Shown here in pieces: positions 1 through 64,000 of a stretch of 64,000 nucleotides of DNA. The notes beneath the pieces were generated by a model, which had not been told where the DNA came from, ran no database searches, and saw only the letters and a list, made by a program, of their open reading frames with translations. The position numbers and the translations under genes are program-made. Positions within the stretch are counted from its first letter, which is position 1, and each line of letters begins with the position of its first letter. Origin of the DNA: Serratia entomophila (GTDB lineage Bacteria > Pseudomonadota > Gammaproteobacteria > Enterobacterales > Enterobacteriaceae); assembly GCF_021462285.1 (NCBI RefSeq), contig NZ_CP082787.1:2852001-2916000 (forward strand), written 5' to 3'.

Positions 1-1213
1 TCTCCCGCATTTTCTTCAGCTTCGTCGGGATCGTCCCTGGTTTACTCAGTGAACACCAGATGAGTTCATCCTGGATCAGTCTCATCGCCATCACGAAGCT
101 TATCCGCAGTGGCGGCACTTTTGCTTCCCGTGCTATCTGACTCATCTCCATTCTGACCAGATTATAGGCCGTCAACAGACCCCAGATTTCCTGGTAAATC
201 CCGCTCACTTTCTGGCTGCGCAGCAACGTCGCTGTGCTCAGCTGGAACTGTTTCAGCTCTCCGTAGCCATTTTCTATGCTCCACCGCTCCTGATACACAT
301 AACGCAGCGAGTCTGCCGGATACAGCTCCGGCTCGCTCAAAGAGCTGATAAAACCTTTGTAATGGCCTGATTCATCTTCACATTCTATTAGCCGGGCCTG
401 CCAGTATTCAGGCAGCGAGCTGTCCTGTTTTCGGGCCTGCGGTGAGACCTGCATCTCCACCAGATGGTCTCCTTCTCCGAACGTTTCCACTACACGGTAT
501 TTCGTGTTTCCCTTCAGGGGAACCAGCCAGTGCGCATCGTTCTGTCTGCGTTGCCAGTTAATCAGTAACTCTGCGGATAAATAGCAGCGGTCAAACAGCG
601 TCAGGCTTTTCGCCTGCGGCGATAATTGCTTCGCGTAACTGACTTCGCCGGTATTTGCCGGCCCGAATTTCACGTCATGGATCAACCGGCTGCGCAGCGA
701 CATCATGGCGCACAGCCTGACCATCGGGTACTCAGTGTGTCTGTCCGGACGATGCTTTATGTACTCAAAATGGTCTGCAAGTTCGGGCGTATCGGGTGTG
801 CGAAAAAGGGTGCCATCAACGGCGAACAGCCGCAGTCCGTGCCAGAGGTCATCCTTATCTTCCTGTTGAGTCCAGTGGCTGGCCGTCAGGGTGAAGAGCT
901 CCCGAAGCGGTTCATCGCTCAACCGCTGGCGTGCCTGGGCAATGGAGCTGGCAGCGAGAGTCTCACCTTCCTGCGAACTCAGGACGAGGTCGAGTTTTGT
1001 CACAACGTCCGTGATGGAGCGGTCGCGGTACAGGCCCATGCCCACAATCAGCCAGACCACGAGTTCTGCGGGGAGTTTACGTTTACGGATACTGGCTTTA
1101 TTCGTGGAATCAAGGACCTGAGAAATCCACTCAAGGGGAATGGCACGCTGAAAACAGGAAAGTGAAACGGGTTCAGCCCAGGTCTGGGTATCGTCAAGCC
1201 AGGTTGAAAGCAT
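1..1213 (-). CDS. IS4-family transposase (C-terminus outside the window)
   Basis: About 404 residues are visible from the ATG at 1213; the frame is still open at base 1. It is a DDE transposase that would cut and join IS ends. The translated sequence (my own reading of the minus strand) has a first catalytic Asp in AVDGTLFRTPD near residue 133, a second in LFDRCYLSAE near 207, and the IS4 signature Y-x2-R-x3-E-x6-K as YQERWSIENGYGELK near 306. No internal stop or frameshift was seen, so the copy may be active. It lies inside the IS that ends at 1302. The + strand frame at 626-1165 is its shadow. Confidence 0.9.
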   Translation of the reverse strand, partial: MLSTWLDDTQTWAEPVSLSCFQRAIPLEWISQVLDSTNKASIRKRKLPAELVVWLIVGMGLYRDRSITDVVTKLDLVLSSQEGETLAASSIAQARQRLSDEPLRELFTLTASHWTQQEDKDDLWHGLRLFAVDGTLFRTPDTPELADHFEYIKHRPDRHTEYPMVRLCAMMSLRSRLIHDVKFGPANTGEVSYAKQLSPQAKSLTLFDRCYLSAELLINWQRRQNDAHWLVPLKGNTKYRVVETFGEGDHLVEMQVSPQARKQDSSLPEYWQARLIECEDESGHYKGFISSLSEPELYPADSLRYVYQERWSIENGYGELKQFQLSTATLLRSQKVSGIYQEIWGLLTAYNLVRMEMSQIAREAKVPPLRISFVMAMRLIQDELIWCSLSKPGTIPTKLKKMRE

Positions 1214-1283
1214 AAAAAAGCCCCATCAGAGAATTGATGAGGCTATTGTCGTCTACCCACCGGATCGTTCAACCGATCATTTT

Positions 1284-1302
1284 GCTTAACCGATCGGTGT
1301 TA
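1284..1302. repeat. Right terminal inverted repeat of the IS4-like element
   Basis: Read outward-in on the minus strand the end is TAACACCGATCGGTTAAGC. The position follows from the transposase start at 1213 and from similarity to the IS4 end recalled from memory. The exact boundary is inferred to within a few bases because the partner end is not in the window. Confidence 0.6.
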
Positions 1303-1322
1303 GCCGTCAGGCGGGTTTTTTT
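1303..1322 (+). terminator. Possible half-terminator adjoining the IS end
   Basis: The bases GTCAGGCGGG followed by eight T look like the descending arm and U-tract of a Rho-independent terminator whose ascending arm is missing. If right, the IS split or abutted the terminator of a gene to the left. This is inference; no complete hairpin is visible. Confidence 0.3.
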
Positions 1323-1560
1323 TACCTTGAATCAATCCATTAAAAACAAAAAGTGACATCGTCACCAAAAAGTCTTACCCCTTTACCTCTTCGATTCGTC
1401 GGTTAACCGGCAAATTAGCCTTCTGTTTCACCCAATTTAAATAATTTACTGCGTTAGCATCTATCTTGTATAACCACAGGTTAGAATTAGCCGAGTATAA
1501 TTTCACGGGAATGTGGCCTGGCGGTGACCCGGGGCCGGCTTGCCGAACAAGGATTTACAG

Positions 1561-3162
1561 ATGTTGATGACCCATCTTGCCGCGTCCCAATATCGCTACT
1601 ATCGCTGGCTGCTGGCCGGCGCGGCGGCGCTGGCTATTTTGCTGGTGTCGCTCTACACCCGTTACTATCAGGAAGTTCAAGACATTGAACAGAGCCAGCA
1701 CCGGCTGGCCACCCGTACGGTCACCAAGATCAACCAACTGCTGGCGCCGGCGCAACAACAGGCCGAACGCAGCATGGCGTTGCTGGATCTGTCTTGCGAA
1801 AAGGCCATGCAGACGTTGCGCTTTCGCGCCGCGCAAAATCAGGGGATGCGCGCCATGCTGCTGGTAAAGGATGGCCGGATTTACTGCTCCAGCCTGCTAG
1901 GCAGCCGCAATTATCAATTCTCCTCGCTGCTGCCTACCCTCGCCAATGGCGACAGCCGGTTGGCGCTGCGCCCCTCGCTCATGGTGAGCAGGGGCGTGCC
2001 CACGCTAATCATGTGGACACCGTCCGCGACGGACCCAAACAGCGGCGTGCTGCACGTATTCAATATCGAACTGTTGGCCAATTTCCTGCTCGAGCCTCAA
2101 GAGCCCTATGCACAGCGGGTGGTGCTGAACGTAGCGGATAACAGCCTGGAATATGGCCGTAAGGAGATCCTGAGCCGCGACACGCTGAGCAAGGATTTAC
2201 GCTATACGGCAAGCTCCAGCCAGTACCCCTTCTCCATCACGTTGTTCGGCCCGCAGGTCAGCATGCTGGCGTTGTCCGCACTGCCGCGGCATATCCCTCT
2301 GGCACTGCTGATCAGCCTTCTGGCGGCCTATGTGGTCTATCTGCTGACCGCCAACCGCATGAGCCTGTCTTATCATATCGGCCATGCCATCCAACACCGC
2401 GAATTCCGCGTTTACTGCCAGCCGATCATCAACAGTGAAACCGGGCGCTGCTCGGGCGTGGAAATGCTGCTGCGTTGGAAAAAGAAGCGCCAGGGTTGGA
2501 TCTCGCCGGACGTGTTCATTCCGCTGGCGGAGCAGCATGAACTGATCATCCCCCTTACCCGCTACCTGATGAACACGGTGGTGGAGAATCTGCGGCTCTT
2601 CCCGCCGCGCCCTTCGTTTTATATCAGCATCAACGTGGCGGCCGAGCATTTCGATACCACCCATATCATCGATGATATTCGAAACATCTGGCTGCCCGCT
2701 CATCCGATGCCCTCTCTGATGCTGGAGCTGACCGAACGCACCGCGCTTTCGGCCATCCAGCATGAGCAGATAAAAACGCTGAAAGAAATGGGCATTATGC
2801 TGGCCATCGACGATTTCGGCACCGGGCACAGCTCGCTGAGCTACCTGAAAAACCTCAGCCCGGACGTGCTGAAAATCGACCGCGGCTTTACCGCCGCTAT
2901 CGGCACCGACGCGATTAACGCCACCGTTACCGACACCATCATCACGTTGGCGCAGCGCCTGAAGCTGAAACTGGTGGCCGAGGGGGTCGAAACCGAAGAG
3001 CAGGCCAATTATCTGCGTTCGCGCGACGTCAACGCGCTGCAGGGCTACTACTTCGCCAAGCCGATGCCAATTCACGTGTTTCCGCTGTGGTTACAGCAAT
3101 ATGAGGCGAGTCTGAGGATCGCCGGGCAATCGGCGGGGCAGGAAAACCAGCCGGAGGCATAG
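1561..3162 (+). CDS. pdeD: CSS-motif EAL-domain cyclic-di-GMP phosphodiesterase, YoaD/PdeD-like
   Basis: Predicted to hydrolyse cyclic di-GMP to pGpG at the inner membrane. Order: N-terminal membrane segment (about 15-35), periplasmic CSS-motif domain with the Cys-Ser-Ser in IYCSSLLGSR (about 110), second membrane segment (about 240-260), and an EAL domain from about 275. The EAL signature is EML (GVEMLLRW), keeping the metal-binding Glu. The other catalytic elements are present: INVAAEHF, LELTER, DDFGTG, LKIDRGF, VAEGVET and LQGYYFAKP. I prefer ATG 1561, preceded by AAGGA at 7-base spacing, over TTG 1540. At 533 aa it matches E. coli YoaD in length. It is next to yoaE, as in E. coli, with convergent ends 17 bases apart. 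Confidence 0.85.
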   Translation: MLMTHLAASQYRYYRWLLAGAAALAILLVSLYTRYYQEVQDIEQSQHRLATRTVTKINQLLAPAQQQAERSMALLDLSCEKAMQTLRFRAAQNQGMRAMLLVKDGRIYCSSLLGSRNYQFSSLLPTLANGDSRLALRPSLMVSRGVPTLIMWTPSATDPNSGVLHVFNIELLANFLLEPQEPYAQRVVLNVADNSLEYGRKEILSRDTLSKDLRYTASSSQYPFSITLFGPQVSMLALSALPRHIPLALLISLLAAYVVYLLTANRMSLSYHIGHAIQHREFRVYCQPIINSETGRCSGVEMLLRWKKKRQGWISPDVFIPLAEQHELIIPLTRYLMNTVVENLRLFPPRPSFYISINVAAEHFDTTHIIDDIRNIWLPAHPMPSLMLELTERTALSAIQHEQIKTLKEMGIMLAIDDFGTGHSSLSYLKNLSPDVLKIDRGFTAAIGTDAINATVTDTIITLAQRLKLKLVAEGVETEEQANYLRSRDVNALQGYYFAKPMPIHVFPLWLQQYEASLRIAGQSAGQENQPEA

Positions 3163-3179
3163 CGCCCCCGGCATGGGCA

Positions 3180-4724
3180 TTACGGCAGTTCTTCGTGCTC
3201 AGGTTCAACCTTGGTGATGCGCACCAGCTCGATGCGATAATCGGACGCCTCGACGATTTCGAAACGCAACCGGTTCAGCTCCACCGCTTCGCCAACCCTC
3301 GGCATCTGGCCATAGTGCGCCAGCAGGAAGCCCGCCAGAGAAGCGTAGTCCGCCGTCGGGCTGACCAGGTCTTCGCAATTCAGCGCCTGTTCCAGCGAAT
3401 GCAGATCGGCGCCGCCCTTCACCAGCCAGCTGCCGCCTTCCGCCACGATTTCCGGCGTCTCATCTTCGTCCGGGAACTCGCCGGCGATCGCTTCCAGCAC
3501 GTCCAGCGGCGTCACCAGCCCTTGCACCACGCCAAACTCGTTGGTGACCACCACCAACCGCCCCTTGGCGCGCCGCAGCACCGCCAGCAGGTTAATCACG
3601 TCCATGGTTTCCGGCACGATCATCGGCGGCGTGCGCGCGGCGAATTCGGCAATGTCCTCACCCCGCTCCAGCGCCACCAACAGATCTTTGGCCCGCACCA
3701 CGCCGACTATCTCATCGACGGATTCACGGCATACCGGGAACAGACTGTGCGGCGTATCCAGCAGCTGCTCGCGCACTTCCTCACGGGAACGCTCGCAGTC
3801 TACCCAGGAGATCTCGGTGCGCGGCGTCATTACGCTGCGCAATGAGCGCGAGGCCAGCGTCAGAACACCGCTGATCATGTAACGTTCCTCCTCGGCAAAG
3901 GTTTCCTCCACCGGGCGCGCTACGGCTTCGTCCGCCTGCTGCGCACGCTGCTGCCCCATCAGGCGCATAATCGCCTCCGCCGTGCGCTCGCGCATCGGGC
4001 GCCGCGCCTGGTGTTTGATAAAGTTGCGGCGGGCGATCTGGTTGAACAGCTCGATAAGAATCGAGAAGCCAATCGCGGCGTACAGATAGCCTTTCGGAAT
4101 ATGCATGCCGAAGCCTTCGGCGATCAGGCTCAAGCCGATCATCAACAGGAAACTCAGACACAGCACCACGATGGTCGGGTGCGCATTGACGAAGTTGGTC
4201 AGTGGTTTGGACGCCAGCAGCATCACCACCATGGCGATAACCACCGCAGTCATCATCACCGCCAGATTGTTCACCATCCCCACCGCGGTGATGACCGCGT
4301 CGAGCGAGAACACTGCGTCAAGGATCACTATCTGCACCACCACCGCCCAGAACTTGGCGTAGCCGCGATTGGCGCCGTCCTGATGCGTTTGCCCCTCCAG
4401 CCGCTCATGCAGCTCCATGGTGGCTTTGAACAGCAGGAAAACGCCGCCGAACAGCAGGATCAGGTCACGGCCGGAGAAGCTGAACTCGCCCACGCTGAAC
4501 AACGGCGTGGTCAGCGTCACCATCCACGAGATCACCGACAACAGCCCCAGGCGCATGATCAGCGCCAGCGACAGGCCGAGTATGCGCGCTTTATCGCGCT
4601 GCTTCGGCGGCAGCTTATCGGCCAGAATGGCGATAAACACCAGGTTGTCGATGCCCAGAACAATTTCCAACACCACCAGTGTAAGTAACCCAGCCCAAAT
4701 TGAGGGGTCCATTAAAAATTCCAT
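3180..4724 (-). CDS. yoaE: TerC/CBS/CorC-HlyC membrane protein YoaE
   Basis: An inner-membrane protein of the TerC family with a cytosolic regulatory half. The N-terminal 235 residues hold about seven hydrophobic segments with the TerC acidic motifs EIVLGIDN and [16 protein letters not shown], which in this family are thought to bind or move metal ions. Then come paired CBS domains (about 300-420) and a C-terminal CorC/HlyC domain (about 430-510). Length 514 aa against about 518 in E. coli, with near-identical N-terminus, so ATG 4724 is well supported. A leader ORF ends two bases before its start (TGA-T-ATG arrangement). The function of YoaE is not established; manganese or envelope metal handling is plausible because TerC relatives and mntP share Mn control elsewhere. 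Confidence 0.93.
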
Positions 4725-4725
4725 A

Positions 4726-4920
4726 TCAGACTCCGGAAAAAAGACGGGATAGCCGAGCCAGGCTCAGACGTGACAACGCTGACGCCGAAGGGGCGTTGGC
4801 GACAACAGCAAGATTACGGGATTGGAGTACCGGGGAATGGCCGAGCGGCCGTGTGACTTTTGCAACGCCAACAGGTGGCGGGTGAAACCTTGAAAAACAG
4901 TAACTTCGGTGACAGTCCAT
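4726..4920 (-). CDS. Candidate 64-residue leader ORF translationally coupled to yoaE
   Basis: An ATG-initiated frame of 64 codons runs directly into yoaE: its TGA (4726-4728) is followed one base later by the yoaE ATG (4722-4724). It ends [14 protein letters not shown], basic and hydrophobic. No good Shine-Dalgarno sequence precedes the ATG at 4920; an AAGGAG lies about 20 bases upstream, separated by a small GGG/CCC hairpin. I recall that E. coli has a short ORF, yoaL, at the yoaE 5' end; equivalence is inferred. It may act as a coupling leader rather than a functional peptide. Confidence 0.45.
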
Positions 4921-5101
4921 AAGGGGGGCTGAGGCCCTTCACTCCTTGGTAATGAAAGAGGAATTACTCTAGCAGGATTTTTCTGGGCGGAGAAGAAGCT
5001 TTTTTACCTTCTGCATTGTCTTGTAACAGCTCTGACGTTTAATTCCACAAACACGGGGTTAAGAGTTGTCTTAGCTTTCAATAGCAGAGCAATGTCACAA
5101 A

Positions 5102-5129
5102 ATTTATTTTTTCACTCACTAAAATAAAT
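5102..5129. promoter_or_regulatory. Candidate Mlc/NagC-type operator upstream of manXYZ
   Basis: ATTTATTTT and AAAATAAAT form a perfect 9-base inverted repeat around a 10-base spacer (TTCACTCACT). ROK-family repressors Mlc and NagC bind AT-flanked palindromes of this TTATTT...AAATAA form, and E. coli manXYZ is controlled by Mlc and NagC. The site lies about 245 bases before the manX start and about 100 bases before the likely -10. Confidence 0.5.
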
Positions 5130-5287
5130 GACGTCAATCTGAAATCGCACACACAGGTTTTTGAAACTGCGTGGAAAATGTAAGGCGTGCGTTTCTTTTT
5201 TTCTACCATAATGTATCTGAATCGCGGAAGTGACTGCCAGGGAGGCAATCAATAAGGAACGACACAATCCGTACCTATACCCTGTAA

Positions 5288-5337
5288 CTTTCGAGCTGCC
5301 GCCGGGCGGCAAGGCCAACAACGCGACGGCTCGAAAG
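5288..5337 (+). promoter_or_regulatory. Nested stem-loop in the manX 5' leader
   Basis: CTTTCGAGC (5288-5296) pairs perfectly with GCTCGAAAG (5329-5337) and encloses an inner hairpin TGCCGCC/GGCGGCA (5297-5311). It ends about 22 bases before the manX ribosome binding site. No T-run follows, so it is not a terminator; it may affect translation, stability or sRNA pairing. Confidence 0.4.
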
Positions 5338-5371
5338 ATGGCGGGCATCAGGTTTAATGAGGAGGTAGCGA

Positions 5372-6334
5372 GTGGCAATAGCTATTATCATCGGCACACA
5401 CGGGAGCGCAGCGGAACAATTGCTGAAAACGACGGAAATGCTATTGGGCGCGCAGGATAACGTCGCCTTTATAGACTTCGTCCCCGGTGAAAATGCCGAA
5501 ACGTTAATCGAAAAATACAACGGAAAAATCAGCGAGCTCGACACCGGCGACGGCGTCCTGTTTCTGGTAGATACCTGGGGCGGCAGCCCATTCAACGCCG
5601 CCAGCCGCATCGCGGTCGACAAAGAACGCTACGAGGTGGTCACCGGGGTTAACATTCCGATGCTGGTGGAAACCTTTATGGCCCGCGACGATAACCCCCG
5701 CTTTGACGACCTGGTCGCGCTGGCGCTGGAAACCGGCCGTGAAGGCGTGAAAGCGCTGAAAAAACCGCAGGAAGACCCGGCCAAACCCGCAGCGCCCGCC
5801 GCCAAAACCGCCGTAGCCCCACAGGCGCCCCTTGGCCCGAATGACCACATGAAGATCGGCCTGGCGCGCATCGACGACCGACTGATCCACGGCCAGGTCG
5901 CCACCCGCTGGACCAAAGAAACCAACGTCAGCCGCATTATCGTCGTCAGCGATGAAGTGGCCGCCGATCACGTCCGAAAAACGCTGCTGACGCAGGTCGC
6001 GCCACCGGGCGTTACCGCTCACGTGGTTGACGTGGCGAAAGCCATCCGCGTGTGGAACAACCCGAAATACGCCGGCGACCGCGTGATGCTGCTGTTCACT
6101 AACCCGACGGACGTCTGGCGCCTGGTGGAAGGCGGTGTGGATATTAAATCGGTCAATATCGGCGGCATGGCGTTTCGCCAGGGGAAAACCCAGGTTAATA
6201 ACGCCGTATCCGTAGATGAAAAAGATATCGAAGCGTTTAAGAAATTAAACGAGCGCGGTATCGAGCTGGAAGTCCGCAAAGTATCGTCCGACAACCAGTT
6301 AAAAATGATGGACCTGATTAACAAACTCAATTAA
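5372..6334 (+). CDS. manX: Mannose-family PTS enzyme IIAB (ManX)
   Basis: Cytoplasmic fused IIA-IIB subunit of the mannose/glucosamine phosphotransferase system: it takes phosphate from HPr and passes it to the incoming sugar. IIA domain about 1-135 with the phosphorylated His in IIGTHGSAA (His10). An Ala/Pro-rich linker follows at about 135-155. The IIB domain covers about 160-320, with its active His in DDRLIHGQVATRW. Start is GTG 5372, supported by GAGGAGGT about 6 bases upstream. Length 320 aa; E. coli has 323. First gene of manXYZ, 55 bases before manY. Control by Mlc/NagC and by SgrS sRNA is known in E. coli; candidate sites are listed upstream. Confidence 0.97.
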   Translation: MAIAIIIGTHGSAAEQLLKTTEMLLGAQDNVAFIDFVPGENAETLIEKYNGKISELDTGDGVLFLVDTWGGSPFNAASRIAVDKERYEVVTGVNIPMLVETFMARDDNPRFDDLVALALETGREGVKALKKPQEDPAKPAAPAAKTAVAPQAPLGPNDHMKIGLARIDDRLIHGQVATRWTKETNVSRIIVVSDEVAADHVRKTLLTQVAPPGVTAHVVDVAKAIRVWNNPKYAGDRVMLLFTNPTDVWRLVEGGVDIKSVNIGGMAFRQGKTQVNNAVSVDEKDIEAFKKLNERGIELEVRKVSSDNQLKMMDLINKLN

Positions 6335-6389
6335 TGGCGCGTGCCAGTAATTATTTTACTCAGAGCTTTTTGGTCATAGGAGAAGTGCA

Positions 6390-7190
6390 ATGGAGATTAC
6401 CACTCTTCAGATTGTGCTGATATTTATCGTTGCCTGTATCGCCGGGATGGGTTCCGTTCTCGACGAATTCCAATTCCACCGCCCGCTGGTCGCCTGTACC
6501 CTGATCGGCTTTATTCTCGGCGATATGAAGACCGGCATCATTATCGGCGGTACGCTGGAAATGATCGCCCTGGGCTGGATGAATATCGGTGCGGCGGTCG
6601 CACCTGATGCCGCTCTGGCGTCAATCATATCCACCATTCTGGTCATCGCAGGCGGGCAAAGCGTCGGCGCCGGCATCGCCCTGGCCATTCCGTTGGCCGC
6701 TGCGGGCCAGGTGCTGACCATCATCGTACGTACGCTGACCGTGGCCTTCCAGCACGCGGCGGACAGTGCGGCGGAGCGCGGCAGCCTGCGCGCCATTACC
6801 TGGATCCACATCTCCGCCCTGCTGCTGCAGGCGATGCGTATCGCCATTCCGGCGGTGATCGTCGCCATCTCGGTCGGCACCGCCGGGGTTCACGCGCTGC
6901 TTAACTCGATCCCGGAAGTGGTCACCAGCGGTCTGAACATCGCCGGCGGCATGATCGTGGTCGTCGGTTACGCGATGGTGATCAACATGATGCGCGCCGG
7001 CTACCTGATGCCGTTCTTCTACCTGGGCTTCGTGACCGCCGCTTTCACCAACTTCAACCTGGTGGCGCTCGGCGTCATCGGCGTGGTGATGGCCGTGCTG
7101 TATATCCAGCTCAGCCCGAAATACAACAAGTCACAGGTTGTACAGGCTGGCCCGGCTACCGCTAACGATCTCGATAACGAACTCGACTAG
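6390..7190 (+). CDS. manY: Mannose PTS permease subunit IIC (ManY)
   Basis: Membrane-embedded IIC component of the mannose PTS, which with ManZ forms the sugar channel. It is 266 residues and almost entirely hydrophobic. It carries the family stretch VLDEFQFHRPLVACTLIGF near the N-terminus and GGTLEMIALGWMNIGAAVAPD at about 50-70. The start is well placed behind AGGAGAAG. It is followed 15 bases later by manZ, so both are read from the manX promoter. Confidence 0.97.
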   Translation: MEITTLQIVLIFIVACIAGMGSVLDEFQFHRPLVACTLIGFILGDMKTGIIIGGTLEMIALGWMNIGAAVAPDAALASIISTILVIAGGQSVGAGIALAIPLAAAGQVLTIIVRTLTVAFQHAADSAAERGSLRAITWIHISALLLQAMRIAIPAVIVAISVGTAGVHALLNSIPEVVTSGLNIAGGMIVVVGYAMVINMMRAGYLMPFFYLGFVTAAFTNFNLVALGVIGVVMAVLYIQLSPKYNKSQVVQAGPATANDLDNELD

Positions 7191-7205
7191 GAATAGGTGA
7201 GAGAA

Positions 7206-8048
7206 ATGGTTGATACAACAGCTCAAAAGAAACTCACGCCGGCCGATATTCGCGGCGTATTCATGCGCTCGAACCTGTTCCAGGGTTCGTGGAACTTCGA
7301 ACGTATGCAGGCGCTGGGTTTTTGCTTCTCGATGGTGCCGGTGATCCGCCGCCTGTACCCGGAAAACAACGACGACCGCAAGCAGGCGATCAAACGCCAT
7401 CTTGAATTCTTCAACACCCACCCTTACGTGGCGGCGCCGGTGCTTGGCGTAACCATGGCGATGGAAGAACAACGGGCCAACGGCGCGCCGATCGACGATG
7501 CGGCGATCAACGGCATCAAGGTCGGCCTGATGGGGCCGCTGGCCGGCGTCGGCGACCCGATCTTCTGGGGTACAGTGCGGCCGGTATTCGCCGCGCTGGG
7601 GGCCGGTATCGCCATGAGCGGCAGCCTGCTCGGGCCGATCCTGTTCTTCGTGCTGTTTAACCTGGTGCGCCTGCTGACCCGCTACTACGGCGTGGCCTAC
7701 GGTTATCGTAAAGGGGTGGACATCGTCAACGACATGGGCGGCGGCTTCCTGCAAAAGCTGACGGAAGGAGCGTCCATTCTCGGCCTGTTTGTCATGGGGG
7801 CGTTGGTCAACAAATGGACGCACGTGAATATCCCGCTGGTGGTGTCGAAAATCACCGACCAGACCGGGCATACCACGGTAACCACCGTGCAGACCATCCT
7901 CGACCAGCTGATGCCGGGCCTGGTGCCGCTGCTGCTGACCTTCGGCTGTATGTGGCTGCTGCGCAGGAAGGTGAATGCGCTGTGGATCATCATCGGCTTC
8001 TTCGCCATCGGTATCTTTGGCTACTGGATTGGCCTGCTGGGCCTGTAA
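7206..8048 (+). CDS. manZ: Mannose PTS permease subunit IID (ManZ)
   Basis: IID component of the mannose PTS, inner membrane. The polypeptide (280 aa) carries the family blocks [33 protein letters not shown] and [17 protein letters not shown] 7206 (MVDTT, as in E. coli) lies behind AGGTGAG and is preferred to the in-frame GTG at 7197. A strong terminator follows 12 bases after the stop, so the man operon ends here, although yobD lies just beyond. Confidence 0.97.
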
Positions 8049-8060
8049 TCGCGATGAACC

Positions 8061-8086
8061 GCCGGGGGGAAACCCCCGGCTTTTTT
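8061..8086 (+). terminator. Rho-independent terminator of manXYZ
   Basis: GCCGGGGG-GAAA-CCCCCGGC forms an 8-base-pair GC stem with a GAAA tetraloop followed by six T. It separates manZ from yobD. Confidence 0.9.
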
Positions 8087-8104
8087 ATGTGTGGAGTTAA
8101 AAAC

Positions 8105-8563
8105 ATGTCGCTGACCGATGGCGTGCTGCTGGTATTTATTGCGTTGATGCTGCTGTATGCGTTGTACGACGAGTTCGGCATGAACCTGCTGAAGGGCGAG
8201 ACGTTGCTCAGAGTGCCGCTGAAGCGCCGCAACCGCGTTGACTGCCTGATTTTCGTCGGCCTGATCATCATTCTTATTTACCGCAATGTCACTGCCGAAG
8301 GTGCGGTATTAACCACCTATCTGCTTATTTCTTTAGCGCTGATTGCCATCTACATTTCTTATATTCGCTGGCCAAAGATATTATTCAAAGCGCAAGGTTT
8401 TTTCTATGCTAACGCCTTTATCGAATATAACCGCATTAAGGCCATGAATTTATCGGAAGACGGCGTCTTGGCCATCGACCTGGAGCGCCGGCGCTTGCTG
8501 ATTGAGGTGACGCAATTAGACGACCTGGAAAGAATATATCATTTTTTCGTTAATAATCAGTAA
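8105..8563 (+). CDS. yobD: DUF986 family inner-membrane protein YobD
   Basis: A 152-residue membrane protein of unknown function, equal in length to E. coli YobD. Three hydrophobic segments lie at about 5-20, 44-62 and 68-88. The conserved cytosolic tail includes [16 protein letters not shown] and [10 protein letters not shown], characteristic of the family. ATG 8105 follows GGAG at about 10 bases. It sits between the man terminator and the mntP leader, as in E. coli; expression may come from read-through or a promoter within the terminator region. Confidence 0.93.
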
Positions 8564-8707
8564 TTAAAAACAATCACACTTCCTCACCCCCTCCGACCAT
8601 GCGCTGTATGCGGATAATAAAGCAGCAGCGCACAAGGCCATCTGATTATTATTTCCGCAACATTGTTGCATCAGTCTACATTATATTCCTCATTGCACGT
8701 CGATTAA

Positions 8708-8722
8708 TGAAAACAATTCTCA
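8708..8722. promoter_or_regulatory. Candidate Fur box upstream of mntP
   Basis: TGAAAAC-A-ATTCTCA fits the 7-1-7 Fur model TGATAAT-N-ATTATCA with three mismatches. It lies about 75 bases upstream of the riboswitch and just downstream of a TATATT (8682-8687) that could be a -10. Iron control of Mn export genes has precedent, but the assignment here is pattern-based only. Confidence 0.35.
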
Positions 8723-8779
8723 ATTTCAGGCCAATGCCCGTGCGGAATAAAGGTTGTTATTGCCGAAAATATTATGGTA

Positions 8780-8978
8780 TGGTTGCGCCGTCATTGGGGA
8801 GTAGCCGGTTTCTGGATAAAAAAACGCCAGAAACGCCCGTATCAACATACTCGTTTCGCCGTCAGAAACGTGGTGCGGGCAGCCAGGTAAGGTTGGCGAG
8901 ACCATAGACACGTAACTCCGTCGTATGGTTGGGGGTGGGTTACGTGTATATGGAGCCGCCCGGCCGAGGCTATTTTAC
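8780..8978 (+). promoter_or_regulatory. yybP-ykoY manganese riboswitch in the mntP leader
   Basis: The conserved elements appear in order: GGGGAGTAGCC (8797-8806), TCAACATACTCG (8842-8853), GGCGAGACCA (about 8895-8904), an ACGTAAC/GTTACGT hairpin (about 8909-8945) and the 3' element CCGGCCGAGGCTA just before the mntP ATG. These match the Mn2+-sensing class upstream of E. coli mntP and alx. TAGCC at 8802-8806 can pair with GGCTA at 8968-8972, next to the GAGG Shine-Dalgarno, which suggests that ligand binding frees translation. Ends are approximate. Confidence 0.88.
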
Positions 8979-9548
8979 ATGAACCTGTCAGCAACACTCA
9001 TTCTCGCTTTTGGCATGTCTATGGATGCGTTCGCCGCGTCGATCGGCAAAGGCGCCAGTTTGCACCAGCCCCGTTTCCGTGAAGCCATCCGTACCGGATT
9101 GATCTTTGGCGTGGTAGAAGCCATTACGCCGATCATCGGTTGGGGCATCGGCCTGTTCGCCAGCCAGTACATCATGGAGTGGGACCACTGGGTCGCCTTC
9201 TCGCTGCTGTTCATTCTCGGCATGCGCATGATAGTCGAAGGCATCCGGAACAGGCCGGACGAAGAAGATAAAGTGAAGCGCCACGGTTTCTGGCTGCTGG
9301 TGGCCACCGCCATCGCTACCAGCCTGGATGCCATGGCTATTGGCGTCGGCCTGGCCTTCCTGCAGGTGAATATCGTGCATACCGCAATGGCCATCGGCTG
9401 CGCCACCATGATCATGGCGACGCTCGGCATGATGATCGGGCGCTTTATCGGCCCGTTGCTGGGCAAGCGCGCGGAGATCCTCGGCGGCGTGGTGCTGATC
9501 GGCATCGGCGTCAATATTCTGCTCGAGCACCTGGGCTATCTGTCCTGA
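8979..9548 (+). CDS. mntP: Manganese efflux pump MntP
   Basis: A six-helix inner-membrane exporter that removes Mn2+. The 189 residues hold two copies of the family repeat, with acidic transport motifs in [16 protein letters not shown] (near the N-terminus) and [16 protein letters not shown] (about 110). The start is ATG 8979, inside the riboswitch 3' element; the open frame extends upstream to 8925 but those codons are riboswitch RNA. A symmetric terminator follows at 9565-9590. Expression should rise with Mn2+ through the leader RNA. Confidence 0.96.
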
Positions 9549-9564
9549 CAGAGCATTGCGCAAC

Positions 9565-9590
9565 AAAAAACCTGCCGCGGCAGGTTTTTT
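9565..9590. terminator. Bidirectional terminator between mntP and rlmA
   Basis: AAAAAACCTGCC-GC-GGCAGGTTTTTT is a fully symmetric hairpin with A- and T-runs on either side, so it can end mntP (+) and rlmA (-) transcripts. Confidence 0.9.
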
Positions 9591-9602
9591 TGTTTCAGGG
9601 CA

Positions 9603-10421
9603 TCAGGCCCGGCGGCGATACGCCGCGATGACGAAGTCGGTTTCGCAGGCAAAGCCTTCGCTGGCGGCCAGCCGCTGCTGCACCTCCGGCGACGCTCGCC
9701 AGGCGAACGGCGTCATCTGCAGCAGGTTGGCGGCCTGCTCGCCCGGCAGCACCATGTCATAGGCCAGCGCCTCCCGGCTCTCGCAGTCAAAACCCTCAAA
9801 CTGCTCATCCAACTCATCATGCAGCTGCACCTGTTGATACACCTGCGCCTTCAGTTGGTACAGATGGCGCGGCCCTGGAGAAACCGTCACCAAAAGCCCA
9901 CCGGGCTTCATCACCCGCGCCAGCTCCGCCGCCTTGCAAGGCGCGTAAATACGCAATACGCCATCCAGAGAGGCGTCAGCAAACGGCAGACGATGGCTGG
10001 AAGCGACGCAGAAAGAAACCGCCGGGTAGCGCCTGGCGGCATAGCGGATGGCCACCTTGGCGACGTCCAGCCCGTAAACCGCCATATCGCGCCCCTTGGC
10101 CAGCCGTGCGGCCACTTCGGCGGTGTAATACCCTTCCCCACAGCCGATATCCAACAGCGCCGCCGCATCCGCCGCCAGCGACGTATCCAGCAACGCCGCG
10201 ATCCGCTGCTGCAACGGCCGATAATAGCCGGCATTAAGAAATGCACGCCGCGCCTGCATCATTTCCATGCTGTCCCCAGGCTGCTTCGAGCGCTTATGCT
10301 GCACGGGCAACAGATTGACGTAGCCTTCTTTGGCGCAGTCAAACTGATGGTTGCTGTCGCAACGCCATTGCAGTTGAGAGAAATGAAGCGGCTGATGACA
10401 CAGAGGGCACTGATAAGACAT
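9603..10421 (-). CDS. rlmA: 23S rRNA (guanine745-N1)-methyltransferase RlmA
   Basis: Methylates G745 of 23S rRNA using S-adenosylmethionine. N-terminal zinc finger: Cys pair in [10 protein letters not shown], then Cys and His in CDSNHQFD (residues about 5-30). Next comes the conserved [16 protein letters not shown]. The SAM motif I is [12 protein letters not shown] (about 90-100); [10 protein letters not shown] and [10 protein letters not shown] follow. Start chosen at ATG 10421 (MSYQCPLC), matching the E. coli N-terminus; the frame upstream has no support. Length 272 aa against 269. It shares a bidirectional terminator with mntP. Confidence 0.95.
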
Positions 10422-10565
10422 AACGAAGATTCCAGAAAGACAGGGCGCGGCTAGTCTAAAGAAGCCCTCCAGGCGATGCAAGGCGCATCCCCGTTGGCGC
10501 TAGCCAAAGAGGGAAAAAGCTGGCTACACTGAGAGCTTGTTTTCTGATGCAGGTGAAGACGCTTT

Positions 10566-11282
10566 ATGACCGATTACTCCCCACTGCTTGAGGCCGTGCC
10601 CAAAATCCGGCACGGCTTTGGCAACAAAGCCGCACTGCTGCCCGGGCATTTGTTGCCCTACCGCGCGACCCTGCCGGAAAAAAAACAGGTGCACGGCACG
10701 CGTATCGTCGATGTGCTGCAGCCTGCGCAGCCCTGCGGCGAAGCCGACGGTTTCTTTACTCGCCAGCCCGGCATTCTGCTCAGCGTACTGACGGCGGACT
10801 GCCTGCCGGTGCTGTTCAGCCGCCGCGACGGTTCCGCCATCGCCGCCGTCCACGCCGGCTGGCGCGGGCTGCTGGACGGCATTCTCGAACAAATGGCGGC
10901 GCATATCAGCCGCGAAGATGCGACGGCCAACTGGGTGGCGTCTATCGGCCCCGCCGCCGGCCCCTGCTGTTACGAAGTCAATGAAGAACTGGTGGAGAAC
11001 TTCAAACGGCAGCTGCCGCTGCCCGCCGCGCTGATCAGCCCTAGCTATCGCCATCTGGACCTGGCCGCCATTGCAGAATACAAGCTCGACGCCCTCGGCT
11101 TTTCCGCCGTCGATCGCGCCGGCAGTTGCACCATCTGCACGCCGGACACCGACCCGCAGCGGCCACAGCGCTTTAAATACACCAGCTACCGCCGCAACAG
11201 CCATCGCCGCGAACGGGACCCGAACCACCCGGGGATCACCGGCCGCAACCAATACGCAGGGATCATCATCGCCGCCGAATGA
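10566..11282 (+). CDS. PgeF/YlmD-family (multicopper polyphenol oxidase-like) protein
   Basis: A 238-residue cytoplasmic protein of the family once called polyphenol oxidase or laccase domain and now including peptidoglycan editing factor PgeF. In that family the enzyme removes wrongly incorporated residues from UDP-MurNAc peptides or acts on purine nucleosides. Family motifs are present: HGTRIVDV (about 40), TADCLPVLFS (about 78) with its metal-binding Cys, AVHAGWRGLLDGI (about 97), IGPAAGPCCYEV and RNQYAGII at the end. ATG 10566 follows AGGTGAAG. E. coli has its family member yfiH elsewhere and none between rlmA and cspC, so this may be a second, accessory copy. Confidence 0.8.
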   Translation: MTDYSPLLEAVPKIRHGFGNKAALLPGHLLPYRATLPEKKQVHGTRIVDVLQPAQPCGEADGFFTRQPGILLSVLTADCLPVLFSRRDGSAIAAVHAGWRGLLDGILEQMAAHISREDATANWVASIGPAAGPCCYEVNEELVENFKRQLPLPAALISPSYRHLDLAAIAEYKLDALGFSAVDRAGSCTICTPDTDPQRPQRFKYTSYRRNSHRRERDPNHPGITGRNQYAGIIIAAE

Positions 11283-11290
11283 CAAACACG

Positions 11291-11317
11291 AAAAAGCCCG
11301 CGCGAAGGCGGGCTTTT
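11291..11317. terminator. Bidirectional terminator between the PgeF-like gene and cspC
   Basis: AAAAAGCCCGC-GCGAAG-GCGGGCTTTTT is a 7-base-pair GC stem with A- and T-runs on both sides, placed between two convergent genes. Confidence 0.9.
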
Positions 11318-11334
11318 TGTACAGCTGACGCTGA

Positions 11335-11544
11335 TTAGATAGCAGTAACGTTTACTGCAGATGGGCCTTTCTGGCCATCTTGGATTTCGAACTCAACGTT
11401 CTGGCCTTCAGCCAGGGTTTTGAAGCCGTTACCCTGGATTGCAGAGAAGTGTACGAACACGTCTTTGCTGCCGTCAGCCGGGGTGATGAAACCGAAACCT
11501 TTAGACTCGTTGAACCACTTAACTTGACCTTTGATCTTTGCCAT
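11335..11544 (-). CDS. cspC: Cold-shock-like RNA chaperone CspC
   Basis: A 69-residue single cold-shock domain that binds single-stranded RNA and affects mRNA stability. RNP1 (KGFGFITP) and RNP2 (VFVHFSAI) are intact. The sequence is nearly identical to E. coli CspC; I noted one difference near the C-terminus (GPSAV for GPAAV). ATG 11544 has an AAGGAAA binding site. It lies 41 bases downstream of yobF on the same strand, the same pair as in E. coli, and is followed by a bidirectional terminator. Confidence 0.97.
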
Positions 11545-11585
11545 CTTGAGTATTTCCTTTGGATTGTTTAAACCGCCCGTAGGCG

Positions 11586-11702
11586 TTACATAGACAAACT
11601 AGAGTCGTTACTGCTTGAGGCACTAAGATAAGGATCGGCAGAGAAGCGGTATTCAACGCTAACGTCTTTACTCAGAACTTCTTTACTGAAAATGCCACAC
11701 AT
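11586..11702 (-). CDS. yobF: Small protein YobF (DUF2527)
   Basis: A 38-residue ORF found by reading the minus strand: it begins [12 protein letters not shown] and continues [10 protein letters not shown], matching E. coli YobF over most of its length but ending earlier (38 against 47 residues). In E. coli yobF is co-transcribed with cspC and rises under stress; the spacing here supports the same operon. Function unknown. No clear Shine-Dalgarno is visible before ATG 11702, which is also the case for some heat- or stress-controlled leaders. Confidence 0.85.
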
Positions 11703-12528
11703 ATACAGAACTGTACCTCGTTTTACCCAGATGCGTTATCACATACTCTGTATTCGATGGCAAGCCATTTTTAATCGCCGATGGACATGTCGCACATATT
11801 TGAAACGGTCGAGAGCAACATTTGCTTAAATAGGCTAAAAGATGTTGAAGCCTTGGCTATTTTCTGCTTAACGGCACCACCCCGCTGCACTCCGCACTCT
11901 GTCTGTCTTTTAACAATTCTTTCATCGCTTTGACGCATGAAGATGGCAACATATAAACGCCGATCGCCGCTTACAGTGTTAAAAAATTTGAATCTTTATG
12001 GAATTTTATATGCAACATTTGAATATCGATGAACGGGCGTCGGGGTAGAGGCGCTCATCCGACCATTTCTGCCCTGATGCCGCGGCTGCCGTTGCCTGAT
12101 GCACCTCGTTAACCGGCAGCGTTCCGTCCAATAATGCCCGCACGAATTATTGACGCCGGCGGCTAACCCGTTCGATACCGCCGCGCCCGGTTGCTGCATA
12201 AACATGCAAGAATGCAATTTACGCGCCATCGTAGTGCAACGTTGCGCAAATAGCGCCACCGTCGCGGGCTTAAATAACAAGAATAAGCGTATGGACAGTA
12301 AAATTTTATCGCGAAATTAAATATTGAAAACACAGTGGTTATTTGAATCACCACTAAGGCTTATCAATTCTGCTAATTATTTCGCGGCCACTGCGGCCGA
12401 CGGCGTTATTCCCATCGCCAGGCTCAGACCGCCGCGGGATAATCGCCCGGCGGCTCACCAGGCCGCGCCGGCCGTGGCTTACAGCGCCGTTCGCGGAGGC
12501 GCGTCGTCAGTGGCCGCATCCTTAACAC
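11703..12528. other. 825-base non-coding stretch upstream of yobF
   Basis: Part of this must carry the yobF-cspC promoter and leader. The remainder is of mixed composition, with a small hairpin AGTGGT/ACCACT at 12337-12358. Open frames at 11996-12280 (-) and 12324-12755 (+) have no binding site and resemble no family. I see no tRNA or repeat. This is the left edge of the block that separates yobF from yebO. Confidence 0.5.
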
Positions 12529-13527
12529 CTAAGGGGTATTCGATAGCGCAATACGTTCGCCGATCTTTACCGGCCGGAATTGATGCTGCTCAATCCCGGC
12601 TTCGCTCAATGCCAGGTTCAGCTGCTGCGGCGGTTCATCAAGGGATTCATCGGCCAATTCGAATACCCCCCAGTGAATGGGGATCACCCTCGGTTCAGCC
12701 AATTGTTGATATAACGTTACCGACTGCTGCGGGTCCATATGCTGTTCTTGCATGAACCAACGTGGTGCATAGGCGCCAATCGGCAACGCCGCCACGTCGA
12801 ACGGCCCCAGCCTGTCGCCAATCTCCGCCAACCGCTCCGAATAGCCGCTGTCGCCGGAAAAATAGAAGCGCAGCGCCGGATGATGGATCACCCAGCCGCA
12901 CCACAGCGAACGGTTGCGATCCCACAGGGTTCGCATACTCCAATGACGCGCCGGTGTGGCATAAAACGTCAGTTCTCCCAACGTCAGGCTTTCCCACCAG
13001 TCCAGCTCCTGCACCTTTTGCAGCCGGTAGCGCCTAAACCAGCGTTTTAACCCCAGCGGGACGATGAACGTCGCCTGCGGGAAACGGCGCGCCAGCTGCC
13101 TGACGGTACGCCGGTCCAGATGGTCATAATGATTATGCGAGATCATCACCACATCCACCGCCGGCAGCTGTCGCACGCTCAACGGCGGCGGAGTTTTGCG
13201 TTTTGGCCCGTAAAAACTCAGCGGAGAGGCGCGTTCAGACAATACCGGGTCTATCAAGATGTAACGGCCGCCAAGCCGCAGCAGCATCGAAGCGTGCCCC
13301 AGCCACCAGATGCTGTCGTCGCCGCCGCTGAGGTCGGCTGGCTGCCACCATCGTTGCGTAAACTGGGCATATCCCATCTGCGGCGGCTTGGGCAGCCCTT
13401 GCCGCTTGCGCTCGTCCTGCCAGCGTTTAAGGTCACCTTCCCGCCGCAGCGAAGGTTCCGGGTTGCGAAAGCCCTGCGGCGTATGGTGCGCCTTGGCGGC
13501 GTCGTAATAACGATTGATTATCTTCAT
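12529..13527 (-). CDS. MBL-fold metallo-hydrolase, RomA/NAPE-PLD-like
   Basis: A 332-residue metallo-beta-lactamase-fold enzyme resembling the N-acylphosphatidylethanolamine phospholipase D-like branch. The zinc motif HNHYDHLD is near residue 130, with further ligands in TPARHWS (about 185), YFSGDSGYS (about 225) and IPIHWGVFELADE (about 290). The substrate cannot be read from sequence. Start set at ATG 13527 (MKIINRYYD), behind GGGAG; the upstream in-frame codons are low in similarity and were dropped. No neighbour shares its strand closely. It opens the accessory block between yobF and yebO. Confidence 0.8.
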   Translation of the reverse strand: MKIINRYYDAAKAHHTPQGFRNPEPSLRREGDLKRWQDERKRQGLPKPPQMGYAQFTQRWWQPADLSGGDDSIWWLGHASMLLRLGGRYILIDPVLSERASPLSFYGPKRKTPPPLSVRQLPAVDVVMISHNHYDHLDRRTVRQLARRFPQATFIVPLGLKRWFRRYRLQKVQELDWWESLTLGELTFYATPARHWSMRTLWDRNRSLWCGWVIHHPALRFYFSGDSGYSERLAEIGDRLGPFDVAALPIGAYAPRWFMQEQHMDPQQSVTLYQQLAEPRVIPIHWGVFELADESLDEPPQQLNLALSEAGIEQHQFRPVKIGERIALSNTP

Positions 13528-13751
13528 CCTGTCTGTTCTCCCGACCACTGCGGACACCCTGCACGGGCAAGTACTCCAGCTTAACAAGATAGCTGCAGAA
13601 AACGCTTTGTGAACAGTGCGCAGCATCTCCGGACCTTTCGCGCGATTCTGTTGTCTCAGTCCCTGCAGGCATGCAGGGCCGCTAAGAGCCCGTTAAGCAT
13701 CTCTTAAGATCTTTATGATTTACTTACAGCACATTCAGAAAAGGAGAAGTT

Positions 13752-14042
13752 ATGGGCCGTTCTACATCACGCAAGTCAGGTACTCGCCTGAGCCGCATTC
13801 GCAGCGCGATGCTGGCGCAAAAACAGTACTGGAAAATGTACTTCGCCATGAAGCTGCGCCGCGTGCGAGTCCCAGCGCCGCTGGTGCTGCTGGCAAGCTC
13901 GCTGCTCGGTTTCTTCATGTTGGCCATGCTGATGTTCAGCGTGGTGGCGATCGACGTGATCGGCACGCTGCTGCGGCTGTGCCGGAAACTGCTGGGGTTG
14001 GGCCGAAATGACGAAGGGCGCGCTTTCATGCCGCGCAGTTAA
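13752..14042 (+). CDS. Small basic membrane protein of unknown function
   Basis: 96 residues. A strongly basic N-terminal half (many Arg and Lys to about residue 40) precedes one long hydrophobic segment, VLLASSLLGFFMLAMLMFSV (about 45-65), then a basic tail. AAGGAG lies 7 bases before ATG 13752, so translation is well supported. I do not recognise the family. The topology suggests an inner-membrane protein with its N-terminus in the cytoplasm. It is isolated between a leftward hydrolase and a leftward permease. Confidence 0.7.
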   Translation: MGRSTSRKSGTRLSRIRSAMLAQKQYWKMYFAMKLRRVRVPAPLVLLASSLLGFFMLAMLMFSVVAIDVIGTLLRLCRKLLGLGRNDEGRAFMPRS

Positions 14043-14085
14043 GCGTTAATCGGAGGCGCGCGATGCGCCTCCGCAGAAGACAGGT

Positions 14086-15447
14086 TCAGCGTTTGGCGCT
14101 TTTGCGCCGCGTCAGCATAAACCCAATCCACAGCGCCAAAACCCACACCGGCATCAACAATACCGAAATGCGGATCCCCTCGCTGAAATACATAATCACC
14201 AGGATCAGGCCGAGGAACACCAGGCACAAATAGTTGCCGAACGGATAGCACAACGCCTTGAAGCTTGGGATCACGCCCTGGCGGTTCTTCGCCGCACGGA
14301 ACTTCAGGTGCGCCAGACAGATCATCACCCAATTGATCACCAACGTTGACACCACCAGCGCCATCAACAGTTCAAACGCCTTCGCGGGCATCAGGTAGTT
14401 GATCAGCACGCCGGCCGAGGTCACCAACGCCGAGAGCGCTATCGACAGCACCGGCACGCCGCGCTTGTTGACGCGCGCCAGCGCCTGCGGCGCATTGCCC
14501 TGGCTGGCCAGCCCGAACAGCATGCGGCTGTTGGCGTACACCCCGCTGTTGTAAACCGACAGCGCCGCGGTCAATACCACCACGTTGAGAATGGTCGCCA
14601 CCAGGGTGCTGTTGAGCGCGTGGAAAATCAGCACGAACGGGCTGCCGCCCTCCACCACCTGGCTCCAGGGGTACAGCGAGAGCAACACGCTCAGCGAGCC
14701 GATATAGAAAATCAGAATGCGGTATACCACCTGGTTAGTGGCTTTAGGAATGCTGCGGCGGGGATCGGCGGCCTCCGCCGCCGTGATGCCGACCATCTCC
14801 AGGCCGCCGAACGAAAACATGATCACCGCCATCGCCATCACCAACCCCGAGATGCCGTGCGGCATAAAGCCGCCCTGCAGCCACAGATTGCTGAAGCTGG
14901 CCTGCGGGCCGCCGCTGCCGCTGACCAGCAGCCAGGCGCCAAAGATAATCATGCCGACAATCGCCGCCACCTTGACGATGGCGAACCAGAACTCGGTTTC
15001 GCCATACAGGCGCACGTTAACCAGGTTGATCAGGTTAATAAGCACAAAAAACAGCGCGGCTGAAGCCCAGGTGGGTATCTCTGGCCACCAATACTGAATA
15101 TAGATGCCGACGGCGGTCAGTTCCGCCATGCCGACCAGAATAAACATCGCCCAATAGTTCCAGCCGGAAAGAAATCCGGCGAAGTCACCCCAGTATTTGT
15201 GGGCAAAATGGCTGAAGGAGCCGGCGACCGGCTCTTCGACCACCATTTCGCCCAGCTGCCGCATGATCAGAAAAGCGATGAAACCGCCAATGGCGTAGCC
15301 CAGAAGCACCGAGGGCCCGGCCATTTTAATGGTTTGCGCAATGCCGAGAAATAAACCGGTACCGATGGCGCCCCCAAGGGCAATAAGCTGTATGTGTCTG
15401 TTTTTCAAACCGCGTTTTAGCGGGGTATCCTGCTGCTGACCGCCCAT
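14086..15447 (-). CDS. Aromatic amino acid permease of the APC family (PheP/AroP type)
   Basis: A 453-residue, 12-helix proton-coupled amino acid importer. The APC signature LIALGGAIGTGLFLG is near residue 20 and is followed by FIAFLIMRQLGEMVVEEPVA. Several stretches favour PheP over AroP: VNVRLYGETEFWFA, YNSGVYANSRMLFGL and YPFGNYLCLVFLG. The ATG at 15447 precedes the conserved KRGLKNRHIQLIALGG. Phenylalanine or another aromatic amino acid is the likely substrate, but specificity within this family cannot be settled by eye. It is a single-gene unit. Confidence 0.88.
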   Translation of the reverse strand: MGGQQQDTPLKRGLKNRHIQLIALGGAIGTGLFLGIAQTIKMAGPSVLLGYAIGGFIAFLIMRQLGEMVVEEPVAGSFSHFAHKYWGDFAGFLSGWNYWAMFILVGMAELTAVGIYIQYWWPEIPTWASAALFFVLINLINLVNVRLYGETEFWFAIVKVAAIVGMIIFGAWLLVSGSGGPQASFSNLWLQGGFMPHGISGLVMAMAVIMFSFGGLEMVGITAAEAADPRRSIPKATNQVVYRILIFYIGSLSVLLSLYPWSQVVEGGSPFVLIFHALNSTLVATILNVVVLTAALSVYNSGVYANSRMLFGLASQGNAPQALARVNKRGVPVLSIALSALVTSAGVLINYLMPAKAFELLMALVVSTLVINWVMICLAHLKFRAAKNRQGVIPSFKALCYPFGNYLCLVFLGLILVIMYFSEGIRISVLLMPVWVLALWIGFMLTRRKSAKR

Positions 15448-15622
15448 CTTATCCTCATATGGCGCACACTCTTGCCGTTATTGAGCAAGATTTCACCAAT
15501 CAATAAATGTATCTGCGGGCGGCTTTTTAACACTTAACCCCGTGTGCATCAAGGATTAGCACCCCGCAGCCGATGGCCAGGGCGCTATTTTATCGAGAGA
15601 GAAATTGCAGAGCGGCGGCGGT

Positions 15623-15859
15623 TTAGCCCGCCATGCCGCACAGTTTGGTCAGATTGCGCGCGCCAATCATCAGCGTGGCGACATAGGACTGACGGCGCGT
15701 GACCACTTCCACCGCCACGCGATCGTTTTGATATTTTATCAGATAGGTCGAGGGCCAGCCCTGACGGCGCTGCCCGAAGCTTTCGGCATGACGATCGATC
15801 GCCGCATGGGCGATCACCAGATGAGACAAGTTTTTATCACCTTTAATAATGCGTTTCAT
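15623..15859 (-). CDS. Small phage-related protein, probably DUF4060 family
   Basis: A 78-residue ORF starting at ATG 15859 with GGAG about 8 bases upstream. It is basic and contains WPSTYLIKYQNDRVAVEV and SYVATLMIGARNLTKL, which recall the DUF4060 proteins of lambdoid phages and enterobacteria (from memory, not tested). Function unknown. A NinX-like gene lies upstream on the same strand, so the two may be phage remnants kept together. Confidence 0.6.
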   Translation of the reverse strand: MKRIIKGDKNLSHLVIAHAAIDRHAESFGQRRQGWPSTYLIKYQNDRVAVEVVTRRQSYVATLMIGARNLTKLCGMAG

Positions 15860-15941
15860 AAACAGGCTCCGCCAAAGACAGTTCTGCTATAAAAAAGGAA
15901 AAACTATTCGCCGGTCATCGGTATTTCTGTCGGTATTGGGG

Positions 15942-16256
15942 TTAGCGCGCCATCTCGCCGCTTTGCTGGCTCAGCAGGAAACAGATCATCGCGGCGCGCA
16001 GCGGGCTGGCGCTGTCTGCCTGCCATTCGCCGCGCTGGGTAATCATGCGCGCCTGCCACTGTGGGCTGTCGCTTTGGCTGTCGGGGTTAAGGCTGATTTT
16101 ATTGGCGCAGATAATCGGCCAGGCGTCGGAGGGGTTCTTGCAGTAGTCTTTACCTTTCACGCCGCCGTAAGGATACCATTTGTCCGGGTTTTCTCCGGTG
16201 ATCAGCGCAATGCTGCGGTTCACTTCGGCGTCGCTTTCTTCATACCATTTAATCAT
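15942..16256 (-). CDS. NinX-like phage protein (DUF2591)
   Basis: 104 residues resembling the lambdoid NinX/DUF2591 family: the C-terminal half contains RAAMICFLLSQQSGE and the middle has PSDAWPIICANKISL, the usual layout for this family, whose role is unknown. ATG 16256 follows a weak binding site. No integrase, attachment site or other phage structural gene was seen nearby, so it is a lone phage-type gene, paired only with the small ORF at 15623. Confidence 0.7.
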   Translation of the reverse strand: MIKWYEESDAEVNRSIALITGENPDKWYPYGGVKGKDYCKNPSDAWPIICANKISLNPDSQSDSPQWQARMITQRGEWQADSASPLRAAMICFLLSQQSGEMAR

Positions 16257-16432
16257 CGGCTTTATCCATCTTTCGTAAGGTTGGCGCTACATTACGATGC
16301 CAATACGACAGATTTATGACAACACCCCCGGCTTTTCACATTATCCCAACTAATGTTTTCCTTGCTTTAAATTTCCCTGCCGCCTGATTACACTTTTCGC
16401 CAGCCATCTCACCTTACTTACGGGATCCCACT

Positions 16433-16840
16433 ATGCTCACCGGGCTGAACCATCTGACGCTTGCCGTCCGCGATCTCGATCGCAGCTTCGATTTTTACCG
16501 TGGCCGGTTGGGTTTTTCCCCCCGCGCCCGCTGGCAGAACGGCGCCTACCTTTCGCTGGGAGAACTGTGGCTGTGTCTGTCGTTGGACGCCGAACGGGCG
16601 CCGGAAAACAGCCGCGACTATACGCACTATGCCTTCAACGTGGCGCCGGAGAATTTTGCCCGCGTTGCGCAGCGGCTGCGGCAGGCAGGCGTCAAGGAGT
16701 GGAAAAACAATCGCAGCGAAGGGGAATCGCTCTACTTTCTCGATCCCGATGGCCACCAGTTGGAGATTCACGCCGGCGATCTGGCCAGCCGCCTGGCGGC
16801 GTGCAAGGAGGCTCCCTATAAGGGGATGCAGTTTTTCTAA
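16433..16840 (+). CDS. fosA: FosA glutathione S-transferase (fosfomycin resistance)
   Basis: A Mn2+-dependent glyoxalase-fold enzyme that adds glutathione to the fosfomycin epoxide. 135 residues. The metal ligands are present: His7 in LNHLTLAV, the His in YTHYAF (about 63) and the Glu in HQLEIH (about 109). The K-loop KNNRSEGES keeps the Lys, both Ser and the following Tyr needed for K+ and drug binding; Arg in SRLAAC is also kept. Nothing appears missing, so it should be active. Chromosomal fosA genes are known in Serratia. No mobile-element border was seen next to it. Confidence 0.92.
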
Positions 16841-16845
16841 CGGCC

Positions 16846-16864
16846 CCGGTGGCGGCGCCACCGG
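16846..16864. terminator. GC hairpin between convergent fosA and yebO
   Basis: CCGGTGGC-GGC-GCCACCGG forms a perfect 8-base-pair stem six bases after the fosA stop and 13 bases after the yebO stop. It has no T-run, so termination would be weak; it may instead protect transcript ends. Confidence 0.45.
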
Positions 16865-16876
16865 ATGCCCGCGCCG

Positions 16877-17149
16877 TCAGCGCTCGGGGATAAAACCTTT
16901 GAAATCCAGGGCCGGGCTGAGATCGTCGTCGTCAACCGCGCTCTCACCGCGGGCGCTCTGCGCCAGGCTCTTCAACAGCGCCGTTTGCTGGCGCTGCTGC
17001 TCGGCAATCTCTTGCAGCAAGCGAACCTGTTCATTTGCGCGCACGCTGGCGCGGTTCACCAGGAACCATACCCATAATCCAACCAACAGCGCCAGCGCTG
17101 CAAGCATCAGCGACACCAGGCCGTTCTGGCCAAAACCTAAATCAAACAT
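16877..17149 (-). CDS. yebO: Small membrane protein YebO
   Basis: 90 residues with one N-terminal membrane helix (LVSLMLAALALLVGLWVWFLVNRAS, about 10-34) and a soluble coiled region NEQVRLLQEIAEQQRQQTALL, matching the E. coli YebO pattern NEQIELLEALLDQQKRQNALL. E. coli length 95. ATG 17149 was chosen because it begins at the family N-terminus; the frame extends upstream without support. It lies downstream of mgrB on the same strand, as in E. coli. Function unknown. Confidence 0.85.
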   Translation of the reverse strand: MFDLGFGQNGLVSLMLAALALLVGLWVWFLVNRASVRANEQVRLLQEIAEQQRQQTALLKSLAQSARGESAVDDDDLSPALDFKGFIPER

Positions 17150-17242
17150 GGACAACCTACCTACCGCGAAAATCAGGCCGACATAGTAGCACTCGGCAAC
17201 GGGGTGGGAACATCTCTGCAAAAAATTGTTCCGCGCCGTCGG

Positions 17243-17401
17243 TTACCAGGGAACGAAACGGGTCACTGAACAGATCCCCAGCGCAAAATTCCCCCCATCG
17301 TCGCAATAACTGTCCAGTGCCAGCAGATAGAAAAACAGGCAGGCTACAAGAGCCGCAATTATCACGATAATTTTTTTTCGCAACAAATTTAGCAGCCTCA
17401 T
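17243..17401 (-). CDS. mgrB: PhoQ-inhibiting small membrane protein MgrB
   Basis: A 52-residue ORF read directly from the minus strand. Basic N-terminus MRLLNLLRKK, one membrane helix (about 11-29) and a short periplasmic tail ending GICSVTRFVPW, which aligns with GICAINQFIPW of E. coli MgrB. Cys21, Cys33 and Cys44 occupy the three conserved cysteine positions. MgrB binds PhoQ and damps PhoPQ signalling. It is intact. A candidate PhoP box lies 43 bases upstream, and yebO follows it. Slightly longer than the E. coli protein (47). Confidence 0.92.
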   Translation of the reverse strand: MRLLNLLRKKIIVIIAALVACLFFYLLALDSYCDDGGNFALGICSVTRFVPW

Positions 17402-17443
17402 TGTTATCTTGATAATCTGTTGCCTATGTTAACACGGCTAACT

Positions 17444-17460
17444 TAAACGAAGTTTAACCT
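17444..17460 (-). promoter_or_regulatory. Candidate PhoP box of mgrB
   Basis: On the mgrB strand AGGTTA-AACTT-CGTTTA resembles two direct PhoP hexamers (T/G)GTTTA separated by 5 bases. A TAACAT -10 lies 12 bases further, the spacing known for PhoP-activated promoters. mgrB is PhoP-activated in E. coli. Confidence 0.5.
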
Positions 17461-17563
17461 GCCGTTTAGATTCCTCAACAAAGGTTATTTTTCAGATTGT
17501 TACCCTTGTTGCCCTTGCGCCGACGTGGCTATATCTTGCTATTGGAAAACGTGAGGAGAGGCG

Positions 17564-17797
17564 ATGAGCAAATTAATTAAAGGGTTAGTGGTGCTGGCGG
17601 TGATATACGGCGGTTTTTTGTTTTCAGGCTACGGCGTGCTGATTGGCAGCAATCAAAACGTCGGCGGCCTGGGCCTGCAATGTAAATATCTGACGGCACG
17701 CAACGTGGCGATCGCACAGTATGTACACGGAGATAATGGCATTATCGGCATCGCCGACTGCCCGCTATTCAAGAAAATCGAAACGGTGGTGGATTAA
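17564..17797 (+). CDS. yobH: Small protein YobH
   Basis: 77 residues: an N-terminal hydrophobic helix (GLVVLAVIYGGFLFSG) and a conserved exported-looking tail with GYGVLIGSNQNVGGLGLQC, YLTARN and DCPLFKK, closely following E. coli YobH. Two cysteines could form a disulfide. ATG 17564 follows GTGAGGAGA. It is divergent from mgrB. The stop codon sits in the loop of an 8-base-pair hairpin (17785-17805). Function unknown. Confidence 0.9.
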   Translation: MSKLIKGLVVLAVIYGGFLFSGYGVLIGSNQNVGGLGLQCKYLTARNVAIAQYVHGDNGIIGIADCPLFKKIETVVD

Positions 17798-17842
17798 CCA
17801 CCACCCTACCGCCTACGCCGCCAGTCAACGGCGGCGGCCGCA

Positions 17843-18082
17843 TCAATTGCGGGTAAACTTCATCTCAATCAGCGCTATCGCTTTTTCAATCGCCCGACGG
17901 GTAACCGGATCGGCCCCGGCAGGGTGAGTGGAAAAGTCGATGCTCTTTAATTGGCCGGCCATCTTGTCTCGCACCTCGGTCGGCGCAATCACGTCGATGA
18001 CGTCCAAAATCTGTTTGATGACCAGTTGGCAGGCGACCAGATCGGATGCCAGTTCCTGATCGTTGCTCAGCATGTCAGACAT
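17843..18082 (-). CDS. DUF2594 family protein, YecF-like
   Basis: 79 residues, soluble and helical, with the family-like segment [20 protein letters not shown] near the N-terminus and [13 protein letters not shown] near the end. It resembles E. coli YecF in size and layout. Start at ATG 18082 with AAGGAAG at 7 bases; upstream in-frame codons lack a binding site. Function unknown. It converges on yobH. Confidence 0.75.
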
Positions 18083-18280
18083 AATAAACTTCCTTCTTAA
18101 TTCAGACGGCGCACAGAATAGCATGGCGTTCGCGTCTTTACCGCCCCCTGCCCGCCCGACGCTGAATTTTCAGCGTTATTGCGCATCCGGCATCAAAAGC
18201 CCTCGTCGGTTTGGCCTATACTTGGGGCATCGGCGCCCCGGAGCGCCAATCATCAGGCCACAACCAAACAGGAGAAAGTT

Positions 18281-18493
18281 ATGGCGAACCACAATGTGAA
18301 ATCCTGGGCGACGGTGCGTGAGACCTCGGTAGAAATTGCCGAAGCCATCTTCGAACTGGCGGGAAATGACGAAGTGTTGGCGCAAAAAATCTGGGAGGAA
18401 GGCAGCGACGAGGCCTTGCAAATGGCCTTCGCAAAAACCAACGCCGATCAGTTGTACTGGGGAGAAGAAACCGTCGAGCGGAAAAACGTCTGA
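18281..18493 (+). CDS. yccJ: YccJ family small protein
   Basis: 70 residues, soluble, closely following E. coli YccJ (75): [26 protein letters not shown] and the C-terminal [14 protein letters not shown] 18281 lies behind AGGAGAAAGTT. In E. coli yccJ is downstream of wrbA; here it stands alone, followed by a terminator. Function unknown; the E. coli gene is stress-induced. Confidence 0.9.
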
Positions 18494-18508
18494 TTGCGGG
18501 CAGGCAAC

Positions 18509-18540
18509 AAAAAGCCCGGGTGGCTGGCCCAGGCTTTTTT
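18509..18540 (+). terminator. Terminator downstream of yccJ
   Basis: AAAAAGCCCGGG and CCCAGGCTTTTTT form an imperfect GC stem with a TGGCTGG loop, an A-run before and six T after. It could also end the leftward small ORF at 18586-18699. Confidence 0.75.
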
Positions 18541-18585
18541 CGGTAATGGGTCATCCCCTACCATGGGGCGGCATGCGTCCTGATA

Positions 18586-18699
18586 TCACGGTTCTTCACC
18601 TCCCACGCCTTGCGCATTGTTCATTCTCATCACCGGCGTCGCGATAAATGCGCCGACGCCCACGATTACAACCAGAGTAATAATCACTGTCATTAACAT
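18586..18699 (-). CDS. Candidate 37-residue membrane protein
   Basis: A short minus-strand ORF starting MLMTVIITLVVIVGVG, one hydrophobic helix, then ATPVMRMNNAQGVGGEEP. GGGGTGA lies 5 bases before ATG 18699, and the yccJ terminator hairpin lies downstream. I do not recognise the family. The binding site and hydrophobic pattern favour a real small membrane protein, but at this length chance is possible. Confidence 0.45.
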   Translation of the reverse strand: MLMTVIITLVVIVGVGAFIATPVMRMNNAQGVGGEEP

Positions 18700-18864
18700 G
18701 CGATCACCCCATCAACGCTGAGTTGTTACGGCTGACTCTGTATACGCGGTTATTTTTGCTGCCGGAACCCCTCGAAGATCGGCGGTAACGGGCTGGTTCA
18801 GAGTAGCCGTTTTCCCTTCCGGCTGACAAGACGCCGGCCGGGAGTTTTTTGCGGATAATTTCAC

Positions 18865-18885
18865 CCCGCCGCGGCGGGCCTTTTT
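18865..18885 (+). terminator. Palindromic terminator-like hairpin before the AraC-type gene
   Basis: CCCGCCGCGGCGGG is a perfect 14-base palindrome followed by CCTTTTT, 60 bases upstream of the regulator start. It could stop read-through into the gene or act as an attenuator. Confidence 0.4.
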
Positions 18886-18944
18886 GTCCGAGACGGCAAG
18901 TTGTGTATACTTCTCCGCTATGTAGATCTCACACAGACGCACTG

Positions 18945-19331
18945 ATGATACAAGAACACCATCTCGCATTGGTCTGCGCCCTCAGCAAATGGGTTGAAAC
19001 TCACCTGGGAAGAGTGATCCATCTCGAGGAGTTGGCCGAATACTCCGGTTACTCCCTGTGGCACATGCAGAAGTTGTTCAAAGAAGCCACGGGAACTTCG
19101 TTGGGCAAATACATTCGCGAACGTCGGTTAGCCGGCGCGGTTTATCAATTGCGCAGCAGTGAGGCGTCAATTTTTGATATCGCTCTGGATTTCGGTTTTG
19201 GCTCGCAGTCCCATTTTACCTATATGTTCAGAAAGCGTTTCAACATCACGCCTTATGACTTCCGCCAGGATCTGAGCGTAGACCTGCAGATCGCCCCGCC
19301 GCTACACGTTATCCACCAAAAGACCGCCTGA
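18945..19331 (+). CDS. AraC/XylS single-domain regulator (MarA/SoxS/RamA size class)
   Basis: 128 residues consisting only of the two-HTH DNA-binding domain. First HTH at about 28-48 (LEELAEYSGYSLWHMQKLFKE), second at about 78-100 (IFDIALDFGFGSQSHFTYMF). There is no ligand domain, so activity would depend on its amount, as for MarA, SoxS and RamA. ATG 18945 is preferred because the upstream codons run through a GC palindrome and a promoter-like region; its binding site is weak. Target genes are unknown. The neighbouring DUF1304 gene converges 15 bases away. Confidence 0.85.
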   Translation: MIQEHHLALVCALSKWVETHLGRVIHLEELAEYSGYSLWHMQKLFKEATGTSLGKYIRERRLAGAVYQLRSSEASIFDIALDFGFGSQSHFTYMFRKRFNITPYDFRQDLSVDLQIAPPLHVIHQKTA

Positions 19332-19346
19332 GCAGCCTGCGACGGG

Positions 19347-19700
19347 TTAATGCGCCGCAATCCCCACCGCTATCGCGATCAGCGCAGGCAATGCCTGGAT
19401 CCACAGGATTTTGCGGCTGGCGGTCAGGCCGCCGAAAATACCGGCCACCAGCACGCATGCCAGGAAAAACAGCTGCAAAGCCGCATCGCCGCGCCAGTAT
19501 CCCCACAACAGCCCCGCCGCCAGAAAACCGTTATACAACCCCTGATTGGCCGCCAGCACTCGCGTGGCGGCGGCGAACTCCGCCGTGGTCGCGAACGCGC
19601 GCCGGCCAAACGGCGTTTGCCACAGGAACATTTCCAGCACCAGGATATACAAATGAAGTGCGGCGATTAACAACACCAGCGTATCAGACAGTATTATCAT
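19347..19700 (-). CDS. DUF1304 family membrane protein
   Basis: 117 residues with four hydrophobic segments. Family features: LHLYILVLEMFLWQTPFGRRAF near the N-terminus, ANQGLYNGFLAAGLLWG in the middle and a GIFGG segment. DUF1304 proteins are small bacterial membrane proteins of unknown function. ATG 19700 follows GGGGAAT. No terminator was seen in the 15 bases before the convergent AraC-type gene. Confidence 0.85.
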   Translation of the reverse strand: MIILSDTLVLLIAALHLYILVLEMFLWQTPFGRRAFATTAEFAAATRVLAANQGLYNGFLAAGLLWGYWRGDAALQLFFLACVLVAGIFGGLTASRKILWIQALPALIAIAVGIAAH

Positions 19701-19774
19701 TATTCCCCACAGGGTTAATTATCATCAGACTATGGCAAGTATAAGCGCGCCGCCGGACTTCAGCATAACGGACA

Positions 19775-19798
19775 TAAAAAAACCCGCCGCAGCGGGTT
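19775..19798 (-). terminator. Terminator of the small ORF at 19819-19920
   Basis: On the minus strand AACCCGC-TGCG-GCGGGTT is followed by six further T. It lies 20 bases after the stop of the small membrane ORF and supports that ORF as a transcribed gene. Confidence 0.75.
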
Positions 19799-19818
19799 TA
19801 TTCCTCAGTGATACAGCG

Positions 19819-19920
19819 TTAGTTCAGCGCGACCACCAACAGTGCCGCAATAGAGACCCAGAATGCCGCCGTTGCAATAACAACATGGGATAATCTTGCG
19901 CGATAAAGTACTTGGCTCAT
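19819..19920 (-). CDS. Candidate 33-residue membrane protein
   Basis: The ORF begins MSQVLYRARLSHVV and continues as one helix to AALLVVALN. GAGG sits about 5 bases before ATG 19920, and a Rho-independent terminator follows 20 bases after the stop, so it forms a complete minimal transcription unit. I cannot assign it to a named family. It is likely a single-pass inner-membrane small protein. Confidence 0.6.
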   Translation of the reverse strand: MSQVLYRARLSHVVIATAAFWVSIAALLVVALN

Positions 19921-20127
19921 AATGACCTCACTGGCTTCTGACTAACGGTAGACAACCTCACTTCTTGAGGATTATCTTAATCTTCTGCCCGTGGTAATTA
20001 TTTGCGCCAGATCACTTTTTCTCTGATCGGCGTTATATTTTCCAAAACATGGACTTTCGATCACACTAATTAATCGTTGATAGAGCAAATTGAATAAGTT
20101 TTTCGCTCTCGTTATAGCCTTAAGGTA

Positions 20128-21069
20128 TCAAACATCGCTCCAGGGCAGGTGTGGCGCGGCCATCCGGGCTCCCACATAGCCATTCACATCGGGAAAACGG
20201 CTATTACCCTGCTCCCAGTCTCGCTGGGCCTGAATTATCTCCTGTCTGGTATGACCAACAAAATTCCACCAAATGAGAATCTCTTCGTTTAATGGCGCGC
20301 CACCGATTAATAGCGCCCGGCTGCCTTTTGCAGCTTTTAACCCAATAGAGTTATAGTTCATGCCCAAATAGGCAAAGTCTTCAGGTGAAAATTTTTCATC
20401 ATTCAACTCAAATGCACCAACAAGGGGCAAAAGGCCTATTTCATAATCTTCCCTAACCGGCAATTGCAAATAGCCGTCATCCTGCCATTCCAAATCCATG
20501 GCGATTAATGGCGAAAATTTAAGCACCGGAGAACGGTATTTCCCAAATTCCCCTATCAAGAGCCGGTGATTAACCTTATCGTCCAGCCATTGCGGCAAAT
20601 CTGGATAATGGTCAAAACGCGGCGCCATATCGGCATGTTCCGCCGGCAGCGCAATCCACAGCTGCGCCGCATGCAGACGCCGCTGCGTTCCCGTCGATTG
20701 TTCGGTATGCGCGATGCCGCGCCCGGCGGTCATCAGGTTAACCTGGCCCGGGCGTATCACTTGCTCGCTGCCCAGGCTGTCGCGATGTAACACTTCGCCT
20801 TCGATCATCCAGGTAAAGGTTTGCAGGCCGGTATGCGGGTGCGGCCCGACATCCATGCCGGGATCGTCGCCGTTGAAAACCGTCGGCCCCGCGTGATCGA
20901 GAAAACACCACGCGCCGACGGTGCGCCGCTCCCGCGTGGGCAGCGCGCGGGCAATAGGCACACCGCCGACTTCGGCGCCGCGCACCGCGATGCGTTGGAT
21001 TTGGCGTATGCCATCCACCGTCGGGCAATCACGGGAAGATGAAGAACGTGTTGGGCGGGAATTGCTCAT
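20128..21069 (-). CDS. Pirin-family cupin protein
   Basis: 313 residues, a double cupin. The metal site of the N-terminal barrel is visible as VGPHPHTGLQTF (about 75-86) and GRGIAHTEQS (about 117-126). Pirins bind iron; some have quercetinase activity, and in S. marcescens a pirin was reported to bind the pyruvate dehydrogenase E1 component and lower its activity. Whether this is that protein cannot be decided here. The C-terminal half has lower GC than the N-terminal half. Start at ATG 21069 with AGGAGGTC upstream. Monocistronic. Confidence 0.9.
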   Translation of the reverse strand: MSNSRPTRSSSSRDCPTVDGIRQIQRIAVRGAEVGGVPIARALPTRERRTVGAWCFLDHAGPTVFNGDDPGMDVGPHPHTGLQTFTWMIEGEVLHRDSLGSEQVIRPGQVNLMTAGRGIAHTEQSTGTQRRLHAAQLWIALPAEHADMAPRFDHYPDLPQWLDDKVNHRLLIGEFGKYRSPVLKFSPLIAMDLEWQDDGYLQLPVREDYEIGLLPLVGAFELNDEKFSPEDFAYLGMNYNSIGLKAAKGSRALLIGGAPLNEEILIWWNFVGHTRQEIIQAQRDWEQGNSRFPDVNGYVGARMAAPHLPWSDV

Positions 21070-21151
21070 GGCAAAGACCTCCTGAAGGGCAACAAAGCAC
21101 GGTGGGATATCGCCACCAGCTTAGCATGCTCAGGGGGAGTTCGCGGTTTGC

Positions 21152-21316
21152 TCAAGGCGCCTTGATGTAGCAGCCTTTAACGTCTACATCATCATGAGCA
21201 TGTTTCAGGTCAGAGAAATAAGTTACGCCAAAAAGAATTGATACCACCAGCAACACTGAGACCAGCAGGCCAATAATGGCCAAAAGTTTGGTTTCGTCGT
21301 GGAGATTGGGCTCCAT
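21152..21316 (-). CDS. Small membrane protein, second gene of a two-gene unit
   Basis: 54 residues: a short acidic N-terminus, one long hydrophobic helix (LLAIIGLLVSVLLVVSILFG) and a C-terminal tail with two Asp/His pairs and a Cys (HAHDDVDVKGCY) that could bind metal. ATG 21316 has AGGGGATAAC in front and is preferred to ATG 21352, which overlaps the upstream small ORF. Family not recognised. Confidence 0.6.
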   Translation of the reverse strand: MEPNLHDETKLLAIIGLLVSVLLVVSILFGVTYFSDLKHAHDDVDVKGCYIKAP

Positions 21317-21339
21317 GTTATCCCCTGTCGTTAACGGCA

Positions 21340-21480
21340 TCAGGTCAGCCATAGCGTGACCGTCAGCGTAAAAATAATCAATGAGCAGGATGCAACCGCC
21401 AGCACCGCGATGGCAAATTGCGCATCTCCCAGAGTTTCTCGATAGTTTTTATCAGGTGAGGTATTGCGCTGTCGTTTCAC
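21340..21480 (-). CDS. Candidate 46-residue membrane protein upstream of the 21152 gene
   Basis: A frame opening at GTG 21480 encodes a basic N-terminus (KRQRNTSPDKNYRE) and one helix AIAVLAVASCSLIIFTLTV ending LWLT. It stops 23 bases before the next small membrane gene on the same strand, with no terminator between. The start has no strong binding site, so the exact N-terminus is uncertain. Confidence 0.4.
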   Translation of the reverse strand: MKRQRNTSPDKNYRETLGDAQFAIAVLAVASCSLIIFTLTVTLWLT

Positions 21481-21724
21481 AAAATCAGTCTTACACTCAG
21501 CCGGCTGCCGGCATGATTATTATAGGGCGATGGATAAACTGCGTCAGAGCGGGTAGCTCGAGATTCTGCGTCCAATGCTTCTCAGACCTCAACCGGGTCA
21601 CGACGCTATCAATTTTCCTCATCAGGGTCAACACTCCCCGGTCCAGAGGACGATAGAGCTCACTGTTCATTCATATTTTTTATTATTACAATAAAATAAT
21701 TAGCAAACCTAATGTCAGAACGCA

Positions 21725-21751
21725 GAAAAAAGCCCGATCTTTGACCGGGCT
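21725..21751 (-). terminator. Terminator downstream of kbp
   Basis: On the minus strand AGCCCG-GTCAAAGAT-CGGGCTTTTTT is a 6-base-pair stem with a T-run, 16 bases after the kbp stop. Confidence 0.8.
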
Positions 21752-21767
21752 GTTTGCGCGAGGAAGA

Positions 21768-22214
21768 TTACTGCGGGATACGCAACACCTGCCCCGGATA
21801 AATCTTATCCGGGCTGGAAAGCATTGGTTTATTCGCTTCAAAAATCTTGTTGTACAGGTTGGCGTTACCGTACACCTCTTTGGAAATCGCGCTCAGCGTG
21901 TCGCCCTTTTTCACCGTGTAGAAGCGGCTTTCGGCCTCAGACTGCGCGACAGAGACCTTGTCTTCCACGCCGCTGATGCCCGCAACGTTACCGATCGCCA
22001 CCAGGATCTTCTCTTTCAGCTCCTGGCTGACCGCATCACCGGTCACTACAGCTTTACCATCAACCACCTGCACGTCAACCTTGTCAGTACCCGGCAGGCC
22101 GGTCTTGTTGAGATGCTCCTTCAGTTTGGCGCTTTGATCTTCGGCGGTTGCATTGCCGGTTACCGTATCCCACAGCTTCTCGCCTGCTTCTTTGACGAAG
22201 TTAAACAATCCCAT
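21768..22214 (-). CDS. kbp: Potassium-binding protein Kbp (YgaU), BON and LysM domains
   Basis: 148 residues, nearly the same length as E. coli Kbp (149) and closely similar. BON domain at about 25-90 and LysM domain at about 97-146 ([20 protein letters not shown]...YPGQVLRIP). Kbp is a cytoplasmic K+ sensor needed for growth under high external K+. Start at ATG 22214 ([11 protein letters not shown]) behind AAGGAGCGG. It has its own terminator. No neighbour suggests an operon. Confidence 0.95.
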
Positions 22215-22442
22215 ATCCGCTCCTTTTGATGGTTGCAATATTGCATTGAACTCAAGCTCGTTAAGCTTAGCACTGCAAAAAGGATATTCAATCGGGCCTG
22301 CGGGATTAACGCGTTAGAGTAATCTGAAAATGCGCCGTTTATGCGTCCTTCAGCCCCTTTCCCCTATGATGATGCTGAAAAATCGCGCTTTTTTGCCTAT
22401 AATCCACGCATGTAAGCTGCCAGGTGGAGGATGCGATAAACT

Positions 22443-22634
22443 ATGTACGCGTTGGTGATGTTTGTTTGCTATCTGGACGGTGGCTGCAGTGACATTGTGG
22501 TTGACGTGTTGCGTGATGAACCCCAGTGTCTGGTCGCGATGAAGGAACAGAATCTGCGCCATGCCGGCTGTTACCCGATGGAGGACTTTATCGATGGTTT
22601 TTGGCTGCCGGCCAGCGAATATTCAGCCTTCTGA
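22443..22634 (+). CDS. yebW: DUF1482 family small protein YebW
   Basis: 63 residues, exactly the length of E. coli YebW, with MYALVMFVCYLDGGCSDIVV at the start and MEDFIDGFWLPASEY near the end. Three conserved cysteines besides Cys9. Function unknown. ATG 22443 follows GGTGGAGGATG. It is divergent from kbp. Confidence 0.92.
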   Translation: MYALVMFVCYLDGGCSDIVVDVLRDEPQCLVAMKEQNLRHAGCYPMEDFIDGFWLPASEYSAF

Positions 22635-22652
22635 TCGCGCTGCCCGCAACGA

Positions 22653-22688
22653 CAAAAAAGCGCCAACCAGCCGTTACCGATTGGCGCT
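22653..22688 (-). terminator. Terminator of the acyltransferase gene
   Basis: On the minus strand AGCGCCAA-TCGGTAACGGCTGG-TTGGCGCT is followed by TTTTT. It lies between convergent yebW and the acyltransferase. Confidence 0.75.
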
Positions 22689-22726
22689 GCACGTTACGCC
22701 TCGAATTTTATCGAAGCGCCTTTATC

Positions 22727-23920
22727 TCAACGGGCCTTTGAAACACCGCTTCTAAAGACTTTTCCGTTAGCCAGCTGCCTGCCAAAATCGATGAAGGGTT
22801 TTTCGATGCCTTTATAGGTCATCAGAGAAATAATGACCAGTGCTATCATCCCAAGAGGCATAAACATGAGGTAACTGTTCATGCCGCCAATCATGCTTTT
22901 ATCGATGAAGAATACCAGCGCGGTATAAAATACGATCCCATGCAATAGGTACAGGCTAAAACTAATCTCACCTAATTTGATGGCTCCGCTGCCGGACAGA
23001 ACACCGAAAATAGAGTTCCCCATCACCACGGGAACAAAAAACACCAACATGCACAGTGCACCTAATGGGCCTAGCGGATCTTTCGTAAAGAAAATGACGA
23101 GAACAATGGCAACAAGGCCAATCACTGACACCCATGCAGACGCCATTGACGCGCGCAAGGCATCGCTGTAACGCTGCTCTATTGCGAACGTAAAACCACC
23201 GAGCACGAAGAAGATGATGTATTTGAAATCGATACTGCCAAAATGCAACCCACTGAAATAAATGATTATTGATAAAACAGTAATCAACACCGTCGTCATT
23301 TTATTGCTGAAAAATGCGGCCAGCAACGGCAGGGACAAATAAAATATCCACTCATATTTTAAGGTCCAGGTGACGCCCGCAGTAACTCTTTTCGCATCAG
23401 GATCGCCATTGACGGAATCGCCAAGGTAAAGCAGCCACTTGACGACTTCCTTGGCAAGTTCCGCCAATGAAACATTCAGCTTATAATCATGAACAATAAA
23501 TGTATAAAGCACGGTAACGGCAACAGCCAGAAGGTACAGCGGGAAGATCCTGAACACTCTGGACGTATAGATTTTCACCCAGGAAATCTTGTTTGAAACA
23601 CTTTTATCTTTATATATCTTACCGATAAAAAGATAACCGGTAATCATGAAAAACAGACAAACGGCCACCTTGCCAAAATTGTTTATATAGTTAATTTCAG
23701 GCGGCAGCCAGTCACCATTTTGCAACCAACCATAAAATATAAAATAATGATGGGCGGCAACCATCAACGCCAGGTAGCCTCGCAGGCCATCGATATAACC
23801 AGATCGGCGCCCCTCGGGAAGCCTGATGTTCAGCGGGGTAAATTTGCAAATGGAGACGGTGAGATAACTTAATATTATTGCTAATAAAAACACAAAACCA
23901 AACGTTAGAGACGTGGACAT
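22727..23920 (-). CDS. Acyltransferase 3 (OafA/YrhL-type) membrane protein
   Basis: 397 residues with about ten membrane segments. The family start motif is present as YIDGLRGYLALMVAAHHYFIF (about 42-62), including the His thought to be catalytic and an Arg; GKVAVCLFFMITGYLFIGK follows. Such enzymes add acetyl or other acyl groups to O-antigen, capsule or exopolysaccharide sugars. No C-terminal SGNH domain is present. The gene is visibly richer in A and T than its neighbours, which suggests transfer. ATG 23920 is a reasonable start but has a weak binding site. No sugar-polymer genes lie beside it, so the acceptor is unknown. Confidence 0.88.
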   Translation of the reverse strand: MSTSLTFGFVFLLAIILSYLTVSICKFTPLNIRLPEGRRSGYIDGLRGYLALMVAAHHYFIFYGWLQNGDWLPPEINYINNFGKVAVCLFFMITGYLFIGKIYKDKSVSNKISWVKIYTSRVFRIFPLYLLAVAVTVLYTFIVHDYKLNVSLAELAKEVVKWLLYLGDSVNGDPDAKRVTAGVTWTLKYEWIFYLSLPLLAAFFSNKMTTVLITVLSIIIYFSGLHFGSIDFKYIIFFVLGGFTFAIEQRYSDALRASMASAWVSVIGLVAIVLVIFFTKDPLGPLGALCMLVFFVPVVMGNSIFGVLSGSGAIKLGEISFSLYLLHGIVFYTALVFFIDKSMIGGMNSYLMFMPLGMIALVIISLMTYKGIEKPFIDFGRQLANGKVFRSGVSKAR

Positions 23921-24278
23921 TCTTTTGACCCCATAGACACCAAGCTTCTCATACTATCATCAGAATTTTTCATGTAAAGATTTAGTAAATTGCTCCAATG
24001 TTACCTTTAGATTTCAGCGCGTTAATACACATTTTTTATGCGCCTCTATAACGCCAAATCACCATGAGGAAAGCTGAGCAAGGGGATAAAAGGAGGAGTT
24101 GACGCAATTCGGAGAGGCGAAACCAGGTGGAGGGCCTGCCCTTCCCCAGATCGCTCCAACCTGGGTTGCAAACACGAAGGACAGGCCGCCTTTTCCCGAC
24201 ACAGGAAGAAGGTAATGCCCTTTTATTCGTCAGGCCGCAGCGCGGCGGCAGCCTGAGAACAATTGGGCGGCAAAATCT
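23921..24278. other. Intergenic region between the acyltransferase and the porin
   Basis: It contains the acyltransferase promoter side (left) and the 3' side of the porin gene (right). A TTG-initiated 38-codon frame near 24098 abuts AAAGGAGGAG but with almost no spacing and was not called. A CAGGC/GCCTG hairpin near 24232-24256 could end the porin transcript, without a T-run. Nothing else is recognised. Confidence 0.4.
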
Positions 24279-25361
24279 TTAGAAGCGATAGGTCAGGCTG
24301 ACCGCCACGATGTCGTCGTTAGACAGTTTCAGTTTGTTATCGTCGTTCAGCTGGTTGATCTGGTAATCAACATAGGCGTACATGTTTTTGTTGAAATAGT
24401 AGGTCGCGCCGACATCCACATACTTCACCAGATCGGCGTCGCCGATCCCTTCGATGTCTTTGCCCTTAGACTGCACGTAAGCCAATGAAGGGCGCAGGCC
24501 GTTTTCGAATTGATATTGAGCCACCATTTCGAAGTTCTGCGTTTTGTTGGCGAAGCCGGACGTGCCGTTGACGGTAATTGGCGTCATATTGCGCGTTTCG
24601 GCGTACATCGCCGCCAGGTAAACCTGGTTGGCGTCGTATTTCACCGCGGTGGTCCAGGCGGTCGCGCTGTCACCCTGGCCGTATTTCAATTCTTTTTGCT
24701 TGCTGGTGCGGTTGGAATCGGAGAACGCCGCCGCTACGCCAATGCCCGAGCCGCCGATGTCCTGGTAGTCCAGAGACAGACCATAGCCGTCACCGTTTTG
24801 CTTGGTAACGCCGCGGCCATCATTCTCGTTTTTACCCTGGTATTGCACCGCCAGGTTCAGCCCTTCCACCAAACCGAAGAAATCGCGGTTACGGTAGGTG
24901 GCCAGACCGTTAGAACGCGCGGTCATAAAGTTGTCGGTGTAGCTGTAGGAGTCACCGCCGAATTCCGGCAGCATGTCGGTGTAAGCTTCCGCGTCGTACA
25001 CCACGCCGTAGTTGCGGCCGTAGTCGAAGGAACCATAATTGCCAAACTTCAGGCCGGCGAAGCCCAGACGGGTTTTGGTGTCTTTGGTGCCCTGGGCTTC
25101 GTCGTGGTTGGCGGCCAGCTGATATTCCCACTGGCCGTAACCGGTCAGTTGATCGGTGATTTGCGTTTCGCCCTTGAACCCGAGACGAACATAGCTTTTG
25201 TCGCCGCCAGTGGCATCATCTTTACTGAAATAGTGCTTGCCGTTGACGCGGCCATAAAGATCCAGCTTATTGCCGTCCTTATTATAAATTTCAGCCGCGT
25301 TGGCAAAGGAGGTGATTGCCCCGAGGGCAACAGCTAAGGCTAATACACTGCGTTTCATCAT
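24279..25361 (-). CDS. OmpF/OmpC-family general porin
   Basis: 360-residue trimeric outer-membrane channel for small hydrophilic solutes. Signal peptide [21 protein letters not shown] precedes a mature start [16 protein letters not shown]. The constriction-loop signature [10 protein letters not shown] lies at about 133-142. Alternating beta-strands run to a C-terminal Phe (VSLTYRF), the Bam signal. ATG ATG at 25361/25358 follows AGGAAAATAA. The long AT-rich upstream region fits OmpR control. I cannot say by eye whether it is the orthologue of OmpF, OmpC or another paralogue. Confidence 0.95.
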
Positions 25362-25945
25362 TTATTTTCCTAGATATTATAATTAAACCCTGCCCGTCAC
25401 GCCCAATTTATGATTTGGGCTGTGATCTTTATCTTTTGGTATTTTATGAGCCACCCTAATACAGGGGCCATGTGACATTAGCATCATGAATCCAAACTGC
25501 AAATCAAAAAGTTCACAAAACAGCGTGGATAAAGCATGTTTAATTGTAAATAAATATTACAACAAAAATCGACACAACTTATTGATTGCTCGAATATTTT
25601 GCCATATAAGTTATAACCAAAATGGTGCAACGCACCAATACAGTGCATAACGGTTTCATTTTGTATGCTTTGCGCGCGATTAACGGATAACAACAAAATT
25701 AGCATGGTTACTAATAACGTTACTTATTTCACATTTTCATCTTAACTAAGTCGCTGGGCCGATTTAGCCGCATTCTGACTCTTTTACCCGGTGATTTTAT
25801 CTAGTGAAGTTATTAATCCTCTCCGGGCAAGCATAATTCGGCTGGCGGAGATATTAATCCGGAAATAAATAACGAGGATGCGCAGAGCAGAAAGTCATTA
25901 AGAAAGGCAATGACCGCAGCGTGATAACCTCGCTGCGGCCAATTA
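25362..25945. other. Porin promoter and leader region, and ast operon end
   Basis: 584 AT-rich bases. Within the probable 5' leader, GCCCAA and TTGGGC at 25401-25420 form a hairpin. On the minus strand an AAATGAAACCG stretch near 25650-25660 resembles OmpR half-sites (GAAAC), but a full array was not verified. No micF-like antisense RNA could be recognised. A terminator-like hairpin at 25914-25938 closes the ast operon. Confidence 0.45.
25914..25938 (-). terminator. Terminator-like hairpin after astE
   Basis: CCGCAGCG and CGCTGCGG form a perfect 8-base-pair stem with a 9-base loop, 8 bases after the astE stop. The sequence beyond is only moderately T-rich. Confidence 0.5.
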
Positions 25946-26929
25946 TCAATACAACGTCGTGCGCGGCACCTCAGTCAACAATATGCCTGCGCGCAGGCCA
26001 AGCGCCACATTAGGATTCGGGAACAGGATCCATTCGCTGCCGTGGCTAACGCGATAGCTTTCCCCCGGCTGCTCGTACAGCAGCGCCCCCTGCTTCAGCT
26101 CGGTAAAGTTGGCGGTATCGTCGCTGAGGTGCAGCGTGAAATCCTCGCTGCGTTTAATCAGCGACTTCGCGACGCGAAACACCCTCACCTCACGCGCCTG
26201 GCGCACGGGCAGAGGTTCATCGCTTATCGCCGCCTGCAGCGCCCGATTAATGGCGGCAAACAGCTGCAGATCGTTGCTGCCGAACGGGCGCGCCTTGCCC
26301 AGCTCCAGCGTGCAGCTGGCGGCATTGAGATGCTCGCTGGAAAAGTGGCTGAAGGTGCCGCCTGGCGCACTGTGGATCACCAATGCATCCAGATCGGCGG
26401 CATCCAGCAACGCCAGCAGCTCGTCGCTATAAGGGCGCGTCTGGAAAGGCAGAATGCCGAAACGCGGCAGGCGCGATTCACGGATAGCGGTGTGCAAATC
26501 GTAGTGGAAGCGCTCCGCGGTTTCACCGTCAAAGAAGTTGCGAACGACCTGTTCCAGCTGCTGCGCCCGCGCGGTTTCCCCGCTGTGGGCAAAATCACTG
26601 AAACGGCCGCCGAACATGCGGTTCATGTCGCTGTGTAAATAGCGCTTGCCCGCGCGCATCGCCGCCGGGTTGCCCAAGATCACCAGCAACCGCACCGCCA
26701 ACGGCCGTTCACCGGCCAGCAAATCGCTAACCAGCTGATTCAGCAGCTCAATAGGTGCAGTCTCGTTACCGTGAATGCCCGCCGACAGCACCACCGCCTG
26801 GCGGTAGCTCCGCAGCGGGGTCATTTCCAGCAGGCCTTCGCCCAGCCAGCGCCAGCGCAACAACGGCGTTTCGCCCTGCTGTTCGGGCGGAACGGCCCCT
26901 TCCAGCGTCAGCGGCAATAAATCAAACAT
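25946..26929 (-). CDS. astE: Succinylglutamate desuccinylase AstE
   Basis: Last enzyme of the arginine succinyltransferase pathway: hydrolyses N-succinylglutamate to glutamate and succinate. 327 residues of the zinc aspartoacylase/carboxypeptidase fold; zinc ligands in SAGIHGNETAPIELL (about 50-64) and later YDLHTAIRES (about 143-152). The catalytic Glu is probably in SCTLELGKARPFG. ATG 26929 follows GGAGACATC. Fifth gene of astCADBE, 11 bases after astB. Confidence 0.95.
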   Translation of the reverse strand: MFDLLPLTLEGAVPPEQQGETPLLRWRWLGEGLLEMTPLRSYRQAVVLSAGIHGNETAPIELLNQLVSDLLAGERPLAVRLLVILGNPAAMRAGKRYLHSDMNRMFGGRFSDFAHSGETARAQQLEQVVRNFFDGETAERFHYDLHTAIRESRLPRFGILPFQTRPYSDELLALLDAADLDALVIHSAPGGTFSHFSSEHLNAASCTLELGKARPFGSNDLQLFAAINRALQAAISDEPLPVRQAREVRVFRVAKSLIKRSEDFTLHLSDDTANFTELKQGALLYEQPGESYRVSHGSEWILFPNPNVALGLRAGILLTEVPRTTLY

Positions 26930-26940
26930 GATGTCTCCGC

Positions 26941-28281
26941 TTATTGTTGGAATGGATAAATAGAGCCCAGACCGAGGATCGACGTCAGTGAATCCAGCGC
27001 TTCACGCCCTTCCCGCAGCAGCAAGGGATCGGCCAAATCGTTCTGCGTCAGGCGATCGCGATAATGGCGATCGACCCATTCATTCAGCGTGACGAACAGC
27101 GTATCGTTCATCATCACACGCGGGTTAACCGCCCGCAGCTCCTGCTCGTTGAGCGCCACCCGCAGCCGCAGGCAGGCAGGCCCGCCGCCGTTGCGCATGC
27201 TCTCGCGCAGATCGAACACCTTGATCTCATCGATTGGCCCGCCGCTGCTGACCATATCGTTCAGATAGCGCCATACGCCATCATGCTGGCGCGACTCCTC
27301 CGGCACCACAATCATCATTTTACCGTTCGGCTTGGTCAGGATTTGGCTGTTAAACAGATAGGTTGCCACCGCATCCGCAACCGTCACCCGCGCCGTCGGC
27401 ACCTCAATCGCCACCAGTTCGCTGTCCAGCGTCGCCATTTTGCGGCGCACTTCGTCCAACGCCCGCTGCTGCTGATAAAACGCCTGCTGGTGGTGGAACA
27501 ACAGGTTCTGGTTGCTGACCGCAATCACGTCGTTATGAAACACGCCCTGATCGATCACCGCCGGGTTCTGTTGCACAAATACCGTATGCCGTTCGTCCAG
27601 CTGATGCAGCCGGGCGATGGCCTCACCGGCTTCACGCGTCTGGCGGGCCGGGTAACGCGTGGGCGCGGTTTCACCGCCAAACTCCTGGCGGCCGTACACG
27701 AACACTTGCACGCTGCGTTTGGCGTAGTCGCCGCCCAGGCGGTTATGGTTAGCCGCCCCTTCATCACCGAACAGCGCCACCTGGGGCAGCGCCTCATGGT
27801 GGGCAAAGTGCCGCTCGTCGTTGAACATCGCTCGCAGCACCGCGGTAGTGGTTTCGGCCTCTATGGCGCGGTGAAACTTGTTGTTCAGGTTGGCTGCGGT
27901 GAAATGCACCTTGCCGTCGGCGCTGTCCGCCGACGGTGAAACCGTGGCCGCGTTGGCGGTCCACATGCAGGACGCCGAGCTGAGCGCCGACAGCAGGCGC
28001 GGCGATTGGCGCATCGCCTGCGCCAATACCGTCTCGTCGGAACCGCTGAAACCCAGCCTGCGCAGCATTGGCAAATGCGGCCGCTCCTGCGGCGGCAACA
28101 CCCCTTGCTGGAAGCCGAGATCCGCCAGCGCCTTCATTTTCAGCAGCCCTTGCTTGGCCGCCAACTTCGGGTTCGATACGCTGTTTTGATGCTGTGTCGA
28201 CGCCTCATTACCAAACGACAACCCGGCGTAGTGGTGCGTCAGGCCCACCAGACCGTCGAAATTGACTTCATATCCTGACAT
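26941..28281 (-). CDS. astB: N-succinylarginine dihydrolase AstB
   Basis: Converts N2-succinylarginine to N2-succinylornithine, releasing two ammonia and carbon dioxide. 446 residues of the amidinotransferase beta/alpha-propeller fold. The N-terminal [20 protein letters not shown] is characteristic; [18 protein letters not shown] and [18 protein letters not shown], the latter containing the active Cys region, are seen further on. Start ATG 28281 behind AGGGGATAAA. It lies between astD and astE in a continuous operon. Confidence 0.96.
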
Positions 28282-28333
28282 TTTTATCCCCTGGGGATGA
28301 CAGGCGGCGGCGCCATAATGCCGCCGCCAACCG

Positions 28334-30840
<2,507 letters not shown>

Positions 30841-30862
30841 AATGCGAACCTCTTCTGAATCA

Positions 30863-30886
30863 GGCTGCGCCCGTGGGGGCGCAGCC
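30863..30886 (-). promoter_or_regulatory. Intercistronic hairpin between astC and astA
   Basis: GGCTGCGCCC-GTGG-GGGCGCAGCC is a perfect 10-base-pair stem in the 52-base gap, without a T-run. Such hairpins often protect the upstream mRNA from 3' exonucleases and adjust subunit amounts. Confidence 0.5.
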
Positions 30887-30892
30887 CGCTTA

Positions 30893-32122
<1,230 letters not shown>

Positions 32123-32366
32123 TCAGCAAAGGCTGAATTTTGACTGTAATGGCCGTTCCTGCCCGGATATTCCGCAACTCTGCAAAAAAACTGCAGCGTA
32201 AGATCGACTTTTCGGCCGGTGATAACTCTGCCATTCACCGCCGCTTCAGAAACAAATCTGTTACATAAAATCGATTTTTCGCTATTTATGCCGCGTATCA
32301 GGCCCCGGAACGGGGAATAAATGTTAACGAGCAGTTAAAATACATGTCGTTTGATAAAGAGTGTAG

Positions 32367-32382
32367 AGCAGCTATCGTGCCA
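32367..32382 (-). promoter_or_regulatory. Sigma-54 promoter candidate for astCADBE
   Basis: On the minus strand TGGCAC-GATAG-CTGCT matches the consensus TGGCAC-N5-TTGCW with one mismatch. The invariant GG and GC are 12 bases apart. The predicted start would be near 32356, giving a leader of about 250 bases. E. coli astC is known to be transcribed by sigma-54 under nitrogen limitation. Confidence 0.65.
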
Positions 32383-32435
32383 AAACGGGATTTTCGCGGG
32401 ATTTTTAGATTTTTTTCGTTAAAACAACGGCTTAT

Positions 32436-32474
32436 AATGCATACTTATTCAATAATTATGCATTGGTAATGAAT
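32436..32474. promoter_or_regulatory. Tandem ArgR boxes upstream of astC
   Basis: Two 18-base boxes separated by exactly 3 bases: AATGCATACTTATTCAAT (32436-32453), with one mismatch in its TGAAT/ATTCA arms, and a weaker TATGCATTGGTAATGAAT (32457-32474). Paired boxes with 3-base spacing are the ArgR norm, and ArgR helps activate astC in enterobacteria. Confidence 0.6.
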
Positions 32475-32791
32475 AATTGAAAAAATAAGGCCAGAAATCA
32501 TCATTGGCCGCGAAATCCTATTCAATCGCAAATAACTTCAAAATTTCTGATCGCGCTCGCAAAAATAATTTGGCCCGATTTGCGCGCCGTCACACTTTTG
32601 CCGCATCGAAGTGCATCCTGCGCCCCATTATCGGGCAAAGCCGCGCCGGATCGGGCGCTGTGCGGACCGTCCCCTCTCATTCAAAAAGCTCGACGGCAAA
32701 CCACTTTTGCCTCGCTTCCCCTCTTTATTCACCAGCGACTACACTGTGATCCTGACCAGGTTTTACTCATTTTCGCGCACGAGGAACCCCC

Positions 32792-33766
32792 ATGCCCAAG
32801 AAAACTGTCGACCTCACCCAGCCTGCCGCACAGCGCGATATTCGCGCCTTTCTCGACGCGTTGAACACCGGCGGCGGCAAGCCGATGGAACAAATGAAAC
32901 CGAAAGAGGCGCGCAAGGTGCTGGAAGGTGCGCAAAGCAGCGTCGAAGTGCCGCTGTATGAGGTGGAAATCAGCGAGAAGACCATCCGCGTCGACGGCCA
33001 GGACATTCTGCTGCACGTGGTGCGGCCCGCCAGGGTGAAAGAGAAGCTGCCGGTGTTTATGTTTTTCCACGGCGGAGGCTGGGTGCTGGGCGATTTCCCT
33101 ACCCATGAGCGGCTGGTGCGCGATCTGGTGCACAGCTCCGGCGCCGCCGCGGTATTCGTCAACTACACCCCGTCGCCGGAGGCGCACTACCCGACCGCGA
33201 TTAACCAGGCCTACGCCGCCACCGAGTGGGTGGCCGAGTATGGCGAAAAAATCAACGTCGACGGTTCGCGTCTGGCGGTGGTCGGCAACAGCGTAGGCGG
33301 CAATATGGCGGCGGTGGTCAGCCTGATGGCGAAAGAGAAAGGCACCCCGGCGCTGCGATGCCAGATCCTGTTATGGCCGGTGACCCACGCCAGCTTCGAT
33401 ACCGACTCTTACCACCAGTTCGCCGAGGGCCATTTCCTGACCCGCAACATGATGAAATGGTTCTGGGACAACTACACCACCGACAAGGCGCAGCGCAAAG
33501 AGATCACCGCTTCGCCGCTCAACGCCTCGCTGGAACAGCTGAAAGGCCTGCCGCCGGCGCTGGTGCAAACCGCCGAGCTCGACGTGCTGCGCGACGAAGG
33601 CGAAGCCTACGCCCGGCTGCTGAACGCCGCCGGGGTGGAGGTGACCTCCACCCGTTACAACGGGCTGATCCATGATTATGGCCTGCTGAACCCTATCGCT
33701 CATGTGCCGGCGGTACATTCGGCCCTGCATCAGGCCGGCCGCGCGCTGAAGCACTATCTGTCTTAA
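32792..33766 (+). CDS. Alpha/beta hydrolase of the GDXG/HSL esterase family
   Basis: 324-residue carboxylesterase-like enzyme. Oxyanion motif FFHGGGWVLG (about 91-100), nucleophile Ser in VVGNSVGGNMAA (about 165-176), catalytic Asp in AELDVLRDEG (about 262-271) and His in LIHDYGL (about 293). The triad is complete; the usual GDSAGG reads GNSVGG. No signal peptide, so cytoplasmic; substrate unknown. ATG 32792 follows GAGGAAC. Its stop overlaps the stop of the convergent ABC transporter ATPase by 3 bases. Confidence 0.9.
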   Translation: MPKKTVDLTQPAAQRDIRAFLDALNTGGGKPMEQMKPKEARKVLEGAQSSVEVPLYEVEISEKTIRVDGQDILLHVVRPARVKEKLPVFMFFHGGGWVLGDFPTHERLVRDLVHSSGAAAVFVNYTPSPEAHYPTAINQAYAATEWVAEYGEKINVDGSRLAVVGNSVGGNMAAVVSLMAKEKGTPALRCQILLWPVTHASFDTDSYHQFAEGHFLTRNMMKWFWDNYTTDKAQRKEITASPLNASLEQLKGLPPALVQTAELDVLRDEGEAYARLLNAAGVEVTSTRYNGLIHDYGLLNPIAHVPAVHSALHQAGRALKHYLS

Positions 33767-34734
33767 CCGGCGTAATGGCAGGCCACCCGGTGGCCGGGCG
33801 CCACGCTGCGCAGCGGCGGCGCCTGTTCGCGACATTGCGCGGTCGCCTGCGGGCAACGGGTATGAAAACGACAGCCGGGCGGCGGGTTGGCGGGGTTGGG
33901 CGGTTCACCGCCGGTCATCGCCTGCGGCAACCGACGCTGCGGATCCAGCGTCGGCACTGCGGCCAGCAGCGCCCGGGTATAGGGATGTTGCGGCTGGCGG
34001 AACAGCCTGTCCCGGTCGGCGCTCTCGACAATTTGCCCGAGATACATCACCGCCACGTCCTGACACAGATGCTCAACCACCCCGAGATCGTGCGAGATAA
34101 ACAGCAGCGTCACCCCTTCTCGCTCCTGCAAATCGGAGAACAGGTTGATGATCTGCGCCTGGATCGACACGTCGAGCGCCGAGATCGGTTCATCGGCGAC
34201 GATAAATTCCGGCCGCAGGATCAGCGCGCGGGCGATGCCGATGCGCTGCCGCTGGCCGCCGGAAAACTCGTGCGGAAAGCGCCCGTAATGCTGCGCCGAC
34301 AACCCGCAAATCTCCATGGTGTCGATCACCCGATCGCGCAGTTCGCCCTTGCTCGCCAGCCCATGCTGCAGCAGGGCTTCGCCGATGGCATCGCCGACGC
34401 GCATCCGCGGGTTCAGCGAACTGTAGGGATCCTGAAACACCAGCTGCATTTTGGGGCGCATGGCGCGCAGCCGACGCGGGCTGAGCTTATCCAGCGCCTG
34501 GCCGTTGAACAGCACCTCACCGGCGGTTTTGTCGTGCAGGCCCAGCAGGGTGCGGCCGACGGTGGTTTTGCCGCTGCCTGACTCCCCCACCAACCCGAAG
34601 ATCCGCCCCTTGCGGATGCTGAAGCTGACGTCATCCACCGCCCGCAGCTGCCCGGTGGTTTGGCCAAACAGCCCGTCACGCAGCGGGAAATACTTCTTCA
34701 GCCCTTTTACTTCAATCAAGGGTTCAACCGACAT
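33763..34734 (-). CDS. Dipeptide/nickel-type ABC transporter ATP-binding protein (DppF/OppF-like)
   Basis: 323-residue ATPase that powers import together with its partner at 34724. Walker A GLVGESGSGKTTVGRTLLGL (about 53), Q-loop, signature FSGGQRQRIGIARAL (about 158), Walker B LILRPEFIVADEP, and the C-terminal oligopeptide-transporter extension with CRFHTRCPQATAQC, whose cysteines in this family bind a 4Fe-4S cluster. Start set at ATG 34734, overlapping the upstream gene by 11 bases. Last gene of a five-gene transport operon. Confidence 0.92.
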   Translation of the reverse strand: MSVEPLIEVKGLKKYFPLRDGLFGQTTGQLRAVDDVSFSIRKGRIFGLVGESGSGKTTVGRTLLGLHDKTAGEVLFNGQALDKLSPRRLRAMRPKMQLVFQDPYSSLNPRMRVGDAIGEALLQHGLASKGELRDRVIDTMEICGLSAQHYGRFPHEFSGGQRQRIGIARALILRPEFIVADEPISALDVSIQAQIINLFSDLQEREGVTLLFISHDLGVVEHLCQDVAVMYLGQIVESADRDRLFRQPQHPYTRALLAAVPTLDPQRRLPQAMTGGEPPNPANPPPGCRFHTRCPQATAQCREQAPPLRSVAPGHRVACHYAG

Positions 34735-35710
34735 GAATGCGCCCTCCGGCGTTGAGGAAACAGGCCGACTGGCGCTGCTGGCTGCCGTACAGCGGCGGAA
34801 TGCCGTCACGGCAGCGGGCGGTAGCCTGCCCGCAGCGTTCGGCAAAGGCGCAGTGGTCCGGCAGGCTGACCAGACTCGGCACCTGCCCGGGGATCGAATA
34901 CAGCCGACGGCGCCGCTGGCCAGGCACCGGGCGCGAGGCCATCAGCCCCTGAGTGTAAGGATGCAGCGGATTGGCCAGCACCTCCTGCGTCGCCCCCTGC
35001 TCGACGATGCGTCCGGCATACATCACCGCCAGCCGATCCGCCATCTGGGCGATAACGCCGAGGTCGTGCGTGATCAGCATCATCGCCATATTGTGCCTGC
35101 GGGTCTGCTCCTGCAGCAGCGTCAGGATCTGCGCCTGCACCGTCACGTCGAGCGCGGTGGTCGGCTCGTCGGCAATCAGCAGCGCCGGCCGGCAGCTGAT
35201 TGCCATGGCGATCATGACGCGTTGCAGCATGCCGCCGGACAGCTGATGCGGGTAGCAGCGCATCAGCTGTTCCGCCCGCGCCAGCCCGACCTCGGCAATC
35301 AGCCCGACCGCCTGCCGCCAGGCGGCCTTCGGCGCCAGGCCGCGGTGGCGGATTAACGGCTCGACCAGCTGCTCGCCGAGCGTCAGCACCGGGTTGAGCG
35401 CGCTCATCGGCTCCTGAAAGATCATCGCCAGCCGATTACCCCGCAGATCGGCCATCTGCGCGGGGCGTAACTGCAGCAAGTTCTGGCCCTCAAAGCGGAT
35501 CTCACCGCTGTCGATCTGCGCCAACGGCTGCGGCAACAGCCCCATCAGCGCCATGGCGGTCACGCTTTTGCCGCAGCCTGATTCGCCGACTATCCCCAGC
35601 GTTTGCCCGGCATGCAGCTCGAGACTGAGCTGCTGCACCGCCCTGGCGCGCCCCTGCTCGCCGTGGAAAGACACTGACAGTTGATCAAACGCCACCAAGG
35701 GTTGGCTCAT
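34724..35710 (-). CDS. Dipeptide/nickel-type ABC transporter ATP-binding protein (DppD/OppD-like)
   Basis: 328-residue ATPase. Walker [21 protein letters not shown] (about 40), signature [15 protein letters not shown], Walker [15 protein letters not shown], and the C-terminal [14 protein letters not shown]ys motif. Start at ATG 35710 overlaps the upstream permease stop by 4 bases (ATGA), which fixes it; earlier in-frame codons lie inside the permease gene. Confidence 0.92.
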
Positions 35711-36654
35711 CGTCTTACCCCGTTCATTTTCGGATCCAGCGCGTCCCGCAGGCCGTCGCCCAATATATTGATCGCCACTACGGTGATGAAAATCGCCAGC
35801 CCCGGCGGCATCCACAGCCAGGGGCGACGCTGAAAGTCGATCAGGCTGTTGGCGGCATCCATCATATTGCCCCACGAAGGCATCGGCGGCACCACGCCCA
35901 AACCGAGATAGCTGAGCGCCGACTCGCTAAGGATCGCATTGGCTACCCCCATGGTCGCCACCACCACCAGAATCGGGATGGTGTTGGGCAGCAGATGGCC
36001 GAAGATGCGCCGCCGGGTGGACAGCCCCAGCACCTCGGTAGCCAGCATAAAGTCACGTTCGCGCAGCGACAGGATCTGCCCGCGCACCAGCCGCGCCAAC
36101 GACGGCCAACCCAGCAGGCTTAACATGATCATCACCATATAGATGCGGTAATCCGGCGAGACGTCCAGCTCGGTCAACATCGCCCCCATGATGATCAGCA
36201 GCGGCAGGCTGGGGATGGTCATCAGCAGATCGGCGAAGCGCATAATGAGTTTGTCCACCACCCCGCCCAGATAACCGGACAGCGCGCCGAGCAGGTAGCC
36301 GAGCGTCACCGACAGCAGCATCGACACCAGACCGATGGTCAACGATATTCGCCCGGCCAGCAGCAGGCGGGTATAGATATCGCGTCCGAGGAAATCGGTG
36401 CCGAGCCAGTGCTCCGCACCGGGGGGCTGGTTGATGTTCAACGCGTCGCCGGCGTCGTCGCGCCACGGCGACAGTATCGGCCCGAATACGCACAGCAGCG
36501 CCAACAGCAACAACAGCGTCAGCGAGATCATCGCCAACCGATGACGCCGCAGCCGCCGCCAGGCCTGAGCGGCCGGCGGCGGGGAAAGTTGCGCCAGCGC
36601 CGGCAGTTGCGCCTGTCGCCAGCGGCGACGGCCGGAAAACAGTATTGCCAACAT
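35707..36654 (-). CDS. ABC transporter permease (DppC/OppC-like)
   Basis: 315 residues, six membrane segments, with the longer N-terminal extension usual for DppC-type subunits. The family start GTDFLGRDIYTRLLLAGRISL at about 90-110 and the EAA-type loop near DFMLATEVLGLSTRRRIFGHLLPN are clear. It pairs with the 36658 permease. Gap of 3 bases to the upstream gene and 4-base overlap with the downstream ATPase. Confidence 0.93.
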   Translation of the reverse strand: MLAILFSGRRRWRQAQLPALAQLSPPPAAQAWRRLRRHRLAMISLTLLLLLALLCVFGPILSPWRDDAGDALNINQPPGAEHWLGTDFLGRDIYTRLLLAGRISLTIGLVSMLLSVTLGYLLGALSGYLGGVVDKLIMRFADLLMTIPSLPLLIIMGAMLTELDVSPDYRIYMVMIMLSLLGWPSLARLVRGQILSLRERDFMLATEVLGLSTRRRIFGHLLPNTIPILVVVATMGVANAILSESALSYLGLGVVPPMPSWGNMMDAANSLIDFQRRPWLWMPPGLAIFITVVAINILGDGLRDALDPKMNGVRR

Positions 36655-36657
36655 GAT

Positions 36658-37614
36658 TTACCTCAAACGAATACGCGGATCGGCATAGGCGTACAGGATG
36701 TCCGCCAGCAGGTTGCCGAGAATGGTCAGCACCGCCAGAAACAGCGTGAAGCCCATCAGCACCGGGTAGTCGCGCGCCGCCAGCGAATCGATATGAATAT
36801 GCCCGGCACCCGGCCAGTTGAAGATTTTCTCGGTGATCAGCGCGCCGGAAAACAGCGCCGGCAGCTCAAACCCCAGCAGGGTGATGATCGGCAGCAGCGC
36901 ATTGCGCAGCGCGTGCCGCAGGATCACCGTTTTCTCGCGCAAGCCTTTGGCGCGCGCGGTGCGGATATAGTCCATACGGATCACGTCCAGCATGCTGGCG
37001 CGGAAATAGCGCGTCAGGGTACCGGCCTGCAACATCACTAACGCCAGCACCGGCAGCAGCAGATGCGCCGCCACCTCCAGCGCCCAGGCAAGGCCGGTGG
37101 CCTCGCTGCCGGTACGCAGCATGCCGCCCGCCGGCAGCCAGTGCAGATCGACGGCGAACCATTTGATCAGCAACAGGCAGAGGAAAAAGGTTGGGAACGA
37201 CATGGCGCCGAACACCGCCACCGTCACCAGATGATCGAACAGCGAGTATGGCCTCATGGCCGACGCCACCCCGACCGCCAGCGCAATGCCCCAATAAAGC
37301 ACCAGCGCCACCGACGCCAGCAGGAAGGAGTTCCAGATATACTGATTCAGCAGCGTGCTGACCGGGATCTGGTACTGCAGCGAGAAGCCAAGATCGCCGC
37401 GCAGCAGCTGCCCCAACCAGTGCAGGTAGCGGGTAAACAGCGGCTGATCCAGCCCATACAGCGCCCGCAGCTCCGCCGCACGCTGCGCCGTCAGGTTGAT
37501 ATTGCCGTCGATAAAATCGCCGGGCGTCAGCGCGAAGATAAAGAAAATCAACAGCGAGGCCAGCAGCAGCATGGGGAGGGTTTGCAGCAGCCGGCGCAGG
37601 ATAAAGTTTCTCAT
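36658..37614 (-). CDS. ABC transporter permease (DppB/OppB-like)
   Basis: 318 residues, six membrane segments. N-terminus MRNFILRRLLQTLPMLLLAS and the exported loop FTPGDF-like ALTPGDFIDGN are typical. The EAA loop MDYIRTARAKGLREKTVILRHALRNALLP lies near 215-245. Start at ATG 37614; the longer in-frame start has no family support. It follows the binding-protein gene by 48 bases. Confidence 0.93.
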   Translation of the reverse strand: MRNFILRRLLQTLPMLLLASLLIFFIFALTPGDFIDGNINLTAQRAAELRALYGLDQPLFTRYLHWLGQLLRGDLGFSLQYQIPVSTLLNQYIWNSFLLASVALVLYWGIALAVGVASAMRPYSLFDHLVTVAVFGAMSFPTFFLCLLLIKWFAVDLHWLPAGGMLRTGSEATGLAWALEVAAHLLLPVLALVMLQAGTLTRYFRASMLDVIRMDYIRTARAKGLREKTVILRHALRNALLPIITLLGFELPALFSGALITEKIFNWPGAGHIHIDSLAARDYPVLMGFTLFLAVLTILGNLLADILYAYADPRIRLR

Positions 37615-37662
37615 GGGGTGTCCCGTCACCGCCGCCCTTGCCGGCACGGCGGTATCTTGCCG

Positions 37663-39351
37663 TTACTGGGCCAGCCTGACATCCGGCAGGCTGCCGACCA
37701 GGCCGTTGTAGATATCCGGCTTAAAGCCGGTAACGCGTGCGCTGCTGGCGCTGAGGATCTTGCGGTTGCCCAGCAGGATCACCGGCGGATCCTCAGCCAG
37801 CAGCTGATACAGTTGGTGATACAGCGGCTTGCGTTGTTCGATATCCAGCGTCGCGTTGGCCTTGGCGATCAGCGCATCCACCTGCGGATTGCTATAACCG
37901 GTTGCGCTCTCGCGGCTGATGAAGTCGCGCACCCCGTCGTGCGGATCGTTCAGCGTGCTGGTGCTGAGGGAGGCCAGATCATAGTTGCCGGTTTTGCGCT
38001 GCGCCAGCAGCGCGTTGAAGTCCAACACCTGCGGCTTCAGCACCACGCCGAGCTGGCGGTAGTTGTCCTTGGCGATCGGCACCAACGCATCGTTAATCAG
38101 CTTTTTGGTCACCAACAGCGTCAGCTCCAGTTTCTTGCCGTCTTTCTGGCGAATGCCGTCGGCCCCCGCCTTCCAACCGGCTTCATCCAGCAGCCGCCTG
38201 GCCTTTTCGAGATCGTAAGCGTAAGGGTTGATGCCGGTCGCATCGTAGGCCCAGGAGATCGGCGAGATCGGCTGATTGGCCACCGTGCCGTAGCCCTGAT
38301 AAACCACGCTAATCAGCTTCTGCCGATCCAGGCCGTAGATCAGCGCCTGACGCACCCGTTTGTCCTGCAGCGCCGGGCGCTTCAGGTTGAAATCGATGCG
38401 GCTGTAATCGCTGGAACCGTACAGGTTGATGTTGGCGAAACCGAGCAGCTTCAGCTGTTCGATATCGTCCGGTTTGGAGGTGAAGGCGTCGTAGTCGGTT
38501 TCACCGGTCTGGAACAGCTGGAAGTTGGTGGCCGGATTGGTCACGCGATAGATAAAGCGCGCCATCGGCGGTGCGCCAAGGTAAAAATTCGGGTTGGCGT
38601 GGAAGCGGATCTCCTGGCCCGGCACGTATTTATCGTAAATATACGGGCCGTTGCCCAGCGGCTTACCGCTCAGCGCACGTACGCCGTCGAGTTTGCCGCG
38701 CCGGTAGTCTTTGCCGTAATAGGCTTTGGACAGCACCGGCCCGCCGATCAATTGCAGCGTGGTGGCGCCCGCCTGAGTAGTGGTTATCTGAATGGTGCGA
38801 TCGTCGATCACCTTCAACCCGCTGACGCTGTCCGCCGCGCCGTTTTTATAGGCGTCGCCGCCCTGAATATGCGCTGGGGTAATATCGGTCTCACCGTCGT
38901 AAGCCGGATCGTGCAACAGCGTCAGGGTAAAGGCGATATCCTCTGCCTTGAGCGGCGAGCCGTCGCTGTAGACCAGGTTGGAGCGCAGTTTGATGGTGTA
39001 GGTCAAATTATCGGGGCTGACCTGCCAGGACTCCGCCAAGCGCCCCACCGGCTTGCCCTGGCTGTCCAGACCGATCAGACGGCTGAAGATCACGTCGGTG
39101 ACGTTTTCGTCCCAGCCGTTGGTGAACAGGTAAGGGTTGAAAATGCCCTGTGGTTCCAGAATGCCGGCAACGACGGTGTCCTTGCGCAGCTTGGCAGCCG
39201 CCGGTACCAGGCCGGCATCGGCGGCCGGCGTGATGCCTTCGGCCAGCGTTTGCGCCTGCGCGCCGAATGCCATGCCCAACGCACAGGCCAGCGCCAGCGG
39301 CGCCAACCGATTTTGCAACAGTTTGTTTATATTATTTTTTATTCTGCTCAC
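37663..39351 (-). CDS. Periplasmic substrate-binding protein, family 5 (peptide/nickel type)
   Basis: 562-residue soluble receptor with a Sec signal peptide (LAPLALACALGMAFGAQA, cleavage near residue 33). Family 5 features: ILEPQGIFNPYLFTNGW, LAESWQVSPDNLTYTIKLR (about 105-123), SDGSPLKAEDIAFTL (about 128) and DKRVRQALIYGLDRQKL (about 340). Start is GTG 39351 behind GAGGGG. First gene of the importer operon, so the receptor is made in excess if expression falls along the operon. The ligand could be a peptide, opine or similar; it cannot be told from sequence. Confidence 0.92.
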   Translation of the reverse strand: MSRIKNNINKLLQNRLAPLALACALGMAFGAQAQTLAEGITPAADAGLVPAAAKLRKDTVVAGILEPQGIFNPYLFTNGWDENVTDVIFSRLIGLDSQGKPVGRLAESWQVSPDNLTYTIKLRSNLVYSDGSPLKAEDIAFTLTLLHDPAYDGETDITPAHIQGGDAYKNGAADSVSGLKVIDDRTIQITTTQAGATTLQLIGGPVLSKAYYGKDYRRGKLDGVRALSGKPLGNGPYIYDKYVPGQEIRFHANPNFYLGAPPMARFIYRVTNPATNFQLFQTGETDYDAFTSKPDDIEQLKLLGFANINLYGSSDYSRIDFNLKRPALQDKRVRQALIYGLDRQKLISVVYQGYGTVANQPISPISWAYDATGINPYAYDLEKARRLLDEAGWKAGADGIRQKDGKKLELTLLVTKKLINDALVPIAKDNYRQLGVVLKPQVLDFNALLAQRKTGNYDLASLSTSTLNDPHDGVRDFISRESATGYSNPQVDALIAKANATLDIEQRKPLYHQLYQLLAEDPPVILLGNRKILSASSARVTGFKPDIYNGLVGSLPDVRLAQ

Positions 39352-39592
39352 CCACAGCCCCTCGTTTACCCGTTGATAAATGTGACAAAATTTATCGCAG
39401 AGTAATCGGCGGCCCGAGAGCTGTCTAACAACGAAACCGGCATTCTATTGCCGGAAAAAGCATTATGAGTTTTTCTATTGCGCTGCCGGAGCGGCAGTAG
39501 CGTTCAGCCTGTGCGATCGGGCCGCCGGATTAGTTTCGCTAAGGCTCCGCTCTGGGGCTTCGCCGATGAAACAGTAAAATCAAACACATAAA

Positions 39593-39622
39593 TAAAAAAC
39601 GCTGCCTCCTTAAGGGGCAGCG
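39593..39622 (-). terminator. Terminator of the autotransporter esterase gene
   Basis: On the minus strand GCTGCCCC-TTAAG-GAGGCAGC is followed by GTTTTTTAT. It lies just after the esterase stop. Confidence 0.8.
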
Positions 39623-39630
39623 CCTGCGGT

Positions 39631-41541
39631 TTAGAAGTCGAGGCTGGCCCCGAGGCTGATGCCTTGTTGGGTGAAATCGCCGTCCTTGCGGATGTTGTAG
39701 CCGGCGTGTAAGGCCAGATCCTGGGTAAGCGCGTGTCTGACTCCAAGGCTCAGACGGTTCAGGCTGCTCTGCGGGGCATAGCCTTCCAGAGTGTAGCGAT
39801 TATCCGGCAGGCTGTTCAGGGCCATGGTCAGCTTCTGCGCATGGTCCTCATATTCCTTTTCATGGGCAATTTCGCCGAATAGCTGGGTTTGCGGGGTGAC
39901 CTGATATTTGCCCTGCAAACCGATGCCCAAGCGCCGTGAACTGCGTCTCTGCTCATCGAAGGCCAGAGCGGTGGCGTCTTTGCCGTTTTCAGCGTAGCCA
40001 TCAACCTTGGCCCGCGCATAGTCTGCGCTGATGAACGGCGACAGGTGCCAGATGCCGTCGGCCTGCTGCGCAATGTCGTAGCCCAGGCGCGCGCCGAAGG
40101 CCAGGATATTGCCGTCGGTGTCGCCCGTTTCCTGCCGTTCGTTGGTGCCCAGAGCGAACCTGCGTTTGAGGCCGGCGTAGTCCAGACGCCCTGCGGTAGC
40201 TGCCGCATCAGCCCACCAGCGGCTTTGCTGGTACTGCACAAAGGCGGTTCCCAGGTAGCTGTTGAGCTTATAGTCCGAGCCGCTGTTGCCCGCTTCGAGC
40301 TTCTGCCGATAGCTGCCGGCCAGTACCCCGACTCGCCAGGCCTCGTCGAGCCGATAGCTGCCGCCGATGTTCAGGCTGTAACCATTGCCGTCGGCGCCGG
40401 CCGCGCTGCGCTGGCTGTCGAAATCCTGGCGCTGGCCGCCTGCGGCGGCGATCGCGCGCCATTGGCCAACGCTCTGCCAGCTTTGCCAATCAGCCTGCCA
40501 TTGGTTGCGTAACTCGTCCTGATGCGCGCGCAGGATGCCATGGGCCATTTCCGGCAGCAGGGTGATTTCCCAGGGCGCCGCCAACAGAGAATAAGCGTAA
40601 TCGGCAATCAGCCGTTGCCCGGCTTCGGTGGGGTGAACGGCGTCGTTGTAGATCAACTTACTCGGGTCCGGCGTGGCGCTATGAATGCCGTAACGGGCGT
40701 TTTCCCTGCAGCCTCTGCCAGTGAAGCAGGTGGCGATGAGGTCCTGGTCAGTAGCCAAACCGAACTGCCCCGGATTGGCGAAGGCCTCTTTCAAAAGCGC
40801 TGGGACGTTGAGAGGAATAACCTCTGCATCGACCCCGCGCAACTGCCGAATCAGTTCAGTGTTGAACTGAGCGCTGAGCAGAGAGGTGAACGTTTGCAGA
40901 GGCCCGCCGTTGAGCAACGGGGTTAGGCCAAGATCCGGCAACAGCCACACCATGATGTAACGGGCACCGGCCTGTTGCAAGGCTTGTACGCTGTCGACCA
41001 GCCGTCCGGCGGCGACGGGGGCTTGGTCGGGACGGGTGACCCCCCCTTGGTAGAAATCGTTGGCCCCTCCCGTCAGGTAGTAGAAGGCTTTCGGGTCAGC
41101 ACGAAAGTTGTTGGACGGCAGATAACCGGGTCGACTACGGCCGTCGACCGCCGAAGTGGAGGTAATCGAATCAAGGATCTGATCGGTGCGATAGCCGCCA
41201 ACCGCCCAGTTATTGCCATCAGGCAAGCCTTCTCGGGCGCGAGCGGCCGAGGTTGAGCCGGCAAGCTGATCGGCCGAGAACCCAAGCCTCGCACCCAGTA
41301 ATTGCGGGGCGACAGCGGCATAGGCTTCCCCGCTGCCGTCCAGGTAGACGGGTCCGGTACGGTTGGTCGCCCGGTAAGAAGACCCTGCCGGGCCGCCGGG
41401 ATCCGCGACCTGTCCAGAACTGCTGAGGCTGTCGCCGAAGACGATGAAGTTGCTATAGGGCGATGGCGCGGCCATCGCATGGCCGCAGGCTAAGGACAAA
41501 AGGCTGACGGCGAGCGGCATAATCCGCGTTTGATTAAGCAT
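39631..41541 (-). CDS. estA: GDSL autotransporter esterase/lipase (EstA-like)
   Basis: A type V secreted, outer-membrane-anchored esterase of 636 residues. Signal peptide ([15 protein letters not shown]). The SGNH/GDSL passenger has its Ser in [12 protein letters not shown], Gly-Asn in [14 protein letters not shown] and Asp-His in [12 protein letters not shown] (about 315). From about residue 360 a 12-strand beta-barrel translocator ends in a C-terminal Phe (GASLDF). All catalytic blocks are intact. ATG 41541 has a weak GGAC site; the ATG four codons earlier (41553) has none. It hydrolyses short or medium-chain esters in homologues from Serratia and Pseudomonas. Confidence 0.9.
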
Positions 41542-41740
41542 AACTAAGTCCATTTATTTATGTTGTAGGGAAAGAAACAACGGCACCAAAATCCGTGGTA
41601 AACCTTATGCCCGGCCTCCGCTGAAAGCGAGCATGGATAACTTTTCACCACCGACGCTAAAGTGGCCGATGTTTAGTTATTAAGCATGTGCGCGACTGCC
41701 GATGTCAAAGTTTTGTTAGTCAGAAAAAACCGAGGGCGGC

Positions 41741-43159
41741 TCAACGGGCCGGTTCCAACTGGCGGATTAATTTCGCTAAAGTCTTGATCGCCTCTTCAAA
41801 CCGGTCGTGCCATTCAAAAGAGGCGTTGAGGCGGAAACAGTGGTTGAAATGGTCGCCGGTGGTGAACATCCGCCCCGGCGCGATGCTGACGCCCTGCGCC
41901 AGCGCCTGCCGGTACAGCTCCATCGACGACAGCGCCGGCTCCAGCTCCAGCCACAGGAAATAGCCGCCGTCGGGCTGGCTGACTTTGACCGTCGGCGGGA
42001 AGTGATGGGCGATCGCCTGGCGCATCACGCTCTGCCGCTGGGCCAGCAAACGGCGCAGCCGCCGCAGATGGGTATCATAGCCGCCGTGCAGCAGGTAGTC
42101 GGCCAGCGCCATTTGGGTCGGCACGCTGGTGGAAACGGTGCTCATCAGCTGCAGCCGCTGGATCTGCTGGGCATAACGCCCCGCCGCCACCCAACCGACG
42201 CGAAAACCCGGCGCCAGGCATTTGGAGAACGACGAGCAGTGCAGGATCTGGCCGCCGCTGTCCAGCGCTTTGGCCGGCAGCGGCCGTTCTGCGCTGAAAT
42301 ACAGCTCGCCGTAAACGTCGTCTTCGATCAGCGTAATCTGCCGCTCACGCAAGAGCGCCACCAGCCGCCGCTTGTTGTCGTCCGACATGCTGGCGCCCTG
42401 CGGGTTCTGGAAGTGGGTCATCAGCCAGCAGGCCTTGATCGGGTACTGATCCACCGCCTGCTGCAGCGCATCCAGATCGATGCCGTCCTGCGGGTGAGTG
42501 GCGATCGCCACCGCCTTCAGCCGCAAACGCTCCAACGCCTGCAGCGCGCCGTAAAACGCCGGCGACTCTATCGCCACATAGTCGCCCGGCTGGGTCACCG
42601 CCTGCAGGCTGAGGCTCAGCGACTCCATCGCCCCGGCGGTAATGACGATTTCATCCGGCGCCACCTGCATACCGCTCAGCGCATAGCGCTGGGCAATGTG
42701 GCGGCGCAGCGCATCGTTGCCGGGCGGCAGATTGGCCAGCGAGCTGTGCGGGGTGAACTTGCGCGCCACGCTGCTCAGCGCACGCGCCAGCCTGGGCTGG
42801 GCGAACAGGGTGGCGTCGGGAAACGCCGAACCGAACGGGACTATCTCCGGATCCTGGCTGGCCTGCAATACGTCGAAAATAAAGGTGTTGATATCCACCT
42901 GCTCGCTCAGCAGCAGCTTTTCGCCGCGCGCCGGCTCCGGCAGAGGCTGCGGACGCGCCGCCACATAATACCCGGACTGCGGGCGAGCGACGATCCAGCC
43001 CTGGCTTTCCAGCAGCTGATAGGACTGCACCACCGTCATCAGGCTCAAACCGGCGCGCTTACCGCTCTCGCGCAGCGAGGGCAGCTTGTCCCCCGCTCGC
43101 CACACCCGGTTTTGGATCTGTTCTCTAATCTGCTGCGCAAGCTGCTCGTATCTGGTCAT
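41741..43159 (-). CDS. ydcR: MocR-type regulator with aminotransferase domain, YdcR-like
   Basis: 472 residues: an N-terminal GntR winged helix (about 1-70; KLPSLRESGKRAGLSLMTVVQSYQLLESQGW) fused to a type I PLP aminotransferase domain. Close to E. coli YdcR along its length, e.g. VDINTFIFDVLQASQDP and NLPPGNDALRRHIAQRYAL. The PLP Lys is in HCSSFSKCLAPGFRVGW (about 305), so PLP binding is expected. MocR proteins usually regulate an adjacent gene, often divergently; here the divergent neighbour is the cytochrome bd operon, 144 bases away. Confidence 0.88.
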   Translation of the reverse strand: MTRYEQLAQQIREQIQNRVWRAGDKLPSLRESGKRAGLSLMTVVQSYQLLESQGWIVARPQSGYYVAARPQPLPEPARGEKLLLSEQVDINTFIFDVLQASQDPEIVPFGSAFPDATLFAQPRLARALSSVARKFTPHSSLANLPPGNDALRRHIAQRYALSGMQVAPDEIVITAGAMESLSLSLQAVTQPGDYVAIESPAFYGALQALERLRLKAVAIATHPQDGIDLDALQQAVDQYPIKACWLMTHFQNPQGASMSDDNKRRLVALLRERQITLIEDDVYGELYFSAERPLPAKALDSGGQILHCSSFSKCLAPGFRVGWVAAGRYAQQIQRLQLMSTVSTSVPTQMALADYLLHGGYDTHLRRLRRLLAQRQSVMRQAIAHHFPPTVKVSQPDGGYFLWLELEPALSSMELYRQALAQGVSIAPGRMFTTGDHFNHCFRLNASFEWHDRFEEAIKTLAKLIRQLEPAR

Positions 43160-43303
43160 AACCCTAAACTGTTATATAAAAAAGTAAAATAACTGTCACT
43201 ATTATAGGCACTGTACTCCGTGCTTAACTTAACGCCAAGCTTTCCACACAAAAATTACAGCTATACTCAAGAGGTTATTTTATGTCCAACCCAAGGAGGC
43301 GCC

Positions 43304-44704
43304 ATGCTGGGTCTTGATGCACTGGAACTTGCCAGAATACAGTTCGCCTTCACCGTGTCTTTTCATATCATTTTTCCCGCCATCACCATCGGACTCGCCA
43401 GTTACCTGGCGGTGCTGGAAGGGCTGTGGCTGAAAACGCACAATGAAGCCTACCGCGATCTGTACCACTTCTGGTCGAAAATCTTTGCCGTCAACTTCGG
43501 CATGGGCGTGGTTTCCGGCCTGGTGATGGCCTACCAATTCGGCACCAACTGGAGCTTCTTCTCGGAGTTTGCCGGCAGCATTACCGGGCCGCTGCTGACC
43601 TATGAAGTGCTGACCGCCTTCTTCCTCGAAGCCGGCTTCCTCGGCGTGATGCTGTTCGGCTGGAACCGCGTCGGCCCGGGCCTGCACTTTTTCGCTACCT
43701 GCATGGTGGCGCTGGGCACCCTGATTTCCACCTTCTGGATCCTGGCCTCCAACAGCTGGATGCAAACGCCGCAGGGGCATGAGATCATCAACGGCCAGGT
43801 GGTGCCGGTCGACTGGCTGAAGGTTATCTTCAACCCGTCGTTCCCGTATCGCCTGTTGCATATGTCCACCGCCGCCTTCCTGTCCTCGGCGTTCTTCGTC
43901 GGCGCCTCCGCCGCCTGGCACCTGCTGCGCGGCCGCGATACCCCGGCGATGCGCAAGATGCTGTCGATGGCGATGTGGATGGCGTTGATCGTGGCGCCGG
44001 TGCAGGCATTGATCGGCGACGCCCACGGGCTGAATACCCTGAAACATCAGCCGGCGAAGATCGCCGCCATCGAAGGCCACTGGGAAAACCCGCCGGGAGA
44101 AGCCACCCCGCTGATCCTGTTCGGCTGGCCGGACATGCAGCGTGAAGAAACGCGCTTCAAGCTGGAAGTGCCCTACCTCGGCAGCCTGATCCTGACTCAC
44201 AGCCTGACCGAGCAAGTGCCGGCGCTGAAATCCTTCCCGCCGGAAGATCGTCCAAACTCCACCGTGGTGTTCTGGTCGTTCCGCGTCATGGTGGCGCTGG
44301 GCATGCTGATGATCCTGGCCGGAGTATGGAGCCTGTGGCTGCGCTGGCGCGGCGGGCTGTATCACTCCAGGCCGTTCCTGTACTTCATTCTATGGATGGG
44401 GCCGTCCGGGCTGCTGGCGCTGCTGGCGGGCTGGTTCACTACCGAGATTGGCCGCCAGCCCTGGGTGGTGTACGGCCTGCTGCGCACCAAGGATGCGGTT
44501 TCGGCGCATGGCGACCTGCATATGAGCATCAGCCTGCTGGCGTTTATCATCGTTTACTGCTCGGTGTTCGGCGTGGGTTACTCCTACATGATGCGCCTGA
44601 TCCGCAAAGGGCCGCAGCGGCATGAACCGCATGAAGACGACACCGAAGGCCGGCCGGCGCGCCCGCTCTCCGCAGTTAAAGACACCTTGGACGACAGGAG
44701 CTGA
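43304..44704 (+). CDS. Cytochrome bd-type quinol oxidase subunit I (CioA/CydA family, short Q-loop)
   Basis: 466-residue membrane subunit that oxidises ubiquinol and carries haems b558, b595 and d. Haem-ligand regions: SFHIIFPAITIGLA near the N-terminus (His19 equivalent) and FPYRLLHMSTAAF (His186 equivalent). The quinol-site stretch GRQPWVVYGLLRT is present. It lacks the long Q-loop insertion of E. coli CydA (522 aa), placing it with cyanide-insensitive CioA-like enzymes. ATG 43304 follows AAGGAGG; upstream in-frame codons are unsupported. Two bases separate it from subunit II. Confidence 0.92.
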   Translation: MLGLDALELARIQFAFTVSFHIIFPAITIGLASYLAVLEGLWLKTHNEAYRDLYHFWSKIFAVNFGMGVVSGLVMAYQFGTNWSFFSEFAGSITGPLLTYEVLTAFFLEAGFLGVMLFGWNRVGPGLHFFATCMVALGTLISTFWILASNSWMQTPQGHEIINGQVVPVDWLKVIFNPSFPYRLLHMSTAAFLSSAFFVGASAAWHLLRGRDTPAMRKMLSMAMWMALIVAPVQALIGDAHGLNTLKHQPAKIAAIEGHWENPPGEATPLILFGWPDMQREETRFKLEVPYLGSLILTHSLTEQVPALKSFPPEDRPNSTVVFWSFRVMVALGMLMILAGVWSLWLRWRGGLYHSRPFLYFILWMGPSGLLALLAGWFTTEIGRQPWVVYGLLRTKDAVSAHGDLHMSISLLAFIIVYCSVFGVGYSYMMRLIRKGPQRHEPHEDDTEGRPARPLSAVKDTLDDRS

Positions 44705-44706
44705 AC

Positions 44707-45714
44707 ATGGGCATCGATCTTCCGTTGATTTGGTTTGTGATCATCGTGTTCAGCACCATGATGTACGTGGTGATGGACGGTTTTGATTTGGGTATTGGCA
44801 TCCTGTTCCCGTGGGTGAAAGACAGCGGTGACCGTGACGTGATGATGAACACCGTCGCTCCGGTGTGGGACGGCAACGAGACCTGGCTGGTGCTGGGCGG
44901 CGCGGCGCTGTTTGGCGCCTTCCCGCTGGCCTATTCGGTGATCCTCGACGCCCTGGCGATTCCGCTGACCCTGATGCTGTTCGGGCTGATTTTCCGCGGC
45001 GTGGCCTTCGAGTTCCGCTTCAAGGCCACGGCGGAAAAACGCCATATCTGGGATAAGGCGTTTATCTGGGGGTCCATCTTCGCCACCTTTAGCCAGGGGG
45101 TGGTGGTCGGCGCCATCATTAACGGGTTCCCGGTTAACGGCCGCAGCTATGCCGGCGGCGCGCTGGATTGGCTGACGCCGTTCGCGCTGTTCTGCGGGCT
45201 GGGGCTGGTGGTGACCTACGCCCTGCTCGGCTGCACCTGGCTGGTGATGAAAACCGCCGGCGACCTGCAGGCGCGCATGTATCGCCTGGCGACGCCGCTG
45301 CTGATAACCCTGCTGCTGGTGCTGGCGGCGGTCAGCATCTGGACGCCGATCGCCCATCCGGAGATCGGCAGCCGCTGGTTCACGCTGCCGAACCTGTTCT
45401 GGCTGCTGCCGGTGCCGGTGCTGGTGTTGCTCAGCGCCTGGGGCATCCAGCGCGGGGTGAAGCGCGGCGCGCACTATTCGCCGTTTATGCTGACCCTGTT
45501 GCTGGTGTTTCTCGGCCTGAGCGGCCTGGGCATCAGCATCTGGCCGCTGCTGATCCCGCCGTCCATCAGCCTGTGGGACGCCGCCGCACCGCCGCAAAGC
45601 CTCGGCTTTATGCTGGTGGGCGCGCTGTTTATCATCCCGATCATTCTGGTTTATACCTTCTGGAGCTACTACGTGTTCCGCGGCAAGGTCAGCCATGAAC
45701 ATGGCTATCACTGA
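44707..45714 (+). CDS. Cytochrome bd-type quinol oxidase subunit II (CioB/CydB family)
   Basis: 335 residues, eight or nine membrane segments. The CydB signature is present: MYVVMDGFDLGIGILFPWV near the N-terminus, then APVWDGNETWLVLGGAALFGAFP. It forms the heterodimer with the upstream subunit. ACAGGAGCTGAAC precedes ATG 44707. It is followed 14 bases later by the DUF2474 gene. Confidence 0.94.
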   Translation: MGIDLPLIWFVIIVFSTMMYVVMDGFDLGIGILFPWVKDSGDRDVMMNTVAPVWDGNETWLVLGGAALFGAFPLAYSVILDALAIPLTLMLFGLIFRGVAFEFRFKATAEKRHIWDKAFIWGSIFATFSQGVVVGAIINGFPVNGRSYAGGALDWLTPFALFCGLGLVVTYALLGCTWLVMKTAGDLQARMYRLATPLLITLLLVLAAVSIWTPIAHPEIGSRWFTLPNLFWLLPVPVLVLLSAWGIQRGVKRGAHYSPFMLTLLLVFLGLSGLGISIWPLLIPPSISLWDAAAPPQSLGFMLVGALFIIPIILVYTFWSYYVFRGKVSHEHGYH

Positions 45715-45728
45715 TGAGGGAGGCAAGC

Positions 45729-45878
45729 ATGCAAGATAAAACCGCATCTGTACCGGCCCCCTGGTGGAAACGCGTCGGCTGGCTGGTGATCATCTGGAGC
45801 GCCAGCGTGCTGGGGCTGTTCGCCGTCGCCTCGCTGTTCCGCCTGTTGATGACCGCCGCGGGGATGAAGTCGCATTAG
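45729..45878 (+). CDS. DUF2474 small subunit of the CioAB-type oxidase
   Basis: 49 residues: MQDKTASVPAPWWKRVGW leads into one helix (VIIWSASVLGLFAVASLF) and a short tail. Short DUF2474 proteins are encoded last in many cioAB operons and are thought to play a role like CydX in assembly or stability. GAGGGAGGC precedes ATG 45729. It ends 81 bases before the convergent desaturase gene. Confidence 0.8.
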   Translation: MQDKTASVPAPWWKRVGWLVIIWSASVLGLFAVASLFRLLMTAAGMKSH

Positions 45879-45958
45879 CGCCAGGCGCTCCATGTCGTCG
45901 AAGACCAACGCCGGATCCGGCAACGCTTCGCAGATCCGGCAATCGATGTGGGAAAAGG

Positions 45959-47044
45959 CTAGTCCGGCTTGCGCCCCATCGCGCTGAGAAAACGCTGTTG
46001 CAGCCGCAGCAGCTCTTCCAGCTCCAATAGCCGGTAATCGATGCCGAAACGCGGCGCTACCTCGCTGATGATGCGGCTCAGCGCCGGATAATGCCGGTGG
46101 CTCCAGTGCGGGAACAGGTGGTGCGTCAGGTGCAGGTTGGCCCCGCCCAGCCAGTAACCCAGCCAGCGCGGCCGGGTCAGCCAGTCGAAGGTGGTGGCGA
46201 ACACGTGGTGGTACCACCCATGCGGCATCGCTCCCTGCGCCGGCGCCTGGTAGAAATTCGCCTTGGCCCAGTGAGTGCCGATGATCAGCATCACGAACAG
46301 CAGGGAAGACAGCATCTGGCTCAGCAGATAAATCAGCAGGACTTGCCCCACGCCGATCGCCGGCGGCAACAGAGAGCATGGGATCGCCAGCGCCAACGCC
46401 AGGTGCGAAACTTTGCCCGCCAGAAAGGCGCCCCAGCCGCGCGCACCCCGTTGCGCCATCCGCGCCGCCACCCGGGTTTTCCCCGCGCGATCCAGCCAGT
46501 CGAACAGCCAGATGTAATACGGGAAGGTCATCGCCGCCACCAGCGGCCAATAAAATCGCTGTGCGCGCATCACGGGCCGCCAGCGCTGAAACGGCGTCTG
46601 CCGCAGCACCCCATTGGCGTCGATATCCGGATCGTAGTGCTCGATGTTGTTGTGCGCATGATGAAAAATAACGTGCCGCACCCGCCAGCAATCGGGATCC
46701 AGCCCCAGCGGAACGCTCACCACGCCATTAAGCCAGCGGTTGGCCCAGGGCCGGCGGAAAAACGCGTTGTGCGACGCGTCGTGCACCACGTTCACCGTCA
46801 GGAACATACCGGTAAAAATAAAACCGAAATAGCAGGCGAAAAATGCCCAACCGCTCTGCTGCCGCAGGCTCAGGCAATAACAGAGCGCGCACAGCGCCAG
46901 CAGCAGCACAACCTTCGCCAACATGCCGCCGTCGGCGAAGCGGTGGTCCCGATTGTCGGCCAGATAGGCCTGCGCAGCCTGCATCAGTGCGCGGTGCAAA
47001 CCGGCGTCGTCGCGCCGATACGCCAGTGGGCGCAGCGATTTCAT
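45959..47044 (-). CDS. Fatty acid desaturase 2 (tandem copy), last gene of the lipid operon
   Basis: 361-residue membrane di-iron desaturase. Three His boxes are visible: HDASHNAFF (about 108), HHAHNNIEHYD (about 148) and HLTHHLFPHWSHRHYP (about 305). Family members introduce double bases of unsaturation or hydroxyl groups into acyl chains with oxygen; the exact substrate is unknown. It aligns along its whole length with the upstream desaturase (e.g. HRHYPAL, GTHWA), indicating tandem duplication. Its ATG overlaps the upstream stop by 4 bases. It is the eighth gene of an operon of overlapping lipid genes. Confidence 0.9.
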   Translation of the reverse strand: MKSLRPLAYRRDDAGLHRALMQAAQAYLADNRDHRFADGGMLAKVVLLLALCALCYCLSLRQQSGWAFFACYFGFIFTGMFLTVNVVHDASHNAFFRRPWANRWLNGVVSVPLGLDPDCWRVRHVIFHHAHNNIEHYDPDIDANGVLRQTPFQRWRPVMRAQRFYWPLVAAMTFPYYIWLFDWLDRAGKTRVAARMAQRGARGWGAFLAGKVSHLALALAIPCSLLPPAIGVGQVLLIYLLSQMLSSLLFVMLIIGTHWAKANFYQAPAQGAMPHGWYHHVFATTFDWLTRPRWLGYWLGGANLHLTHHLFPHWSHRHYPALSRIISEVAPRFGIDYRLLELEELLRLQQRFLSAMGRKPD

Positions 47045-48123
47045 GGCTGCCCCATCCGGCGTAAAAACTGTTGCTGCTGCGCCAGCAGCGTACGGTAATC
47101 GATGCAGCGGTAATCCATGCCGTGCTGCGCCGCCAGCCGCCCCACTATCGCGGCCAGCGCCGGATAGTGGCGATGATTCCAGCCCGGGAACAGGTGATGG
47201 GTCAGGTGATAGTTCAGGCCGCCGGTCAGGTGATTCAACCAGCGCGGCGAGGTCTGCCAGTCGCAGGCGGTGGCGAAATTATGGCGGTACCAGCCGTGGG
47301 GCATGCTGTCGCCCGCCGGCGGCGAATAAAACTCGGCCTGCGCCCAGTGGGTCCCCAACAGCAGGAACACCACCAGCAGCGAGGCGCACATCTGGCCGAT
47401 CGCATAGGCCAGCAGCACCCAGCCCCAACCGATGCCGTGCAGGTGGCACAGGATCAGCGGCACCACCAGCACCAGCGCCACATGGAGCAATTTGCACAGC
47501 ACGAACAGCGCCCAACCGCCGCGCCCCGCCAGCACGCGTTTTTCCCGCAGCGGCGTTTTATCGAGCCGATCGGACCAATCGAAAATCCACGCGATGTAGG
47601 GTAGCGAGAGCGCGGCGATCAGCGGCCAGTACAGATGCTGATAGCGCATATGCGGCCGCCAGCGCTGGAACGGCGTCTGGCGGAAAAAGCCGTTCTCTTC
47701 GGTGTCCAGATCGTAGTGTTCGACGTTGGCATAGAGATGATGGAAGGCCACGTGGCGCACCCGCCAGTAATCCGGATCCACCCCCAGCGGCAGCGTCACC
47801 AACCGCCCCACCAGGCGATTGGCCCAGGGCGCGCGCAAGAAGGCGTTATGCGAAGCATCGTGATTGACGTTGACGTTGAGCAGCATGCCCATGGCCACGA
47901 ACAGGAAATAGCAGAGGAAAAACGCCCAGGGCTGATGCTGCATCAGGCTCAGGGCATAAAACCCGACGCACAGCGCCAGCAACAGCGCGGCCTTGGCCAG
48001 CCGCGCGGTATCGGCATAGCGATGATCGCCCGCCAGGCAGGCGTGCGCCGCGCGCTTAAGATCGCGATGAAACGCCTGCTCGCCATCGGAGGGGAAATGC
48101 AGCGGCGGTAATGATTCAGCCAT
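47041..48123 (-). CDS. Fatty acid desaturase 1 (tandem copy)
   Basis: 360 residues, with His boxes HDASHNAFL, HHLYANVEHYD and YHLTHHLFPGWNHRHYP. Four or more membrane segments surround them, as in membrane acyl desaturases. A close paralogue follows it directly. Start at ATG 48123 (MAESLPPL) overlaps the preceding gene by 8 bases; the frame is open further upstream but inside that gene. Electron donors (ferredoxin or cytochrome b5) are not encoded in the operon. Confidence 0.9.
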   Translation of the reverse strand: MAESLPPLHFPSDGEQAFHRDLKRAAHACLAGDHRYADTARLAKAALLLALCVGFYALSLMQHQPWAFFLCYFLFVAMGMLLNVNVNHDASHNAFLRAPWANRLVGRLVTLPLGVDPDYWRVRHVAFHHLYANVEHYDLDTEENGFFRQTPFQRWRPHMRYQHLYWPLIAALSLPYIAWIFDWSDRLDKTPLREKRVLAGRGGWALFVLCKLLHVALVLVVPLILCHLHGIGWGWVLLAYAIGQMCASLLVVFLLLGTHWAQAEFYSPPAGDSMPHGWYRHNFATACDWQTSPRWLNHLTGGLNYHLTHHLFPGWNHRHYPALAAIVGRLAAQHGMDYRCIDYRTLLAQQQQFLRRMGQP

Positions 48124-49249
48124 GCGGTTCCTCCACAGCGGCCGGTGCAGCCACTCGCCCCCAGCCCAGCGCCACGCACAGGGCATGCAGCGCCACGGCG
48201 GCCATGGCGATATGCCAATAGCGCTGTGGCCAGCCAAGATAGCCGATAAACAGCAGTGGCATGCCCAGCGCGATCAGCAGCCAGACGGCGCTCGCCCACG
48301 GCCGCCCTTCCGTCATGCCGCCCAGCGCCACCGAGCCCAACGCCAGCAGCACCAGCAGTGCCATTTGCGGCCAGCTGATGTCGCCGTAACCATAACCGTA
48401 TTGGTAGACGTAACCGACCACCAGCGAGAACAACAGCATGGCGCCGCTGAAGACGCTGAGCGCCGAACGGCGGTCGCGCGGCCGGCCCGGCGCCGGGCGC
48501 CAGGCCAGACGGAAATAGCACAGGAACGGCAGATTACTCGCCCAAAACGGATTGGCGGACGATTTATCGCCGCTGACGCCGTAAACGAACGGCTTATCCG
48601 GCAGGCTGGGGCAAAAGGTGCCGAACAGTTTGTCCCAAAAGATAAAGCTGCCGCCGAAGTTCTTGTTCGAATAGGCCAGATCTTTGACGTGATGCACCCG
48701 GTGGTGGGCCGGCGTGACCAGGATTTTTTCCAACACGCCAAGCCGCGGCGTCAGCGCATTGTGGTTAAACAGCTGAATGCTGTAATGCAGAATCGAGACC
48801 GTGACAAAGACCGACAGCGGCACGCCCAACAGCGCCAGCAGCAAGAAGAACGGGATCGAGGTCAGCGATGAATACCAAGAGTTGCGCACCCCCAGCGACA
48901 GATTAAAGTGCTCGCCCTGATGGTGCACCAGGTGCACCGCCCAGAGCACCCGCAGATGGTGGTGCAAGCGGTGCAGCCAGTAAAAACCGAAGTCCCACGC
49001 CAGCAGCGCAAACAGCCACATCAGCAACGGCGGCCAGGCATCCAGCAGGCCCAGGCTGAAGTGCGCGGCCACGTAGCCGTAGCAGGTGATTTCCAGCCCG
49101 CGGAACAGCCACAGCATGATGTGGCCGGAATTCAGGTTGAACACCAGATCGTGCCAGTTGACCTGCCGACGCTGCACCCACTGCAACACCAGCGCCTCGC
49201 CCACCACCACAAACAGCATGAACACTATCGGCATCGCCAGACTGCTCAT
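48116..49249 (-). CDS. Sterol desaturase/fatty acid hydroxylase-family membrane protein
   Basis: 377 residues. The His-rich di-iron site of this superfamily is clear: WLHRLHHHLRVLW (about 90), HLVHHQGEHFN (about 106) and PAHHRVHHVKD (about 190), followed by FGGSFIFWDKLFGTF, typical of the alkylglycerol-monooxygenase-like branch. The C-terminal third adds further membrane helices. It likely hydroxylates or desaturates a lipid with oxygen. 4-base overlap with the PAP2 gene upstream. Confidence 0.9.
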   Translation of the reverse strand: MSSLAMPIVFMLFVVVGEALVLQWVQRRQVNWHDLVFNLNSGHIMLWLFRGLEITCYGYVAAHFSLGLLDAWPPLLMWLFALLAWDFGFYWLHRLHHHLRVLWAVHLVHHQGEHFNLSLGVRNSWYSSLTSIPFFLLLALLGVPLSVFVTVSILHYSIQLFNHNALTPRLGVLEKILVTPAHHRVHHVKDLAYSNKNFGGSFIFWDKLFGTFCPSLPDKPFVYGVSGDKSSANPFWASNLPFLCYFRLAWRPAPGRPRDRRSALSVFSGAMLLFSLVVGYVYQYGYGYGDISWPQMALLVLLALGSVALGGMTEGRPWASAVWLLIALGMPLLFIGYLGWPQRYWHIAMAAVALHALCVALGWGRVAAPAAVEEPHG

Positions 49250-49866
49250 CCTATTTCTCCTTTCACGTTCTCTCTGCGCGCGCTTAACGCGCGCTGCACC
49301 AGCCAGCCGACGAACAGCGCCAGCAGCGCCCCGCTCACCAGATCAATCAACAGGTGGCGGCGCAGCTGCAAAATGGAAAACGCAATCGCCAACGCCCACA
49401 GGATAAATAACGCCGTCCTCAGCTTACGCCTTCGGTCGCTCAGCGCCCACACCGCCAATACCGTCAGCGCCATATGCAGCGAAGGCAGGCAATTTTGCCG
49501 CGAGTCCACCGCGCTCAGCGCCGCCAACAGCCGTGAACTGAGGCCCGTACCGCCGTCCGCCGGGTAAGTCATGGTGGTGGGCCACAGCAGATACACCGCC
49601 CCGGCGCTCAATGCGGTCAGCTGCATTGCGGCGGCCAGCCACCTGACCCGGCCCACCGGCGCCAGCAGGTAACCGAGCGGAATAATGATAAAAAACGACA
49701 GATACAGCCAAATGGCCGCCGGGTTAAACGGGATCCAACGGTCGATAGCCGATGGCGGGATCACGGCGCCCGCCCCCTGCAGGCGATCGGTGCAGGTATA
49801 AATCACCCCGACCAGCCCCCAGCCCAGCAACATCTGCCACAGCCGATACGGCAGCGTTTTCATCAT
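49246..49866 (-). CDS. PAP2-type phosphatase or headgroup transferase
   Basis: 206 residues, about six membrane segments. PAP2 motifs: NCLPSLHMALTVL (about 125; PSxxH) and LRRHLLIDLVSG (about 173; R-x-x-x-x-x-D-type). The first motif (KxxxxxxRP) is not obvious, resembling the inositol-phosphotransferase-like PAP2 branch. It may remove a phosphate from, or transfer a head group to, the operon lipid. ATG 49866 overlaps the adenylating-enzyme stop by 4 bases. Confidence 0.82.
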   Translation of the reverse strand: MMKTLPYRLWQMLLGWGLVGVIYTCTDRLQGAGAVIPPSAIDRWIPFNPAAIWLYLSFFIIIPLGYLLAPVGRVRWLAAAMQLTALSAGAVYLLWPTTMTYPADGGTGLSSRLLAALSAVDSRQNCLPSLHMALTVLAVWALSDRRRKLRTALFILWALAIAFSILQLRRHLLIDLVSGALLALFVGWLVQRALSARRENVKGEIG

Positions 49867-51146
49867 GCCACCGCCTGGCGAATAATTCGCCGCCGCTTGC
49901 TGTCGAACTGCGGCATCACCGCCTGCGTCGTCAGCTGCCACTCCAGACGGTCAGCGGCGATGCCCTGGCGTGCAAACAGCGCGCTGAGCTGCGCCTGGCA
50001 GTGCGCCAATTGTTCCGTGCTGCAGTCGGCCAGCAGCTGCAGGCGCCGTTCACCGTGCTGAATCAGCCGGTAGTCGCAGCTCAGCGGCAGCGCGTTGGCG
50101 ATCGCGCGGCTACACAGATCGGCAAACACCACCTGCGGCTGCTGCCGCACATTGGGTAAAACCAGTTGGTCGTCCCGCCGCCCTTCAATGCGGGCAAGCG
50201 CCATTGTCGGTTGCCCGCAGGGGCAAGGTTCCGCCCGCCGCACCAGCACGTCGTCCAACCGATAACGCACGATTGGCTGAGTGCTGCGGGTAAAATCGGT
50301 GATCAGCGGCGTAAAACGCTGCTCGTCTATCCACTGCGGTTCGATATGCAGAAACTCCTCGTTCAGATGCAGAGTGCCGTGCGAACAGCTGGCGGCCAGA
50401 AAACCTTCCGTCGCCTGATACACCTCGCCTACCGCCGGAAACACCTGCGCCAGCAGCCGCCGATCCTGTTCCTCCAACACCTCCGCCACCGAAATCACTT
50501 TTTTGACCGCCAGCCGGATCTGCCCGGCCTGCACCGCCAGCGCCAGGGCGCGCAGCACCTGCGCCGGCGCCACGATAATGGTCGGCGCCTGCCGTTCCAG
50601 CTGCGGCAATTGCGCGGCGAAGGGAGCGAACAGATCGTAAAACGCCAGGCTCAGCCAGCGGTTGTTCACGCTGTGGTACAGGTTGTTGTCCGCCCGCAGA
50701 AACAGCGCGACGCGCTCGCCGGCGAACAGGCCGTCCGGCAGCATTTTCGCCAGCATGCCGCCGGCCCACACCCGCTGCTCACGCGGGCTGACGACAAAAA
50801 TGCCGCGCCGGCCCGAGGTTCCCGACGACAACCCCACGCTGTATTTGCCGATTTTCGGGCTGAAATCCCGCTCCAGTTCGCTGCGTTGGGCGCAGGCCAG
50901 CAACGCGTCACGCTGCAATCCGGCGGTATTCATCCGGTCGAACTCCGCCATCATCAGCGCTTTGTCCATCAGCGGCCAGGCGCCGATCGGCCGCCGGCTG
51001 TAGGGCCTGAAATAAGGGCTTCGCGCCAGCACCCGCCGGGAAAACTTCTTCAACCGCCGCGCCTGATGCGCCTCCAGCGCCTGGCGATCGCGAAACCTCA
51101 GGCGGCGGGCGCGGAAATAGTGCCACAGCGTCAGCAGCGGGATCAT
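49863..51146 (-). CDS. Adenylate-forming enzyme related to F390 synthetase, PaaK and LuxE
   Basis: 427 residues. The nucleotide-binding loop is GLSSGTSGRRGIFVV (about 105-119); IISVAEVLEEQD-like VISVAEVLEEQDRR, GEVYQATEGFLA (about 245) and VRYRLDDVLVRR (about 295) follow, and a Cys pair in AEPCPCGQPT is typical of the F390-synthetase/PaaK clade. Such enzymes activate a carboxylate as acyl-AMP and pass it to CoA, a protein Cys or another acceptor. Here the acid is probably a fatty acid. GAGGGGG precedes ATG 51146, which overlaps the MBL gene by 4 bases. Confidence 0.82.
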   Translation of the reverse strand: MIPLLTLWHYFRARRLRFRDRQALEAHQARRLKKFSRRVLARSPYFRPYSRRPIGAWPLMDKALMMAEFDRMNTAGLQRDALLACAQRSELERDFSPKIGKYSVGLSSGTSGRRGIFVVSPREQRVWAGGMLAKMLPDGLFAGERVALFLRADNNLYHSVNNRWLSLAFYDLFAPFAAQLPQLERQAPTIIVAPAQVLRALALAVQAGQIRLAVKKVISVAEVLEEQDRRLLAQVFPAVGEVYQATEGFLAASCSHGTLHLNEEFLHIEPQWIDEQRFTPLITDFTRSTQPIVRYRLDDVLVRRAEPCPCGQPTMALARIEGRRDDQLVLPNVRQQPQVVFADLCSRAIANALPLSCDYRLIQHGERRLQLLADCSTEQLAHCQAQLSALFARQGIAADRLEWQLTTQAVMPQFDSKRRRIIRQAVA

Positions 51147-51949
51147 AAGTCCCCCTCGTGGCACAGCAGAATTTCCGCGTTGCCGCTCGCCCACAGCTGG
51201 TTCAGCCGCTCCAGCGTGCGGTAGTAGGCTTTAGCGTCGTCCATCACCAGATTCGCCAGCGCGGAGGGGCCGCGCAGTTGCTGATAGCTCAGCGGCGACC
51301 AGGCCGCGTCGCTGGCCAGCAGCGTCCAACCGCCGTCGGTGAGAATAAAGGCGCCAAGGTGGCCGGCCGCATGGCCGGGCAATGGCACCAGCACGATCTG
51401 CCCTTCGCTGCCCGGCAGCGCATAGCCCCGGTCGAAAGGCGCCAACAGCGCAGGCAGGCTGGTCTGCGCAAACGCCTCGATAAACTGCAGACCGCTTTCA
51501 AAGCCTTCGGGGATCAGGCCGGGGATAAAGGCGCGTTTCAAGGCGGCAAAGCCCCGCAACTCGCGGGTTTGCCGCCAGCCCTCGCCGGAGCAGATAAAAT
51601 CGAGATGAGCGAAGTCGCGCAGCCCGGCAATGTGATCGGCATGAAAATGCGAAACAATCAGCGCCTGAATGTCATTGGCGGCATAGCCGGCGGCGCTCAG
51701 CTGCTGCGCCAGCGATTCGGCGGGATCGAAGTACACCGGCGTCATCTGCCGATAGATGCGGAAAATACCCGTCTGCGTCTGCTGCTGAAAATAGCGCGCA
51801 TAGCCGGTATCCCACAGCCAGCGGCGTTCACCCACCTCCAGCAGATAGGCACGGGCCGGGAATTTGCAGACGCGGAATCCGGCGCCGCGCAACGCCATGC
51901 AGCCAATATGGGTGCAGTAGCCCACCTCAAAGGCGGTCACCTTAGCCAT
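51143..51949 (-). CDS. MBL-fold hydrolase of the lactonase-like branch
   Basis: 268 residues. Zinc motif SHFHADHIAGL at 100-110, third ligand in PLPGHAAGHLG (about 184) and Asp in LLASDAAWS (about 205). The N-terminal layout (a Cys- and His-bearing first strand, LWDTGY) resembles N-acyl-homoserine-lactonase-type proteins. In this operon it may instead hydrolyse an acyl thioester, beta-lactone or ester intermediate; this is inference. ATG 51949 follows GGGAGGTG and overlaps the reductase gene by 8 bases. Confidence 0.82.
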   Translation of the reverse strand: MAKVTAFEVGYCTHIGCMALRGAGFRVCKFPARAYLLEVGERRWLWDTGYARYFQQQTQTGIFRIYRQMTPVYFDPAESLAQQLSAAGYAANDIQALIVSHFHADHIAGLRDFAHLDFICSGEGWRQTRELRGFAALKRAFIPGLIPEGFESGLQFIEAFAQTSLPALLAPFDRGYALPGSEGQIVLVPLPGHAAGHLGAFILTDGGWTLLASDAAWSPLSYQQLRGPSALANLVMDDAKAYYRTLERLNQLWASGNAEILLCHEGDL

Positions 51950-52958
51950 GCGCCACACCTCCCTGCAGGTTGAGCCACTCGCCGGTCAGGCGGATCCCCT
52001 CCTCCATCGAATAGCGTGGCCGGTAACCCAACTCCTCCACCGCGCGAGCCCGGCTCAGCGTCATGTCGTAATGCACCGCCGCCACGCTATAGCGCGTCAG
52101 CAACGGCTCTTTGCCGGTAAACCGCGCCGCCAGCTCCAGCCCTCCGGCCAGCAGGTGCAGCAGCGGATAAGGCACCGCCTGCAGCCGATAGCGCAGACCC
52201 AGCTGGCCGCGCAGCAGCGAATCCAGCATGTCCGCCAGCCGCTGCGGCTGATGATTGGTAATGTTATAGGCCGCACCTGAAGGCAGCTGCCGCCGGCGGC
52301 TGGCCAGATCCATCGCATGCACCACGTTCAGCACGAAGGTCAGATCCAGCAGCGCTTTGCCGCCTCCCGGCAGGCGCAGCACGCCGCGATCGCGATCGAG
52401 CTGCCGCAACAGACGCGGAACAATCACCCGGTCATGCGGGCCGAACAGGCCCCTGGGGCGCAAAATAACGTAGGCGGTCTGCGGGTAGCGCGGCACCCGC
52501 GCGCGCAGCTGCTGCTCCGCGGCATATTTGCTGGCGGCGTAATGGTTGGCGAAGCGCCGGGCGCGGTAGGTTTCCTCAATATCCTGATGGGGCCTGAAAT
52601 CAAAATAGACAGCCGGCGTGGAAATATGGACAAAGCGCCGCACGCCGCAGCGGCCCGCCGCCTCCGCCAGTTTCTCCGTCGCGGCCACGTTGGCCTGATA
52701 AAACTCCGCTTTGCTGCCCCAGGGCGCGGATTTGGCCGCGCAGTGCCAGACCCAATCGCAGCCGTTCACCAACTGCCGGCACTGTTCCGCCGTGGCCTCG
52801 GCCAGATCCAGCGGACTGAACTCGGCCCCCAGCTGCCGCAGCGCCTCGCCGGCATGCCGGTCGCGCCCGGTGGCGCGCACCTGATGGCCCGCCTCCAGCA
52901 GCCACTGCGCCGCGTTGCGCCCCAGCCCGCTGGTGGCCCCGGTGACCAGCACCTTCAT
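51942..52958 (-). CDS. NAD(P)-dependent extended SDR, OleD/3-beta-HSD-like reductase
   Basis: 338 residues. Rossmann motif TGATSGLG (6-13), active Ser in VHISTPAV (113) and catalytic YxxxK as Tyr140-Lys144 in NHYAASKYAAE. The sequence with FGPHDRVIVPRLL and PGGGKALLDLTFVLNVVHAM is typical of the 3-beta-hydroxysteroid dehydrogenase/OleD group, which reduces beta-keto groups of long alkyl acids. Direct partner of the ketosynthase, whose stop it overlaps by 4 bases. Confidence 0.87.
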   Translation of the reverse strand: MKVLVTGATSGLGRNAAQWLLEAGHQVRATGRDRHAGEALRQLGAEFSPLDLAEATAEQCRQLVNGCDWVWHCAAKSAPWGSKAEFYQANVAATEKLAEAAGRCGVRRFVHISTPAVYFDFRPHQDIEETYRARRFANHYAASKYAAEQQLRARVPRYPQTAYVILRPRGLFGPHDRVIVPRLLRQLDRDRGVLRLPGGGKALLDLTFVLNVVHAMDLASRRRQLPSGAAYNITNHQPQRLADMLDSLLRGQLGLRYRLQAVPYPLLHLLAGGLELAARFTGKEPLLTRYSVAAVHYDMTLSRARAVEELGYRPRYSMEEGIRLTGEWLNLQGGVAHG

Positions 52959-53959
52959 GGCAACAGCACCATGCCGGCCAGCGACAGCCCGGCGGCGGTG
53001 CCGATCAGCATCACCGGCTTGCCGGGGTTAAAACGGCCGTCGGTCACCGCGGCATGCAGCGCCGTGGGGATCGACGCCGCCACCTGATTGCCGTGATAGC
53101 GGTAAATATCCACCAGCGCCTCACTGGAGACGTGCAGCCGCTTGCGCATATGCTCCAGCGAAAGATGGCTCGCCTGATGCGGCACCACGGTCGCTATCTG
53201 CGCCAGCGTCAGCCCGCTGGCCGCCAGCAGCCGGGCCAGGTAGCCCTCGATCAGCGCCGACGCCTGGCGGAACAGCGGTTTGCCCTGCATATGAAACAGG
53301 AAGTCGCTGCCGGTCATGCCGGCGCGCGGGTTGCGCCTGGTGCCGCCGGCGCGGATCTCGCACAGCTCGCTGCCTTCGGGATAGGTTTCCACCAGGCTCG
53401 CCAGAATGCCGCTGGCGCCGTCGCCGCGCTCCACGATGGCGCAGGCCGCCCCGTCGCCAAAAATCAGCGAGGACTCTTCGTGCTCCCAGTCGATGCCGCG
53501 CGAAGCCAGGTCCGCCGAGACGATGGCGATGCGCCGGTAGGTGCCGGCGTTCAGCAAGCCGGCGGCCACCTGCAGCGCGGAGATAAAGCTGACGCAGCTG
53601 CTGTTGATGTCGAAACCGGCGGTGCCCGGCGCCAACCCGGCCACCTTGAGGATGTGCGCGGCGGTGCAAGGCAGCGCCTGCACCGATATCGCCGATGCAG
53701 AAATCAGCAGATCGATAGACTGCGCGGCGATATCGCAACGGGTTAAGGCGTTTTGCAGCGCGGCGGCGGCCAGCTCGGCCTGGCTGGCGTCATCCGCGGC
53801 GTGAAAGCGGTGAATAATGCCGGAGCGTTTTTCGACGTAGCCGGCCGGTTTGCGCAGCAGACGGTCCAGCGCGGAGGATTCCACGCGGTTTGGCGGCAAC
53901 GCCGCCCCGGTGGCGATAACTTTCAGAGGCAGCAACGCGGAACAAGATTGTGTGGTCAT
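52955..53959 (-). CDS. Beta-ketoacyl synthase III-like enzyme (FabH/OleA family), first gene of the lipid operon
   Basis: 334-residue thiolase-fold condensing enzyme. Catalytic triad: Cys in DINSSCVSF (about 121), His in VPHQASH (about 259) and Asn in YRYHGNQVAAS (about 289). It would join an acyl thioester to a second acyl group or malonyl carrier. GDGAACAIV and the C-terminal GTAAGLSLAGMVL fit the family. The start at ATG 53959 has only a weak binding site. A divergent FabH rather than the housekeeping one is likely, given the operon context. No acyl carrier protein gene lies in the operon. Confidence 0.88.
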   Translation of the reverse strand: MTTQSCSALLPLKVIATGAALPPNRVESSALDRLLRKPAGYVEKRSGIIHRFHAADDASQAELAAAALQNALTRCDIAAQSIDLLISASAISVQALPCTAAHILKVAGLAPGTAGFDINSSCVSFISALQVAAGLLNAGTYRRIAIVSADLASRGIDWEHEESSLIFGDGAACAIVERGDGASGILASLVETYPEGSELCEIRAGGTRRNPRAGMTGSDFLFHMQGKPLFRQASALIEGYLARLLAASGLTLAQIATVVPHQASHLSLEHMRKRLHVSSEALVDIYRYHGNQVAASIPTALHAAVTDGRFNPGKPVMLIGTAAGLSLAGMVLLP

Positions 53960-54120
53960 TATTGTTGTGAGTTAACCTGAATATCCGTAAAGCGATCTCC
54001 CGGCGCAGCCTCGGCTGCGGCGGATCATCCCCGGTTTTTACATCCCAAAACGCCCCTTCAGGGCCATCGATTTTTTTTATGTGCGACAGACGGCCGGCAT
54101 CCGCCGGCGAAGCAAGCGTA

Positions 54121-54149
54121 ACAATACTGAGATATTAAGTTTACGGCAA
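54121..54149 (-). promoter_or_regulatory. Candidate promoter of the lipid operon
   Basis: On the minus strand TTGCCG (54144-54149) and TATTGT (54121-54126) are separated by 17 bases, each matching 4 of 6 consensus positions. It lies about 160 bases upstream of the ketosynthase start, in the only gap of the region. The surrounding 53960-54232 gap otherwise shows a GC hairpin and nothing coding. Confidence 0.35.
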
Positions 54150-54200
54150 GGAAGCAAAAATGTGCGGGCGGGGATCACAATTGCGGGCGGACGTTAGCGG

Positions 54201-54223
54201 CCGCCGCTGTGGTTCAGCGGCGG
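54201..54223 (-). terminator. GC hairpin after narI
   Basis: CCGCCGCTG-TGGTT-CAGCGGCGG is a perfect 9-base-pair stem 10 bases after the narI stop, without a T-run. It may terminate weakly or allow some read-through from nar into the lipid operon. Confidence 0.45.
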
Positions 54224-54232
54224 CGGAGAGGG

Positions 54233-54910
54233 TCAGCGGCGGTTACGCACCAGCTGATAGCGACGGGTCAGGTACTCTACCGGTACGCTCCAGATATGCA
54301 CCAGGCGGCAGAACGGGAACAGTATGAACAGCGTCATGCCCAGTACCATATGCAGCTTGAAGATCGGCGCCACCCCTGCCAGGTAGTGGGAAGCGCCGGC
54401 GTGGAAGGTCACCACCGCCTGCGCCCAGGCCACCAGCTTTATCATTTCGCTGCCGTCCATATGCTGGGCGGAGAACGGAATGGTCAGCAGGCCGAGGCAC
54501 ACCTGCACCACCAACAGCGTCAGGATCATGATATCGGCAAAGCTGCTGGTGGCGCGCACCCGCGGGTTGGTCAGGCGGCGTTTCAACAGCAGCGCGCCGC
54601 CAACCAAGGTCATCAGGCCGCAGGCGCCGCCGGCGATCATCGCCAGCTTCTGCTTCACGTCGATCGGCAGGAAGGATTCATACATCCAGTGCGGCGTCAG
54701 CATGCCGAGGAAGTGCCCGGCGAAGATGCCGAGAATACCGATGTGGAACAGGTTGGAGGCCAGCCGCATGCCCTTTTTGTCCAGCATCTGGCTGGATCCG
54801 GCGCGCCAGCTGTACTGACCGTAGTCATAGCGCAGCCAGCTGCCGAGCAGGAAGATCGCTCCCGCCAGATAGGGGTAAATATCAAAGAAGAACAGGTTCA
54901 AAAATTGCAT
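54233..54910 (-). CDS. narI: Respiratory nitrate reductase gamma subunit NarI
   Basis: 225 residues, as in E. coli. Five membrane helices and two haem b groups; ligand His pairs are in [17 protein letters not shown] (about 52-68) and [11 protein letters not shown]...KLHMVLG (about 185-205). It oxidises menaquinol or ubiquinol and passes electrons to NarH. Start ATG 54910 (MQFLNLFFF) is 2 bases after the narJ stop. Last gene of narGHJI. Confidence 0.96.
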
Positions 54911-54912
54911 GA

Positions 54913-55632
54913 TTATTTTCCTTTGGTTGCCGCTGCAGCCAGATCCAGATACTGCGGCGCCACTGCGCCGGCAAAGCGCCGCTGGTGCGCGGTCTGTTGT
55001 TCGGAACCGCAGCCCGGTTGTTCGCCAAGAAACGTGATCTGCTCCTCCTCCCACACCGCATCCAGCGCCTGCGGCGTATCGTCGCGCGCTTCCTTCGCCA
55101 CCTGAGTTGCCAACACCTGCGCCTGCACCTCGCTGCCGGACAGCGCCAGCAGCAGGTCAAACAGCACCGCATAAGGGCTTTCCCGCTGCCGCAGCCGGGC
55201 GCCCAGCAGCGCCAGAATCGGCGCGATGTCCTGCAGCCCTTCGCGCGCCTGCGTTGCGCTGCGGCTGGCCAGATACTCCAGATACAACGGCAGGAAGTCC
55301 GGCAGCTCGCGGCTGTCGATCTGCAACCCGGCGGCGCGATACTGCGCCATCAGGTCGACCATCGCCTGGCCGCGATCGCGCGATTCGCCGTGCACGTGCT
55401 CGAACAGCAGCAGCGAGGTGGCGCGGCCGCGGTCGAACAGCTCGCAATAGTCGGCCTGCGTGTCCAGTAACGGCCGGGCGCACAGGCGGCGGATAAACAG
55501 GATCAGCTGCGCGCTGTGGTGCAGATCCAGCTCGCTGGCCGGTTCCAGCGCTTCGATCAGCGTCTGCTGATGGTCGAATAGCGCCTGCTCCGGGTAGTCC
55601 AGCAGGCGGGCGATCGCTTTCAGGCTGATCAT
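54913..55632 (-). CDS. narJ: Nitrate reductase molybdenum cofactor assembly chaperone NarJ
   Basis: 239 residues of the TorD/NarJ fold, starting [21 protein letters not shown]. The chaperone binds the NarG N-terminus and helps insert molybdopterin. [20 protein letters not shown] (about 98-117) is the conserved core. ATG 55632 overlaps the narH stop as TGATG; the in-frame TTG one codon earlier is less likely. Confidence 0.95.
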
Positions 55633-57173
55633 CAAGCATCCTCCGGGCGTACGGTTTTTTGCGTCACGTCGATGGCGTCGATGCGGCGGCTGTTGAACAG
55701 GTTGAACTTGCCGTCGCTGCCGTGGCAGCCGTCGCCGAAGCTGAATCCGCAGCCCTTGCTTTCCGGGAAGGCTTCGCGCGCCAGCTCGCGGTGGCTGGAC
55801 GGCACCACGAAGCGGTCCTCATAGTTGGCTATCGCCAGATAGCGGTACATTTCCTGCGCCTGCGCCTCGCTCAGCCCGACCTGCTCCAGCGCGCTGGTAT
55901 CCACCACGCCGTCGACGGTCTCTGCGCGTTTGTAGTGGCGCATCGCCAGCATGCGCCTGAGCGCCAGCAACACCGGTGCGGTGTCGCCGGCGGTCAGCAG
56001 GTTGGCCAGGTACTGCACCGGAATGCGCAGGCTTTCTACGTCCGGCAGCACGCCGCTGTGCGCCAGCTCGCCGGCGTCGGCGGCCGACTGAATCGGCGAC
56101 AGCGGCGGCACGTACCACACCATCGGCAAGGTGCGATACTCCGGGTGCAGCGGCAGCGCCAGCTTCCAGTCCATCGCCATTTTGTACACCGGCGACTGCT
56201 GGGCGGCTTCGATCACGCCCTGCGGCACGCCGTCCGCCAGCGCCTGAGCAATCACTGCCGGGTCATGCGGATCGAGGAAGATATCCAACTGGCTTCGGTA
56301 CAGATCCTTATCGTTTTCCACCGCCGCCGCCTGCTCGATGCGATCGGCGTCGTACAGCAGCACGCCGAGGTAGCGAATGCGGCCGACGCAGGTCTCCGAG
56401 CACAGCGTCGGCTGGCCGGCCTCGATGCGCGGGTAGCAGAAGATGCACTTCTCGGACTTGCCGCTCTTCCAGTTGAAGTAGATTTTCTTGTAGGGGCAAC
56501 CGGTCAGGCACATGCGCCAGCCGCGGCATTTATCCTGATCGATCAGCACAATGCCGTCTTCGCCGCGCTTGTAGATCGCCCCGCTCGGGCAGGTGGCGAC
56601 GCAGGCCGGGTTCAGGCAGTGTTCGCATAAACGCGGCAGATACATCATGAAGGTGTTTTCGAACTGGCCGTACATCGCCTTTTGCATGTTGTCGAAGTTT
56701 TTGTCCTGCGAACGCTTTTCGAATTCGCCGCCGAGGATCTCCTCCCAGTTCGGACCCTTTTCAATCTTCTTCATGCGCTGGCCGGTGATCAGCGAGCGCG
56801 GACGCGCCACCGGCTGATGTTTGCCCTGCCTGGCGGTGTGCAGATGCTGGTAGTCGTAGTCGAAGGGTTCGTAGTAGTCATCCAGCGCCGGCACGTCCGG
56901 GTTGGCGAAGATTTTCGACAGCAGGCCGACGCGGCTGCCCATGCGCGGTTCCAGCTTGCCGTTGATTTTACGGATCCAGCCGCCCTGCCACTTCTCCTGA
57001 TCTTCCCAGGCCTGCGGATAACCGACGCCGGGCTTGCTTTCCACGTTGTTGAACCAGGCGTACTCCATGCCTTCGCGGCTGGTCCAGACGTTCTTGCAGG
57101 TTATCGAGCAGGTATGGCAACCGATGCACTTGTCCAGGTTCAACACCATGCCGACTTGAGAACGAATTTTCAT
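55632..57173 (-). CDS. narH: Respiratory nitrate reductase beta subunit NarH
   Basis: 513 residues carrying three 4Fe-4S and one 3Fe-4S cluster. Cys groups: CIGCHTCSITCKNVW (about 16), CEHCLNPACVATCPSG (about 185), and CRGWRMCLTGCPYKK, where a Trp replaces one Cys and marks the 3Fe-4S cluster, as in E. coli; KCIFCYPR follows. Start at ATG 57173 (MKIRSQVGMVLNLDKC), overlapping narG by 4 bases. Confidence 0.97.
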   Translation of the reverse strand: MKIRSQVGMVLNLDKCIGCHTCSITCKNVWTSREGMEYAWFNNVESKPGVGYPQAWEDQEKWQGGWIRKINGKLEPRMGSRVGLLSKIFANPDVPALDDYYEPFDYDYQHLHTARQGKHQPVARPRSLITGQRMKKIEKGPNWEEILGGEFEKRSQDKNFDNMQKAMYGQFENTFMMYLPRLCEHCLNPACVATCPSGAIYKRGEDGIVLIDQDKCRGWRMCLTGCPYKKIYFNWKSGKSEKCIFCYPRIEAGQPTLCSETCVGRIRYLGVLLYDADRIEQAAAVENDKDLYRSQLDIFLDPHDPAVIAQALADGVPQGVIEAAQQSPVYKMAMDWKLALPLHPEYRTLPMVWYVPPLSPIQSAADAGELAHSGVLPDVESLRIPVQYLANLLTAGDTAPVLLALRRMLAMRHYKRAETVDGVVDTSALEQVGLSEAQAQEMYRYLAIANYEDRFVVPSSHRELAREAFPESKGCGFSFGDGCHGSDGKFNLFNSRRIDAIDVTQKTVRPEDA

Positions 57174-60100
57174 TGGGTTTTCTCCTGCTGGCTGCCCTGC
57201 GCGTAGTCGTTGCCTTCGCCGTCTAACCAATCGATATTGTTCATCTTGCGCACCACCACGAACTCATCGCGGTTGGAGCCGACGGTGCCGTAGTAGTTGA
57301 AGCCGTAGGCCAGCTGCGCGTAACCGCCGATCATGTGGGTCGGTTTCGGGCAGGCGCGGGTCACCGAGTTATGGATGCCGCCGCGCTGGCTGGTGATTTC
57401 CGAGCCGGGAATATTCACGATGCGCTCCTGGGCGTGGTACATCATGGTCATGCCGGCCGGGATACGTTGGCTGACCACCGCCCGCGCCGTCAGCGCGCCG
57501 TTGGCGTTGAAGGCTTCGATCCAGTCGTTGTCCGCAATGCCCAGATCTTTGGCGTCGTCTTCGCTCAGCCAGACGATCGGCCCGCCGCGCGACAGGGTCA
57601 GCATCAGCAGGTTGTCGCTGTAGGTGGAGTGGATACCCCACTTCTGATGCGGCGTCAGGAAGTTCAGCGCTTTCTCTTTGTTGCCGTTCGGCTTGCTGTT
57701 CAGCAACGGCTGCGCAGCGCGGGTGTCGATCGGCGGCCGGTACGCCAGCAGGCTTTCGCCGAAAGCGCGCATCCATTCGTGATCCTGATACAGCTGCTGA
57801 CGGCCGCTGAGGGTGCGCCAGGGGATCAGCTCATGCACGTTGGTGTAGCAGGCGTTGTAGGACACATGTTCGTCTTCCAGCCCGGACCAGGTGGGGCTGG
57901 AAATGATTTTGCGCGGTTGGGCCTGGATATCGCGGAAGCGAATTTTTTCGTCTTCCTTGTTCAGCGCCAGATGACGATGATCGCGCCCGGTGATGTTGCT
58001 CAGCGCCTCCCAGGCTTTCACCGCCACCTGGCCGTTGGTTTCCGGCGCCAGCGACAGGATCACTTCCGCCGCATCGATGGCGCTGTCAATCTTCGGCCGC
58101 CCCGCCGCCGGGCCGTCGGCCTTCACGTAGTTCAGCCGTTTCAGGAAGTCGATCTCGGTCTGGGTGTTCCAACTGATGCCTTTACCGCCATTGCCCAGCT
58201 TGTCCAGCAGCGGGCCAAGCGAGGTGAAGCGTTCGTAGGTCGCCGGGTAGTCGCGTTCCACCGCAATGATGTGCGGCGCGGTTTTGCCGGGAATCAGGTC
58301 GCATTCGCCCTTTTTCCAATCCTGCACGCCGTAAGGCTGCGCCAGCTCGGCGGCGGAGTCGTGTTGGATAGGCAGGGTCACCACGTCGGTTTCCTGGCCC
58401 AAATGGCCGACGCAGACGTCGGAGAACGCCTTGGCGATGCCCTTGTAAATCTCCCAGTCGCTCTTTGAATCCCAGGCCGGATCGACCGCCGCCGACAGCG
58501 GGTGAATAAACGGATGCATGTCCGAGGTATTCATGTCGTCTTTTTCGTACCAGGTGGCGGTCGGCAGCACGATGTCGGAATACAGACAGGTGCTGGACAT
58601 GCGGAAGTCGAGCGTCACCACCAGATCCAGCTTGCCTTCGCCGCCCCGTTCGCGCCATTCCACCTCTTCCGGCATCACGCCGCCCTGCTGGCCGAGATCC
58701 TTGCCCTGAATGCCGTGCTCGGTGCCCAGCAGGTATTTGAGCATGTACTCATGGCCCTTGCCGGAGGAGCCCAGCAGGTTGGAGCGCCAGACGAACAGGT
58801 TGCGCGGGAAGTTCTGCGGGTTATCAGGCTGCTCGGCGGCGAAGCCCAGCGCGCCCGACTTCAGGCTGTCGACGGTGAACGCCACCGGCGTCTGGCCGGC
58901 GGCTTTGGCCTGCGCCGCCAGGTGCAGCGGGTTGGTGCCCAGCTGCGGCGCCGACGGCAGCCAGCCCATGCGCTCGGCGCGCACGTTAAGGTCGATCAGG
59001 CTGCCGCTGAAGCGCGATTTATCCGCCAGCGGCGACAGCAGTTCATCGGTACCGACGGTTTCGTAACGCCACTGGCTGGCGTGGTTGTAGAAGAACGACG
59101 TGCTGTTCATATGACGCGGCGGACGCTGCCAGTCGAGGCCGAACGCCAGCGGCAACCAGCCGGTTTGCGGCCGCAGCTTTTCCTGGCCGACGTAGTGCGC
59201 CCAGCCGCCACCGCTTTGGCCGACGCAGCCGCAGAAGATCAGCATGTTGATCAGCCCGCGGTAGGTCATATCCATATGGTACCAGTGGTTGACGCCTGCG
59301 CCGACGATGATCATCGAGCGGCCGCGGGTTTTCTCGGCGTTTTCCGCGAACTCACGGGCGATGCGGATGATATTGTGGCGCGATACGCCGGTGATCTGCT
59401 CGGCCCAGGCCGGCGTATAGGCCTTGACGTCATCGTAGCTCTCGGCGCAGTTGGCGTCGTTCAGGCCGCGTTCCAGGCCGTAGTTGGCCAGCGTCAGATC
59501 ATAGACGCTGGTCACCAACGCCTCGCGGCCGTCCGCCAGGCGCAGGCGTTTTACCGGCAGCTTGTGCAACAGGATCTCTTCCAGCGCGACGCTGTTGACA
59601 TGTTCGCCTTCGGCGCCGCCGCTCTTGATGCCGCCGAAATACGGGAAGCCCACTTCGGCCACCTCGTCATGGCTGCCCAGCAGGCTCAGCTGCAGCTCGA
59701 CGTCCTGCCGGTCTTTGCCTTCGCGCTGCTCGAGGTTCCACTTGCCCTTTTCGCCCCAGCGAAAACCGATGGAGCCCTGCGGCACCACCGGTTCGCCGCT
59801 GCACCGATCGATAGCGACGGTTTTCCACTGCGGATTATTTTCTTGCCCCAGGCCGTCCACCAGATCGGCGGCGCGCAGCAGGCGACCGGCGACGTAGTAC
59901 CCACCTTCACGCGGCTCCAGCAACACCAGCATCGGCATGTCGGTATAGCGGCGCACATAGTCGCGGAAGTAGCTCACCTCGCGGTCGAGGTGGAACTCTT
60001 TCAGCATCACGTGGCCCATCGCCAGCGCCATCGCGCTGTCGGTGCCCTGCTTGGGGTTCAGCCAGTGGTCGCACAGCTTGGCGACCTCGGCGTAATCCGG

Positions 60101-60946
60101 CGTCACCGCCACGGTTTTGGTGCCCTTGTAACGCACCTCGGTGAAGAAGTGGGCGTCCGGCGTGCGCGTCTGCGGCACGTTGGACCCCCAGGCGATAATG
60201 TAGGACGAGTTGTACCAGTCGGCGGACTCCGGCACGTCGGTCTGTTCGCCCCAGGTCATCGGCGAAGCCGGCGGCAGGTCGCAGTACCAGTCGTAGAAGC
60301 TCAGGCAGGCGCCGCCGATCAGCGACAGATAGCGCGCGCCGGCGGCGTAGGACACCATCGACATCGCCGGGATCGGCGAGAAACCGATAATGCGGTCGGG
60401 GCCGAAGGTTTTGGCGGTATAAACGTTGGAAGCGGCGATCAGTTCGTTGACCTCCTGCCAGCTGGAGCGCACAAAGCCGCCGCGGCCGCGCGCCACTTTA
60501 TAGCTTTTGGCTTTTTCAGGATCGCTGACGATAGACCCCCAGGCGTCGACCGGATCGCTGTGCTGCGCCCTGGCTTCGCGCCATAGCTTGAGCAGGCGCT
60601 TGCGCATCAGCGGATATTTCAGCCGGTTGGCGCTGTAGAGGTACCAGGAATAGCTGGCGCCGCGCGGGCAGCCGCGCGGCTCGTGGTTAGGCAGGTCCGG
60701 ACGGGTTCGCGGGTAGTCGGTCTGTTGGGTTTCCCAGGTCACCAGGCCGTTTTTTACGTAAATCTTCCAGCTGCAGGAGCCGGTGCAGTTCACGCCATGG
60801 GTGGACCGCACCACCTTATCGTGCTGCCAGCGGCTGCGGTAGCCGTCTTCCCAGTCGCGGTTGGTGTTCAGCGTCTGGCCGTGTTCGCCAGAAAAAGGCT
60901 CCGCCAGCTGCTTGAAATAGCGGAAACGGTCTAAAAATTTGCTCAT
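57170..60946 (-). CDS. narG: Respiratory nitrate reductase alpha subunit NarG
   Basis: 1258-residue catalytic subunit, cytoplasmic face of the membrane, reducing nitrate to nitrite at a molybdenum bis-MGD centre (E. coli NarG is 1247). The unusual FS0 cluster motif H-x3-C-x3-C appears as HGVNCTGSC (about 50), with the remaining Cys in EPRGCPRGASYSW (about 93). The Mo-ligand region YNSSYIIAWGSNVPQTR (about 222-238) is kept. ATG 60946 follows AGGAGCC. First gene of narGHJI under an FNR box. The closely related narZ has the same layout; the FNR box and operon favour narG. Confidence 0.97.
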   Translation of the reverse strand: MSKFLDRFRYFKQLAEPFSGEHGQTLNTNRDWEDGYRSRWQHDKVVRSTHGVNCTGSCSWKIYVKNGLVTWETQQTDYPRTRPDLPNHEPRGCPRGASYSWYLYSANRLKYPLMRKRLLKLWREARAQHSDPVDAWGSIVSDPEKAKSYKVARGRGGFVRSSWQEVNELIAASNVYTAKTFGPDRIIGFSPIPAMSMVSYAAGARYLSLIGGACLSFYDWYCDLPPASPMTWGEQTDVPESADWYNSSYIIAWGSNVPQTRTPDAHFFTEVRYKGTKTVAVTPDYAEVAKLCDHWLNPKQGTDSAMALAMGHVMLKEFHLDREVSYFRDYVRRYTDMPMLVLLEPREGGYYVAGRLLRAADLVDGLGQENNPQWKTVAIDRCSGEPVVPQGSIGFRWGEKGKWNLEQREGKDRQDVELQLSLLGSHDEVAEVGFPYFGGIKSGGAEGEHVNSVALEEILLHKLPVKRLRLADGREALVTSVYDLTLANYGLERGLNDANCAESYDDVKAYTPAWAEQITGVSRHNIIRIAREFAENAEKTRGRSMIIVGAGVNHWYHMDMTYRGLINMLIFCGCVGQSGGGWAHYVGQEKLRPQTGWLPLAFGLDWQRPPRHMNSTSFFYNHASQWRYETVGTDELLSPLADKSRFSGSLIDLNVRAERMGWLPSAPQLGTNPLHLAAQAKAAGQTPVAFTVDSLKSGALGFAAEQPDNPQNFPRNLFVWRSNLLGSSGKGHEYMLKYLLGTEHGIQGKDLGQQGGVMPEEVEWRERGGEGKLDLVVTLDFRMSSTCLYSDIVLPTATWYEKDDMNTSDMHPFIHPLSAAVDPAWDSKSDWEIYKGIAKAFSDVCVGHLGQETDVVTLPIQHDSAAELAQPYGVQDWKKGECDLIPGKTAPHIIAVERDYPATYERFTSLGPLLDKLGNGGKGISWNTQTEIDFLKRLNYVKADGPAAGRPKIDSAIDAAEVILSLAPETNGQVAVKAWEALSNITGRDHRHLALNKEDEKIRFRDIQAQPRKIISSPTWSGLEDEHVSYNACYTNVHELIPWRTLSGRQQLYQDHEWMRAFGESLLAYRPPIDTRAAQPLLNSKPNGNKEKALNFLTPHQKWGIHSTYSDNLLMLTLSRGGPIVWLSEDDAKDLGIADNDWIEAFNANGALTARAVVSQRIPAGMTMMYHAQERIVNIPGSEITSQRGGIHNSVTRACPKPTHMIGGYAQLAYGFNYYGTVGSNRDEFVVVRKMNNIDWLDGEGNDYAQGSQQEKTQ

Positions 60947-61031
60947 CCGGAAGGCTCCTGAAGGCTCTTGTCGTTATAAGAAGACATGCTCAATCTGCAG
61001 CCAAGCCTACTGAGGGCGGTGCGGCGGCAAT

Positions 61032-61045
61032 TTGATTGCGATCAA
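61032..61045 (-). promoter_or_regulatory. FNR box of narGHJI
   Basis: TTGAT-TGCG-ATCAA is a perfect match to the FNR consensus. Its centre lies 41.5 bases upstream of a start predicted near 60997, and a TAGGCT at 61004-61009 sits at the -10 position, the class II FNR arrangement. Confidence 0.85.
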
Positions 61046-61203
61046 GAGAAAGCGGGAGGCGAGATGGGCCGGCCGGGGGAAGTACCACCAAAGTATAGGA
61101 TTGGGGGTTTAAGTTAATGCGTTGAAATTAAACATTAATTTACATTTAAACCGAAGAGGGGGGACGAGATGAACGGCGGATGGGGTATTTGGGGGTAGAG
61201 CAC

Positions 61204-61226
61204 GTGCGGGGAGTGACTCCCCGCAC
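61204..61226 (-). terminator. GC hairpin downstream of the beta-helix gene
   Basis: GTGCGGGGAG-TGA-CTCCCCGCAC is a perfect 10-base-pair stem about 100 bases after the beta-helix stop, without a T-run. It may end that transcript before the narG promoter. Confidence 0.5.
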
Positions 61227-61326
61227 CACATTCACAGGTTGCGATTGAGGTAATAGCGATTGTCGACCGCTATTGGTAATGACATCCCTCTATTGCACAT
61301 TGAGCAGGCTGTAATTGGCGCATCGC

Positions 61327-63045
61327 TCAAATATCTGCGATATACCAGTCGCGGTGGTCGTCATCCTGATAAATGCCGTTACACCAAAAATCCAGACAAA
61401 TCATTCTTTTCGTCAGCGCCAACCCCGCTTCGAATTTGATGCGATATTCGATCACTTGCGCATCCCCACGGCCCCTATCCTGGCGCCGAATCGATGTCGC
61501 CTCGGTCAGGGAACCCAGGCGCAACACATTCTGGCTTTTGGCATCGTCGATCCCTTGCGGGTAGTCGTAACTGGTACTGAACTGCAGAGTACCGGTTTTC
61601 TCCGCGGCCAGGTTGCCGCTGGCTTGCAAGGCGAATACCCGGATTTCGGCCGCCAGCATGCGCCCGCTCTCCAGGCCGCTATGCAGCAAGCCCGCACGCA
61701 GCACCAACTCTTGCCTGTGCGGATCGATCACCGTCATCCCTTTGCAATGTCGCACCTGCGGGTATCCGCCGATGCCTAAGCCCGGGCCACCGGGGCGCTT
61801 GCTGTCATCGCCAATGCACAAGCCGTCAAGCGTTACCCCCGACGGCGTCGACTGGGTCAGCTGCGCCCCTGCGGCCAGGTTGAATTGCGGATCGTTTATC
61901 AGGACGCCTGCACCGTTGCCCGATAAAAAGTGGACCGGCCGGGCCAACGCGAGCCTCGGGCTGTTAAACACGCAGGCGCCTCCGCTGCCGGCAGGGGTTT
62001 TAACAATAAAACGCAGGTTGCTATCGTCGCCCTGAACGCAGGCCGAAAAGGCATTCCATACCAGGGAAGCGCCGGGCGACGTGCCGAGTTGTGTGAGGTC
62101 AATCACTTGCTCATCGGTGCAACGCGCGGCGCTGCAGCTGTTCATGGTGATGCCGTTGCAGTTTCCGGCAATGTAAGGCGTACCCACATCGTCTGCGGCG
62201 GCATTGGCAATGCTGCTGCAGGCAAACGGCTGCGCGCTCTTAACCGGCTCGTACGCGTCATCCAGCGCAAACCCCAGGTAATACCCTTTGCTGCATTTCC
62301 ACACATAGGGCGAGCCAACGTGCGTGCTGGCCCCCTGAATGCAACAGGCGTGGATACAGTTGCGGAACACTTCCCGGGTTAAAAAGCTGTTCCACTGGTG
62401 CGTGGCGCGGCCCACCTTCCAGCCGCGATAACAAACCCCTTCGATGCTTAAATGCTCACAGCCTGCATTTTGCACGTGTAAACCGACGCCAAACGTCGTT
62501 TTATTGTTTCTGAGCTCCAGGTTTTTCAACGCCAGCCCGCGGAAAAAGCCGCCGGAAAAGTAAAACCCCTGTTTCTCGGTATTGAAAACAATGACCGCGC
62601 CGTCATCGTTGGTGCCTTCAATGGTAATACCCAACTGTTGTCCGGTGACCAACGGCGTGAGATCGACGCCATCAGCCAGGAACAGCTGGCCGCTGAAAAC
62701 AAGGTGTTTACAGGCGCGATGCGCATTCATAAATGCCCTACGGTCGTCCGACACCCCATCCAGCCTGGCGCCGAACCAACGGTAGTCTCCAGGCGCTGCG
62801 GCGTTGAACATGCGTTTCCAACGCTTGCCTTGGTGCGTAACAAGTATGCTGCCGCCGTCATCGCGGCTGGTCATATCGGTGTGATCGTAATAAAAGTCAC
62901 CGCCGCCGTCTTTGCCGTCGGCGTAATAAGACGCAACGGCGATCCGTTGCCCCGGGAACGCCGGTTCCGTGGTTCTTAACGCCGCGATGCTCGGGCAGTT
63001 CGTCACCGGTTCTGCGCTCGTAGAAGTGGCGAAAATGGTCATCAT
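61327..63045 (-). CDS. Right-handed beta-helix protein, tailspike/polysaccharide depolymerase-like
   Basis: 572 residues. The N-terminal region (GQRIAVASYYADGKDGGGDFYY, then GKRWKRMFN and YRWFGARLDGVSDDRRAFMNAH at about 85-110) has the layout of phage tailspikes and capsule depolymerases that precede a pectate-lyase-like beta-helix. Long repeats of short strands follow (e.g. LALKNLELRNNKTTFGVGLHVQNAG). No signal peptide and no phage head-binding domain. Start at ATG 63045 behind AAGGAC; TTG 63063 is less likely. Catalytic residues cannot be located by eye. Upstream partner: the ATP-grasp gene, 66 bases away on the same strand. Confidence 0.7.
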   Translation of the reverse strand: MMTIFATSTSAEPVTNCPSIAALRTTEPAFPGQRIAVASYYADGKDGGGDFYYDHTDMTSRDDGGSILVTHQGKRWKRMFNAAAPGDYRWFGARLDGVSDDRRAFMNAHRACKHLVFSGQLFLADGVDLTPLVTGQQLGITIEGTNDDGAVIVFNTEKQGFYFSGGFFRGLALKNLELRNNKTTFGVGLHVQNAGCEHLSIEGVCYRGWKVGRATHQWNSFLTREVFRNCIHACCIQGASTHVGSPYVWKCSKGYYLGFALDDAYEPVKSAQPFACSSIANAAADDVGTPYIAGNCNGITMNSCSAARCTDEQVIDLTQLGTSPGASLVWNAFSACVQGDDSNLRFIVKTPAGSGGACVFNSPRLALARPVHFLSGNGAGVLINDPQFNLAAGAQLTQSTPSGVTLDGLCIGDDSKRPGGPGLGIGGYPQVRHCKGMTVIDPHRQELVLRAGLLHSGLESGRMLAAEIRVFALQASGNLAAEKTGTLQFSTSYDYPQGIDDAKSQNVLRLGSLTEATSIRRQDRGRGDAQVIEYRIKFEAGLALTKRMICLDFWCNGIYQDDDHRDWYIADI

Positions 63046-63111
63046 CGTGATGTCCTTATGCAATAACAGGGAAACGCTTCCGAAGAAACCGGCTAATCCC
63101 CGTAGCGGTAA

Positions 63112-63963
63112 TTACTCGTTGAAATAACTGCCCCACTCTTTTTCCACGCTTTTTGGCATGAAATGACAGAACCCGGCGCCAGGCGTAAACGTCAGCTCGC
63201 CAAAGTAAATTCGCCCTTCCACCTGATAGAAATCAACGCGCACGTATGAAAACTGCCTGGCGGTCAACTCTGCCAAACGGATCATTTCGTCTAATTTTTC
63301 TGGGCGACTGGCCGGCGTGAGGCTATTTTCCGTCATCCCCATGCGGATATTGGTTCTATTCCAACTGACATCGAACACGTCTCGACGGTGCTCGCCAAAG
63401 CGCTGATAATCCACCTGAATGAAGATGCAGATGTTCCCGTCACGATTAAAACAATGAAATTTAATATCGTTCGGTATTTCCCCATTATCCAACAGCAATC
63501 GCTCCGCCATAATTTGCGGAACAATATCCTGATAATGTTTTTCGCGGTATTGATAATAAAAATTGGCATTCAGCCAACTGGAAGAGAGATCGTACAACTC
63601 ACCATAGCTGACCTGGTTTTTGTCAAACACCAATTTATTGTACCCGCTGCCGTGGTTGGCCTTCAGTACAAAAGAATCAGGCAGACTCTGATACATCTCA
63701 TAGGTGAGTTCCTTGCCATGAGCATAGAGTTCGACCAGATACTCCTCTCCCCACAGCCCGGCGATAAACTCTCTGACTTTGTATTTATCCGACAGCGTAG
63801 TGTATATTTTTCTCGGGTAAACTTTGCGCCGCATTATCTTTTCATTAAAGCAGGTTGGGTGAGAAAGATGGGGGATCCTTTTAAAATGCATTGCGTACTT
63901 CACTTGATGATATAAGGCATCCGGAACGTGCTTATATAGACGCTTAACAAGATTGTACAACAT
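63112..63963 (-). CDS. TupA-like ATP-grasp protein
   Basis: 283 residues resembling the TupA-like ATP-grasp family found in capsule, teichuronopeptide and O-antigen loci. Segments FNEKIMRRKVYPRK (about 42-55), SDKYKVREFI, FVLKANHGSGYNKLVFDK (about 100-117, nucleotide-binding loop) and DFYQVEGRIYFGELTFTPGAGF (about 245-266, metal-binding end) fit the family. It would join an amino acid or similar group to a glycan, as inferred for relatives. ATG 63963 follows AAGGA at 6 bases; the ATG at 63969 overlaps that site. More of this locus probably lies right of the window. Confidence 0.8.
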   Translation of the reverse strand: MLYNLVKRLYKHVPDALYHQVKYAMHFKRIPHLSHPTCFNEKIMRRKVYPRKIYTTLSDKYKVREFIAGLWGEEYLVELYAHGKELTYEMYQSLPDSFVLKANHGSGYNKLVFDKNQVSYGELYDLSSSWLNANFYYQYREKHYQDIVPQIMAERLLLDNGEIPNDIKFHCFNRDGNICIFIQVDYQRFGEHRRDVFDVSWNRTNIRMGMTENSLTPASRPEKLDEMIRLAELTARQFSYVRVDFYQVEGRIYFGELTFTPGAGFCHFMPKSVEKEWGSYFNE

Positions 63964-64000
63964 AATCATTCCTTAACTTGCAGAAAAAAGGGTAGGTAAA

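Follow-up and report, generated by a model that had tools for sequence, protein, structure and literature searches.

What do eight overlapping genes of Serratia entomophila make, and do they form a single pathway? The window (the whole stretch of DNA that was analysed, 64,000 nucleotides) carries on its minus strand, between positions 45959 and 53959, eight end-to-end open reading frames which all start with ATG. The ORF coordinates bear out that every junction overlaps by 4 or 8 bases (4, 8, 4, 4, 4, 8 and 4 in the order of transcription, with ATG starts). The original prediction was a dedicated lipid assembly line. A conserved lipid operon stands, but the unit is a four-gene core (ketosynthase, reductase, metallo-β-lactamase-fold hydrolase and adenylating enzyme) joined to a tail that can be exchanged, rather than a fixed line of eight steps.

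The operon lies downstream of narI, narJ and narH (54233..57230, minus strand). For narJ and narH there are matching ORFs in the annotated E. coli locus; narI, named by reading and position, is separated from the first operon gene by 273 bases. On the other side, a convergent cytochrome bd-type oxidase pair (43220..45714, plus strand; cioAB-like, named by reading) merely flanks the operon. A sigma-70 scan upstream of the operon gave zero sites (0.3 expected), and an Rfam scan of positions 40000-60000 gave no match. Pfam and NCBIfam both back the family assignments of the eight proteins, except for the adenylating enzyme, for which Pfam gives nothing even at E 1.

The first gene (52955..53959) encodes a ketosynthase III (KS) of 334 residues with a C122-H261-N291 triad. 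Its closest matches in the PDB are MxnB (4v2p, 159.6 bits), CorB (152.2 bits) and FabH (4dfe, 148.8 bits), while PqsD (3h76, 74.1 bits) and OleA (3s23, 43.7 bits) are weaker. The NCBIfam FabH model gives 193.7 bits, below its cut-off of 292.1, and a separate homologue, at 28% identity, is encoded in the genome (G000:C1:1954230). The position of the glutamate of OleA and PpyS, which is Phe in FabH, was located in the KS by alignment via MxnB Val94 and the published residue mapping. It is Leu96 here; of 87 aligned rows, 82 have Leu at this position, 4 have Ile and one has a gap. The available part of PMC4578411 indicates that MxnB and CorB also lack the glutamate and have Val94 at the position aligned with Leu96. 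Judged from its sequence, the KS is FabH/MxnB-like and not OleA-like. OleA-type head-to-head condensation was set aside because the KS, aligned with MxnB and CorB, shows no OleA/PpyS glutamate. The KS shares with MxnB, CorB and FabH the KAS III family, the Cys-His-Asn triad and a hydrophobic residue at this position, but those enzymes work in PKS or FAS settings, whereas here the KS is linked with a reductase, a metallo-β-lactamase-fold protein and an adenylating enzyme of the TIGR02304 family.

The reductase (51942..52958, 338 residues) is an extended SDR with Y140 and K144. Its best NCBIfam models are those of OleD, at 161.8 (the Shewanella model) and 158 bits, both below the cut-off of 580.

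The third protein (51143..51949, 268 residues) is a metallo-β-lactamase-fold hydrolase (MBL). Its predicted structure has the fold of the AHL lactonases and the metal-binding residues are present. The active-site Tyr of AHL lactonases, three positions past the bridging Asp, is however replaced by Trp217 (in 88 of 89 rows, with Tyr in the remaining one). The protein therefore differs from the AHL lactonases AiiA, AiiB and GcL and from 4-pyridoxolactonase: AiiA and AiiB have Tyr at this position, and the curated NCBIfam cut-offs are not reached.

The adenylating enzyme (49863..51146, 427 residues) matches TIGR02304 at 584.2 bits for a cut-off of 251.9, which confirms the relationship to F390 synthetase that had been read from the sequence. 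It has the adenylation motifs of PaaK-type ligases and coenzyme F390 synthetase, with distant matches to such enzymes in the PDB, but it forms a clade of its own. F390-like genes are mentioned only in other settings in the parts available of a paper on ladderanes (PMC2649909) and of PMC5467263. According to the portion available of PMC9823363, a P. syringae pv. actinidiae mutant with a transposon in a gene annotated as coenzyme F390 synthetase has a virulence score of 2; this phenotype was set aside as evidence on the operon, orthology not being established. An anthranilate-synthase-type component is a nearby tag in the same mutant list. Next to L041 and L042, two loci of the P. syringae group, no anthranilate-synthase-type gene was seen in a simple motif check or on reading the N-termini.

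The tail begins with a PAP2_3 membrane protein (49246..49866, 206 residues; PSLH and RHxxxD motifs), which matches Pfam PF14378 at 37.9 for a gathering score of 27. Its nearest predicted folds and best profile match are inositolphosphorylceramide (IPC) and sphingomyelin synthases (AUR1, SMSr), tied with the phosphatase LpxE. NCBIfam NF052609 gives only 19.8 against a cut-off of 480, and weak matches in 7 of 23 relatives. The predicted PAP2 family is right; in resemblance, the protein is no closer to a phosphatase than to a ceramide head-group transferase. It is followed by an FA_hydroxylase membrane oxygenase of the sterol-desaturase superfamily (48116..49249, 377 residues; Pfam and NCBIfam) and by two membrane fatty acid desaturases assigned by Pfam, Des1 (47041..48123, 360 residues) and Des2 (45959..47044, 361 residues). 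These three enzymes are as originally described, and the desaturases are tandem paralogues, identical in 199 of 364 aligned columns. A single desaturase is present in 39 of the 58 relatives that have a desaturase match (a rough count). Polyyne clusters are defined by a dedicated ACP and a thioesterase together with desaturases; Pfam and NCBIfam detect no ACP and no hot-dog or alpha-beta thioesterase among the eight proteins, which do not fit this definition.

The catalytic residues were followed in alignments of 61-91 rows per gene, with one row per locus. C122 of the KS is present in 86 of 87 rows (the remaining row has a gap), and H261 and N291 in all 87. Also invariant or nearly so are Y140 and K144 of the SDR; H101, H103, D105, H106, H193, D214 and H264 of the MBL protein; the SSGTSG loop, E247, D299 and K417 of the adenylating enzyme; D121, N125, S129, H131, R170, H171 and D175 of the PAP2 protein; and the histidine boxes of the hydroxylase and the desaturases. 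The enzyme set looks functional.

Do these genes stay together in other genomes? A scan of genome contigs, based on 13 aligned adenylating enzymes, gave 594 stretches that match a pattern, 584 of which are confirmed relatives; the named loci are the best 80 of these 584, that is, the closest ones only. According to a tblastn tally, the KS, SDR, MBL and TIGR02304 genes occur in one locus in 77 of these 80. The other three are L089 and L092, whose loci lack a KS, and L101, a 5.8-kb contig. The PAP2, hydroxylase and desaturase genes are also in the locus in 56 of the 77 full-core loci, two of which have a GT21 tail too. The GT21 tail occurs alone in 5 of the 77, and a GT21 gene in 7 of the 80 loci overall. 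PAP2 alone is found in five full-core loci: three from Xenorhabdus, where it precedes the core, a 5.1-kb contig, and a Uliginosibacterium locus, where ATP-grasp and GNAT genes are present as well. Two loci, both close to a contig end, have PAP2 and the hydroxylase, one has only hydroxylase and desaturase matches, and eight have neither a PAP2-type nor a GT21 tail (the contigs of L088 and L090 stop right behind the core). Gene order is mostly kept among the closest loci, although a few have the desaturase ahead of the KS. The tails seen after the core are PAP2, hydroxylase and desaturase(s); a reductase, GT21, an unknown protein and a UGT; a sulfotransferase; or an ATP-grasp/GNAT pair. The association of the genes is more than chance, because 77 of the 80 closest loci contain the complete core, and 56 of those 77 have PAP2, hydroxylase and desaturase in addition. 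Genes that are not conserved together, which would have told against the original prediction, are thus not what is found.

Among 30 genomes of Serratia, the genus of the window, TIGR02304 is over its cut-off in 24; it is so too in 18 of 149 genomes of a family sample (with adjacent SDR and MBL genes in all 18, in short loci) and in 7 of 398 genomes of a phylum sample. The core genes also co-occur in Rhodobacterales records. In a tree of the concatenated core (FastTree), the loci of Pseudomonas and of Snodgrassella/Neisseriaceae are nested among those of Enterobacterales, which suggests that the operon core has moved by transfer. A plasmid collection contains 43 records with a relative. Ten were opened, and nine have all four core genes, in contiguity and order that are not always kept; they are from E. 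coli, Burkholderia, Ketogulonicigenium, Paenibacillus, Fusobacterium, Paraburkholderia, Pseudomonas sp. FeN3W, Pontibacillus and Paracoccus. The tenth, from P. amygdali, has the TIGR02304 gene without the core. A plasmid search with the hydroxylase gave 60 records, all below 60% identity; of the eight listed, the best three are the operon records of E. coli and Burkholderia. No relative was found in phage records at E 1e-5.

The operon is not restricted to Serratia, since the core is present in other phyla and a seven-gene version, with one desaturase, is found at a coverage of at least 80% in 671 of 5,426 complete E. coli genomes (about one in eight). One E. coli record among the matches listed is labelled ST131. 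In the two chromosomes that were positioned, those of Nissle 1917 and ATCC 25922, the seven genes lie between narI and tRNA-Tyr genes. The same site in MG1655 reads narI, ychS, rttR and tyrV, and the operon is absent there. narJ is in the locus in 9 of the 80 closest named loci, all from Serratia, Escherichia or Leclercia, and this recurrence suggests that the narI side is probably an old location, which the operon has left in some lineages. A search of 36 loci with one forward primer for TspE4.C2, an E. coli typing fragment, gave no match.

The resemblance of the two alternative tails to ceramide enzymes (AUR1 and SMSr for PAP2, ceramide glucosyltransferase for GT21, as nearest folds or best sequence matches) raises the question of a link with sphingolipids. 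This genome does encode a serine palmitoyltransferase, about 0.37 Mb from the operon (NF047599, 574.6 bits in the scanned piece and 612.8 bits, for a cut-off of 500). NF047599 is over its cut-off in 10 of the 149 family-sample genomes: 2 of the 18 that have TIGR02304 (that of the window and one other from its genus) and 8 of the remaining 131. The setting thus differs from that of IPC and sphingomyelin synthases and ceramide glucosyltransferase, serine palmitoyltransferase being below cut-off in 16 of the 18 TIGR02304-bearing genomes, and the canonical bacterial sphingolipid pathway was rejected as a general explanation on this ground. Since only two genomes share both, the operon seems independent of serine palmitoyltransferase, and it is therefore more likely that the acceptor lipid is made by the core itself.

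The best explanation, which we hold tentatively and at somewhat less than an even chance, is a polar-lipid operon of two modules: a beta-hydroxylated acyl lipid would come from the core, and the tail would attach a head group at its hydroxyl and carry out desaturation and hydroxylation of the chains. The adenylating enzyme would activate an acyl chain, which the KS would load onto Cys122 and then extend, most likely by a FabH-type decarboxylative condensation. The SDR would reduce the beta-keto group to a hydroxyl, and the MBL hydrolase would release or open an ester, a thioester or a lactone. The PAP2 protein may transfer a phospho head group to the hydroxyl, a reaction for which ceramide is the acceptor with IPC and sphingomyelin synthases, or trim it, and the hydroxylase and desaturases would oxidise the chains with O2. 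In relatives, this tail is replaced by glycosylation (GT21/UGT), by a sulfotransferase or by an ATP-grasp/GNAT pair. Tails for glycosylation, sulfation, ligation or phosphate transfer would all suit a core product that bears a hydroxyl and, probably, a carboxyl group. Gene content and order, conservation, catalytic residues, the predicted folds of PAP2 and MBL and the exchange of tails, together with the missing OleA/PpyS glutamate and the lack of co-occurrence with serine palmitoyltransferase, are the observations behind this proposal; the substrates, the order of the steps, the direction of the PAP2 reaction and the product are its conjectural parts.

Other products have to be weighed against this one. 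The adenylating enzyme could prime, the KS join two activated acyl units and the MBL protein act as a thioesterase, as for PQS or myxopyronin, to give a diffusible small molecule (a ketone, a pyrone or a hydroxyketone) whose side chains the tail enzymes modify. MxnB and CorB, the closest PDB matches, both join two chains (PMC5724707, in the part available), and Leu96 aligns with their Val94 (PMC4578411, likewise), but the match is indecisive because the score of FabH 4dfe is close to theirs, and PqsD is weaker. The reductase, present in nearly all cores, would be superfluous for a pyrone, and a small signal would be odd with ceramide-type head-group transferases in the tails; we regard such a product as unlikely. 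The operon could instead make free 3-hydroxy (or estolide) long-chain fatty acids, released by the MBL protein and finished by the desaturase. Nissle 1917 has raised 3-hydroxyoctadecaenoic acid (C18-3OH) according to two reviews (PMC8995832, PMC12140471), which in the sections available report no gene for it. The KS, SDR, hydrolase and desaturase would be suitable, and Nissle has the seven genes behind narI where MG1655 has none, but ordinary FAS intermediates are a possible source of the acid and the PAP2 and hydroxylase genes are left unexplained, which makes this origin distinctly unlikely.

OleABCD combines a condensing enzyme, the OleD reductase and an adenylating enzyme, and leads to olefins or beta-lactones. 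The operon has the same three kinds of enzymes, so that a head-to-head condensation, a reduction, the formation of a beta-lactone by the adenylating enzyme and its opening by the lactonase-fold MBL protein could be envisaged. The predicted fold of the MBL protein and the OleD models, which are the best curated ones for the SDR and also for the second SDR in the GT21 tail of locus L067, agree with it. The glutamate is missing from the KS, however, the PDB match to OleA has only 43.7 bits, the OleD cut-off is not reached, and the adenylating enzyme belongs to another family; no OleB-type alpha/beta hydrolase was found among the eight proteins (Pfam, E 0.001), and the operon has extra membrane enzymes. 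An Ole-like route is thus improbable. Even less probable is a catabolic or repair operon dismantling unusual lipids with a lactonase or esterase, a ligase, a reductase and a thiolase-like KS working in reverse. Ligases, hydrolases and SDRs are also found in catabolism and the KS belongs to the thiolase superfamily, but the KS has the condensing Cys-His-Asn triad, the desaturases and hydroxylase suggest construction, and Pfam and NCBIfam detect no beta-oxidation genes or transporters among the eight.

Among the papers listed in the literature searched, none describes this gene set, and no matching pathway with a known product came up; coverage was partial and thin on subscription journals, which makes this weak evidence. 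A bolder version of the two-module proposal, possible but doubtful, is that the operon makes an undescribed class of polar lipids, ceramide-like and beta-hydroxylated, built by a four-enzyme core without serine palmitoyltransferase and capped by interchangeable head-group modules: a phospho group from the AUR1/SMSr-like PAP2, a sugar from the ceramide-glucosyltransferase-like GT21, a sulfate or an amino-acid unit. Its hosts would be gut, plant and insect bacteria, including the E. coli genomes that carry the gene stretch.

The constant core with swapped head-group tails, in records of Pseudomonadota, Bacillota and Fusobacteriota, offers a ready comparative design, in which the genes predict the head group. 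If the two-module reading is true, the widely used E. coli strains Nissle 1917 and ATCC 25922, and the ST131-labelled record, carry an unassigned lipid pathway that is absent from the MG1655 site, and E. coli lipid inventories drawn up from K-12 would have a gap for about one sequenced genome in eight. It would also mean that sphingolipid-like finishing chemistry exists in organisms without recognisable sphingolipid synthesis.

Des1 and Des2, the two membrane desaturases encoded at 45959-48123 in the tail of the operon, are tandem paralogues. A desaturase match above 100 bits is present in 58 of the 80 named loci (the best 80 of 584 relatives of the adenylating enzyme); according to a rough count, 39 of these 58 loci have one desaturase place and 19 have two. 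In relatives where the same core carries the GT21 tail, one tail protein (L067:16194-16748 and L031:4040-4684) has no significant match in Pfam or NCBIfam, and it is common to Enterobacterales and Fusobacterium.

Some relatives are decayed. The cluster is degraded in L028, the ketosynthase of P. caricapapayae is split over two ORFs (L041:7155-8192), and so is the metallo-beta-lactamase-fold hydrolase in L084 (9172-9983).

A 385-kb E. coli record labelled as a plasmid (L007, NZ_CP141085.1, 78257-99528) includes the chromosomal narK-tdk stretch together with the operon; either the replicon itself is unusual or the record was misassembled. The P. amygdali plasmid pMPPla107 has a TIGR02304 gene (L032:6968-8263) and, in the same locus, an ATP-grasp homologue; no core genes were found there.

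In the same genome as the operon, outside the window, a serine palmitoyltransferase gene (G000:C1:3276686-3277858, in locus L160) scores above the curated cut-off. Its matched range contains one TAG, and the open frame is 419 amino acids long. The N-termini of the surrounding ORFs, named by eye, resemble fatty acyl-AMP ligase and polysaccharide/flippase genes.

Next to the operon, a short ORF on the plus strand (about 45720-45880) follows the bd-type oxidase pair. Read in the printed sequence, it looks like a small, DUF2474-like membrane protein associated with the oxidase.

The ketosynthase, reductase, hydrolase and PAP2 proteins of the operon (45959-53959) have higher identity to those of the S. 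quinivorans locus L037, while the hydroxylase, Des1 and Des2 have higher identity to those of the S. marcescens locus L039. In its identities the operon is a mosaic, as if it had recombined.
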